Below, one piece after another: positions 1-64,000 of a stretch of 64,000 nt of DNA. The notes beneath the pieces were generated by a model. It did no database searches. It was not told the DNA's origin and worked only from the letters and a program-made list of their open reading frames with translations. Both the position numbers and the translations under genes were made by a program. Source of the DNA: Ehretia macrophylla (Eukaryota; Streptophyta; Magnoliopsida; Boraginales; Ehretiaceae); contig CM075765.1 in the NCBI GenBank assembly GCA_037974665.1, positions 60,104,247-60,168,246 of the forward strand, in the 5' to 3' direction. Each line of letters opens with the position of its first letter. The stretch's first letter is position 1.

Positions 1-2369
1 GTTATAATTTTGATGTCAATATTCCTAATACGTGCTAAATGTGCATTCATGAAATTTTCATAAAAAACGGAGTCAGAAATTTTATCGTCGATTTTTAGTG
101 AATAGTATTTTTGAAACACGTCCGCTAAAATTTTGAAACTGGTCTTTTTAACCCTTCTAGACCTAGTCCACGGACTTTAATAGACCTGTGTTTGATGAAA
201 ACGGTTTTAAAATCGGCTTAAGAATTTATTAGGGTTTTTACACCGACTTTTATGAAAATCGAGTTTTAAGCCGACTCGGGTGAAATTGTTTGATTGTAAA
301 ACTTCTTGTCACCTAAAAATAATTTACTTGAGCTATCTTGAGTGTTGAATAATTGTTTTGAACTTTGGTGATCAATAAAATGCATTTAAAGTCAAGAAAA
401 CACTAAAAATACTAAAGTTTCAACTTTGACTTTCATTTGACTTGTTGACTTTCATGCATATATCACCAACACACAATGAAACAAAGCAAAACACCACATT
501 TTCACACACCTTGCAGCCGTGAAAGCTTAGGAAAAAAAGAGATTTTATTCAACTTATTTTCAAAGTAATTTTGCCTTAGAAAACTCATTTAAAGTCCGAA
601 TCTTTTCAAACCGAGCTAGATTCCGCTTGTTGGGCACCTATTGCACGCATTCCTAGCTTTACTTCGGATCAAAGGTGAGAGAAAAATTCTAGATCTCAAA
701 ATGTCATTTTTATGTTTTTGCGTATAATTAATTATTGAACCGTTAGAATGTTAATCTGATGTTAGATTATTGCTCCATGCATGCTAGGGATCGTTATATA
801 CCAATACTACGAATTTCTGTCGGATGTAGCATAATTTTTATTTTCCGGGTATTTAATTTTGATTAAAATGTTCAAAGTTGAATTAAATGAGTTGTGTTGA
901 TCGAAATCGATTGCCGTCGATTTCTAAATACTTGATAATTACGTGTTAGCGCTGTTGTAATACCGAATTTTTGATTACATTGTTCGTGTGAAAACCCGGA
1001 AAATCCAGCCAAGATATCCTAGGGTTTTAGGGTTATCGGGCATGACTTGGAGGTGTTATGGTGGATTTCCGAGAGGGTTAATGTAGTAGGTTGAATGGGT
1101 GAGTGATAGAAACTGATTTGGCAATGTTTGGATTAGTAGATTGTAAGTTATGAATTTTAGAAGTTTAGGTTGTCATTCTTTAATTTCTTGAACGATGCCG
1201 TTAGATGGTTGGGTGGTGTTGAGTGATTGAATTGTGAGTTGTTGATGGGTAAATTAGAGTTTGATTGTGTGTTTAATGCATGTTCGGTTAGATGGCCTAC
1301 TTTGTCATCTAACTTAGTTGTTTGCTGTTTAATGTTATATTGATGTTATATTGATGTTATATTGATGTTTTATTGATTGATTATTGAGTACGGGAATCGG
1401 GCACTTTTGTTGCTGATCTCTCGGAATATTGATGATTGATGTTTATTATTATTGCTGGGTCTCTGGTATGTGTGTGCCACCTCTCGGGCAGCATCGGGCT
1501 GTCGGGTTGATAACGGCATGACTATCAGAGATTGCCTCCAGCTCGCATGACGGAGGTGTCATGGAGGGCGAGGTTATTGGGGGTACCCCGGGTGCGTGAG
1601 TAATGGGGAGTTACAAGAAGAATGGTTGAGATCGTGATGGCGTTTGGAGCTACACCAACTAGAGAGAGTATCCTTTATTGAATGGTCATATAGTTATGTG
1701 ATGATAGTATTATTTATGTTATTGTGTGTTTACTGACTCAAAGGATTATTTCCAAGGAGTTTAGTAAACCTTGCTCGAGATCTATCGGATCCTCACTGGG
1801 CTTATTTATATAAGCTCACTCTCTATTATTGCATGCATACAGGTGTACTTTTACAGGATTACGGGTACGTGCCTCCTGAAGAGGAGAATGTGGAAAACGT
1901 GCCTTACGTGGATGAGTCCTATGTTCTAGAGTCTTATCCTTGGTGTTGTATTGTTTTACTATCTTGTATGTTAACTTAGTCGACTTTTATATGCTTTGTA
2001 GTTCATTATGTAAAAGATGTTGAAAAGATAATGAATTAGTGATGTTGTCTTAGTAGCCTTCCTTTTGTTTATGATTAGGTTGCTAGATTGGCTAAATATG
2101 TTTTTGTAATGTATATTAAGGTTTATGTATTATGTTGGAACGGAGGCGCATAACTATGAATGAGTTGATGAAAGAATATTTAATGTATGAAATAGTTGCG
2201 TTGTATGTTGTTGATTTAATTGTGGAGTTGGTTGGTGATTTGTGGAGTTTGATGTATGTTGTTTTTAAGGGTTGGTTTAGAGCCCTGATGTTCATGCTAC
2301 TGTCGTTATGCTGCCAAAATTATGTTGCGTCCTGACTAATTGTAGGAGGAGTCGAGTTGGGGCGTGACA
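1..2369 (+). repeat. Left LTR of element A (5' end cut by window)
   Basis: It matches 5249-7629 nearly base for base and ends GGGGCGTGACA directly before the primer site. Sites inside: three TTGACT boxes at 426-450; a donor-like AG-GTGAG at 673-679; the CTACTTT-loop hairpin at 1287-1313; an 11-bp tandem repeat (TGATGTTATAT type) at about 1332-1370 with one unit fewer than the right LTR; a GC-rich core at about 1485-1620; and an acceptor-like CAG-G at 1840-1843. No protein gene is supported here. Confidence 0.9.
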
Positions 2370-2374
2370 TTTAG

Positions 2375-2386
2375 TGATATCAAAGC
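2375..2386 (+). promoter_or_regulatory. Primer binding site of element A (tRNA-Met type)
   Basis: TGATATCAAAGC lies five bases after the left LTR. It is close to TGGTATCAGAGC, the plant initiator-tRNA-Met primer site found intact in elements C, E and F. Confidence 0.7.
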
Positions 2387-5119
2387 TAGGTTAGCTGTCA
2401 GCCGGGGTATCCTCAAAATGTGGGTAGTGGTCTAAGCATGCAAGTATGTATTAAGTGAAAGAAAAGTGAAACATATGTTAATATGTTTATGTGATTAATT
2501 TATTTATGTGTCTAACTTTCTATGTGATCAATATGCCTTATGTGTTAAGTGAACTAATGTGGTCAATATGTTCTATGTGATAACGTGTATTACGTACTTA
2601 ATGTGTTTTAATTATTGTGCATTATGTGATCAATGTGTATTATGTGACAATTGTGTTTTACGTGATTTTGTGCCTTGTGTGAAGTTAGTTGTTTATGTGG
2701 TTTTAATTGTTTATAACTAGCTTATGTGAAACAACATGCTTTAGGTGCTCAATGTACTTTAAGTGACCAATGTGAGTTACGTGATCAACTTGTCTTATGT
2801 GAAGTTTGTTGCTTATGTGACTTTAATTGTTTATAACTTACTTATGTGCTATAACCTGTTTATGTGATGTTGGCTTCTTATATGCTGAATTGTATGTTAT
2901 GTGATAATGTTAAATTATATGATAATCATGCATTACGGTGTACCTGTTTTTATGTGATGTAATTGTATATATTCTATAACTGTGGGTGATTCTTTTAGGT
3001 GAAGTAAGGATGACTGCAAGAGTTTTCGGAAATAGTGGTAGGCCATGATTTTGAATTATTATTATTCTAGAAGTTTATCAGTTAGATTTTAATTGTTATG
3101 TTTATGGATTTTAGTTTCGGCTTAGTGGATTGATCTTGATGTTCCTTTAGCGAGAATGAAGTTGTTCGAGGAAATAGCAACGTATCTTGATGATTATAAT
3201 TACTTTTGTTGCCATGTTTAACTTGTTATTACTTGGAGATGAATCATAAGTTGAGGTTTTTGTGAGGTTGTGATTAGACACTTTTGGAGTCTCAACTCAG
3301 ATTATACTTTCTTGAGGTTATTTTAGAATGAATTTATTTGAGGAATTAGTGATGTATATTTGTGAATGGAATGAAGTGTTGTATAACATGTGAATATTTC
3401 TACTATTTGGGATTGCTATATTATTAATGGATATTTTGGAGTTTTGATCTTTAAACCTTGGAGACAATTGGAGTGATTCCTGACTAAAGTTACTTTATTC
3501 GAAGATGTAATTGTTGGGAGATAGAATTATTTGAGGAAATAAGAATGCATTTTGGTGACTGAACATTTACTTGCCTACATTGAGCTTTTGAGTTCTAGGT
3601 GGTATGACTTTCTAAATTGTTGATTGGGGATTCTCTTATATTATAATGTGTTAATATGAATATGTATTGTGTTATTAGATTTTGGAGTATTCTTTAGTGA
3701 ATCTTGTTGGGTAATCGGTGATTTATCTTGTTTAGTGATTGGTCTGGTACGGAATGTAAAATTTTGGAGTGATTTATCTTGTTTGGTGATTGTTATGACT
3801 CCTTAGGTTCTCTAGATCTCCTTAGTGTCTTGTTTTGGAGGAAGATAGATTGTAGGATATGACTTGTTGGTATTTAAATGTGTAGGTGGGATACCCTTCT
3901 TGTGCTTCATAATTCTATCAGTCTTATTATTCTCTTCTACTCTATTCTCACTTATTTGAGAGAGAGTTACACTTTTCTAACATATCAATTATTTCTTGAA
4001 AGTTTTGCTTATTAGATTAATGGATCCTATTCTCATTTGACATTGTTTCTATTCTTAACATTCATATTTGTTTCTTATAGCAATGTCACTTATTGGAGTT
4101 AAGGTTTGAGACTTCTATATTTCATTCTATATATCCAGCCATTGATTTCAATATTTCATTTCATCCTATTACTATTCATTTGAAAGTAATTTTTCCTTTG
4201 GTATACCATTTTACTTGTTCGAATTCCACTTGCTTGATGTACTCCCTACCTAAGTACATCATTGTCATTCTTGTTGATCCTTGTTAATCATATTGTTTCA
4301 TTATTAAATCCTGAGCCATTACTTTGCTTGTAATTGCTCATTTAATATACTCAACATTGTCTTTTCTTATTTATACTTCTTTGGTTATTGCGTGCTGAGA
4401 TACTCATTATCTTGACACTCATATTTTCTATTGAATTAATCATCTCTTATTTCTTAATTTCATTTCGCCTCAAGTACAACTTACTTGTTGGTTCCTTGAA
4501 CAATCATCGAGAATTGAAATATCTACTTGTTCAGGAATTTTTGTTCAACATACTCAGCACTGTTTTGACTCGTCATTATCCTTTGTCCGTACTTATTTAA
4601 CTGAAAGGTGCTGAGACATTTCTTATCTTAGTTATCATGCTTTCTTATTAAACTATTAGCCTCTTGACTCTCTAACCTGTTTGACATCTTGTTCACTTGA
4701 TTGTTGGCTCGAATATGACTTTCCATATTCTTAATTCCTTGTAAATTTCATAAGAGCCATATTCTGACAAATGTCACTTTTGAGATATTCCCTTGATCAG
4801 TAATCATTCATGTTATCGTAAATGAGTTTTTAAACCCTCGGGGTGTTCATAGAGCTCTTTTGTGTAGTATGAGATGATTGATAATTAGTGGTGTCATGCT
4901 AGGACTTTGGAGTTGTGATTTCTTTCATATGCAATAAGATATTAGGTAGGAGAGAATTATGAATTGGAGATTGTCTTGGAACTATGATCATCAACTTGCA
5001 GTCAACAGAGGTTGTTCTTTTGAGGTCTTTGGTTAGGTGTCATCCTAGGAGATAAATAAGAACTAAGAGAAGTATTATTAAGTGTAACGATTGAGGATTT
5101 AATTGTCTGTCAGTTCGAG
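2387..5119 (+). other. Non-coding interior of element A
   Basis: There is no open frame with similarity to a known protein. The first part (about 2440-2990) is rich in a degenerate TTATGTGA / CAATGTG motif repeated many times. The later part (about 3890-4800) is T-rich on the plus strand, and the short hydrophobic frames seen there follow from that composition. I see nothing else in it. Confidence 0.6.
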
Positions 5120-5155
5120 AATTGCGCGGACGCAATTGTTTTAAGGAGGGGAGAA
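5120..5155 (+). promoter_or_regulatory. Stem-loop and polypurine tract before the right LTR of element A
   Basis: AATTGCG, a CGGA loop and CGCAATT form a perfect 7-bp stem at 5120-5137. Eighteen bases later the LTR starts, directly after the purine run AAGGAGGGGAGAA. The same arrangement occurs in every other element of the window whose 3' end can be seen. Confidence 0.75.
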
Positions 5156-7629
5156 TGTGAAACCCCACTTTTCTGCTTTAACTCGATTTACGTGTTTTAT
5201 CTCGTTTTACGTGCATTTGACCTGTTTATGTGTTATATGACCTAGAATGTTATAATTTTGATGTCAATATTCCTAATACGTGCTAAATGTGCATTCATGA
5301 AATTTTCATAAAAAACGGAGTCAGAAATTTTATCGTCGATTTTTAGTGAATAGTATTTTTGAAACACGTCCGCTAAAATTTTGAAACTGGTCTTTTTAAC
5401 CCTTCTAGACCTAGTCCACGGACTTTAATAGACCTGTGTTTGATGAAAACGGTTTTAAAATCGGCTTAAGAATTTATTAGGGTTTTTACACCGACTTTTA
5501 TGAAAATTGAGTTTTAAGCCGACTCGGGTGAAATTGTTTGATTGTAAAACTTCTTGTCACCTAAAAATAATTTACTTGAGCTATCTTGGGTGTTGAATAA
5601 TTGTTTTGAACTTTGGTGATCAATAAAATGCATTTAAAGTCAAGAAAACACTAAAAATACTAAAGTTTCAACTTTGACTTTCATTTGACTTGTTGACTTT
5701 CATGCATATATCACCAACACACAATGAAACAAAGCAAAACACCACATTTTCACACACCTTGCAGCCGTGAAAGCTTAGGAAAAAAAAGAGATTTTATTCA
5801 ACTTATTTTCAAAGTAATTTTGCCTTAGAAAACTCATTTAAAGTCCGAATCTTTTCAAACCGAGCTAGATTCCGCTTGTTGGGCACCTATTGCACGCATT
5901 CCTAGCTTTACTTCGGATCAAAGGTGAGAGAAAAATTCTAGATCTCAAAATGTCATTTTTATGTTTTTGCGTATAATTAATTATTGAACCGTTAGAATGT
6001 TAATCTGATGTTAGATTATTGCTCCATGCATGCTAGGGATCGTTATATACCAATACTACGAATTTCTGTCGGATGTAGCATAATTTTTATTTTCCGGGTA
6101 TTTAATTTTGATTAAAATGTTCAAAGTTGAATTAAATGAGTTGTGTTGATCGAAATCGATTGCCGTCGATTTCTAAATACTTGATAATTACGTGTTAGCG
6201 CTGTTGTAATGCCGAATTTTTGATTACATTGTTCGTGTGAAAACCCAGAAAATCCAGCCAAGATATCTTAGGGTTTTAGGGTTATGGGGCATGACTTGGA
6301 GGTGTTATGGTGGATTTCCGAGAGGGTTAATGTAGTAGGTTGAATGGGTGAGTGATAGAAACTGATTTGGCAATGTTTGGATTAGTAGATTGTAAGTTAT
6401 GAATTTTAGAAGTTTAGGTTGTCATTCTTTAATTTCTTGAACGATGCCTTTAGATGGTTGGGTAGTGTTGAGTGATTGAATTGTGAGTTGTTGATGGGTA
6501 AATTAGAGTTTGATTTTGTGTTTAATGCATGTTCGGTTAGATGGCCTACTTTGTCATCTAACTTAGTTGTTTGCTGTTTAATGTTATATTGATGTTATAT
6601 TGATGTTATATTGATGTTATATTGATGTTTTATTGATTGATTATTGAGTACGGGAATCGGGCACTTTTGTTGCTGATCTCTCGGAATATTGATGATTGAT
6701 GTTTATTATTATTGCTGGGTCTCTGGTATGTGTGTGCCACCTCTCGGGCAGCATCGGGCTGTCGGGTTGATAACGGCATGACTATCAGAGATTGCCTCCA
6801 GCTCGCATGACGGAGGTGTCATGGAGGGCGAGGTTATTGGGGGTACCCCGGGTGCGTGAGTAATGGGGAGTTACAAGAAGAATGGTTGAGATCGTGATGG
6901 CGTTTGGAGCTACACCAACTAGAGAGAGTATCCTTTATTGAATGGTCATATAGTTATGTGATGATAGTATTATTTATGTTATTGTGTGTTTACTGACTCA
7001 AAGGATTATTTCCAAGGAGTTTAGTAAACCTTGCTCGAGATCTATCGGATCCTCACTGGGCTTATTTATATAAGCTCACTCTCTATTATTGCATGCATAC
7101 AGGTGTACTTTTACAGGATTACGGGTACGTGCCTCCTGAAGAGGAGAATGTGGAAAACGTGCCTTACGTGGATGAGTCCTATGTTCTAGAGTCTTATCCT
7201 TGGTGTTGTATTGTCTTACTATTTTGTATATTAACTTAGTAGACTTTTATATGTTTGTAGTTCATTATGTAAAAGATGTTGAAAAGATAATGAATTAGTT
7301 GATGTTGTCTTAGTAGCCTTCCTTTTGTTTATGATTAGGTTGCTAGATTGGCTAAATATGTTTTTTTAATGTATATTAAGGTTTATGTATTATGTTGGAA
7401 CGGAGGCGCATAACTATGAATGAGTTGATGAAAGAATATTTAATGTACGAAATAGTTGCGTTGTATGTTGTTGATTTAATTGTAGAGTTGGTTGGTGATT
7501 TGTGGAGTTTGATGTATGTTGTTTTTAAGGGTTGGTTTAGAGCCCTGATGTTCATGTTACTGTCGTTATGCTGCCGAAATTCTGTTGCGTCCTGACTGAT
7601 TGTAAGAGGGGTCGAGTTGGGGCGTGACA
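5156..7629 (+). repeat. Right LTR of element A, 2474 bp
   Basis: It starts TGTGAAACCCC and ends GGGGCGTGACA. It carries the full set of shared LTR sites: donor-like AG-GT at 5922-5925, CTACTTT-loop hairpin at 6536-6562 and acceptor-like CAG at 7100-7102. The flank GATTA at 7630-7634 should be the target duplication, but its partner is outside the window. Confidence 0.92.
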
Positions 7630-9497
7630 GATTAGGTGATCTAGTTAGATTGTACCTGCTATCACTTAGTTATCCCTCAAATTGAATCAATAGTCTCAAG
7701 CCTTTGTGGCTATAATTGGCCGTTAGATTTTGGCAGACAACCATATCACTATGTTTCATTCTAGTGATTTTAATAAACTTACTTTCAAACATATCCTCTA
7801 CCTTTGGGTAAGAAGGATCATATTCATTTAGGTCTTATTAAACATCTTAGGATGGCGGAGGACTACGATAAAACCCCTTTTTATCGTTTGAAAATCTAAT
7901 ATTTGTTTGCATGTAGGGAGTTGATACAATCTCATCAAAACAATAAGTATTCTACATACTATCAAGCTAATAATCACAATTATAGCAATTTAAATAGTAT
8001 GAATACAAAGATATATGAATGGTGGATCATGGGCTTGACTTTTGGGCTAAAAGAAATAAAAACTATTCTATTTAAAAGATCTTCAACACTTTGAAATCTT
8101 CATTGGGCCTCCAACTTCTTGAAAAAGTCCATTGCGCTTCCAATCCTAGGAAAGGTCAATTGGGCCTTTGTTAAACTATCTCTTTGAAGAATTACATAAA
8201 AGTCCTCACTACTTAATTCTCTCAAATGACAAGAAATAAATTGAGACTTACGTCTCATTTTACAACCCAATAACTTTGGACCCTAAAGCCCAAGTCCATG
8301 ATGAAATTCACCATTCTAAAAATAATAAATATGCATGATTATTCATATCAAAATATAATAACCAACATATTAATTTCTAGCATTCAAGTTTAATCTACTC
8401 ATCAATTATGAAACAATAAACTATTACAATGCCCATTTTGCATAAATATAAAACACCTTCTATACATGCAAGTCATAATGGCCCATTAATTCATAATTTT
8501 TTATAATTAATGATAATCACATGCAAGCCCAAAACTTTAAACAAAGAACAAGTTCATGGCCCATTCTCACAAAGTGGCCCAATAAGTTAAAATCAAGCAC
8601 AAGTAGATGTACACAAGGCCCAAGCCCAATCAACATGTCTCTTAAGGCCCACATACTTTAACTATAGCCCAATAGTCCTTTGAAAGTATTATATCATTAA
8701 ATGATTAACTTTCAATTTTCTTAAATTTAGAAACATCTCAATACTACTTATTAGATAATTTCTAATTTCAAGATTAAAACATATAGGCCAACTATGTGAC
8801 ATATATTTTGCCATATTCGAGACACATAGATAAGTTGCAATCTTGACTATTAAACCCTTTTAATCATCAAGTAGTCCTCAATTAGATTCATATGCATGAA
8901 CATTTAAAATAAGCTTAAAACTACTTTTAAACTTTCAATCTAACACATGCATATAATAGAAATATTCTTTTGAGGACTTCAAGGCAACTACTATCATATT
9001 GTCATATACAACAAAAGCAAAATCAATCTCCTTCGTCAAAGTGTATTTTTGGCCAACACCATATAAAGGCAACACTTGTCTTTTTCTAAACTTTTGACTT
9101 TATGAATCTTCAAAAAGGACTCTTTTAAATATATAAAGATAGTCTACTAATTCCAAGTCTAAAGTCAACATGCAATGACCAAATCTCCATTTATCTTCAC
9201 AAGTTAGCACTTTTAAATAAGAAGACAAGTCATCTAAAGATAGATGTGATTTTCGGCCATCTCTACAAATAGATGTAGCATGCAACTTCAAGCTAAGACA
9301 TATACACACATATATATACTCAAGATCTACATTATCAATCAAAGATTTAAACTAGATATCAACATGCATGTATGTGGGCTAAAGTCTTAACATCAAAGAC
9401 TTACAAATCAACAAGCACATTTTCGACAACAGGGTTCAAAAACACATGACCAACATTTGATAATCAATGGACATAAAAACATGGCTCTAATACCACT
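7630..9497 (-). mobile_element. Element B: probable interior of an older minus-strand LTR element
   Basis: AT-rich DNA with no coding similarity. On the minus strand it begins beside a sequence resembling the tRNA-Met primer site (complement at 9484-9495), which itself abuts a TG dinucleotide at 9498 that could end an LTR. I infer the leader and interior of a non-coding LTR element into which element A inserted. GGCCCA / TGGGCC motifs are frequent at 8020-8680. It could equally be unrelated intergenic DNA that resembles a primer site by chance. Confidence 0.4.
9484..9495 (-). promoter_or_regulatory. Possible primer binding site of element B
   Basis: On the minus strand this reads TGGTATTAGAGC, one base from the usual plant primer site. 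It lies two bases from a possible LTR end at 9498. Confidence 0.45.
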
Positions 9498-10463
9498 TGA
9501 AAGGTCCAAGCCAACATAAGATATCATGTCTCAACATAATTATTAGTTGGATTCAAGATCGCAAAAGTTGTGCATGGATACCTAGTTTTAGCCGAAACTA
9601 CATAGGCTATCAACAAAAATTTTGCAAGTTTTGTCACAAAGGATCAACATGCTAACTTTTTATCATATCTATTGTTCATCAACACATGCTATATATATCA
9701 ACAATACATATAAAAATAAAGAGGTTCATAGGTATACCTCACTTGTAGATCACTTTGGAGATGATGAAGTTGGATGACAAGCTTTTGAACCCTTCTAACT
9801 TGAAGGCCCTAGTTAGTCCAACAAGCATCCAAAGCTCAACCCCACCTTGAAGATAGATTGTGCTAGTATATCTTCAATGTACGAAGCTATGTATGTGTGG
9901 TTATAGATCAAAAAGCAAAAGCTTCATGAACTACATGCCATGGCCGAAAGTTCTAGCTTAAGGTTGAAGAAGATGAAGTTCTTTCTCCTCTCACTTATCT
10001 TCGCCAAATTCTATGTGCATGTATGTGTAGTTGTCACTTGATGAGAAAGAGTATTGTCATCTAATATAAGCTAATAATATATTAAGTGACCAATCACTAT
10101 TGTCACCTTTTCATGACAAGCCATGCAAGCCATTTGATTTCAATCATTAGCTTTAGATGATAAAAGATGATCATCTAAAGGAAAAGCCATGCAGGCCTTA
10201 GGATTGTAATCATTACAATCTAAAGGTAACTTTATTCTCTCTCTTGGCACTTGTCAAAAAGGCTTTATCAACAAAAGCAATGATCAAGATTATTTTGTCT
10301 TTATTCAAGAATGAATTCTATCCACTCGTTTCAAATTCAAATGACAAGAATTGATGACATGGACAATCCTAGTCATCAATCTCTACATGCACAGCCATAT
10401 GTAATTATCTAGTCATTAATTTGCAATTCACTTTTTGACAACTAAGACGATGACGTGCCATTT

Positions 10464-10497
<34 letters not shown>
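10464..10497. repeat. (AT)n microsatellite
   Basis: An uninterrupted TA run of about 30 bp directly before the insertion point of the solo LTR. Confidence 0.9.
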
Positions 10498-10502
<5 letters not shown>

Positions 10503-12931
10503 TGAAACCTCACTTTTCTGCTTATCTCGTTTTACGAGCTATACCTCGTTTTGCGTGCATATGACCTGTTTATGTGCTATAGGACCTAGAAAGTTATAAT
10601 TTTGATGTTAATACTCCTAATACGTGCTAAATGTGCATTCATGAAATTTTCATCAAAAACGGGATCAGAAATTTTATCGTCGATTTTCAGTGAATAGTAT
10701 TTTCAAAACACGTCCGCTAAAATTTTGAAACTGGTCTTTTTAACCCTTCTAGACCTAGTCCACGGACTTTAATAGACCTGTGTTTGATGAAAACGGTTTT
10801 AAAATTGACTTAAGAATTTATTAGGATTTTTACACCGACTTTTGCAAAAAATCGAGTTTTAAGCCGACTCGGGTGAAATTCTTTGAATGTAAAACTTCTT
10901 GTCACCTAAAAATAATTTACTTGAACTATCTTAGGAGTTGCAATTTTGTTTTGAGCAAGGAGCTAGCTAAAATGCATTTAAAAGACAAGAAAATGAATTA
11001 AAGGACTAAAATACTACTTTGACTTTGCATTTTAATTATTTGACCAAGCTTTTAATTGCATTTAGTCATCAACACACACTCAACACAACACAAAACACAC
11101 TCCACACACACACAAAGGGCCGAGAGGTTGAGGGAGAAAAAGCCAAAGAGAATTTCAAGGTTTTTCAATCAAATTTTCAAAGAAAAACTTGGTTTTTGTC
11201 CGTAAAACTTCGCACCGATTTGGATTCCGCTTGTTGGGCACACCTTGCACGCATTCCTAGGCTTATATCGCATCAAAGATTGAACCGTTAGAATTGTAAA
11301 ATGCAACTCCTAAGATAGCTTAATCTCAAACCTTGTTTTTTGCATTTTTGCTTATAAATGAAGATTGAACCGTTAGAATTGTAATCTGATATTAGATTAT
11401 TGCTCCTTGCATGCTAGGGATCGTTTAGTGGTAATACTACGAGTTTCTGTCGGATGTAGCATAATTTTTATTTTTCGGGTATTAAATTTTGATTAAATTG
11501 TTTAATGTTGAATTAATTGAGTTGTGATGATCGAAATCGATTGCCGTCGATTTCTAAATACTTGATAATTACGTGTTAGCGCTGTTGTAATGCCGAATTT
11601 TTGATTACATTGCTCGTGGGAAAGTCCGGAAAATTCAGCCAAGACATCCTAGGGTTTTAGGGTTATCGGGCATGATTTGGAGGTGTTATGGTGGATTTCT
11701 GAGAGGGCTAATGTAGTAGGTTGAATGGGTGAGTGATAGAAACTGATTTGGCAATGTTTGGGTTAGTAGAATGTAAGTTATGAATTTTTGAAGTTTAGGT
11801 TGTCATTCTTTAATTTCTTGAACGATGCCTTTAGATGATTGGGTGGTGTTTGAGTGTTGAATGGTGAGTTGTTGATGGGTATACTAGGGTTTAATTGTGT
11901 ATATAATGCATGTCCGGTTAGATGGCCTACTTTGTCATCTAACTAAGTTATTGTTGTTTAAATGATAATTGATGCTATCAATGATGAATAAATGATAATT
12001 GATTGATGATTGATTGATGATTGATGATGATTATGGAGTCTTGGTATGTGTGTGCCACATCTCGGGCAGCGTTGGGCTGTCGGGTTGATAACGGCATGAC
12101 TGCCAGAGGCTACCCCCAGCTCGCATGACGGAGGTGTCATAGAGGGAGAGGCTAGTGAGGTACCTCGGGTGCGTGAGTAATGGGGAGTTATAAGAAGAAA
12201 GGTTGAGATCATGATGGCGTTTGGAGCTACACCAAATAGAGTATCCTTTATTGATTGGTTATATAGTTATGTGATGATAGTATTATTTATGTTATTGTGT
12301 GTTTACTGACTCAAAGGATTATTCCAAGGAGTTTAGTAGACCTTGCTCGAGATCTATCGGATCCTCACTGGGCTTATTTATATAAGCTCACTCTCTATTA
12401 TTGCATGCTTACAGGTGTTGTAGAGCCAGATTACAGGTACGTGCCTCCTGAGGAGGAAAATGTGCCTTACGTGGACGAGTCATATGTTCCAGAGTCTTAT
12501 CCGTGATTCTGTGCTGTTATTTATCATGTATATTAGCTTAGTAGCCTTTTCTATGCTTTATAGTTCTTGTTGTATAGGATGCTGAAAAGAATATAAATTA
12601 GTTGTTACTATTCTAGCAGCTTCTTTTGTCTATGGTTAAGTTGTTAGATGGGTCTCAACTTATTTTTGAAATGTATGATAAGGTTGAGGTCTTGTATGTT
12701 ATGTTGGAACGGAGGCAGATAACGAGGACTGATTATGGTATATTACGGTTATGTTGTGTGTTGTTATGCTGTTGAGGAGTTGTTGTTTGTATGGTTATGG
12801 AATTGGATGTTTAATGTTATTAATGAGGTTGGTTTAGAACCTCAGTATTCTATTTACTGTCGTTATACTGCCGAAATTCCGTTGCGTCCTGACTGATTGT
12901 AGGTGGGGTCGAGTTGGGGCGTGACATAAAC
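10496..12931 (+). mobile_element. Solo LTR of the A/G family with 5-bp target duplication
   Basis: An LTR of 2426 bp at 10501-12926 starts TGTGAAACC and ends GGGGCGTGACA. It is bounded by TAAAC on both sides (10496-10500 and 12927-12931). No interior and no second LTR are present, so the element was lost by recombination between its LTRs. It is clearly related to, but diverged from, the LTRs at 5156 and 58872. The CTACTTT-loop hairpin is at 11917-11943, and the acidic reading stretch GVVEPDY ... VDES ... at 12412-12506 ends in a stop just after it. Confidence 0.93.
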
Positions 12932-14208
12932 AGCTTTATATTTATATATATAATTTTTGCCCATTCTAATATCTATTTGAATAAATATATTGAAACAACT
13001 TTTTCAATAACTACAGTTTGGCCCCAAAAGTTTTGGTAATTATAATTTAACCCCAAAACTTTCTAAAATTATACTTGTGGCCCAAATACCAATATAGATG
13101 ACTCTTAACACCTTAAAACCATCAACCACATTGTACAAGCTCCCGGTGAACTTATTCATGATGCTTATTAGTGTGTGAACTTCTAGATTCATAATCGCGT
13201 ACCGATGAGGGACTTGAAAACCTCTTTATCTATTTCAAAAATGTCTTTGTCATTTATCAAAATACTCTCATGCTCATAAGTGACGCACTAGCAACGAACG
13301 TACCATGAGAATGTAAACGATAATGAAGACGACGTCTTTCATGAATCCATTTAACCGTCAAGAATTAGCGTGCAGTCCGATCCTTCTATTACAAGTGCCC
13401 CGTTCGGGAAAGGAGCATGAAATGGTTAAGCCCACATCCGATACTATGTATAAATCTGAATCGGTGAAATGAGAGATGACTACCATGGAAAAACTCATTT
13501 CTATCACTTCATACTCGCCTTGGCCGAGGACTTCCTCGTTTACCAACCTATCTCAGATATCATAGGACATCGCCTCATGCCGGAGGTTAACAAACCCTAT
13601 CTTGACAATTGCCTGTTGGTTCATAACACAAGCCTAAAACGCGAAAGGCTATAACCCACCATATGGAAGACGAGTATTGTCCAGACGCAATATTTAGCCC
13701 CTGATATAACTGGCAGCCGCAATTTCTCAAGTCTGAGGATTAAGTTGCACAATTCTCAACTAAATAGTAAACTATTAACTTGAAATCATGTAGTTCACTA
13801 TTTATTGTCACATTCAATGATTCGTACACAGACGATCATTCATATGTTTATTATTCCACATAATCATGTTGTTCTGGCATTTCGCATGCCATCCTTTATC
13901 ATTAACATCACAATGTTAATCAAATATAATAACATATGATATCCCGTACATGATTATTCTAGTCCCAGTTGAATAATCTGAAGGCCTATGAATCGATTCT
14001 TAATGTTTATCATATCGAAGATAAAGTGCAAAATATCTTAAACCCTTTTATAACATTTTCTCTTCCCAGATAAACATTAGGGACATATTCATATCGAAGC
14101 AGAGAATATGAATATCCTACAAATCATATAGTGTATAAAGCACATAAATATACTCTCATTAAACCCTAATAAGGTCATCTCAAACTTTAGCATTAGGGTA
14201 TATCCCCA

Positions 14209-14690
14209 ACAGAATGATGCCTTCTATAAGCGATCACTTGATGGAATCTATATGAAGTGCATAGCCAGCCAAAGAACGGATATCCAGAACAATGCAAGTG
14301 CTCCACACGGGAGTATGCATGGCACACCAAACGGGACCAAAGTGACAAATGCAGCTCAAATAGGATATTACTGGCCAACCATGATATCCGACTGCATTGA
14401 ATACGCTAAAAGTTGCAAGGTCTGCAAGCAGCACGCAGACTATATTAATCACTTGATTCCAGAACCATTACACATCATTTGGGGATGGACATCATCGGAG
14501 CCTTCACGCTATCGTCGTCAGTAGGGCAGAAGTCTTTATTGGCCGCTACCAACAATTTATCTAAGTGGGCTGAAGCGATTGCTATAAAGGATTTCAAAAA
14601 CACAACGTTGTCCGAGTCCATACAAACCCGCATCATCTATTGATTTGGAATTCTAGATAGCATTATCTCCGATAATGAGCAACCCTTCAT
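14209..14690 (+). pseudogene. Worn Ty3/gypsy integrase fragment (Tat/Athila type)
   Basis: Plus-strand reading gives GYYWPTM, then [11 protein letters not shown] with its paired cysteines, then a stretch like FSKWAEAI of the integrase core. This pattern (zinc finger, then core) fits the Tat/Athila branch and not the chromovirus branch seen elsewhere in the window. It is an old fragment with several breaks, no LTR of its own and no other domain. It abuts mitochondrial-like DNA on the right, so it may have travelled with that DNA. The right boundary is approximate. Confidence 0.72.
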
Positions 14691-16329
14691 AGGTAGCCCC
14701 CTCTATCGGTGGTTGTATGCCAAATAAAATATCAAGCCTTCTCATTTTTGAAGAAAGCCTTTCAATTTCATTAGGAATGAATCGGAGATTTCCAGGTATG
14801 AACTCCTAAATCATTTGGTTGTTCGAATTGCCTTCTTTCTTGGTGCCCCATGAAAGTTGATTAGAGCCAAGAAATATACATTGCGATATACATCCTCTCT
14901 ACTTCAATTAAAATAAAAGAAAAAGTACTTCAAAGCCTTTTCTACTATTTCAAATAGGGTGATCCCGAGCGGTTGATAACTAATTTTTCTTTTCACATCT
15001 TCTGGACTCTCCATAAAATGGAGAATAAGTGCTATTTTCTATCGGAAGAGGATCAGCGGAAGTTGGTGTATTCCTTTCATTCCCACCTTCATAAGAAAGA
15101 TCTTCCAGTTCCTTCCGATCAATGGTCGAATATTAGCTGTTAATAGTAAGTGAAGCAATCAACCTAGTCTTCTTTTCCAACGTAAGAATTAGTTGCTGAT
15201 CCGCTGTTACTCTTAGCTTATTTTGCCATTGATCCATTGTTACTACGACTATCGCATATCAGCTGTAGGTATACTAGTACTTTGACTGACACTCATTTCT
15301 CTTGCCCTTTCTCTAGTCTTGTTGATGCTCTCTTTTTTATTTAGTTCTATCATCTTTATTCTTTCTTTTCTACAGCTCCTGCTTTTAGCACCATTGGCTA
15401 CTCTTGGGCATGCTCGCCAGACCCCTTGTTGTGAGTGTTTTAGTTTGTTCCTTCCTCTTTTTTTTTCCAAATTGTTCTGCCACTACAGTTGAGGTTGTTT
15501 TTAGACAGGCTAGAGGCTAAAGATGCCACAAGGAGGAGGTTGGTTTTCGCCAGGGACCACAATTAAAGATCAACAAAGGGAAGTCTTTTAACATACACGT
15601 CTTATAGATCAGTCTAAATTCCCTCCAATTGAAAAAATGCTAATTTTCCTCTTTTCTAGCCTGGTAGCCACCCGTGCTCAGAGACGGATTTTGTTAATGG
15701 AATCCTCTAGAGTATTATTGCTAGAGAGATTGTAAAAGCCCTTGACGGCCTTTGTTCCCTCGCTACCTCCTCTGCGCTTATCCCGAGTAGATCGAAAGTT
15801 TGGTTCTCCGAGGGTGAAAACTTGTCCCTCATCACCTGGTTAAGGGGTTCATTACAATACTCACAGGGACTGCTGACTTGATGAGTGCTGCATACATGAG
15901 CAACGAAGATTTTTAGCCCCAACGACAAATGAACCTACGTTCGGGGCATTTTCAAGGAGTAGCCAGCTTCCTACAATAGGGAAATCCGTCGCACATAATT
16001 AAGGGAGACATTAAAAGGTGACTAAAACTCCAGAAACGGCGACTACCCGAGCTAATGATAGAGGCAAGAAATATTTCTGGCCAAGTCCCATTAATTTATC
16101 ATAACGATATCATGGAAATGTTCCACGAACCCTTATATATAGGAACAGAAACAGAATCACCTTGATACTAAACTAGATTGATCCCGGGATCTTCATGGAA
16201 ATGGGAAGATCTAGGATAGGCGGCCAAACTCCTGGAGAGAGCGATGTGCATAGACCAGGTGAGTAAGGATGCAGCTCCGTGGACTGCTCGTCGGGCCTGA
16301 TAGGTGGTGGTATCACACCCTTCTCAAAG

Positions 16330-16363
16330 GAACCATACGTGACACTCTCGCGCCATACGACTC
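16330..16363 (-). ncRNA. Group II intron domain V, probably nad1 intron 4
   Basis: A 34-base hairpin on the minus strand: GAGTCGTATG on one side, CACGTATGGTTC on the other, capped by a GAGA tetraloop closed by C-G. This is the size and layout of domain V, the catalytic core of group II introns. The usual AGC triad reads AGT here. It lies about 350 bases beyond the matR stop on the same strand, where domain V of the host intron is expected. As a nuclear copy it is presumably not functional. Confidence 0.7.
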
Positions 16364-16712
16364 TGTCCCAAAATCAAGACCTTCTCTTTCATTTGACCAA
16401 CGGGTCCTCAAACAAACCTATCATCCGTACTTCATTCATCTCCCTATCGGTCGAGCATCTTCAAAACCTCAGTAAGTGGTTTTTTTCATTCATTGATTCG
16501 AGGTAGCTTTAGCTTGCTTTCAAGTCCAAGCGCTAGGAGTGGTAGAAGTTAATTGCCAAAAGTGAACTTCTGGGCTGGAAATGCTTTTTTATGTCGAAAG
16601 CCCCAAAACTAGCTATCTTATAGCAGACAACTAAGGTAAGCCTACTCAACTAATCTCATAAGTAAAGGCCTGTTTGTATCGCAACTAATAGAAAAAAACA
16701 AAGACGACTAGA

Positions 16713-17672
16713 CTAAAGTATAGCCTTGTTGTTCAGATCTTGATCGGATCTGAGCTTCCCAAGCTCTATGCTGTTGGGGAACTCTACAAGGGTCTTACCA
16801 CCTTCTCGATTGACAATACTTGAGTCTTTGAAGTACTTTGGGATTATATTCCGCACCAAGGATTTGTGCTTGTGGGCCAGGGTAAATATTGCAAACCAGT
16901 GGATCTGGTGGTTGACAATTGTTCGGACTTGGTAAAAGTTGTTGCGGAACCTGTATTAGGACAGAGGACTTATTGCGATGCCCGCATACCAATTTACGAT
17001 GTCTCCATCACAGACGTTCGTCAAGCAGGCCATGTGGACTGGCTAGGGTCTTCTTCGGCTAATGAGATCCCAATCCCAAAGCCTTTAGAGTATTTTTTGA
17101 TATGCACCTCTATTTGTATGGGGAATTCGCTGTTGATAGATCTCGTCAAGTGTCCCCCTCCTTCACCCCATAGCCTTCCGCCCTGCGAGAATATACAATG
17201 ACAACTTCCGAGCATAAGTTCCCGATTGTGCACTGCTTGTTGAAAGTCCAATGGCATCTTGTTCTGACCTGAGCTATGCAACAACGAGATCCCCCTTGAT
17301 CCTTGCCGGATATGCTTGATGATCCCCCATAATATGCTCACTTGGGGACTTCTTACTCTTGCTATTCCAAGAGTCTCCGCTAGTTGAACCGTGTCTAGTA
17401 GACTCCCTGTTCCGCTCATCCCCTTCATCAGCTATTTGATTGGGATACTATTACCTAGGTTCCTAAACTTGGAATGGATGGCGGAGTGTAAGTGGCAAGC
17501 AGTTATATGGACACGGTGCTTTACTCGTAAACGCTTCTCTAGCTCTCGCAAGAATTGTATGGGAGTCGTCCTAGGAAGGACTTCCCGAATGTCCATACCG
17601 AGGCATTCTACCGTACTCCATGCAGCTATTGTTCTTTATCCGGCACAGTCTACCCAAAGATTCAGGCTGGAT
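16713..17672 (-). pseudogene. matR: matR, 3' part (mitochondrial maturase copy in the nucleus)
   Basis: matR encodes the maturase that assists splicing of plant mitochondrial group II introns and lies inside nad1 intron 4. Minus-strand readings show GSLLDTVQLAETLG, VRSPQVSILWG, KHIRQGSRGISLLHSSG, GEGGGH and SEFPIQIE in the order known for the C-terminal maturase half. The end reads FPNSIELGKL and reaches a stop at about 16713. The reading is broken by frameshifts: the long frame at 17021-17428 gives way to another frame near its end, and the part nearest 17672 also needs a frame change. It joins the 5' part at 33266 exactly at the target duplication TGGAT of element C. Identity is recognised from memory, without alignment. 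Confidence 0.9.
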
Positions 17673-19545
17673 TGTAATATCCGAGCCCGGAATGTGAAAA
17701 TTCTTTGTTTATTATTTTGAAAATTATATTTCCTTAAATGCTTTGTGAATTAACTGTTACTTTCTCGCTAACGCAACGTGCATTGCATTTAAGGAGCGAT
17801 AGCTAGATAACGATTTATAGTCCTCAGCAAATAGTGAAACTAGTATTTAGATGACTTAAATTTTATATTTTAAATGTTACTAGCTTTAATTGAACTTACC
17901 TTAGCTGAAACGGCTTTAAAACGCTCAAAATAGGGGCCTTTGACCAAGTCTTAAGTAGTTTGACTTAGCCCTTGACCAACTTTGACCATTTGACCCTTAT
18001 ATAAGCTAAAAACTAAGCAAAATAAAATAAAAACAGCAGATGAATAGACCAGGAGCAGGCCGAAACAAGAGAGGAAAAAAAATATATATTCAACCTTCCA
18101 AACGATCAATCTTCGCGTGAGCTCGTGCAGGGTGGTTTCCGAGGCAGCCAACGTTGTTTTCCTAGCGACTAGGAGTACCTGAGGTGAGGGAAGCATGTTA
18201 TTTGCGCATTTATACGTTGTGTTTGTTAACTTTGTCAATTTTTAGATTTATCCGTAGATCGTTATTTAAAGCGATTTGATGCTTCTAGAATGTTCCTTGG
18301 CATTTGTAGAACATGTATTTATAGCTTTGTAACATTTTTTGCGGTTAAATGTTGTGATTGCAAATTAAATTGTTGAATGAATAGTAATTTATGAATAGTA
18401 AAACCTTGAAACGTTGAAATTGCGCCGTTATGCTTTCCGTTGATGTAGAAACATGCTAGGTATGCTAGAATGCTAAAATGTGTGGTTGGTTTGGGTTGCG
18501 TAGTGGAAAAAAATGAGAATTAAGCCTTTGGGAAAGTCGGGGTCGTTTCGGTCGACTTTTGCGTTTTCTCATTTTGCGTGTTGGCATTGCTTCGGGAGGC
18601 CATGGAAGCACTTTTGGTACAATTATGGCGTTGGTTGGGTGTTTGGTTGTTGTAGTTGTAGTTCAAACGAGAAAGGGGGAAAACGGGACTTTGCGCGAGT
18701 TCTAGGGTAAAGTAAGGTTTCGGGGTCTTTAGACGTGCTTTATGGTGACCTAGGAGGGTTGGCGAAGTCGGTTTCCAGAACCCGTAGCTTGTTTGGAAAT
18801 GGTAGCATTTTGATAGTTGGGGCCGATTTGTGTTTTTGTGTGTTTTCTTGTCTTTATGCTTATAGAATGCTTAGAATTGCTTGGAATACTTGTTTGAGTT
18901 GTGTTGGATTGAATTGCTTATCAAATTGCTGCTATTGCGTGCGAGAGTAACCTACTTTGTTATTCTCCCACGTGTGGCTTCATCGTTTGTTTCTCGTCTT
19001 GTATCGAGTCTTGCATTGCATAGTGTCTCGCGCGTGAGTGATGGGCCTCTCTGGGTAGCCTTGGGTTGCCAGTGTTGGTTGCTCTAGCTCCGCTGCTATT
19101 CCCTTTCTCGCTTGGGTTGCCTCCCAGGAAGATTTGGGTCGTAGGTTGATGGATACTTCCGGGGTATTCTAAACTGGTGTTATAAGGTGGTTTGGACCGG
19201 CGCATCGTCATCGAATTCGTGTTTGAAAGTTGCTCATGAAAAGAGTATCGTATCCTTTGAATGTGTGTTTATAGTTTTAAATACTAGCCTTGCTTTATTG
19301 TTGGCTTTGGTTGTATCTTTATATGATTTGCATGTATTGCTTGGCTAATTGCATTGCATACTCCTCTCATCTCCGTCCTTGAGACCAATTGCCCACACTG
19401 AGCAATAGTTTTTGCTCATTCCTCTCTATACTATGTTTTTACAGGAGTAGTTGAAGCAGACCCTCTTGAGGTAATTTAGGAGGAGGAGCAGGTGGAGGTG
19501 TTTCCGTGATAGCACTTCTCTGCTTTGCTGGTGGTTGGTTACCAG
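17673..19545 (+). repeat. Left LTR of element C, first part
   Basis: It matches the right LTR from 30985. Five TTGAC boxes (17940-17995) stand just before a TATATAAG box at 17998-18005, a likely promoter. Also present are donor-like AG-GTGAG at 18182-18188, CTACTTT-loop hairpin at 18943-18967, shared core at 19135-19172, second hairpin at 19400-19417 and acceptor-like CAG at 19442-19444. The last five bases, ACCAG, are the target site of element D. Confidence 0.93.
17940..18005 (+). promoter_or_regulatory. W-box cluster and TATA box in the LTR of element C
   Basis: TTGACC or TTGACT occurs at 17940, 17960, 17972, 17982 and 17990, followed by TATATAAG at 17998. TTGAC(C/T) is the core site of plant WRKY factors. 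The right LTR keeps the TATA box at 31309-31316 and most of the boxes. Confidence 0.6.
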
Positions 19546-22061
19546 TGTAACGCCCCGACCCCTCACGAGACCGGAGGCTCTAATGACCATGCTATTCTCA
19601 ACCCAATACCAAGCCTGGTCACAAATTTTTTTCCGAATGGTTAAGTCCGGACCCGACACACGGACAGAGTCTCCCCTGTACCGTGGACATTCTAAAAACC
19701 TGTAAACACTCAAACAAAGTCCCAACAATACAATACAAGCTTTTCTTAATTAAACATCAAAGTTCTAAGGCCATCCGAGCCTTATAGTACACAATAGTTC
19801 CAAAACCACACAAGCATGCAAGTAACTTGTTTATAATATAGTCTAATAACCATGCCATTCTAGGATAACATTAAAACATACTTAGAGATAAAACATTCTA
19901 CACTAAGCCATTCACTCCCAAGCATGCAAAGCAACTAGAAATAGAAATATAAGTTATTACAAGCCATAGAATTACCACTGCTACTACATTATCAGACTTC
20001 CAGTTTACATATTACTCAAATACATACATGAGCTTTAAGGCCCCAAAATAGATTATACATAGAACAACAAATTCTTCACATAGCAACCAAAAGCATATCC
20101 ACCTCAGACAAATATCACACAGCAGCTAAGGCAACTCCACCAACTGTGCCACCTGAAACATGTTAGCGAGGTATGAGCAACCACTGTTGCCCAGTGAGGG
20201 ATATAGTCCCGGGGCGTGCAATGCAACAGATAATACAGTTATACAACAATATCACTTAGACAATTTAAGAAGCAATGACAACATAAGTAACCACACATTT
20301 AAAAGGATACATTTCACACAATCCCCTATACACCAATCTTCACTGGTCTTCATTCACGATCCACGAACCACGAGCACGATCACGATAAGCCGGCATAACC
20401 CCAAACACTCCAGTGGGTGTACTCCGGATGTACCCCGATAATCCTACGACCCAACATCCCCTGGCAATCTCCGGACCAGGCGAATGAGGGAATAGGGCAC
20501 GGAGTTTGAATATCCACCGGCAAGCCCTCTGCCGCCCAGCCGATATTCAACACATCCGCCCCTGACACTATGGTTGCGCAACCACTATGCAATGCACTTA
20601 ACAATGGCAAGTTAATAGCAATAATATGAGCATTAACACATAGGAGGATCAACAAAGTAGGTTGACCTCGATGCAATTAGAATAGAAGCAATTATATAAG
20701 CTAATAAGCAGTTTATAAAGGAACATATACAAAATAAGCATAGAATCATACCAAAAGCTCCAAATCAACTTGAAACCACATATAAACACTTAAGGAGTCA
20801 TGCCATTGTTTTAGAAGTGTGAGTCAACCGAAATTGCACCTAAACCCCTTTGTTTTTCGAACTATTTCTCTTCCAAACCGAGGTTAATGATTTCATTTTC
20901 AAAGGAAACTCTCCCAATCTTCTAACTAACCCTCAAGGTACCCTCTCAACCCTCTAACTCATTCAAATGCCCGCGATTACCCCGAAAGCCCCAAATTCCC
21001 TCTTATGGCTTTAAACTACACATACCTTATCCGGGCTTCAAACGAGGGTTATCAAAGCTTCTATAGCACCTAGGTAGCCTAAGAATACTAGAAGTGAAGC
21101 CCGAATCCACCCGGATTAGCATGAACCCCGAAAGCCCTTTATTATAGTCGACTATTTTACGTTTTATGCGATTCTAGAGCAATGTAAGTGCACGGGGCTA
21201 TTAGACTACCTTCACTAACACCTAAGGCATCTATTAGAAGTATTGAATCAAGTTAAAACGCGCGATTACACCAAACCCTAGAAATCCCGTCACTATTCAC
21301 CCCTACGAATCAACTATCGATTTCTACCGTTTAATACATGAAACAATAGCATAAATGTGGTCTCTACTACATGTATATAACATATATAAGCTTATTTGAG
21401 CATTGCAATAGCATTAGACAACATTTCCAATAAATCAAGAAAATAGCAACATTTGTAGAATGCACAAATAAGCATGAAAACCCTCACCTAAAGCGCGTAG
21501 GAGCACCTAGAAGGCTTGCACACACCCTAAACTACTTGTCCAAGGCTTGGAGAGGCTTGGATTGGAGATTTGATGAGCAAAAGATCTCCTTCTTGGCTGC
21601 TAAGGGCTGTTCGGATTTTGAACAGTAATTCCTGCACTTTTTTTTGTTTGTTTTTGCTAAGTTATGAGCTTATATTGATATATAAGGTGTATGGTTGGGT
21701 GGGGTCAAGTTTGGGTGCTTAAGTGGTCAATTATAATGCGCGTAGTAAGCTTAAAACGAGCCTAAAGTGAAACATGTGAGCTAGCTAATTAAATCTCTAA
21801 GTTAGTTACGTAACACTATTCATTCAACTACAAAAATTATTTTCTAAACGAGCTCTCCTATCGCCTCTAGCTCAATTGCACATTTTTCCCACTACTTTAA
21901 CAATTAATATGATTTAATAAAAATACTAATTAACTAATAGAATGCAGTTTAAAAACGGAGTGAATAGTAACTTAAGAAGACAATTAATAAGGCATAGAAA
22001 GAGGTGCGCAAATAAAGGATGCAACAGTAATTGAATGCATGGCTAAATCTCGGGCGTCACA
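19546..22061 (-). repeat. Element D, LTR copy at the left (its 3' LTR)
   Basis: On the minus strand it holds two TTGACC boxes and a TATA-like region, donor-like AG-GTGAG around 21483-21489, CTACTTT-loop hairpin at 20644-20669, shared core around 20405-20450, second hairpin at 20175-20192 and acceptor-like CAG at 20153-20155. Frames of 93 and 98 residues inside it appear identically in the other LTR, which only reflects the duplication. Confidence 0.94.
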
Positions 22062-22097
22062 TCCTCTCCCCCTTAAACTAATTGCGTCCACGCAATT
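22062..22097 (-). promoter_or_regulatory. Stem-loop and polypurine tract of element D
   Basis: On the minus strand AATTGCG, loop TGGA and CGCAATT (22080-22097) stand 18 bases before the LTR, which follows the purine run AAGGGGGAGAGGA. Confidence 0.75.
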
Positions 22098-23134
22098 CTT
22101 CTTCACAAGAGAACATCTGCATCAACTGAAAACCAACTCTGATTATTCGTCATCAGTTGCTAAGCAAGAATACCATATACGAATTCTCGTGGAAGCTCAT
22201 TAAGAAATCCCAGTAGTATTGTTTGCGAACCTCACTTAATAAGGCCAAATAAAGGCTCCAATAGAGACGCTACTTCGAAATCCAAATAAGAATCCCGCTG
22301 GTACGAATACCATAGAAGAATAGAATCACAACTAAGAGCGGAGAGAAAATACCAATAAAAGTTCTGAGCAGGAGTATTGTAAATAATACCAGATAATAAG
22401 GCTAAAAAGAATCCCATATACCAATTCTTCTGAGAGATGCCGACAAAAGAATACCAAATGAATAGCTGATAAGAAAATACCAAGAATATACTCCAGAGAA
22501 CTGTCATATAGAAACCCCAAAAGAAGCTACTCATTTATGACCGCTAAGCACTGAAGAAGGCCTTAGAAGAATCCCAATAACTGAGCTCCAACTATATCCA
22601 CCAATTCCCAAATAAAGGCTGATTAATTGCCTCTCATTTCTGCTAATCAACATAATTTGGAAGGCCTGCTACTAATCACCTCTCTTCAGGGGAGGAAGGA
22701 GCTTTTCTTACCATTCGACGGCTATGTATGCATGCCAAACAATTGCATATGTATAATCATCTTTAAACTATTACGCAAACATGTTAATGAAAGAGTTTGT
22801 GAAACAGTGTAATCATCAAAGTCATTCAAGCACGATAATCAAGTCAAGCATAACACAACTCAATCAAAGACATTCAAATACACACATTACAAGCAACAGT
22901 TCAAGCATTTAATAATTCACGAAGTCAATTTGATGCATAATTAGCCACTTTGCTTCACTTAGCACACATTTAGCACGTAACACATAATTATATCACATAG
23001 GTGCACACATTCAATACCAGACAAACAATCAAACATGCAGGCATACACTTTTAAGACACACACTTAATCAAGCACACACGCAAGGGTTACTACCCGACAG
23101 GCCGAGGACCCTGTCCCGGCTTAGAGCTAACTAA
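22098..23134 (-). other. Non-coding interior of element D
   Basis: About 1 kb. On the minus strand, phrases such as TTGGTATTTTC and GGAATTCTT recur in degenerate form, as in the interior of element F. A 100-residue hydrophobic frame at 22232-22534 is a by-product of this T-rich repetition. The part next to the primer site is rich in TATGTG-like words. Confidence 0.6.
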
Positions 23135-23146
23135 GCTCTGATACCA
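23135..23146 (-). promoter_or_regulatory. Primer binding site of element D
   Basis: The minus strand reads TGGTATCAGAGC, an exact match to the plant tRNA-Met primer site, two bases from the LTR. Confidence 0.9.
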
Positions 23147-23148
23147 CC

Positions 23149-25664
23149 TGTAACGCCCCGATCCCTCACGAGACCGGAGGCTCTAATGACCATGCTATTC
23201 TCAACCCAATACCAAGCCCGGTCACAAATTTTTTTCCGAATGGTTAAGTCCGGACCCGACACACGGACAGAGTCTCCCCTGTACCGTGGACATTCTAAAA
23301 ACCTGTAAACACTCAAACAAAGTCCCAACAATACAATACAAGCTTTTCTTAATTAAACATCAAAGTTCTAAGGCCATCCGAGCCTTATAGTACACAATAG
23401 TTCCAAAACCACACAAGCATGCAAGTAACTTGTTTATAATATAGTCTAATAACCATGCCATTCTAGGATAACATTAAAACATACTTAGAGATAAAACATT
23501 CTACACTAAGCCATTCACTCCCAAGCATGCAAAGCAACTAGAAATAGAAATATAAGTTATTACAAGCCATAGAATTACCACTGCTACTACATTATCAGAC
23601 TTCCAGTTTACATATTACTCAAATACATACATGAGCTTTAAGGCCCCAAAATAGATTATACATAGAACAACAAATTCTTCACATAGCAACCAAAAGCATA
23701 TCCACCTCAGACAAATATCACACAGCAGCTAAGGCAACTCCACCAACTGTGCCACCTGAAACATGTTAGCGAGGTATGAGCAACCACTGTTGCCCAGTGA
23801 GGGATATAGTCCCGGGGCGTGCAATGCAACAGATAATACAGTTATACAACAATATCACTTAGACAATTTAAGAAGCAATGACAACATAAGTAACCACACA
23901 TTTAAAAGGATACATTTCACACAATCCCCTATACACCAATCTTCACTGGTCTTCATTCACGATCCACGAACCACGAGCACGATCACGATAAGCCGGCATA
24001 ACCCCAAACACTCCAGTGGGTGTACTCCGGATGTACCCCGATAATCCTACGACCCAACATCCCCTGGCAATCTCCGGACCAGGCGAATGAGGGAATAGGG
24101 CACGGAGTTTGAATATCCACCGGCAAGCCCTCTGCCGCCCAGCCGATATTCAACACATCCGCCCCTGACACTATGGTTGCGCAACCACTATGCAATGCAC
24201 TTAACAATGGCAAGTTAATAGCAATAATATGAGCATTAACACATAGGAGGATCAACAAAGTAGGTTGACCTCGATGCAATTAGAATAGAAGCAATTATAT
24301 AAGCTAATAAGCAGTTTATAAAGGAACATATACAAAATAAGCATAGAATCATACCAAAAGCTCCAAATCAACTTGAAACCACATATAAACACTTAAGGAG
24401 TCATGCCATTGTTTTAGAAGTGTGAGTCAACCGAAATTGCACCTAAACCCCTTTGTTTTTCGAACTATTTCTCTTCCAAACCGAGGTTAATGATTTCATT
24501 TTCAAAGGAAACTCTCCCAATCTTCTAACTAACCCTCAAGGTACCCTCTCAACCCTCTAACTCATTCAAATGCCCGCGATTACCCCGAAAGCCCCAAATT
24601 CCCTCTTATGGCTTTAAACTACACATACCTTATCCGGGCTTCAAACGAGGGTTATCAAAGCTTCTATAGCACCTAGGTAGCCTAAGAATACTAGAAGTGA
24701 AGCCCGAATCCACCCGGATTAGCATGAACCCCGAAAGCCCTTTATTATAGTCGACTATTTTACGTTTTATGCGATTCTAGAGCAATGTAAGTGCACGGGG
24801 CTATTAGACTACCTTCACTAACACCTAAGGCATCTATTAGAAGTATTGAATCAAGTTAAAACGCGCGATTACACCAAACCCTAGAAATCCCGTCACTATT
24901 CACCCCTACGAATCAACTATCGATTTCTACCGTTTAATACATGAAACAATAGCATAAATGTGGTCTCTACTACATGTATATAACATATATAAGCTTATTT
25001 GAGCATTGCAATAGCATTAGACAACATTTCCAATAAATCAAGAAAATAGCAACATTTGTAGAATGCACAAATAAGCATGAAAACCCTCACCTAAAGCGCG
25101 TAGGAGCACCTAGAAGGCTTGCACACACCCTAAACTACTTGTCCAAGGCTTGGAGAGGCTTGGATTGGAGATTTGATGAGCAAAAGATCTCCTTCTTGGC
25201 TGCTAAGGGCTGTTCGGATTTTGAACAGTAATTCCTGCACTTTTTTTTGTTTGTTTTTGCTAAGTTATGAGCTTATATTGATATATAAGGTGTATGGTTG
25301 GGTGGGGTCAAGTTTGGGTGCTTAAGTGGTCAATTATAATGCGCGTAGTAAGCTTAAAACGAGCCTAAAGTGAAACATGTGAGCTAGCTAATTAAATCTC
25401 TAAGTTAGTTACGTAACACTATTCATTCAACTACAAAAATTATTTTCTAAACGAGCTCTCCTATCGCCTCTAGCTCAATTGCACATTTTTCCCACTACTT
25501 TAACAATTAATATGATTTAATAAAAATACTAATTAACTAATAGAATGCAGTTTAAAAACGGAGTGAATAGTAACTTAAGAAGACAATTAATAAGGCATAG
25601 AAAGAGGTGCGCAAATAAAGGATGCAACAGTAATTGAATGCATGGCTAAATCTCGGGCGTCACA
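23149..25664 (-). repeat. Element D, LTR copy at the right (its 5' LTR)
   Basis: The same length as the left copy and nearly identical. All internal sites lie at +3603 relative to it, for example the CTACTTT-loop hairpin at 24247-24272 and the second hairpin at 23778-23795. Confidence 0.94.
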
Positions 25665-25669
25665 ACCAG

Positions 25670-26082
25670 TTTTGTGCAAACCCTGCTTGTTATGTATATT
25701 GCGTGAAGGTTGCTTAATTTTGAGGCTTGTAGCCTTGTATGTATTTTTCTATTTTGAGACCTTTAATGGTCTTATGTTGTAATGGATTAAAGTTTGTAAA
25801 ATTGTAAACTTATACTCGGATGACTAGTGAAGAAATGCATGCTAATAGCTAATGGTTTAGTGGCATAAATACCTGTGTAGTATGCATGGCATTTTTGGTT
25901 TGGAAAGCTGGTTAATAAGAAATGTATGTTGTAAAGAAAGTTGGCTTGTTTTGATTATTATATAGCTTTCGCAAGTATTATATTGATTTTAGGGTTTTCG
26001 GATCGTCCGCGGTACAGAGGAGACTCCGTCCGTGTGTCGGGTCCGGGCTTGGCCTTTTGTGGGGTCGGGTCGGGGCGTGACA
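25670..26082 (+). repeat. Left LTR of element C, remaining part
   Basis: It resumes the LTR after element D and runs to GGGGCGTGACA. Together with 17673-19545 it makes about 2.29 kb, matching 2281 bp for the right LTR. It contains the U5 box GGAGACTCCGTCCGT. Confidence 0.93.
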
Positions 26083-26090
26083 TCTTTAGG

Positions 26091-26102
26091 TGGTATCAGA
26101 GC
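26091..26102 (+). promoter_or_regulatory. Primer binding site of element C
   Basis: TGGTATCAGAGC, an exact tRNA-Met type site, eight bases after the LTR. Confidence 0.92.
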
Positions 26103-26394
26103 ATGATAGTCTTGTATGAGCCGGGATATGATTCTCGGTCTATGGGGTAAAGGTCTAAAATGCTAAAGTGTTTATGTATGATTGCTAAGTGAAAAGAAAA
26201 TGTTATAACATGACTTTGTGAACTTGGAATGTTTGTGTGTTTAAGTGGAATAGTTTGGCAAGTTGAACTTGTCTTATGTGAATTGTGTGATAGAATATTG
26301 GATTGTTATTGACTTGAGTGTTATCTAATCTTATGTGCTATATTTCTGTCTATAAACTGCTTTTAAATGTTGCCAGCCTTTGTGAGTTGCTACT

Positions 26395-29300
26395 ATGCCG
26401 CCACGTCGTGGTACTCAAGGTATAGGATCAGATGAAGAGGCAGCAGAACAGGGTCAGCAGCCGTTGCCCGAGCAGTTTATGACTACTATGACTACTGCAG
26501 TAGACCGGATCACACAGGTACTACATGAGCAGAGGCAGGACCGTATTAATCCCCAGGGTAATCAAGCTAATCCAGGTGGACAGGGGTACAGAGTTGAGAA
26601 TAACCAGCTTGACAAATTTCTGAGGCACGAGCCGGGAAAGTTTTTCGGGGAGCCGGATGATGAGGCGGCCGAGAGATGGATTAATCAAGTTGAGAAGATT
26701 TTCACCGCTTTGAGGTATACTGATGAGGCAAGAAGAGACTATGCGTCATTTTTATTTGAGGGTGATGTAGAGCAGTGGTGGAATACTGTTAGATTGAGGT
26801 GGGATTGTGAGGATGTACCACATATGTGGGATGATTTTGTAAGTGAGTTCCGGGACAAATATATTCCCGAGATGGCTATGGAGAGGAGGGAAGATGAGTT
26901 CGTGGCCCTGAAACAGGGGAATATGACTGTTGCACAGTACGAGGCTAGGTTTGTTAGCCTGTTGAGGTATATGCCCGAGTTGGTACGGCCGACTAGGAGG
27001 ATGATTCATAGGTTTGTCCGTGGGCTGAGAATGGACATACAGTTGCATTTGACTGGGCAGACCTACACTACTTTTCCCGAGGCATTTCAGGCAGCCTCGA
27101 AGTTTAAGAAACGGAAGGCTGAGATGTTAGCCGAGAGCAGTCAGCCGAGTAAGAAGCAATATTTGGGCCAGAGTAGCCAGAGTCAGCCGAGGCAGTTTCA
27201 GGCTTCTGCACAGGGTCCTCAGCAACGTCCGTATCAGCCATAGCAGCAGATTCAGGCTAGGCCAGCTGTGACCAGACCTCAGCAGGGAGCTACAGTTCCT
27301 ACCCTTGCCAGAGCCCCAGCACCTACAGGAAACACTGCGGTTAGGCAAAATCAGCTGTGTAATTATTGTAATCGACCAGGCATATTGAGGCTAACTGCTG
27401 GAGGAAGAGTGGAAAATGTACGGGTTGTGGCAGTGATGATCACAGGGTGAGGGATTGCCCTAAATATAATAATGTTCAAGGTCGTGGTGGAGGCCAAGGT
27501 GTACAGAATAGGGCTGCAGGTGCACGACCAGCACAGAGAGTACAGGCTAGGGTCTTTGCACTGGATGCAGAGGAGCTGCCCGATAATACAGCTATAGTGG
27601 AAGGTACTTTTCTTCTCAATACTCAGCCAGTTAAAGTTTTAATTGATCCTGGAGCTACACATTCGTTTATAACTCCTGCATGTGCACGATATGTGAATGT
27701 TTGCATTGATAAATTGCCTCATGAAGTTGAAGTTAGTACTCCTTTGCGTGCAAAATTTGTTACTGAGTCTATTTGCAAATCTTGTGATATATGTATTGAG
27801 AACCGTAAATTTCCTGCTGATTTAATTATATTGCCATTCCGTGACTTTGAAATCATTTTGGGAATGGACTGGTTGGGGAAGTATTATGCTCAGTTGGATT
27901 GTAGAACAAAGGTCGTTTATCTTAAGGTTCCTGACCTACAGGTACTAGAGATTGTTGGAAACTGCAGGGCTGCCCGCATTCCACTTTTATTAGCGATCAA
28001 GATTTCTAAGTTGTTGAATAGGGGTTGTGAAGCTTACTTAGCCTATTTGATCAATCAGCCTGCTGATAAGTTGAGTCTGAATGAGGTTCCGATTGTTAGA
28101 GACTTCCCTTGTGTATTTCCCGAGGAATTACCGGGTTTACCACCGGATAGGGAGATTGAGTTCGTGATTGATCTTGTGCCAGGCACTGCGCCAATTTCTA
28201 GGAGTCCTTATAGGATGGCATCGGCTGAACTTCAGGAGTAAAAAATTCAGCTACAGAACTTGCTTGAGAAAGGGTTTATACAACCTAGTTCTTTGCCGTG
28301 GGGTGCACCTGTGTTGTTTGTGAGAAAGAAAGATGGCACACTACGGTTATGCATTGATTACAGGGGACTTAATCAAGTCACGATTAAGAATAAATACCCC
28401 TTGCCGTTGATTGAAGAATTGTTTGACCAGTTGCAGGGTGCGAGTGTTTACTCCAAATTTGACTTGAGGTAGGGTTACTATCAACTTAGGATTCGGAGTG
28501 ACGATATACCAAATACGGCATTCAGGACTAGATATGGCCACTATGAGTTTGTTGTTTTGCCGTTTGGATTGACGAATGCACCAGCCGCATTCATGGACTT
28601 GATGCAGAGGGTTTTTCGGCCTTACCTTGATCAGTTTGTCGTGATCTTCATTGACGACATTTTAGTGTATTCGAAGAATGAGGCTGAACATGAGCAACAC
28701 TTGAGGATTGTGCTTCAGACTTTGCAGGAAAACAAGCTTTTTGCTAAATTCAGCAAGTGTGAGTTCTGGTTGAATCAGATATCTTTTCTAGGCCATATCA
28801 TTTCAGATCGAGGAATTTCAGTGGACCCAGCTAAAATTGAAGTTGTTTTATCTTGGAAGAGACCTGAGACGGTGTCAGAGATTCAAAGTTTTCTTGGATT
28901 GGCAGGTTACTACCGGAGATTTGTTAAAGACTTTTCTAAAATTTCTGGACCTTTGAGCCAGTTGACTCGGAAGAAAGTTGCTTACAACTGGGATGCCAAG
29001 TGTGAATCCAGTTTCCAAGAATTGAAGAAGAGACTAACTACAGCTCCTATACTAGCTTTACCTGAGGGAACAGAGAACTTTGTTGTCTACAGTGATGCAT
29101 CTAAGGAAGGATTGGGCTGTGTTTTAATGCAGAATGGTAAGGTGATTGCCTATGCTTCTAGGAAATTGAAACCTTATGAAGTCAACTACCCTACACATGA
29201 TCTTGAGTTAGCTGCAGTTGTGTTTGCTTTGAAGAAGTGGCGTCACTACTTGTGGGGTTGCAGATTTGAAATTTTTACTGACCACAAGAGTCTCAAGTAT

Positions 29301-30975
29301 TTGTTTTCACAGAAGGATCTAAATATGAGGCAGCGGAGATGGCTAGAGTTATTGGGTGGTTATAACTGTTCTATTAACTATGTGCCAGGTAAGGCAAATG
29401 TTGTTGCTGATGCTTTGAGCCGAAAGGCTACTGTTGCAAGCTTGATTATCAAGGACTGGGAGACTTTGGAAGAAATTTGTTCATGGAAACCAGAAGCTAC
29501 TGAGGTAGGGATTCGATTTGCTAGTTTGCAGATTCAGTCAGGGTTGCTAGCACAGATCAGAGAGGCTCAGAAGACTGATCCTCACATCTTGAAAATCCAA
29601 GAAAAAGCTAAAGGGGGAGAGTCGGAGTTTAAATTACATGCAGATGGCATCTTCAGATTCAGGGATAGAGTATGTGTTCCTGATGATCCGACTTTGAAGA
29701 ATGAGATCCTGTCCGAGGCACATAATTCGAGGTATACGATTCACCCGGGCAGTACAAAGATGTATAGAGATTTGAAGCAACACTTCTGGTAGAACAATAT
29801 GAAGAGGGAGATTGCTGGGTATGTATCCAGATGTTTGACTTGTCAGAGGGTTAAAGTTGAGCATCAGAGGCCAGCCGGACTTCTACAGCCGTTGTCGATT
29901 CCGCAATGGAAGTGGGTACATATAACAATGGACCTTGTGACCGATCTTCCTAGATCTCCGAGAGGATGCGATTCTGTTTGGGTTGTTGTGGACCGCTTGA
30001 CTAAAGTTACACATTTTATTCCCGTGAACAAACAGGATAGCCTTGATAAGTTAGCTGAACTTTATGTTGCTAATATTGTGAGATTGCATGGTGTGCCACA
30101 GAGTATAGTGTCAGATAGGGATCCTAGATTCAGATCTCGTTTTTGGCAGAAGTTGCAAGAGGCCATGGGAACTAAGTTGAGCTTCAGCATTGCATATCAT
30201 CCGCAAACTGATGGCCAGTCTGAGAGAACCATCAGGATCTTGGAAGACATGCTTCGGGCATGTGTGCTAGACTTTGGGAAGAATTGGGAGAAGTTTTTGC
30301 CTTTAGCGGAGTTCGCCTACAACAATAGTTATCAATCTACTATAGGTATGGCTCTCTACGAGGCGTTGTATGGTCGGAAATGCAGATCCCCGTTATATTG
30401 GGAAGAGGTTAGAGAGAGTAGAACAGTTGATCCGACTGTGTTACCTGAGATGATTAAGATGGTAGATAATGTTCACCTTATTCGCCAGCGTATGCTTACA
30501 GCTCAGAGTCGTCAGAAGAGTTATGCGGATAAGCACCGTCGGGATCTTGAGTTTGATTTGGGAGATTGGGTGTTTCTTAAGATTTCTCCACGGAAGGGAT
30601 TGATTCGGCACGGTAAGAGCGGGAAGCTTAGTCCCAAGTATGTGGGTCCGTATGAGATCACCGAAAAGGTAGGTCCTTTGGCTTATCGATTAGCTTTGCC
30701 TCCGAGCTTGTCGAGACTGCACGATGCGTTCCACATGTACTTGAACCAGAGCCTTTGCATATTGAAGAGAAGTTGTCATATGAAGAGAAACCGATTAGAA
30801 TTGTGGATCGGAAGATTCAGGAGCTTCGCAGAAAGAGTATTCCGTTAGTAAAGGTTCTGTGGAATCATCATGGGTTTGAGGAAGCGACTTGGGAAAGAGA
30901 AGACCAAGTTCGGGATCAGTATCCGGAGTTGTTTGTTGACCAGGTAAGAATTGCGTGGGCGCAATTATTTTAAGG
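26395..30975 (+). pseudogene. gag-pol coding region of element C (fossil)
   Basis: Domains in order. Capsid-type gag begins MPPRRG at 26395, with the WWNTVRLRW and FRDKYIP motifs of retrotransposon gag. Next come remains of a zinc knuckle, protease DPGATHSFI near 27645, RT with FIDDILVYS near 28650, RNase H with [10 protein letters not shown] near 29280, integrase with SDRDPRF and QTDGQSERT near 30110-30220, and a chromodomain near 30760-30930. The chromodomain type marks the Tekay/Del group, which tends to target heterochromatin. Upstream, the leader from 26103 has no frame of note. The region as a whole is broken in about five or six places and is not expected to work. Confidence 0.95.
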
Positions 30976-30984
30976 GGAAGAGGG
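30949..30984 (+). promoter_or_regulatory. Stem-loop and polypurine tract of element C
   Basis: AATTGCG, loop TGGG and CGCAATT at 30949-30966, then AAGGGGAAGAGGG directly before the right LTR. It overlaps the end of the chromodomain frame. Confidence 0.75.
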
Positions 30985-33265
30985 TGTAATACCCGAGCCC
31001 GGAATGTGAAAATTCTTTGTTTATTATTTTGAAAATTATATTTTCTTAAATTCTTTGTGAATTAACTGTTACTTTCTCGCCGTCGCAACGTGCATTGCAT
31101 TTAAGGAGCGATAGCTAGATAACGATTTCTAGTCCTCAGCAAATAGTGAAACTAGTATTTAGATGACTTAAATTTTATATTTTAAATGTTGCTAGCTTTA
31201 ATTGAACTTACCTTAGCTGAAACGGGTTTAAAAAGGTCAAAATAGGGGAGTTTGACCAAGTCTTAAGTAGTTTGACTTAGCCTTGACCAACTTTAACCAT
31301 TTGACCCTTATATAAGCTAAAAACTAAGCAAAATAAAATAAAAACAGCAGCTGAACAGACCAGGAGTAGGCCGAAACAAGAGAGGAAAAAAAATATATTC
31401 AACCTTCCAAACGATCAATCTTCGCGTGAGCCCGTGGGGGGTGATTTCCGAGGCATCCAACGTTGTTTTCCTAGCGACTAGGAGTACCTGAGGTGAGGGA
31501 AGCATGTTATTTGCGCATTTATACGTTGTGTTTGTTAACTTTGTCAATTTTTAGATTTATCCGTAGATCGTTATTTAAAGCGATTTGATGCTTCTAGAAT
31601 GTTCCTTGGCATTTGTAGAACATGTATTTATACCTTTGTAACATTTTCTGCGATTAATGTTGTGATTGCAAATTAAATTGTTGAATGAATAGTAATTTGT
31701 GAATAGTAAAACCTTGAAACATTGAAATTGCGCTGTTATGCTTTCCGTTGATGTAAAAACGTGCTAGGTATGCTAGAATGCTAAAATGTGTGGTTTGTTT
31801 GGGTTGCGTAGTGGAAAAAATGAGAATTAAGCCTTTGGGAAAGTCGGGGTCGTTTCGGTCGACTTTTGCATTTTCTCGTTTTGCGTGTTGGCATTGTTTC
31901 GGGAGGCCATGGAAGCACTTTTGGTGCGATTATGGCGTTGGTTAGGTGTTTGGCTGTTGTAGTTGTAGTTCAAACGAGAAAGGGGGAAAATGGGACTTTG
32001 CGCGAGTTCTAGGGTAAAGTAAGGTTTCGGGGTCTTTAGACGTGCCTTATGGTGACCTAGGAGGGTTGGCGAAGTCGGTTTCCAGAACCCGTAGCTTGTT
32101 TGGAAATGGTAGCATTTTGATAGTTGGGGCCGATTTGTGTTTTTGTGTGTTTTCTTGTCTTTATGCTTATAGAATGCTTAGAATTGCTTGGAATACTTGT
32201 TTGAGTTGTTTTGGATTGAATTGCTTATCAAATTGCTGCTATTGCGTGCGAGAGTAACCTACTTTGTTATTCTCCCACGTGTGTCTTTATCGCTTGTTTA
32301 TGGCCTGGCATCGAGTCTTGCATGGGATAGGGTCTCGCGCATGAGTGATGGGCCTCTCTGGGTAGCCTTGGGTTGCCAGTGTTGGTTGCTCTAGCTCCGC
32401 TGCTATTCCCTTTCTCGCTTGGGTTGCCTCCCAGGGAGATTTGGGTCGTAGGTTGATGGATACTTCCGGGGTATTCCAAACTGGTGTTATAAGGTGGTTT
32501 GGGCCGGCGCGTCGTCATCGAATTCGTGTTTGAAAGTTGCTCATGAAAAGAGTATCGTATCCTTTGAATGTGTGTTTATAGTTTTAAATACTAGCCTTGC
32601 TTTATTGTTGGCTTTGGTTGTATCATTATATGATTTGTATGTATTGCTTGGCTAATTGCATTGCATACTCCTCTCATCTCCGTCCTTGAGACCAATTGCT
32701 CTCGCTGAGCAATAGTTTTTGCTCATTCCTTTCTATAATATGTTTTTACAGGAGTAGTTGAAGCAGACCCTCTCGAGGTAATTGAGGAGGAAGAGCAGGT
32801 GGAGGTGTTTCCGTGATAGCACTTCTCTGCTTTGCTGGTGGTTGGTTACCAGTTTTGTGCAAACCTTGTTTGTTATGTATATTGTGTGAAGGATGCTTAA
32901 TTTTGAGGCTTGTAGCCTTGTATGTATTTTTCTATTTTGAGACCTTTAATGGTCTTATGTTGTAATGGATTAAAGTTTGTAAAATTGTAAACTTATACTC
33001 GGATGACTAGTGAAGAAATGCATGCTAATAGCTAATGGTTTAGTGGCATAAATACCTGTGTAGTATTAATGGCATTTTTGGTTTGGAAAGCTGGTTAATA
33101 AGAAATGTATGTTGTAAAGAAAGTTGGCTTGTTTTGATTATTATATAGCTTTCGCAAGTATTATATTGATATTAGGGTTTTCGGATCGTCCGCGGTACAG
33201 AGGAGACTCCGTCCGTGTGTCGGGTCCGGGCTTGGCCTTTTATGGGGTCGGGTCGGGGCGTGACA
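30985..33265 (+). repeat. Right LTR of element C, 2281 bp
   Basis: TGTAATACCC ... GGGGCGTGACA, followed by the duplication TGGAT at 33266-33270. TATATAAG is at 31309-31316, donor-like AG-GTGAG at 31491, CTACTTT-loop hairpin at 32250-32274, second hairpin at 32707-32724 and acceptor-like CAG at 32749-32751. The acidic stretch GVVEADPLEV follows, and the U5 box is at about 33202-33216. Confidence 0.95.
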
Positions 33266-34770
33266 TGGATTGTAGGAAGTGGGCGATACATTTTTGCATT
33301 TCTATGCGAAGCTCTACGGCACCCACGATTCCCAGTAGGAAGTCGTCGTCATATCGTGCGTAACAAATCCTTATTAAGTAATGGGTTTTTAAGGGGGCCA
33401 GCTTACGGGCCAGGCCTCTCTCTGACCTGATAACTAGTATCGACTCCCCGCCCAACTCTATTAGTAGGCCCCTTCTTTTGCAATACTTAAAAAAGTATCT
33501 CATGGCCCAATTATTATTACAGCCTTCTCTACCATAGAATTTGCCCTTCAGGGTCAACTCGGTGGCTTCTATCAGGAAGGTAGCGCAAAGAAAGCTCGAG
33601 GGCTTGTTAAGGAAGACGACAAGGGCCGATGAAGGAGGGAAAACGAATGGCATTTTTTGGTCTCCCCTGAGCTGGGGAGTGCTTATGGGAGAGGTGTGCT
33701 ACAATGAAACAAGGGACTGAAAGGCCGCTTTGCGTTGGATGCTCTTTACCCTTCTCACAATGATGGCTCTGTTGTCTTGGGGAGCGGTGAAGCTTGCTTC
33801 TTCTCCAGAGTTTTCTTGGTCACCAATAGGACCTGTCCTTAATAGAACTGATCTGATTCTCTGAACAATCGAAATTTCGTACTTTTGTCGGATCCTCCCT
33901 ATCTCTTGATCGAGCTTGTGTAGGTAGATGTTACCTAGTAGGGCCGATAGTAATACGCTATGTGGGACGGACTAAGGTAACTTTTCACTTCGTACGAGTC
34001 GTCTGGCGTAAAAGACTTTCTACATGGAGTAAAGGAACTTGGGATCGTCAATCTCTTCCTTAACGATTGGGATGAGTTGATGTCGGTCGATAGTGTGAAA
34101 ATAATTCCTGATGTCGAATTCCAAAAACCAACGAGAGTTTCCCCACTCTTCTTTGATCCGTCTTAGGATCGAGTGGCAGCCTCGACCCGAGCGAAAGTGC
34201 GATGTTTCTGGAAACTCAGGATCGTAAATGGGTTCGAGTACCATTCTGATCGCCTCTGTCATAGTCCTTTCTATAGGTAGATCTACTGTAGCGGTCTAAA
34301 CTTCGACCCTTATTTCTTTCTTCATATTGTAAAGGGGAGCAAAGCCCATTTTTTGCTCCCTCTATTGATACATCAAGGGCCTTCCTGCCGTCATTTCAAT
34401 GACTCATAGGGCTTCCCTCAGCTCAGTATTTTTCTTTCTTGAGAATGGTCGCCACCTCTTCTAGGACCGAAATGATTTTCCCTTCCTGATGGGTCTATAT
34501 CCATCCCTGAATGTCATCGGGTACCGTTAACTTCTCTGCCATTCTTGTCACTGTCACCTGTAATCCGCGCAGGTGTGTCCGTACCCCCCTGAGTGGACGA
34601 GAAAGAAAGGATTTCTCATAGCAACCCCCTAGGTTCCAAACCCAAGAGTCAACTTTCCCGTATAAGCATTCGGTACATGTATCAGTCCGTGGAAGAGTGA
34701 AAGGGTCACCACTATTGAGGATCTCTCCCCTAATCTTAGATAGGTCGTCTGAGGGTTCGCCGCGGTTCAT
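33266..34770 (-). pseudogene. matR: matR, 5' part with RT domain (mitochondrial maturase copy)
   Basis: The minus-strand reading includes TEAIRMVLEPIYDPEFPETS, HFRSGRGCHS, RWFLEFDIRNYFHTIDRH, then NIYLHKLDQEIGRIRQKYEI, FVFPPSSAL, FLNKPSSF and GLLIELGGESILVIRSERGL, all in matR order. The RT catalytic box, YADD in the matR sequences I recall, reads YDDD here (33342-33353). The frame at 34495-34770 (starting MNRGEPSDDLSK) lies upstream in the same orientation and is probably the N-terminal part. Reading is broken: the frame of 34020-34262 stops at its downstream end, a stretch to 33653 lies in other frames, and there is a stop between 34262 and 34495. The gene continues at 17672 after element C. 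No mitochondrial function is possible from a split nuclear copy. Confidence 0.92.
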
Positions 34771-35826
34771 TGTTGTGCTTACACACTAGGCTACCTTTTT
34801 TCGAAAGCTTCGCAGGACCACCTACCACTAGTCTTCAGTTGGAGGGATTTATTGCACTAAAATATTGGGACGTAGGCTCTCGAAGAGGGAAGCCCAACGA
34901 ATGTCAGATGCAAAGCCCCGTACCTCATTAAGATCATATTGGCATACTCTCCCAAAAGAGAAAGAGCAGACCCCGTTGAAGACGAGAGTAAGGTACAACA
35001 AGGCCATTTCTGTCCACTGCCCTTCTCACGGAGCTGTACGTGGACATTACCGCTTATACAGCTCCCAGCTAGCAAGCAATTAGCCTTCCTCTACAAGGAA
35101 TGGAAGTGTGAATGAATTGACATCAAACAAAGGCATTTTTTTTTTCTTTTCAGCAATAATATGATAAGAGCATCCCTTTCACAAAAACCTACGGACCCCC
35201 CCTATCCTGCCACTTTAGCACATTGTGATCTTCTCAAAGATCATTACGAGCCCTCTTTGTCAATTTTTTATAGATTCCAAAAATTCCATGGTGGATCAAG
35301 ACGAAAATGAATCTGAGAATTCAGGATATACTTATCCTAGAGCTTCTGCTCTCCTTTGGGGAGGGGTTTTTTTATAGAGAAAGAGGTGAGTCGAGGGTAG
35401 CCTCCCACTTGACCGATTTCTTGGAGTCAGAGGAAGATCTTTCATCTGATGACCTTGAACAAGAAGGAGCTACTCTCGATGTGAGATCAGCAACAAAAGA
35501 AAGAAGAGGAATTGGATGCCCCAGAGACGGATAAACCTTAAAAAAACACATACAATGGACCGGACACAAACAAAAGAAAGAATAAAAAGGCCATGATCCT
35601 ATGTTTCTTTTCGCCCTGCCTGATGATGCGCTCCTAGCTCGCAGAGCTACATTCCGCAAAAAGAAAAAGACTCTCTCCATTACTTTGAGAAGATAATTGT
35701 TGGTTTGACCGATGGACTATGTAGGAAATACGAGATCTAGGCAAGCCCTTACATGTTCTCCCCTTGCCCTTTTTCAATAGAAGAACTACTTATCCTCTCT
35801 TAGGTAGCAGTCGATCAGTTCGCATA
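33266..35826 (-). other. Nuclear mitochondrial DNA (NUMT), piece 2
   Basis: It continues piece 1 across element C and carries the 5' part of matR (to about 34770) plus intron or spacer sequence upstream. A hairpin-forming stretch at about 35028-35063 (GGAGCTGTA ... TACAGCTCC) resembles group II intron structure. In 35100-35826 I recognise no gene. The piece ends at the left LTR of element E. Confidence 0.72.
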
Positions 35827-38800
35827 TGTGAGGCCCGACCTCGATTTGTATGCATTACCTTGATTCGTGTGCATTAACCTTGAACTACGTACCTTAACCT
35901 AGATATAGAGTCGTGCTTTGAATTATGTGCCTTGCTTCGATTTACGTGCATTCACTTAGGGTTGTGTGCATCCATATTGAAATATGTGCATTTGCCTTGA
36001 GTGCGTGCCTTACCTCGTAGTACGTGCCCTAGACTTAGAAAAGTGTGCCTGCATGCTAATCACCAAAGATTCCTACACAAAATACTAGGCCATAAAATAA
36101 TCCTACAAACACCACTAGCAATATTTTAATCCTAAGTCAATCCACTAAACGACAAAAGCTCACTAAGCCCTAAACATTCTTTATTCTCACCCAAAACCAA
36201 TGCACACTAAAACCCATAATCCCAAAATATTATAATGCACCATTATACAATAAAAAAAAGACAAAATGCTCCATTTCTTGCATGCTTTGGCTGCCCATAC
36301 CAAGGCCATTTGAAATGGATTTGAACCAAATATTTTATTCTATGCATGCCTAGACAAAAACTTACACATTGCCATGTCTTTTTCTTGTACCAATGCACCC
36401 TTTTGCTAACATGTAAACTCCCATTCTTGGCCTACTCACCCTATGCACCATTAAAATTCAAAAAATGCCTAGATGACACAAAAATTTCATATTCTTTGGC
36501 ACCAAGGCCGACACACACACAAGCAAATATTCAACAAGTCTTAAAACATCATTTTTTCCTCTCAACTCTCTCATTCTCTCTCCATTTCGGCTAAGGCTCT
36601 CTCTTGAGCTTCCAAGACTTCTAACAAGCTCTCAAGAACACTCCAAGCTTCGACCATAGCAAGGAATATAAGCTAGATAGCTCAAGTCATATGCAAAGCT
36701 CACAAACCTCTCATTTTCGGCCATAGGTAAGCATTAAGGGTTTTCTTCCTTGTCTTTTGGTTTCATACACATGTACACCTCCTACACATGCTAACTAAGC
36801 TAGGATTTAAGGAAAACCAAGCTACCACTTGGCCAAAGCAAGGAAAATAGGCTTTTCGTGCGATTCAAGGGCATTCTTGCATTTTCATCCTTCAAGTTGC
36901 TAAGGTGAGGGTTAAAACTTTTCAAATGCTTTCAAAACCCACATGCATGCTCTCATATGGCTGTATTTACTCTTGAAGTTCATGAATATGTGTTTGTATG
37001 AGCCTATCTTCTCTTGCATGGATTGAACATTGCTAGAAACTTTGATATATGCAGTCGTGCTTTTCTGGCAGCTCTCTGTCCATGTAGAACGAAATATTTT
37101 TAGCCTAGCAAACGATGTTAAAAATGCATGAAATAGGCTAAGTATAATTTTTCAGTTTTGAACATATCTTACAGAAATAGGCTAAGGCTAATTTTGAGTT
37201 TAAAACCACAAAAAATGGAAAATATCGAAATGTGTATGAAACAGGACAGTTTTGCGTAGTCTCACGGTTTTGGTCATAACTCATATGTCCGAACTCGGAA
37301 TGTAGCGAGGTTTGTTCCTAAATTTAAAGCACTCATTATGCTCCAATTTGAGATTTGATTAACTTAATTTAGTGGTTATTTTCTTGGATAATCGAAAGAG
37401 AAAAAATAGACTATTGATGTGGGGTTTTTGCTTGGTAATATGCTTTAAAGCATATTGTAATTTTACATGAGGTATTGAATGCTTGGAATTGTGGAAATTA
37501 GAAGTTGTGTGGGCTGTTTTGGTTGGTTGAGGTTGCTTAAATTAGTTGATGCATGACTTAGGTTCATTACATGATGAATTCTTGTTTAATCGTATGCATA
37601 AGCCCGAAATTGAGGCCCTATTGTTTATGAATGCTTGCTAAGTGATTTTCCTATGGTTAGATGAATTCAATTGAGTTGATAGTAGGCTGTCCAATAATCC
37701 CTAAGCATGTATGAAATGGCTTAAGTACCTCTTGTGGTTCTTGGCAAACAAAACCAATACCCGAGCACGGCCCCGTAAACCCTAATGGCTACGTAGACTC
37801 CCAAGTCATAAACCACTCTTGTGTGACTTATAATTGATGTTGAGGGATGTTAATAGGCTACCCAGAATTGTCTTTATTGCTCTAAGCATGATTCTCGATG
37901 ATTGCATGTTGATAAGTGAACTATCCTTGCACCCGGTTTTGTGTAAGTGTCGTAGCATGCATGTATGATCTCAACACTTGATTTGTGAACCCAAATTGAG
38001 TTATATGACTTGTTTTATATGTGTTAGTTGGCTTCCCGTTAAATGTTCATATACTTCTAAGTGTTTTACAAAGTGAATTTAAATGTCGAAGCATGCCTCG
38101 TATGTTTACTTGTCAATATGTGATCTTATATTTGCTTGGAGGCAACGTACTTTGTTGACTTCCTAATGTCAAATGTTGAATGGTATAATTGTGCATTGCA
38201 TACAAGGTTGCAACCTTTTATTTTGGCATGGTGGCGTTCGCGTCACTCTGGGCGACATCGGGCTTACCGATGTATTGGTGTGACTACCATGGTCCAATTC
38301 ACTCTCTCGGTTGGGGGCTAGACTTCCTCAAAGAGTTAGGTCATAGGATTTGGGGTACAATCTGGAGTTCACCCATTGGAGTGATAAGTGGATGATGAAT
38401 GCCGACTACAACATTGGTTATCAGAAATGAACTTGAGAGCAAAAGCTCACCGCATCCTTTTACAACATGTTTTAAGTACTCTCGCTTGGTTTCTAGATGA
38501 CCTCGGGGAGAAAAGACGGGAAAACGTGTTCATTTATATTTATGTTATGATATGAACTTACTTATTTTATATGAAATGTTTCCAAAGGAGTTTTCATAAG
38601 TTTAACCAGAAAAATGATTTCAAAACATTGTCACTTGTTCCCCCTCGCTGAGCTCATAAGGACTCACCCTCTTTTATCACCACAAGTGAAGTAGATTTAG
38701 AACAGGTACCCAAGGAGAATGTGATTGTTGATGAATCCTTGGAGTGATTATGTGCCTTATGTGCTTTGCCTGAATGTGGATAATTTGTTGACGATGTGTT

Positions 38801-39378
38801 TTGTTTTGAAGACTACTTATGTTGCTATTGTAAATGACCCTCGTTGTAATTTGGAGTCTAATTTTGGCTTGTACTAACTATATTCGGACGAACTCTGTAT
38901 TTGGTTGTTTGCTTTCGTCACTTTGATTAGTAGTTATCATAGGTGTTTAAACCACTATGTGAAGAATCAAATAATGTAACTCTATCTAATCTCACCTAAG
39001 TGCTCATTCGTAAGCTAAAAGATAACAAGTACTTGCAAAATAGGAATTGACAAATAAACGGGGCATAGTTATCATGCTAGGATTGTTAATCAAACGAGTC
39101 ATTCGAGATAGACTAGTAGGCATATCGATTGATGACAAAATAGGAATCTTTATTAGAATCGGATTGAGGATTGGAATAATTGAGGCAAATAGAAATTAGG
39201 ACAAACCAAAGGCCCTAAATACAACCGTTATGCTGCTGGTTCTTTTTTGAAATTTTTTTGGAGTTCTAGGTTAACGAATAAGTATTAATCTTCGTCAATC
39301 GGTTATAGTCGTAAAACAATGTTAAAGATTTAGGTCATACCCTAGTCTAGCCTCCATCGGTCGGGTTACGGCGTGACG
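35827..39378 (+). repeat. Left LTR of element E, about 3.55 kb
   Basis: The first 200 bases are a degenerate 20-bp repeat around ACGTGCATT / GTGCCTT. Donor-like AG-GTAAG is at 36725-36731, the CTACTTT-type hairpin at 38138-38163 and the GC-rich core around 38235-38385. Frames of up to 82 residues inside are not genes. Confidence 0.9.
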
Positions 39379-39389
39379 CCTTATTTGAA

Positions 39390-39401
39390 TGGTATCAGAG
39401 C
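39390..39401 (+). promoter_or_regulatory. Primer binding site of element E
   Basis: TGGTATCAGAGC, an exact tRNA-Met type site shortly after the left LTR. Confidence 0.9.
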
Positions 39402-39625
39402 TTAGTTATTAACTAGGCATAATCCGGGTTTAACTCTCAGCCAGTGGGTAGAAGCTTTTAAGTAAATTGTGCCCATACTTTGTTTCTATGTGCTTATGTG
39501 ATTAACGTGTCTTAACTGTTTTGAGAATTATATGCCTACGTGAAATTGTATGTTGCATACTCTATACATTAATTTCTTGTCTTATCGTATCCAAATAAAT
39601 TGTGCATAATAATCCGTGCCTATAG

Positions 39626-42600
39626 ATGGGTGGCCCTAGTACCCACAATACCAATAGGGGTGATGAGCCTCAAGAAATTGGAGATGCTCATCAAAATAAT
39701 CCCGGCATGGCTATTTTTCACACGATGGCGAGTGCTATGGATCGGGTGTCGTGAGTGATAGAACAACAAAAAACACGTGAAGCAGCAAATAATAACAACA
39801 ACTACGGAGCTGGTAATAACAATAAGAGGAATGGTGGTAACAATGGGAGGAATAGTAGAATGCAAGAGTTCCTTGATTTTCGCACGTACAAGTTCTACGG
39901 GGAAGCTAATGATAAAAAGACAGAGGCTTGGTTGTCTGAGATTGAAAGGATTTATAGGCCACTTGACTATACTAACGAAGAAAAGATTGAGTTTGTTGTG
40001 TTTCTGTTACATGGGGATACTGAGCATTAGTGGCACACTATAGAGGCACTTTGGGAAACTGATCATACACCCCGCTTGTGGAGTAATTTCGTTAAGGCAT
40101 TCAAGGAGAAATACATTCCTGCAGTTTCAAGACCGAGATGGATTGAAGAGTTTATGACCTTGAGCTAGGGCAACATGATAGTGGCTCAGTATGAGGCTCG
40201 CTTCGATAGACTGTCCCGCTATGCACAATATATGGTTAGTACCCTTGAGGCGAAGATGTGGAAATTTATGAATGGGTTGAGGCCAAAAATTCAAGATCAC
40301 TTCGCTTCACATGACTTTACTACATATTCTGCTCTTCTTGCTACTGCTTCCCGAGTTGAGAAGAGAAAACTTGATAAAGCGAGTTCGAGTCAATCGAACA
40401 AGAAACCCTACCAGCCTCAAGGACAATAGAGGAATTTTGAGACTTAGAGTCGCAGTCAGGGCCAAAGCCAGAACAGACCAGTCAACAACCGTGGCCTGTC
40501 AAAAGCACCATTAGCTTCTTCCACCCGTGGTTCCACAAGTAGTTCACCCGCTACTCAGGTTATTTCTTGTCTTTGTTATAACAGGAAGGGTCACACTGAG
40601 GCCTAGTGCTGGAAGAAGTCGGGATGATGCATGCGGTGTGGTAGTGATCAACATCAGGCTAGGGATTGCCATAAATGGTAAGGGGCTCAGAATCAGAATA
40701 AACCAGCTAGTAGAGGCAAGACTCCAGTTCCTAGAGTTCCGGCCCGAGCTTATGCTATTGAGTGCAAGGAGCTTCCTGAGGAGACCGTTGTTGTTGAATG
40801 TATATTCTTGTTACTGAATCAACTTGTTAGGATGCTAATTGATCCAGGTGCTACTCATTCATTTATTACTCCTTTATGTGTGCAACGTGTGAAATTACGA
40901 GTTGAACGTTTGGTAGAAGTCAGTACTCTGATGGGTTTTAAACTTGTTACTAGCTTAGCTTGTAAGTCATGTAAAATTCAGATTAAGGATCGGGAATTCT
41001 CAGCCAATCTTATAGTATTACCCTTTTGAGACTATGAAGTCATCTTAGGGATGGACTGGCTGGCAAAGCATCATGCCCAACTGGATTGTCGGACGAAGAT
41101 TGTAACATTCCAAATACCTGGCCAACCAACATTGGAGGTAATGGGCCAAAGGGATTTCACCGGGAGTTCGATCATTTCATCCACGAAAGCAATGAAATTC
41201 ATGAGAAAAGGGTGTAGCAGATACTTAGCTTACCTCATCAACAAGCCATCAGACAAAGCTAAGTTGGAGGAGATGCTGGTGATTAAAGAATTGCCGATGT
41301 GTTTCCAGCAGAATTGCTGAGTTTGCCTCCAGATCGGGAGATCAAGTTTGTAATAGAATTACTGCCTGGTACACAACCGATATCTAAAGCTCCCTATCGT
41401 ATGCCACCAGCCGAGTTACAAGAATTGAAGGACCAGTTGCAGGGATTGTTGAAGAAAGGGTATGTTCAACTGAGTTTTTCTTCGTGGGGTGCACCAGTCC
41501 TATTTGTAAAGAAGAATGATGGAACGTTGAGGTTATGTATCTATTATAGAGGATTGAACTAAGTGACCATCAAGAATAAATACCCATTTCCACTGATCAA
41601 TGAGTTATTTGACCAACTTCAAGGAGCTAAGGTGTATTCAAAACTCAACTTGAGACAAGGGTATTATCAGCTGCGGATTAAAAAGGAGGATGTACCTAAA
41701 TCGGCTTTCAGGACGAGATATAGTCACTATGAGTTTGTGGTAATGCCATTTGGACTAACTAATGCCCCTGCAGCTTTTATGGACTTAATGCACATGGTGT
41801 TTAACCATACTTGGACCAATTTATGATATTTTGGTATACTCAAAGTCCGAGGCCGAGCATGAACAACATATGCGATTGGTATTGCAGAAACTTTAGGAGC
41901 ATCAATTGTATGCAAAGTTTACCAAATGTGAATTTTGGTTGCGGTAGATTGCATTCTTGGGGCACATCATATCCCAAAAAGGAATAGCAGTTGACCCAGC
42001 AAAGATAAAAGTAGTGATGTCTTGGAAGAAGCCGGAAAATGTCACAGAGGTTCGGAGTTTTCTTGGTTTAGCCGGCTATTATCGGAGGTTTGTGAAGGAT
42101 TTCTCAAAGATTGCAGGACCGCTTACAAAGTTCACCCAGAAGAAAACAAAGTTCGTGTGGGATGACAAGTGTGAGAACAACTTTCAAGAGTTGAAGACAA
42201 GATTGACTACTGTGCCTGTTCTCGCATTACCTGAAGGAAGTCAAAGCTTTGTAATCTATAGCGATGCTTCTAAGGAAGGACTGGGTTGTGTATTGATGCA
42301 GAATAGTAGAATGATTACATATGCCTCTAGGAAACCAAAGCCATATGAATTGAATTACCCGGCGCATGATTTGGAACTAGTGGCTATTGTGTTTGCACTA
42401 AAGAAATGGAGGCACTATCTGTGGGGTAACAAGTTTGAGCTGTTTACGGATCACAAGAGCTTGAAGTACTTGTTCTCACAGAAAGAATTGAACATGAGGC
42501 AAAGACGGTGGATGGAACTTTTGGATGATTATAACTGCACAATCAATTATGTGCCCGATAAATCGAATGTGGTTGCAGATGCCTTAAGTCGAAAGGCGAG

Positions 42601-44018
42601 CATGGCAAAATTGGAGGTTAAAGTGTGGGAAATGTTAGGAGAAGCATTTTTGTGGAAGCCAAAATTAACTCAAAGAGGAATACTATTTGCCACTACACAA
42701 CTACAATCGACCTTGTTGTTCAAGATACGAGAGGCCCAATAGAAGGATCAGTAGTTCCAGAAGATTAAGGAAGGCAACACAGATTACAAGTTTCATGATG
42801 ATGGTATTTGGTGATTCAGGGGTCGAATTTGTGTTGCTAGTGACCTAGAATTGAAATATAAGATTCTTGAAGAAGCCCATAACTCAAGATATACTATTTA
42901 TCCCAGCGGGACAAAGATGTACCGGGACATGAAGCAACACTATAGGTGGAATAAGATGAAAAGGGAGATTGCAGAGTTTGTGGCATGGTGTTTGACTTGT
43001 GAAAGGGTTAAGGCAGAACATCAACGACCAGCGGGTTTACTTCAGCCGTTGAAAATTCCTCAATGGAAATAGGAACATATGACTATGGACTTTGTCATGG
43101 ACCTGCCCAGGTCACAAAAGGGTCATGATGTCATTTGGGTGATAGTGGATAGATTGACTAAGACAGCACACTTCCTACTAATGAACAAGGAGGATAGTCC
43201 TGAGAAACTAGGAGATATGTATGTAGCGGACATTATAAGGCAACATGGGATGCCTGTAAGTATTGTGTCGGATAGGGATCCTCGTTTTACTTCTCGATTT
43301 TGGAATAGATTAGAAGAAGCTTTGGGGACGAAGTTGAGCTTTAGTACAGCTTATCACCCTTAGACGGACGGACAATCTGAGAGAACTATTAAAATTTTGG
43401 AGGCTATGTTGAGGGTGTGTGTTCTAGGCTTCGGGAAAGGTTAGGAGAAGTATCTGCCTCTAGCGGAGTTCGCTTATAATAACAGCTATCAGGCCACTAT
43501 CGGGATGGCCCCATATGAGGCATTGTATGGACATAAGTGTCGATCTCCAATATACTGGGATGAAATAGGTGAGACGAAGACTTTTGACCCAACCCTTATA
43601 CCAGAACTTATGAACACAGTTGAAAATGTCCACCTCATCCGGAAACTAATGTTCACCGCCCAAAGCAGGTAGAAAAGTTATGCAGACCGACGGAGACGGA
43701 ATTTGGAATTTGAGGTCGGTGACAAGGTATTTTTGAAGTTATCACCTCGGAGGGGATTGATCAAACATGGTAAGGGTAGAAAGTTGAGCCCGAGGTTTGT
43801 AAGACCATTTAAGATAGTTGAAAAGGTTGGCAGATTGGCGTATCGCCTAGAACTACCCCAAAACCTCTCCAATATTCATAATGTCTTCCATGTCTCAATG
43901 CTACAGAAGTATCACCCTAATCCATCGCACATCTTGGAGCCAGAGTTGTTGCAACTCAGGAGAACTTGTCTTATGAAGAGAAGCCTATTCGGATCCTAGA
44001 CCAGCAAGATCGAGAGTT
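39626..44018 (+). pseudogene. gag-pol coding region of element E (fossil)
   Basis: Gag begins near 39626 (MGGPSTHN) with capsid motifs around 39890-40300. Protease DPGATHSFI is near 40840, RT with [15 protein letters not shown] near 41745, RNase H with [10 protein letters not shown] near 42445, integrase with SDRDPRF near 43270, and the start of the chromodomain segment near 43960. The domain order and wording match elements C and G, so it belongs to the same branch. It is heavily eroded, with more than ten breaks, in keeping with its old LTRs. Element F cuts it near its end. Confidence 0.93.
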
Positions 44019-44023
44019 GCGCA

Positions 44024-47000
44024 TGTGACGCCCGAGAATTTTATCACACATATTTTAAATAACTGTTGCATAAACTACTTGTGCATTTTACTTGCATTTC
44101 TTGTCTTCTTTAATTGTTTATTTCTGAGGCACTATTCATAAGAAAATTTACTGTCTCGAATAAGCGATTTAATATTTTTCCTAGGTCACATGAAACATAA
44201 TAGGAATCGAGAAATTTTCATTTTGGACTTTTGAGCTCGGGAGCATACAATTAAAAAAATATTTTTCGCATCATTTGAATAGTGTTACGTAACATAAACA
44301 TTGTTTTAAAACTAGTTAGCATTTGGATTGAGTTTTAGCATAGTTGACCAAGTTTTTATAACATTTGACTTAAGTTAAATATATAAGACATACATATATA
44401 CACTATATTACACAACACAAAAAAAAAAAAAAGGAAATCAGCAAAGGGAGGCACAAAACCGTGGAGGGCTCTTGCACTTAGGGCTTGATTTCCTTCCTCA
44501 ATTTCAGCCATTTTAGCATGGTCCAAGGGGTCTACTAGCTAAATTATTCCTTTGCCTAGCTATACAAGGTGAGGAGTCATGGTTTTTATGCATTTTTAGC
44601 TTGGAAACTTGAATGGTAAAATGTTGAATTTGTTGAATAATGTTATAATGATGCTTCTAATGCTTCCTAGACTAGCTAATGATGCTCTAGAGTACTCTTT
44701 TGTAGGTTTTTTGCAAGGGTAGCTATAAATTGTATGTAAAATTGATAGGTTGAAGAAGATAAATAGTAACTTTATGTAATTTTATGATTTTGTTGTTAAA
44801 TGCCTATCTAAAGCTTCTTATGCATGAAATGTGATCTAGAGACATGGTAGAGTAAACTTTTGAAGTTAGATTGCATTTTGAATGGTTGAATATGTATATT
44901 GGAGAGTTTGGGAAGAAGGTGAATAGTGTCGTGAATAGTGCCGTGAATAGTAACTTCGAATTTTGGGGTTTTTGGTTAATTTGGTGTGATGAGCTTGAAT
45001 TGATGTTATCTAAGGGTGCTATGGGTGTTAGTAAATCTATGTTGGTGATTAAATGTGTTTGGATTGATTGGAATTGGGTTAAATGTGCTAAATTGGCTTG
45101 GTTTATAAAGAGGCTTTGCGTAAAATGTTAATCCGGGTGCATTTGAATGCTAGGATTGGTGTTTATTAGGTATAGAGGTACTAAATATGCTTTTGTGAGA
45201 TTCGTTTGAGAATTGGTTTGAGTAGTTGCTTTGTAAATCGACTAAGTGACAAACAAGACTTTTTTTGATAGATGGAATTAAAAGGGTATTTTCATGACGT
45301 ATAAGTAGATCATAAAGTGGCCTTAGATGTGTAGGATGGTTAGTTTGTGGACTACATAACTTATGTTTTGATGGTACGCCAAACTGCATTAGTAGACAAA
45401 AAAAAAAAAGGGGACATTTGAGCGAAGTGTTGATAGGGTGTGTTTGAGTGCTTTGGATAGTCTTAGATATACTATGTGATAGTTATGATGCATTTATAGT
45501 ATTAAATTGGTGATTGGATTTGGTAGTTGTAGTTCAAGTGGGCTAAGGGGCAATTTGGAGTTTTGCGGCAAACGATGGTTAAAGTGTGATTTTATGTGGT
45601 TGGGAAGTGTCATAAAGTATGCGTAGAAGTTGGTATAGTTAGTTTTGGGGTTTCGTAGCTTGTGTGAAGTTTTGAAGTTAAAATGCTACTTTTTGGGAAG
45701 GGGTTTTAGTAGACTTCTTGTGATTTGAACCTGAATTGTTGCCTATTGTTATTTGTTATATAGATGTAACTTCTATGGATGTTTATTGAGGCAGTTTATT
45801 GTAGTTTAGGTTCCTATCTTGAATCGGAGTTTTAATATGTTTATTTGTCTATTTGTGATTAGTTGAATTGTTTCTTTTCTTTTTTTGTTAAGTGTTATAT
45901 TTTTGTGTAAAGTATGTCTAATTGGATAGTTAGATAGTTGGAATGATAGTTGTGTTACTTGAGACTATAGCTTGTTTGCTAAATGAATTGCTAGCTTAGA
46001 GAGAATATAAATAGTTTAAATGTAAGTAAACAAGATTGTATTAAGAGTTGTTAGTTGACATTGTACAATTGAAATACTAAATTGTTAACTATAAGTAAGG
46101 ATGAGGTGACAAGTTAATGGTTAAAGAAACTTGAAACTCATGATTGGTTAGTTGTTTAGTGTGAAAAATGGTGTATGAATAATCTAATGCTTGTGATGCT
46201 AGTTTATATATGTGTTTTGGATGTAGTTGAAGATTTTGCTTAAGCTAACTTAATAATGTAGCTTAAGTGTTTGTAATAATGTCTAAATGAAGTGTAAGAA
46301 TGTTATACATGCTAGAGTGTTATCATAGTTAGTTAAATGCAAGAAAACAACAAGAAAAAGTTTATAAACAAGCAAAGCCTTGATTTGGACAGTCCACTGC
46401 CCTGCCTTTCGAAGCTCTTTTGACATAGTAAACGTGTTCTAAAATTAATGAAATTTGTACAGAAGCTAGATTAGGCAGTTTAGAGTAAATGTTGATTTCT
46501 AGGACTAAGGTTAATTCTAAAGTTTTAGCCCTCTGATCACATCATTTCCGAAATGTAGCTCAAAAAAATCGTTGGTTCTGCCCAGCTATGTGTAGTTGCA
46601 CGGTAAAGGCTATAACTTTTGGAATTTAACTCGGAATTGAGTACCGTTTGAACCTAAAATTAACTACAATTGAAGAGCTACGTTTATACATAAAAATCAG
46701 ATAATTTGGAGGCCATTAGCATAGGTAACTGATTGAATAAAGTTAAGCTTCTGCTATGTTAAGTGTTAAAAATGTGCTTGGTAGTTGATTTTATTTTGGT
46801 GGTTAAATGGGGTTGAGCCATTAATGTGATTTTATTGTGTTGGTTACGAATGTCTCTAAGAAATTCTTTGTGATAAGTATATGTTCTATTACATGCTAGG
46901 GTTGATCCATTGAGCCAATCCAAGGTGTTGAAAGTAGACTAACTCTAGTTCTTGTATCCTTTAGCTACCTGGTAAAGGTGAGGGAGTTACATTCTTTTGT

Positions 47001-48097
47001 GCATCTTAATTTGTTTACTGCTCATAAATTATATAGTTTAATATGATTGCTTATAATTACATGTACTTTGATATGAAAAGACTAAATATACACTTGACTT
47101 TTATTTATATTGTTATATGGCTTATTTATTGTAAACTACGTGCGAGGGTAATCTACTTTATTGTCCCTCATTTATGTGATTCTTGAATTATATTGCCATT
47201 TCTTGAATTATTATGATCGAATATCGGGTTGCGCAACCTTTTCGGACATAGTAGCGTCGAGAAACACGGGCGGCGTCGGGCTTACCGTGTTCCCTCGACT
47301 ATCATGGTGTCTATTCCCTTCTCGCTGAGGCATACTCCACTACCCCATAGGCATAGTTCACCTGCTGGGCATGGACCTACCTCAGGAGAAAGGGTCGTAG
47401 GATCGGGATACATCCGGAGTATCCCAACTTGTTGGAGTTAGGGGTTTCCCGGCATGTGCGTGAAGTTTATGGTTCGTGGCTCGTGATTGAAGACTTGAAC
47501 TGGAACCGTATCCTTTTTAATGTGGTTAACTATTTGCTATTTAATCTTGTTGTTTATGATATATATACGATTTCTTGTATCTGCATATCATAATGCACGC
47601 CCAGTATGTTTCATCACCTCCCTCAGTGAGTAACTTGGTTACTCATTCCTCTTTTCAACATATTTCAGGAAATGCTGAAGATTGGATTGCCTCTTGTGTG
47701 ACCCACTTGCTCTATCAGTGTGTAAAACATGGAAGAATGTGATCATGATATGCTTGTATTGTATTTGAGACTTTGTGCCCATGTATGTATTTATGGTATA
47801 TCAAGGATTGTAATATTAAAGTTTTAGTTTTGTTTGATGATTAGATACTAGTGGTTTGCAATAACTTCAATTGTTTACTCTTTTGTTTAGTTGATTTGCA
47901 TGTTGATAGGGATGAAACAAATTGAGTTGTGGATTATAGTCTTGTGTTTGTATGTTGTAGTTTACAGATATCCAAATAGTCCTATAAATAGGGGAAACTC
48001 CGTCCGTTTTCCTTAAATTTTGTGACTGGGTTGAAATTGGGTTGTGATTAGCATGACTATTAGAGCCTCCGGTCTCGTGAGGGATCGGGGCGTTACA
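44024..48097 (+). repeat. Left LTR of element F, 4074 bp
   Basis: TATATAAG at 44380-44387 follows two TTGAC boxes. Donor-like AG-GTGAG is at 44567-44573. A 12-bp tandem (GTGAATAGTGYC type) at 44919-44954 has three copies, against two in the right LTR. CTACTTT-loop hairpin is at 47144-47169, shared core at about 47265-47431, second hairpin at 47628-47644 and acceptor-like CAG at 47666-47668. The U5 box is near 47993, and the end is GGGGCGTTACA. Confidence 0.94.
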
Positions 48098-48101
48098 GAA
48101 G

Positions 48102-48113
48102 TGGTATCAGAGC
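48102..48113 (+). promoter_or_regulatory. Primer binding site of element F
   Basis: TGGTATCAGAGC, exact, four bases after the left LTR. Confidence 0.92.
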
Positions 48114-49012
48114 TCAGTTAGCTCTCAGCTGGGACAGGGTCCTCGGTCTGGTGCGTACCGAACCTCGGGTGGGCGCATGTGAAATGTGTTTTGGAATAGG
48201 TATGTGCTTGTATGTGGACTTGCGTTTGCTTAAGTGAAAGTGTGCTCTATAGGTTACATTCATATGAAATATGAAGATTTTGTGATATGGATAACTATGT
48301 GATTATATGTGACTTAAATGGAAATGTGCTTCTACGTGATTTGCTTATGTGAAATATGATGATTGTAATAGCCGAACAAATTTGTGACTAGGGGTACTTT
48401 TATGTGGTATATTTGTTAGTATATGTACTTCGCATACTATCTATTGCATGCATACATATAATCTCATTTGAATTGGTATGCAAACTCTCCCCTATAGAGA
48501 TTGCCAAAAGTGGATTTCTAAGGTGTGGACCAACAAGGCCAGATATAGTTCATATTTGTGATCAACAAGAAGTCATTCAAGAAGCCAATTTGGGATTCGC
48601 CTTGGGTATTTTCTTCGGTATTTTCATTCGGACTTCTTGCCTGGAATTGTATTTGGTATTTTCTCAGAATTTCTTGCATAGCAATCATGTTGGAGTTCTT
48701 ATATGGTGATCACATTCGGAGGGATTTTCATTCGGTCTTCTGGATTGGTATTTTTACTCGGAGCCTTTATTTGGCATTCATAGTTGGGATTTCTTTTGAC
48801 TTCTCACTCTGGATTTCTCATCGGGTATTCTTCCAATTTTCATACGAAGATTTTGTTGGAATTCTTATTGGCATTCATGAGTGATGGGGTTCTAGGGAGT
48901 TCCATATGAAAGCTCTTATTGGTGTGTTCCCTTGGTATTTCTATTTGGAATTCTTTGTGATTTCGTATTCAGGGTATTCAAGATGATTATATGGATTTCT
49001 CTCGAAAAGAAG
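48114..49012 (+). other. Non-coding interior of element F
   Basis: The first part has the TATGTG-rich leader texture. From about 48590 to 48990 the phrases TTTGGTATTTTC, TTCATTCGGA and GGAATTCTT recur in degenerate form. Frames of 101 and 108 residues here are by-products of this repetition. Confidence 0.6.
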
Positions 49013-49049
49013 AAATTGCGAGGACGCAATTTGTTTAAGGGGGAGAGAA
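49013..49049 (+). promoter_or_regulatory. Stem-loop and polypurine tract of element F
   Basis: AAATTGCG, loop AGGA and CGCAATTT make an 8-bp stem at 49013-49032. The purine run AAGGGGGAGAGAA follows, and the LTR starts at 49050. Confidence 0.78.
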
Positions 49050-52000
49050 TGTGACGCCCGAGAATTTTATCACACATATTTTAAATAACTGTTGCATAAA
49101 CTACTTGTGCATTTTACGTGCATTTCTTGTCTTCTTTAATTGTTTATTTTTGAGGCACTATTCATAAGAAAATTTACTGTCTCGAATAAGCGATTTAATA
49201 TTTTTCCTAGGTCACATGAAACATAAAAGGAATCGAGAAATTTTCATTTTGGACTTTTGAGCTCGGGAGCATACAATTAAAAAAATATTTTTCGCATCAT
49301 TTGAATAGTGTTACGTAACATAAACATTGTTTTAAAACTAGTTAGCATTTGGATTGAGTTTTAGCATAGTTGACCAAGTTTTTATAACATTTGACTTAAG
49401 TTAAATATATAAGACATACATATATACACTATATTACACAACACAAAAAAAAAAAAAAAAGAAATCAGCAAAGGGAGGCACAAAACCGTGGAGGGCTCTT
49501 GCACTTAGGGCTTGATTTCCTTCCTCAATTTCAGCCATTTTAGCATGGTCCAAGGGGTCTACTAGCTAAATTATTCCTTTGCCTAGCTATACAAGGTGAG
49601 GAGTCATGGTTTTTATGCATTTTTAGCTTGGAAACTTGAATGGTAAAATGTTGAATTTGTTGAATAATGTTATAATGATGCTTCTAATGCTTCCTAGACT
49701 AGCTAATGATGCTCTAGAGTACTCTTTTGTAGGTTTTTTGCAAGGGTAGCTATAAATTGTATGTAAAATTGATAGGTTGAAGAAGATAAATAGTAACTTT
49801 ATGTAATTTTATGATTTTGTTGTTAAATGCCTATCTAAAGCTTCTTATGCATGAAATGTGATCTAGAGACATGGTAGAGTAAACTTTTGAAGTTAGATTG
49901 CATTTTGAATGGTTGAATATGTATATTGGAGAGTTTGGGAAGAAGGTGAATAGTGTCGTGAATAGTAACTTCGAATTTTGGGGTTTTTGGTTAATTTGGT
50001 GTGATGAGCTTGAATTGATGTTATCTAAGGGTGCTATGGGTGTTAGTAAATCTATGTTGGTGATTAAATGTGTTTGGATTGATTGGAATTGGGTTAAATG
50101 TGCTAAATTGGCTTGGTTTATAAAGAGGCTTTGCGTAAAATGTTAATCCGGGTGCATTTGAATGCTAGGATTGGTGTTTATTAGGTATAGAGGTACTAAA
50201 TATGCTTTTGTGAGATTCGTTTGAGGATTGGTTTGAGTAGTTGCTTTGTAAATCGACTAAGGGACAAACAAGACTTTTTTTTGATAGATGGAATTAAAAG
50301 GGTATTTTCATGGCATATAAGTAGATCATAAAGTGGCCTTAGATGTGTAGGATGGTTAGTTTGTGGACTACATAACTTATGTTTTGATGGTACGCCAAAC
50401 TGCATTAGTAGACAAAAAAAAAAAGGGGACATTTGAGCGAAGTGTTGATAGGGTGTGTTTGAGTGCTTTGGATAGTCTTAGATATACTATGTGATAGTTA
50501 TGATGCATTTATGGTATTAAATTGGTGATTGGATTTGGTAGTTGTAGTTCAAGTGGGCTAAGGGGCAATTTGGAGTTTTGCGGCAAACGATGGTTAAAGT
50601 GTGATTTTATGTGGTTGGGAAGTGTCATAAAGTATGCGTAGAAGTTGGTATAGTTAGTTTTGGGGTTTCGTAGCTTGTGTGAAGTTTTGAAGTTAAAATG
50701 CTACTTTTTGGGAAGGGGTTTTAGTAGACTTCTTGTGATTTGAACCTGAATTGTTGCCTACTGTTATTTGTTATATAGATGTACTTCTATGGATGTTTAT
50801 TGAGGCAGTTTATTGTAGTTTAGGTTCCTATCTTGAATCGGAGTTTTAATATGCTTAATTGTCTAATTGTGATTAGTTGAATTGTTACTTTTCCTTATTT
50901 GTTAAGTGTTATATTTTTGTGTAAAGTATGTCTAATTGGATAGTTAGATAGTTGGAATGATAGTTGTGTTACTTGAGACTATAGCTTGTTTGCTAAATGA
51001 ATTGCTAGCTTAGAGAGAATATAAATAGTTTAAATGTAAGTAAACAAGATTGTATTAAGAGTTGTTAGTTGACATTGTACAATTGAAATACTAAATTGTT
51101 AACTATAAGTAAGGATGAGGTGACAAGTTAATGGTTAAAGAAACTTGAAACTCATGATTGGTTAGTTGTTTAGTGTGAAAAATGGTGTATGAATAATCTA
51201 ATGCTTGTGATGCTAGTTTATATATGTGTTTTGGATGTAGTTGAAGATTTTGCTTAAGCTAACTTAATAATGTAGCTTAAGTGTTTGTAATAATGTCTAA
51301 ATGAAGTGTAAGAATGTTATACATGCTAGAGTGTTATCATAGTTAGTTAAATGCAAGAAAACAACAAGAAAAAGTTTATAAACAAGCAAAGCCCTGATTT
51401 GGACAGTCCACTGCCCTGCCTTTCGAAGCTCTTTTGACATAGTAAACGTGTTCTAAAATTAACGAAATTTGTACAGAAGCTAGATTAGGCAGTTTAGAGT
51501 AAATGTTGATTTCTAGGACTAAGGTTAATTCTAAAGTTTTAGCCCTCTGATCACATCATTTCCGAAATGTAGCTCAAAAAAATCGCTGGTTCTGCCCAGC
51601 TATGTGTAGTTGCACGGTAAAGGCTATAACTTTTGGAATTTAACTCGGAATTGAGCACCGTTTGAACCTAAAATTAACTACAATTGAAGATCTACGTTTA
51701 TACATAAAAATCAGATAATTTGGAGGCCATTAGCATAGGTAACTGATTGAATAAAGTTAAGCTTCTGCTATGTTAAGTGTTGAAAATGTGCTTGGTAGTT
51801 GATTTTATTTTGGTGGTTAAATGGGGTTGAGCCATTAATGTGATTTTATTGTGTTGGTTACGAATGTCTCTAAGAAATTCTTTGTGATAAGTATATGTTC
51901 TATTACATGGTAGGGTTGATCCATTGAGCCAATCTAAGGTGTTGAAAGTAGACTAACTCTAGTTCTTGTATCCTTTAGCTACCTGGTAAAGGTAAGGGAG

Positions 52001-53111
52001 TTGCATTCTTTTGTGCATCTTAATTTGTTTACTGCTCATAAATTATATAGTTTAATATGATTGCTTATAATTACATGTACTTTGATATGAAAAGACTAAA
52101 TATACACTTGACTTTTATTTATATTGTTATATGGCTTATTTATTGTAATCTACGTGCGAGGGCAACCTACTTTGTTGTCCCTCATTTATGTGATTCTTGA
52201 AATATATTGTCATTACTTGAATTATTGTGATCGAATATCGGGTTGCGCAACCTTTTCGGACATGGTAGCGTCGAGAAACACGGGCGGCGTCAGGCTTGCC
52301 GTGCTCCCTCGACTACCATGGTGCCTATTCCCTTCTCGCTGAGGCATATTCCACTACCCCAGAGGCGTGGTTCACCTGCTGGGCATGGACCTACCTCAGG
52401 AGAAAGGGTCGTAGGATCGGGATACATCCGGAGTATCCCAACTTGTTGGAGTAAGGGGTTTGCCGGCATTTGCGTGAAGTTCGTGGTTCGTGGCTCGTGA
52501 TTGAAGACTTGAAGTGGAACCGTATCCTTTTTAATGTGGTTAACTATTTGCTATTTAATCTTGTTGTTTATGATATATATATGATTTCTTGTATTTGCAT
52601 ATTATAATGCACGCCCGGTATGTTGCATCACCTCCCTCACTGAGTAACCTAGTTACTCATTCCTCTTTTCAACATATTTCAGGAAAAGCTGAAGATTGGA
52701 TTGCCTCCTGTGTGACCTGCTTGCTCTATCAGTGTGTAAAACATGGAAGAATATGATCATGATGTGCTTGAATTGTATTTGAGACTTTGTGCCCATGTAT
52801 GTATTTATGTTATATCAAGGATTGTAATATTAAAGTTTTAGTTTTGTTTGATTATTAGATACTAGTAGTTTACAATAACTTCAATTGTTTACTCTTTTGT
52901 TTAGTTGACTTGCATGTTGATAGGGATGAAACAAATTGAGTTGTGGATTATAGTCTTGTGGTTGTATGTTGTAGTTTACAGGTATCCAAATAGTCCTATA
53001 AACAGGGGAAACTCCGTCAGTTTTCCTTAAATTTTGTGACCGGGTTGAAATTGGGTTGTGATTAGCATGGCTATTAGAGCCTCCGGTCTCGTGAAGGATC
53101 GGGGCGTTAAA
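49050..53111 (+). repeat. Right LTR of element F, 4062 bp
   Basis: It matches the left LTR closely. TATATAAG is at 49406-49413, CTACTTT-loop hairpin at 52158-52183, second hairpin at 52642-52658 and acceptor-like CAG at 52680-52682. GCGCA follows at 53112. Confidence 0.94.
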
Positions 53112-53116
53112 GCGCA

Positions 53117-53270
53117 ACAAGTCTATACTGATGGTGAAAGTGTTGTGGGATCACCATGGAGTTGAAGAAGCAACTTAGGAAAGGCGAGACCAGATGGAAC
53201 AACAGTATCCGACATTATTCCAAAGGTATATATTGAATTTCGGGATGAAATTCTTTTAAGGAGGGGAGGA
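53117..53270 (+). pseudogene. Chromodomain tail, stem-loop and polypurine tract of element E
   Basis: It resumes the coding end of element E after element F, with wording like VKVLWDHHGVEEAT seen in the chromodomain of related elements. A stem-loop (AATTTC ... GAAATT, 53236-53252) lies 18 bases before the right LTR, preceded by the purine run AAGGAGGGGAGGA. Confidence 0.85.
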
Positions 53271-56200
53271 TGTGAGGCCCGACCTCGATTTACGTGTATT
53301 ACCTCGATTCGTGTGCATTAACCTTGAACTGCGTGCCTTAACCTAGATATAAGGTCGTTCTTTGAATTATGTGCCTTGCTTCGATTTACGTGCATTCACT
53401 TAGGGTTGCGTGCATCCACATTGAAATATGTGCATTTGCCTTGAAGTGCGTGCCTTACCTCGTAGTGCGTGCCCTAGACCTAAGAAAGCATGCCTACATG
53501 CTAATCAATAAATATTCCTACACAAAACACTAGGCTATAAAATAATCCTACAAACACCTCTAGCAATATTTTAATCCGAAGTCAATCCACTAAAAGACAA
53601 AAGCTCACTAAGCCCTAAACATTCTTTATTCTCACCTAAAACCCATGCACACTACAACCTATAATCCCAAAATATTATAATGCACCATTATACAATAAAA
53701 AACAACACAAAATGCTCCATTTCTTGCATGCTTTGGCCAGCCATATCAAGGCCATTTGAAATGGATTTGAACAAATATTTTATCCTATGCATGCCTAGAC
53801 AAAAACTTACACCTTGTCATGCCTTTTTCTTGCACCAAAGCACCCTTTTGCTAACACCTAAGCTACCTTTCTCGGCCTACTCGCCTCATGCACTATTACA
53901 ATTCAAAAAATGCCTAGATGACATAAAAAATTCAGATTCTTTGGCACCAAGGCCGACACACACACAAGCAAATATTCAACAAGTCTTCAAACATCTTTTT
54001 TTTCCTCTCAACTCTCTCATTCTCTCTCCATTTTGGCTAAGGCTCTCTCTTGAGATTCCAAGACTTCTAACAAGCTCTCAAGAACACTCCAAGCTTCGAC
54101 CATAGCAAGGAATGCAAGCTAGATAGCTCAAGTCACATGCAAAGCTCACAACCTTTCATTTTCGGCCATAGGTAAGTTTTAAGGGTTTTCTTCCTTGTAT
54201 TTTGGTTTCACACACATTCACACCTCCTACGCATGCTAACTAAGCTAGGATTTAAGGAAAAACAAGCTACCACTTGGCCAAAGCAAGAAAAATAGTATTT
54301 TCGTGCGATTCAAGAGCATTTCTTGCATTTCATCCATCAAGTTGCTAAGGTGAGGGTTAAATCTTTTTAAATGCTTTCAAAACTCACATGCATGCTCTCA
54401 TATGGCTGTATTTACTCTTGAAGTTCATGTATATGTGTTTATATGAGCCTATCTACTCTTGCATGGCTTGGAAATTGCTAGAGCTTTGAGATATGCAGTC
54501 GTGCTTTTCTGGCAGCTTTCTGTCTTTGTAGAACGAAATGTTTTTGGCCTAGCAAACGATGTTAAAAATGCATGAAATTTTGTAGGTCACTAGATTCTTC
54601 AGTTTTGAACATATCTTTCAGAAATAGGTGAAGGATAAGAGTGAGTTTAAAACCCCCAAAAATGGAAAATATCGAAATGTGTATGAAACTGGACAGTTTT
54701 GCGTAGTCTCACGGTTTTGGTCATAACTCCTAAGTCCGAACTCGGAATGCAGCAAGGTTTGCTCCTAAATTTAAAAAACTCATTAAGCTTAAATTTGACA
54801 TTTGATTCACTGAATTTTGAGGTTATTTTCTTGGCTAAACGAATGAGGAAAACAGACTATTGCAGTGGGGTTTTTGGTTGGTATTATGCTTTAAATCATA
54901 TTGTAATTTTACTTGAGGTATTGAATGCTTGGAATTGTGGAAATTAGAAGTTGTGTGGGCTATTTTGGTTGGTTGAGGTTGCTTAAATTAGTTGATGCAT
55001 GGCTTAGGTTTAATACATGACGAATTCTTGTTTAATCGTATGCGTAAGCCCGAAATTGAGGCCCTATTGTTTATAAATGCTTGCTAAGTGATTATCCTAT
55101 GGTTAGATGAATTCAATTGAGTTGATAGTAGTTTGTTAAATAATCCCTAAGCATGTATGAAATGGCTTAAGTACCTCTTGTGGTTCTTAGCAAACAAAAC
55201 CAACACCCGAGCACGACCCCGTAAACCCGAATGGCTACGTAGACTCCCAAGTCATAAACCGCTCTTGTGTGACTTATAATTGATGTTGAGGGATGTTAAT
55301 AGGCTGCCTGGAATTGTCTTTATTGCTCTAAGGATGATTCTCGATGATTGCATGTTGATAAGTGAACTATTCTTGCACCCGGTCTTGTATAAGTGTCGTA
55401 GCATGCCTGTATGATCTCAACACTTGATATGTGAACCCAAAATGAATTATATGACTAGTTTTATATGTGTTACTTGGCTGCCCACAAAATGTTCATATAC
55501 TTCTAAGTGTTTTACAAAGTGAATTTACATGTCGAAGCATGCCTCGTATGTTTACTTGTCAATATGTGATCTTATATTTGCTCGGAGGCAACCTACTTTG
55601 TTAACCTCCTAATGTGAAATGTTGAATAGTATAATTGTGCATTGAATACAAGGTTGCAACCTTTCATTTTGGCATGGTAGCGTTCGCGTCACTCTGGGCG
55701 GCATCGGGCTTGTCGGTGTATTGGCATGACTACCATGGTCCAATTCCCTCTCTCGCTTGGGGGCTAGACTTCCTCGGAGAGTTGGGTCGTAGGATTTGGG
55801 GTACAATCCAGAGTATACCCGTTGGAGTGATAAGTGGATGATGGATGCCGACTACAACATTGGTTATCGAAAATGAACTTGAGAGCAAAAGCTCACCGCA
55901 TCCTTTTACTACATGTTTTAAGTACTCTCGCTTGGTTCCTAGAGGACCTCGGGGAGGAAAGACGGGTAAATGTGTTCATTTATATTTATGTTATGATATG
56001 AACTTACTTATTTTATATGACAGATTTCCAAAGGAGTTTTCATAAGTTTAACCGGAAAAAGGATTTCATAACATTGTCACTTGTTCCCCCTCGCTGAGTT
56101 TATAAAGACTCACCCTCTTTTATCATCACAGGTGAAGCAGATTTGGAACAAGCACCGAAGGAGAATGTGTTTGTTGATGAATCTTTGGAGTGATTATGTG

Positions 56201-56892
56201 CCTTATGTGCCTTGCCTGAATGTGGATGATTTGTGGACGATGTGTTTTGTTTTGAAGACTACTTTTGTTGTTGTTGTAAATGACCACCGTTGTAATTTGG
56301 AGTCCAATTTTGGCTTGTACTAATTATATTCGGACGAACTCTTTATTTGGTTGTTCGCGTTCGTCGTTTTGATTAGTAGATATCATAGGTGTTTAAACCA
56401 CTAGGTGAAGAATCAAATAATGTACCTCTATCTAATCTCACCTAGGTGCTCATTCGTAAGCTCAAGGATAACAGGTACTTGTGCAATAGGAATTGACAAA
56501 TAAACGGGACATAGTTATCATGCTAGGATTGTTAATCAAACGAGACTTTCGAGATAGACTAATAGGCATATCGATTGATGACAAAATATGAATCTTTATT
56601 GGAATCGGATTAAGGATTGGAATAATTGAGGCAAATAGAAATTAGGTCGAACCAAAGGTCCTAAATACAGCCGTTATGCTGCCGGTTTTGTCCATGACGT
56701 GTACGTGTCGGATGAACCAAATCCTCATTAAATTTGATTTTTCCATTAGAAGGGGTTTTTTCGAAAAACTTTTAGAGTTCTTGTCTAACGAATAAGTATT
56801 AATCTTCATCAATAGGTTATAGTCGCAAAACAACGTTAAAGATTTAGGTCATACCCTAGTCTAGCCTCCATAGGTCAGATTGGGGCGTGACA
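53271..56892 (+). repeat. Right LTR of element E, about 3.62 kb
   Basis: TGTGAGGCCCGACC ... GGGGCGTGACA. The degenerate ACGTG repeat is at 53281-53475, donor-like AG-GTAAGT at 54170-54176, CTACTTT-loop hairpin at 55584-55609, GC-rich core at about 55675-55825 and acceptor-like CAG at 56129-56131. An acidic stretch (ENVFVDESLE, then a stop) lies near 56163-56194. The 141-residue frame at 53680-54105 has no counterpart of that length in the left LTR and is not supported as a gene. Confidence 0.92.
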
Positions 56893-58388
56893 ACATCTAT
56901 AGTCAATCAATAGGTCCGTGGATCTCTTATTCTATACGATAAATCACCATCTCGTAGCACTACCACGACACTAATTCTCTAACAAAACCCACGATTTCCC
57001 GACAGTTAGGTAGCCGATAGTAGTAAAAGCTCTAAGGCTGCTATTCCTGACAAGGAATATAGTAAAGCCTTTACCGATCTATTCTAGTCATTCGTTCTCC
57101 AAACGTTGTCTATGTCAAAACAACCTAGTGAACATGATGCCTCTTCGAAGAATTGTTTATTTAGATTTGATTTATCTTTTTGTATTTTTTATTCGAATTA
57201 GGACTTTTGTTTTCCTCCGGTATGCTGCTCCATCATCTTCTATCATGCACCTAAGTAGTTGAAGAGGCCAAGTTGCATAATCGTTTTGTCTTTTGATTCT
57301 ACTTCGCTTGCTTGCGTGAACTCCTCTTTCCTTGAAAAAGAATATATTACTTCGCTACCTTTCTATGAGCTCCTAGGCAACAGATCCTACTCCCTAAGAA
57401 GAGTCATTAAAAGAGAGGGATCCATTTAAAGGAATACGTACTATTTGCGTTTACTTACCTATTTGCTTATTAACATAACAAACAAACATAGCCATCGTCG
57501 CTTACCCTTTTGCCTACCAATGATACAGGAAGGCTTACCTCAGACTCGAAGCCCCTGCTGCCTGCATAGGATGAACATCCTTTGATCTAAGTACGAGCTC
57601 CTGTTTGCTTTCTAGCAATGAGCAAGCTTAACCCTAATTGATTAAGGCTTAATATAGTCATGTTGGATCTCCTATTCGTACTGCTACCAGAAAGATAAAG
57701 ACAAATTGCGTATATGATTTTGTTTGCTATCTTCCTGAGCTGTTACCTTTACCTTCTTCTGGGGGTCTCTTGCACATTTTAATGTGAGTTCAGATGCTTG
57801 TATAAAGATTCTATCAAATTCGATTTCGTGAGATTAGATGGGCTGGGCATCGTCTCAGAACGATATCCCTATTGAGCTCGCATAGCGAGGATTTCTTTTT
57901 ATTTATTTATTGTTTATTGCTCTCTCTTTTAGTCGTACATATGGGGCGATGTTTCGGGTTGTTAGGCAAAAACAATGCAGAAAAAACCTGAATGAAAGAA
58001 AGCAAGATAAGAACCATCTTTCCATAGTTTAGAAACTAAGTGATTTCCATACCTATGTTGCATTTTTTTTCTTTTAGACCAATAGTTGGTTGAAGAATAA
58101 ACATAAGGTAGGGTTTAGTTCAGTTTATAACATGGTATGACGTGGTATACCTAATCGTTTAGTGCCTTCTCCATCTTTCAGGCTAAGGCAACTTAATTGG
58201 TCACAGCAGGAAACCCATCAATCTTGGGTTTCAGTTCTTTGATCGAGTTGAGGTTTTTCTTCTTCTAACGAAGTCCTTTGCTCGGGGCAGAGTGCGTCCA
58301 TTCTTTTTTAGTTGAGTCAGGAGATTAGCCTTTCAGTCGAATAGCTTCCATCAAATTATGAGTTCGGACTTTGGCCCTTGATTCATAC
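56893..58388. other. Probable NUMT, piece 3 (no gene recognised)
   Basis: This lies on the far side of element E from NUMT piece 2 and has the same texture: mixed composition, many short palindromic words, no retroelement signal. I recognise no gene, tRNA or intron part. The mitochondrial assignment rests on position and composition only. Confidence 0.4.
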
Positions 58389-58871
58389 TGTGACACCCCT
58401 ATCCCTCTCGAGACCGAGAGTTCTATCAATCAAACTAATCACAACCCAAACCAAACCCGGGCAAAATTTTAGGGAAAGACGGACGGAGTCTCCCTTATTT
58501 CTAGGCAAAAGCAACAAACCTGCGACAGCATATAAGTGGACCAATACCATGTCCAAACATTCAACCACCTCAAGGCCATCCGAGCCTTGGTTCACAACAC
58601 GCAAATCACAAGTATATATATATTCATGCTTAGCAATTAAACTTCACCATCCTATTGTATAAGCTAGACTATCAAATTTTTCTATCTTTTTCCTTTGTCA
58701 TTACAAACATACATTGAAGATAAGCTACATTAACTAAGTACATAATCTAACTTAACAAACCACCTCAACCACTAAGCTAGATTTAAATTTACATTTCTTT
58801 TAACAATAAATACATACAACATATGGAAGCATATATCTTTACATCTTTGACAGCTCAAGCCACAAAGCACG
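58389..58871 (-). repeat. LTR fragment of a further element, cut by element G
   Basis: Read on the minus strand, this ends GGGATAGGGGTGTCACA at 58389, a typical LTR end in this window. It carries the U5 box GGAGACTCCGTCCGT (about 58481-58494 in complement). It differs in sequence from the D and F LTRs. Element G starts at 58872, and the five bases before it, GCACG, should be its target duplication. Confidence 0.75.
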
Positions 58872-61305
58872 TGTCACGCCCCAACTCGACCCCACCTACG
58901 ATCAGTCAGGACGCAACGGAATTTCGGCGGCATAACGACAGTAAACAGATTTCCGAGGTTCTAAACCAACCTCATTAAACATCATACATCTAGTAATTCC
59001 TCAATGCAAACAACAACATACAACACAACCATATTATACAATAAAACATCCTCGTTATACGCCTCCGTTCCAACATAACATACAATACCTCAACTTTATT
59101 ATACATTTCAAAAGTAAGTTGAGACACAACTACAATTTAAACATAGACAAAAGAAAGCCACTAAATTAACATCGTTTGGATCATCATCTTATCAACAACT
59201 ATTACACTAAGAACCGTAAAGCATATAAAAGTCTATTAAACTAATATACATGACGTTTAACAACATAGAATCATGGATAAGACTCAGGGACATATGACTC
59301 ATCCACAAAAGGCACGTTTTCCACATTCTCCTCTTCAGGAGGCACGTACCCGTAATCTTGTGAAAGTACACCTGAAACATGCATTAATAGAGAGTGAGCT
59401 TATATACATAAGCCCAGTGAGGATCCGATAGATCTCGACAGTATTCACTACGCTCCTTGGATTTAGTCCTTTGAGCAAGTAAACACACAACAACAATAAT
59501 AACATAAATAAAGCTATCATCACATAACTATATAACCAATCAATAAGGATACTCTATTTGGTGTAGCTCCAAACGCCATCACGATCTCAACCGTTCTTCT
59601 TATAACTCCCCATTACTCACGCACCCGAGGTACCTCACTAGCCCCTTCCCTCCATGACATCTCCGTCATGCGAGCTGGGGGTAGCCTATGGCAGTCATGC
59701 CGTTATCAACCCGACAGCCCGACGCTGCCCGAGAGGTGGCACACACATACCAAGACTCCATATTCATCAATCATCATGCAAGCATAAATCAATCAATCAA
59801 TTGGGAGATCAGCAACAAGAGTGCCCGATTCCCGCATTCATTAATAATCAATCAATAACATCAATATAACATCAATATTAAATTAAACAACAAACAACGT
59901 AGTTAGATGACAAAGTAGGCCATCTAACCGGACATGCATAATATACATAATTAAACCCTAAATTACTCAACAACGACTCACCATTCATCACTCGAACACT
60001 ACCCAACCATCTAAGGCATCGTTCAAGAAATTAAAGAATGACAACCTAAACTTCTAAAATTCATAACTTACAATCTACTAATCCAAACATTGCCAAATCA
60101 GTTCCTATCACTCACCCATTCAACCTACTACATTAGCCCTCTCGGAAATCCACCATAATACCTCTAAATCATGCCCAATAACCCTAAAACCCTAAGATGT
60201 CATGGCTGGATTTTCCGAATTTTCACACAAACAATGTAATCGAAAATTCGGCATTACAACAGCGCTAACACGTAATTATCAAGTATTTAGAAATCGACGG
60301 CAATCGATTTCGATCAACACAACTCAATTAAATCAACTTTGAACATTTTAATCAAAATTAAATACCCGGAAAATAAAAATTATGCTACATCCGACAGAAA
60401 CTCGTAGTATTAGTATATAATGATCCCTAGCATGCAAGGAGCAATAATCTATCATCAGATTTCAATTCTAACGGTTCAATCTTCATTTATACGCAAAAAC
60501 ACAAAAATGACATTTTGAGATCTAGAATTTTTCTCTCACCTTAGATGCGATATAAGCCTAGGAATGCGTGCAATGCGTGCCCAACAAGCAGAATCCAAGT
60601 CGGTGCGAAGTTTCACGGACAAAAACTAGGTTTTTCTTTGAAAAATTGGATTGAAAGCTTAAGTTTTTCTCTTCTCTTTTCTCTCCTCAACCTCACGGCA
60701 ATGTGTGTGTGTGTGATGGTGTTTTTGTGTTGTGTGAGTGTGTGTTGAGGACATTAGCTTATAAGGTCAATTATTTAATTAAAGTCAAAGTTATTTTAAT
60801 AGGTATTTTTGTGTTTTGAATGACTTTAATTGCATTTTAGTGCTCACCAAGTTAAAATTAATTATGCAACCCCCAAGATATCTCAAGTGAGTTATTTTTA
60901 GGTGACAAGAAGTTTTACATTCAAAGAATTCCACCCGAGTCGGCTTAAAACTCGATTTTCGCAAAAGTCGGTGTAAAAACCCTAATAAATTCTTAAGCCG
61001 ATTTTAAAACCGTTTTCATCAAACACAGGTCTATTAAAGTTCGTGGACTAGGTCTAGAAGGGTTAAAAAGACCAGTTTCAAAATTATAGCGGACGTGTTT
61101 CGAAAATACTATTCACTAAAAATCGACGATAAAATTTCTGACTCCGTTTTTGATGAAAATTTCATGAATGCACATTTAGCACGTATTAGGAGTATTGAAA
61201 TCAAAATTATAACTTTCTAGGTCCTATAGCACATAAACAGGTCATATGCACGCAAAACGAGGTAAAGCACGTAAAACGAGATAAGCAAGAAAGTGGGGTT
61301 TCACA
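58872..61305 (-). repeat. LTR of element G, 2434 bp
   Basis: In plus orientation it starts TGTCACGCCCC and ends GGTTTCACA. CTACTTT-loop hairpin in complement is at 59902-59928, acceptor-like CAG complement at 59372-59374, donor-like motif near 60534-60541, and TTGACT plus TTGACC before a TTATAAG box near 60765-60790 (complement). Confidence 0.93.
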
Positions 61306-61341
61306 TTCTCCCCCCCTTATAGAAATTTCGTCCTCGAAATT
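61306..61341 (-). promoter_or_regulatory. Stem-loop and polypurine tract of element G
   Basis: On the minus strand AATTTCG, loop AGGA and CGAAATT (61324-61341) stand 18 bases before the LTR, which follows a run of seven G and GAGAA. Confidence 0.78.
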
Positions 61342-64000
61342 CTTACTTGATGTACGGAATAGATCTGGGTATTGTTGCTGCATCTGATCTCGTCTCTCCC
61401 ACGTAGCTTCCTCAATGCCGTGATGCTTCCACAACACCTTAACCATCGGAATCCTCTTCGACCTCAACTCTCGGTCCATCTGATCTAGAATACGAATCGA
61501 ACGCTCGTCATAAGTCAAACTCTCTCAAAGCTGTAACGGCTCTGGCTCAAGAATATGAGAAGGATCCGGATTGTATTTCCTCAAATTAGACACGTGAAAC
61601 ACATCGTGGACATTAGAGAAGTTCTCCGGTAAAGCCAACCGATATGCCAACTTACCAACCCTGCCAGTAATCTCAAACGGCCCAACAAATCTCGGACTCA
61701 GCTTTCCACCTTTACCATAACGAACAAACCCCTTTCGAGGAGACAATCTCAAGAAAACCCGATCTCCAACTGCAAACTCCAAGTCTCGACGACGCTTATC
61801 AGCATAACTCTTGAATCTACTCTGCGCCGTAAGCATTCTCTGCCTGATCAACTGAACATTCTCGATCTTCTCAAGAAGTTCTGGCATAATAGTCGGATCA
61901 ATAGTCTTCATCTCTCCTACCTCGTCCCAATATAAAGGTGAACGGCACTTACGACCGTAAAGAGCTGCAAAAGGTGCCATTCCAATAGTAGCTTGATAAC
62001 TATTGTTATAGGCAAACTCGGCAAGTGGTAGATGTTTATCCCAGTTCTTCCCGAAGTCCAGAACACAAGCCCTAAGCATATCTTCCAGAATCTGAATAGT
62101 CCGCTCAGACTGACCGTCGGTCTGTGGATGATACGCGGTACTGAAGTTCAACTGAGTACCTAAGGTCTCCTGAAGTTTCTCCCACAAACGAGAAGTAAAT
62201 CGAGGATCTCGATCAGAGACAATACTAGATGGAATACCGTGAAGTCTAACAATCTGATCCAGATAGAGATCCGTCAGCTTTGTAACCTCATCTCCCATCC
62301 TCATCGAGATAAAATGAGCTGTCTTCGTCAAGCGATCCACGACAACCCAAACTGCATCATTACCCCTCGGTGATCTAGGCAACCCTGTGACGAAGTCCAT
62401 CGTAATATGCTCCCATTTCCACTCTGGTATAGCCAACGGCTGAAGCAAACCTGCTGGTCGTTGATGCTCGGCTTTCACTCTCTGACAAGTCAAACATCTA
62501 GACACAAACTGAGCAACCTCCCTCTTCATGTTGTTCCACCAGTAATGCTGTTTCAAATCCCGATACATCTTGGTTCCACCGGGATGAATAGTATATTTAG
62601 AATTATGAGCTTCCTCCAGAATACCTCGTCTCAAGCCCGGTTCATCGGGAACACAAACCCTGTTCCGAAACCGAAGAATACCATCCTCATGCACTTTGAA
62701 GTCAGACTGATCATCAGAAATCTGATCCTTGATCTTCTGAAGGTTAACATCAAGCTGCTGAGCTTCCCTGATCTGAGACAACAATAAAGGCTGAATACGG
62801 AGATGTGAACACATCACCCCAACCTGAGTGAACTCTGGTCTCCAATAACTAAACTCCTCAAGAACCTCCCACTTCTTGACAGCCAAACAAGAAATACTAG
62901 CCTTCCGGCTGAGAGCATCTGCCACAACATTTGCCTTTCCAGGCAGATAATTGATAGCACAATTATAATCTCCAAGAAGCTCCATCCACCTCCGCTGGCG
63001 CATATTCAACTCCTTCTGTGAGAATAAATACTTAAGACTCTTATGATCAGTGAAAATCTCGAACTTACTGCCCCACAGATAATGACGCCACTTTTTCAGT
63101 GCGAAGACAACTGCTGCCAACTCAAGATCATGAGTCGGATAATTCACCTCATAAGGCTTCAACTTCCTGGAAGCATAGGCAATAACTCGGCCATCCTGCA
63201 TAAGAACACATCCCAAGCCCTCCTTGGATGCATCACTGTAAATGACCATATTATCGGTCCCCTCTGGTAGAGCAAGTACTGGAGCGGTAGTTAACCTCTT
63301 TTTCAACTCCTGAAATCCACTCTCACACTTCTCGTCCCAATTAAAGATAGTCCGTTTCTGAGTCAACTTAGATAGTGGCCCCGCAATCTTTGAGAAGTCC
63401 TTGACAAACCTACGGTAATAACCCGCCAAGCCAAGAAAACTACGGACATCAGTAACACTCTCTGGCCGCTTCCAAGACATCACCGATTCAATCTTAGTGG
63501 GATCTACAGAAATACCGCTCTGTGTAATAACATGGCCAAGAAAAGAAATTCGTTGCAGCAAAAATTCACATTTGCTGAACTTGGCAAACAACTGATGCTC
63601 CTGCAACTTCTCCAATACAAGCCGTAGATGTTGCTCGTGCTCCAATTCAGATTTAGAATAGACCAAGATATCATCAATAAAAATCACCACGAACTGGTCC
63701 AAGTACGGCTGAAAAACTCGATGCATAAGATCCATGAATGCTGCCGGTGCATTAGTCAATCCAAAGGGCATAACAACAAACTCATAATGCCCGTACCGAG
63801 TCCTGAAGGCAGACTTCGGAACATCCTCCGTACGAATCCGAAGCTGATAATACCCCTGCCTCAAATCAAACTTAGAATAGACTTTGGCTCCCTGAAGTTG
63901 ATCAAACAACTCATCAATCAGTGGCAAAGGATATTTATTCTTGATAGTCACCTGGTTCAAACCACGGTAATCAATACATAACCTCAAGGTGCCATCCTTC
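61342..64000 (-). pseudogene. pol region of element G: RT, RNase H, integrase, chromodomain (partial)
   Basis: The long frame starts at the window edge inside RT ([20 protein letters not shown]). It contains FIDDILVYS of the RT active site near 63665, [12 protein letters not shown] and [10 protein letters not shown] of RNase H, a His-Cys integrase finger (CLTCQRVK) near 62480, the integrase core with SDRDPRF and QTDGQSERT near 62100-62210, and the post-integrase stretch [12 protein letters not shown]. Chromodomain wording (KVLWKHHGIEEATWE) lies near 61400. By family knowledge this polyprotein reverse-transcribes and integrates the element, and the chromodomain steers insertion. About one break is visible in this part. 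Confidence 0.95.

Follow-up and report, generated by a model that had tools for sequence, protein, structure and literature searches.

Retroviruses carry clusters of small hairpins with kept loops in their leaders, the psi and DIS stem-loops, which function in packaging and dimerization. Among LTR retrotransposons, several further systems are relevant. The LTRs of Sireviruses (Ty1/copia) contain palindromic motifs that are located upstream of the TATA box, keep constant CGG-CCG arms, and are read as transcriptional activator sites (PMC2829016). Retrozymes, which are non-autonomous plant elements, carry hammerhead ribozymes as structured RNA in their LTRs (PMC4918200, PMC9695139), and a 5′ hairpin in the leader of chromoviruses is linked to self-priming (PMC3601003). 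Plant LTR elements are generally without introns, Ogre and EVADE being notable exceptions, and the main text of the same plant review uses none of the terms ‘packaging signal’, ‘psi’, ‘dimeri’, or ‘stem-loop’ (PMC12786077). In the literature covered, mostly outside subscription journals and in part as excerpts, we found no description of a hairpin like the one reported here, and the exact loop strings gave no paper on retrotransposons by title among the matches listed.

We analyzed a stretch of 64,000 nucleotides from Ehretia macrophylla (the window), which consists largely of nested LTR elements of family A (elements A and G and a solo LTR), C, D (within C), E, and F (within E), with LTR lengths of 2.3–4.1 kb. 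A hairpin with a stem of 9–10 bp and a 7-nt CUACUUU loop recurs at a similar position in LTRs from several families belonging to one Ty3/gypsy lineage; single LTRs hold one to three such same-loop hairpins, some with different stems. All 12 stretches named in the original prediction were found in the sequence to be hairpins at those coordinates. In family A, they are located in the 5′ LTR (1287..1313, plus strand), the 3′ LTR (6536..6562, plus; LTR at about 5118–7629), the solo LTR (11917..11943, plus; about 10501–12927), and element G (59902..59928, minus; pol on the minus strand at 61525–63999). Family C carries the hairpin in the 5′ LTR, which is split by element D (18943..18967, plus), and in the 3′ LTR (32250..32274, plus; about 30985–33266), and family D in both LTRs (20644..20669, minus, LTR at about 19546–22064; 24247..24272, minus, about 23149–25667). 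In family E, the hairpins are found at 38138..38163 (plus; 5′ LTR at about 35826–39377) and 55584..55609 (plus; 3′ LTR at about 53270–56891), and in family F at 47144..47169 (plus; 5′ LTR at about 44023–48098; closing pair T-A) and 52158..52183 (plus; 3′ LTR at about 49049–53112). Each matched the covariance model and was seen by direct inspection, 47144..47169 also in the hairpin table. The D and G hairpins are on the minus strand, as are their elements.

The loop reads CTACTTT in 11 of the 12 copies, the exception being GTACTTT at 38138–38163, and the claim of a loop constant in all but one copy was thus accurate. Two copies differ from the stem quoted for their type: the stem at 47144–47169 is GAGGGTAAT/ATTGTCCCTC, the quoted F stem belonging to 52158–52183, and that at 38138–38163 is GGAGGCAAC/GTTGACTTCC, the quoted E stem belonging to 55584–55609. 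In families D (both LTRs), E, and F, a single base bulges out of the 3′ arm past the fourth or fifth pair counted from the loop, with a mismatch as well at the bulge site of 55584–55609; the bulge is absent in the A and C hairpins. Since A, the solo LTR, and G are one family, the 12 window copies represent five families. They had been described as five unrelated-looking LTR types, and the LTRs do look unrelated over much of their length; however, the families can be aligned with one another in the part that extends from near the hairpin in the direction of the LTR 3′ end. The five types are related, as all have in common, 3′ of the hairpin, an ordered region that includes a second covarying hairpin.

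Pfam searches with six pieces of C, G, and E detected Retrotrans_gag, RVP_2, RVT_1, RNase H, Integrase_H2C2, and rve (the latter below its cut-off in G), so that gag and a pol in the order PR-RT-RH-IN are present. A 56-aa piece of G resembles a chromodomain tail (Chromo, E = 1.7e-4, 21.9 bits vs. a curated cut-off of 25.1). The initiator-Met primer binding site (PBS) word TGGTATCAGAGC adjoins the LTR in C, D, E, and F, and was not found at A. Tekay LTRs of beet are mostly 2.6–3.0 kb long (PMC3605345), and the sequence features are consistent with a Tekay/Del label; in sunflower, Tekay elements are reported to be absent from the expressed set (PMC7730604). Three elements have internal regions without any stop-free stretch of more than 111 aa between their LTRs (D, 1084 bp; F, 950 bp; A, 2748 bp) and nevertheless keep the hairpin; the LTR pair of D differs at 3 of 2519 sites and that of F at 78 of 4062. 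Presumably, D, F, and A moved with proteins made by other elements. The hairpin is probably needed in cis, because these elements keep it without a long internal frame.

The expectation by chance was estimated from 264 kb of sequence, made up of the window and 20 loci of ten kb each placed at round-number positions, with a stem defined as at least eight pairs, G-T pairs and one mismatch or bulge being allowed. CTACTTT was enclosed by such a stem in 15 of its 87 occurrences, nine of these 15 being outside the window, compared with 34 of 6395 for the other 104 orders of the same letters. The word is also common outside hairpins; of the first 100 places matched by a loose pattern, most are unrelated repeats. 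Over the genome of 1.58 Gb in 20 contigs, CAACCTACTTTGTTG was found 19,503 + 19,604 times on the two strands (0 + 1 for the reversed word), GNNNNNNNCCTACTTTGNNNNNNNC 17,113 + 17,106 times (253 + 254 reversed), and the hairpin-shaped pattern GNNNNNNNCCTACTTTGNNNNNNNNC 24,559 + 24,825 times (49,384 exact matches vs. 153 + 125, or 278, reversed); the three counts overlap and are not additive. A variant stem in which an A-T pair is replaced by G-C was found 867 + 879 times, and its control not at all. A covariance model built from 18 hairpins gave 29 matches at E ≤ 1 in the 264 kb (weakest 3.6e-4), 14 of which are members of its training set. The hairpin is not due to chance. A search of the window against Rfam yielded nothing at gathering score. 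IMG/VR returned one chance match, apparently a phage terminator, and no pol relative; among prokaryote genomes, the only match was a repeat close to the ends of contigs from buffalo-gut Bacteroidales that resembles the end of a group II intron, and neither collection gave a plant relative.

The hairpin was also recovered without reference to its own pattern. Searches of the window and the 20 loci with profiles of the downstream block, from which the hairpin was excluded, found 29 blocks. A simple rule detected the hairpin in 24 of them, and one more (L013:141-166) has a single changed base adjoining the loop, giving 25 of 29. In three blocks, all found with the C profile (one in L021, two in L022), the hairpin is absent; the two in one locus are placed as an LTR pair might be. 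In the remaining block (L020), the match starts at profile position 116 and other sequence precedes it. The hairpin is thus not indispensable, as three of the 29 related blocks are without it.

For analysis of covariation, 57 copies with 38 distinct hairpins were tabulated, many of them picked by loop or stem pattern and hence biased to pairing. Twelve copies were dropped for the tree tests (nine second or neighbouring hairpins of the same LTR and three LTR partners). The tree of the 45 left was derived from the DNA downstream of the hairpin, excluding the hairpin itself, and the null distribution was obtained by moving the inferred substitutions of each column independently over this tree, with canonical pairs as root states where possible. 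Canonical pairs occupied a fraction of 0.965 of the cells (96.5%), compared with 0.735 ± 0.061 (73.5%) under the null (reached in 0 of 5000 replicates), although bulge placement maximised pairing and so favours the observed value. The inner four pairs alone, which are free of that effect, gave 0.961 vs. 0.805 ± 0.084 (2 of 5000). The summed G score was 261.7 vs. 84.8 (0 of 5000), and eight of nine pairs had changes on both sides, where 3.8 were expected (10 of 5000). When the register was slid by 1–3 positions, pairing was at most 71.5% in the flank-tree test and at most 73.6% in a separate count of 18 hairpins. In that count, the inner four pairs were 97.2% paired vs. 88.1% after shuffling, with a covariation score of 0.587 vs. 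0.376 (0 of 500 each); pairs changed on both sides exceeded the shuffles weakly (24 of 500), and the number of pair types was not above them (486 of 500).

The changes are distributed unevenly over the tree. Inner branches carried 11 double changes, six changes to G-U, and none to a mismatch, i.e. pairing was kept in 17 of 17 cases. At the tips, 17 Watson-Crick pairs turned into G-U and 13 into mismatches, with three double changes, two from G-U to Watson-Crick, and one from G-U to a mismatch. Selection in active lineages combined with decay of dead copies would give this pattern. Among the 45 copies, a single change was inferred for the seven loop columns, whereas 15 of the 18 stem columns changed two to eight times each and the other three once each. 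A consensus RNA fold was weak over 22 copies of all families (–6.5 kcal/mol) and strong over 13 E copies (–65.6 kcal/mol). The original prediction had also asked for significant covarying pairs; in an R-scape-like test, none was significant singly (best E about 1), and the non-pair p2-q3 scored almost as high as the best pairs. Its central statement, that the stems change while pairing is kept, was borne out by the flank-tree test. Selection on a structure, which it had left open as RNA or DNA, is supported by the pairing of the whole stem and of its inner four pairs.

The strand asymmetry of the imperfect pairs bears on the nature of this structure. Over nine pairs in the 38 distinct hairpins, 290 cells were Watson-Crick, 33 G.T or T.G, seven A.C or C.A, and 12 of other kinds; the inner four pairs of the 45 copies included 18 G.T or T.G and three A.C or C.A. 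Sense-strand RNA is favoured by these sequence counts over DNA, because G-U exceeds A-C, while a DNA palindrome predicts equal counts.

Downstream of the hairpin, the order of elements is constant: a G+C-rich block, the word RTATCCTT, a second hairpin, and CAGG. The G+C content of the block is 0.44–0.53, compared with 0.32–0.39 upstream and 0.31–0.36 further downstream (six LTRs). Within it lies a further hairpin, whose loop reads ATCCGGA in D, F, and most copies of E and which has a similar counterpart in C. Comparison of the leaders placed its 7-nt loop at 32464..32470 in family C (TTCCGGG, plus strand) and at 52426..52432 in family F (ATCCGGA, with palindromic TCCGGA; plus). The TCCGGA palindrome occurs in 23 of the 45 copies. 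A self-complementary loop on a paired stem is not common to all families: it is clear in D, F, and most of E, partly developed in C, and not clear in A and some E copies. Word conservation pointed to GTATCCTTT in families A (6928..6936), C (32557..32565), and F (52522..52530), all on the plus strand. RTATCCTT is present in 38 of 45 copies at +260 to +509, with T as ninth base (RTATCCTTT) in 30; both E copies of the window read GCATCCTTT at this site.

The second hairpin follows CTCRCT and is present in 42 of 45 copies, with an inner stem that differs between families. Its pairing was 0.972 vs. 0.637 under the null (0 of 3000), though its arms were chosen to pair, which favours the observed value. 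In the window families, it ends some 20–27 nt before CAG/G, a putative 3′ splice site; CAGG is found at +430 to +620 in 38 of 45 copies. In the covariation test, the hairpin and the stretch up to the putative acceptor were located at 7052..7102 (A, plus strand), 32701..32751 (C, plus), 23756..23801 (D, minus), 56090..56131 (E, plus), and 52636..52682 (F, plus).

Upstream, the splice-donor-like word AGGTGAGR lies within 2.9 kb of the hairpin in 18 of 23 copies, compared with 0.16 expected by chance per copy, where copies of one family are not independent; it is absent in five, namely the solo LTR, L026 (C-like), L021 and L022 (D-like), and L018. Comparison of the donor words placed the first six intron bases of the putative 5′ splice sites at 5924..5929 in family A (AAG/GTGAGA, plus strand), 31493..31498 in C (GAG/GTGAGG, plus), 25085..25090 in D (TAG/GTGAGG, minus), 54350..54355 in E (AAG/GTGAGG, plus), and 49596..49601 in F (AAG/GTGAGG, plus). 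The hairpin is 600–2600 nt from the donor word and about 490–560 nt from the putative acceptor, and the putative intron would span 1.2–3.1 kb in six LTRs. In the 150 nt before the donor word of six window LTRs, four contain no ATG and two contain one, and a TATA-like word precedes the donor word in many copies. From the donor to RTATCC, the putative leader has 9–48 ATG per kb and is partly structured. These features suggest a putative layout in which a promoter and a short first exon may be followed by the donor, a leader intron holding the hairpin, and the acceptor. Since 18 of 23 copies have the donor-like word on the upstream side, the hairpin may belong to a leader intron and be kept in unspliced RNA only. 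A TAR-like hairpin at the RNA 5′ end was set aside, given a donor word 0.6–2.6 kb upstream, often with a TATA-like word before it; in the solo LTR and D, a start directly before the hairpin is conceivable, since TATA-like words precede the loop by 27 nt (solo) and by 38 and 57 nt (D).

U12-type introns have the 5′ splice site consensus RTATCCTTT and a branch site TTCCTTRAY near the acceptor. The downstream word fits the former (all nine bases in 30 of 45 copies, the first eight in 38), but TTCCTTRAY was not seen by eye in the 3′ ends compared, and a U12-type intron was not retained as such. Spliced retrocopies were not found genome-wide for family E (exact joined-exon word) or family D (one mismatch allowed). 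The joined exons of family C gave eight loose matches with one mismatch, compared with one for the reversed control, and the two contexts read were unrelated; the small-intron junction of E gave two loose matches, both in unrelated sequence. The lack of spliced C, D, and E copies is expected if spliced RNA is not copied, and equally if the intron is never spliced. A protein encoded by the LTR was also considered and rejected, as no long frame common to the LTR families was seen.

We propose that the hairpin would act as sense-strand RNA within a long leader at the 5′ end of the genomic transcript, as part of a leader intron predicted to run from the conserved AG/GTGAGR donor to CAG/G about 500 nt past the hairpin. 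The loop would be the recognition site of a protein common to the families, with the elements' own Gag/nucleocapsid as the best candidate. Located in the intron, the site would be carried by unspliced full-length RNA only, which would in this way be selected for packaging, and spliced RNA would serve other uses; the neighbouring hairpin with the palindromic loop is a possible dimer contact. A constant loop on a changing stem, in one to three copies per LTR, suggests the usual look of a protein-binding RNA hairpin, and several same-loop hairpins per LTR would fit, as for multivalent protein binding. A psi-like mark is suggested by this look together with the place inside the putative intron. 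That the hairpin is a packaging-type mark of unspliced RNA read by Gag is a tentative prediction, which we consider a real possibility somewhat short of probable. The reader of the loop may be a host protein as well as Gag, the sequence favouring neither. A further-reaching version appears doubtful: plant chromodomain Ty3/gypsy elements would hold, in an intron within their own LTR, a packaging domain of several protein-binding hairpins, splicing would sort the RNA into messages and genomes, and the conserved RTATCCTTT at its end may be a minor-spliceosome donor that slows splicing.

Other roles in the RNA must be weighed against a packaging mark. The hairpin might, with the second hairpin, tune the removal of the intron through a host RNA-binding protein or by masking of sites, such that enough full-length RNA reaches the cytoplasm. 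Its place between conserved donor-like and acceptor-like sites would suit such control of splicing or export, as would the covarying second hairpin just before CAG/G in the window families and an AG in the 5′ arm of 38 of 45 copies that the stem would mask. Yet the donor is 600–2600 nt and the acceptor about 490–560 nt away, the AG is missing in seven of 45 copies of several families in which the stem is mostly kept, and the invariance of the loop points to a binding site more than to masking, which leaves splicing control rather unlikely. A part in translation or leader handling (by a ribosome shunt, by internal entry, or through recruited export factors), comparable to the structured leaders of plant pararetroviruses, would make sense of the many ATGs and the structured part of the putative leader, and structured pararetroviral leaders do recruit export factors (PMC12786077). 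Since D, F, and A keep the hairpin although they lack a long frame between their LTRs, we regard this as unlikely. Reverse transcription offers a role for a cis-element in pausing, strand transfer, or template switching in R/U5; elements without own proteins would also need it in cis, and the hairpin does lie in the part copied into every new LTR. It is, however, about 0.95–1.25 kb from the LTR 3′ end, which the PBS adjoins, and no conserved loop partner was found, so that we consider this explanation quite unlikely. A loop-loop contact inside the LTR was examined and dropped, as no conserved AAAGTAG occurs in five LTRs.

Two explanations dispense with an RNA. LTR inverted repeats are read as regulatory sites elsewhere, for example the palindromic repeats of Sireviruses (PMC2829016), and a double-stranded DNA palindrome could serve as a transcription-factor site or form a cruciform in the LTR. 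It would not predict the excess of G.T over A.C on the sense strand, and here it is the loop rather than symmetric arms that is constant; a DNA palindrome is accordingly very unlikely in our view. Shared LTR ancestry together with ascertainment of copies that pair could in principle mimic selection without any function: the families are related, many copies were picked by pattern, and single pairs are not significant. Nevertheless, recovery by the downstream block alone yields the hairpin in 25 of 29 blocks and the tree-based tests show kept pairing, and we give lack of function very little credence.

Chromovirus-type elements account for a substantial fraction of many plant genomes. With tens of thousands of copies in a single genome, this short and searchable RNA motif offers a handle on the recognition of element RNA, on how relatives without own proteins make use of it, and on whether the putative LTR intron is used. 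The hairpin also provides a compact marker for detecting and classifying LTRs of this kind.

In comparison with known systems, the hairpin resembles the Sirevirus motifs in being conserved, often repeated, non-coding, and symmetric (PMC2829016); unlike there, it is the loop that stays constant while the arms covary, and the best candidates for a TATA box precede the hairpin. With retrozymes, it shares the presence of structured RNA in LTRs, including those of non-autonomous elements, but it is a simple hairpin (PMC4918200, PMC9695139). Self-priming likewise involves a hairpin in a chromovirus leader (PMC3601003), whereas the LTR is adjoined by the usual PBS word TGGTATCAGAGC in elements C, D, E, and F. 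In BARE (Ty1/copia), splicing and distinct RNA pools separate translated from packaged RNA and a non-autonomous partner is packaged, as proposed here; the BARE intron, however, comprises 104 nt within gag, unlike the putative LTR intron, and the sections of that paper considered mention no hairpin (PMC3735527). Finally, the hairpin differs from the retroviral psi/DIS stem-loops in its position inside a very long LTR, some 1 kb ahead of the PBS. The likeness to psi/DIS would consist in clustered hairpins with kept loops in a putative leader, downstream of a donor-like site, with a neighbour whose loop is palindromic (TCCGGA in 23 of 45 copies).

Downstream of the hairpin, the word RTATCCTTT was found in 30 of the 45 copies kept for the tree tests and the shorter RTATCCTT in 38 of them, at +260 to +509 from the loop. 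Within the window, RTATCCTTT lies on the plus strand at 6928-6936 (family A), 32557-32565 (family C), and 52522-52530 (family F), and its position marks the transition from G+C-rich to T-rich sequence. This word matches the U12-type 5′ splice site consensus. No U12 branch site was seen by eye in the 3′ ends inspected.

Elements D (19546-25667) and F (44023-53112) each comprise long LTRs flanking an internal region of approximately 1 kb that holds no long reading frame. The two LTRs of D are almost identical. Between those of F (hairpins at 47144-47169 and 52158-52183), the loop-closing pair differs by a double change, C-G versus T-A.

Outside the window, the hairpin was absent upstream of three minus-strand blocks matching the family C downstream profile (L022:1220-1644, L022:8269-8693, and L021:7575-8001). 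Other single LTRs carried two or three CTACTTT-loop hairpins spaced 98 to 242 nt apart (L004-L006, L032, L034, L026, L027, L014, and L020), with TTACTTT replacing this loop once. In some of these LTRs the stems were clearly unlike each other; others look like recent tandem duplications.

CTACTTT was also frequent, without a hairpin, in an unrelated repeat of the genome with words like GTTTCGGGCTACTTTTCTTCTTTT. Finally, buffalo-gut Bacteroidales contigs (L054-L063) carry, close to their ends, a repeat with a CTACTTT loop and a similar stem. This repeat resembles a group II intron terminus, and its likeness to the LTR hairpin is taken as coincidence.
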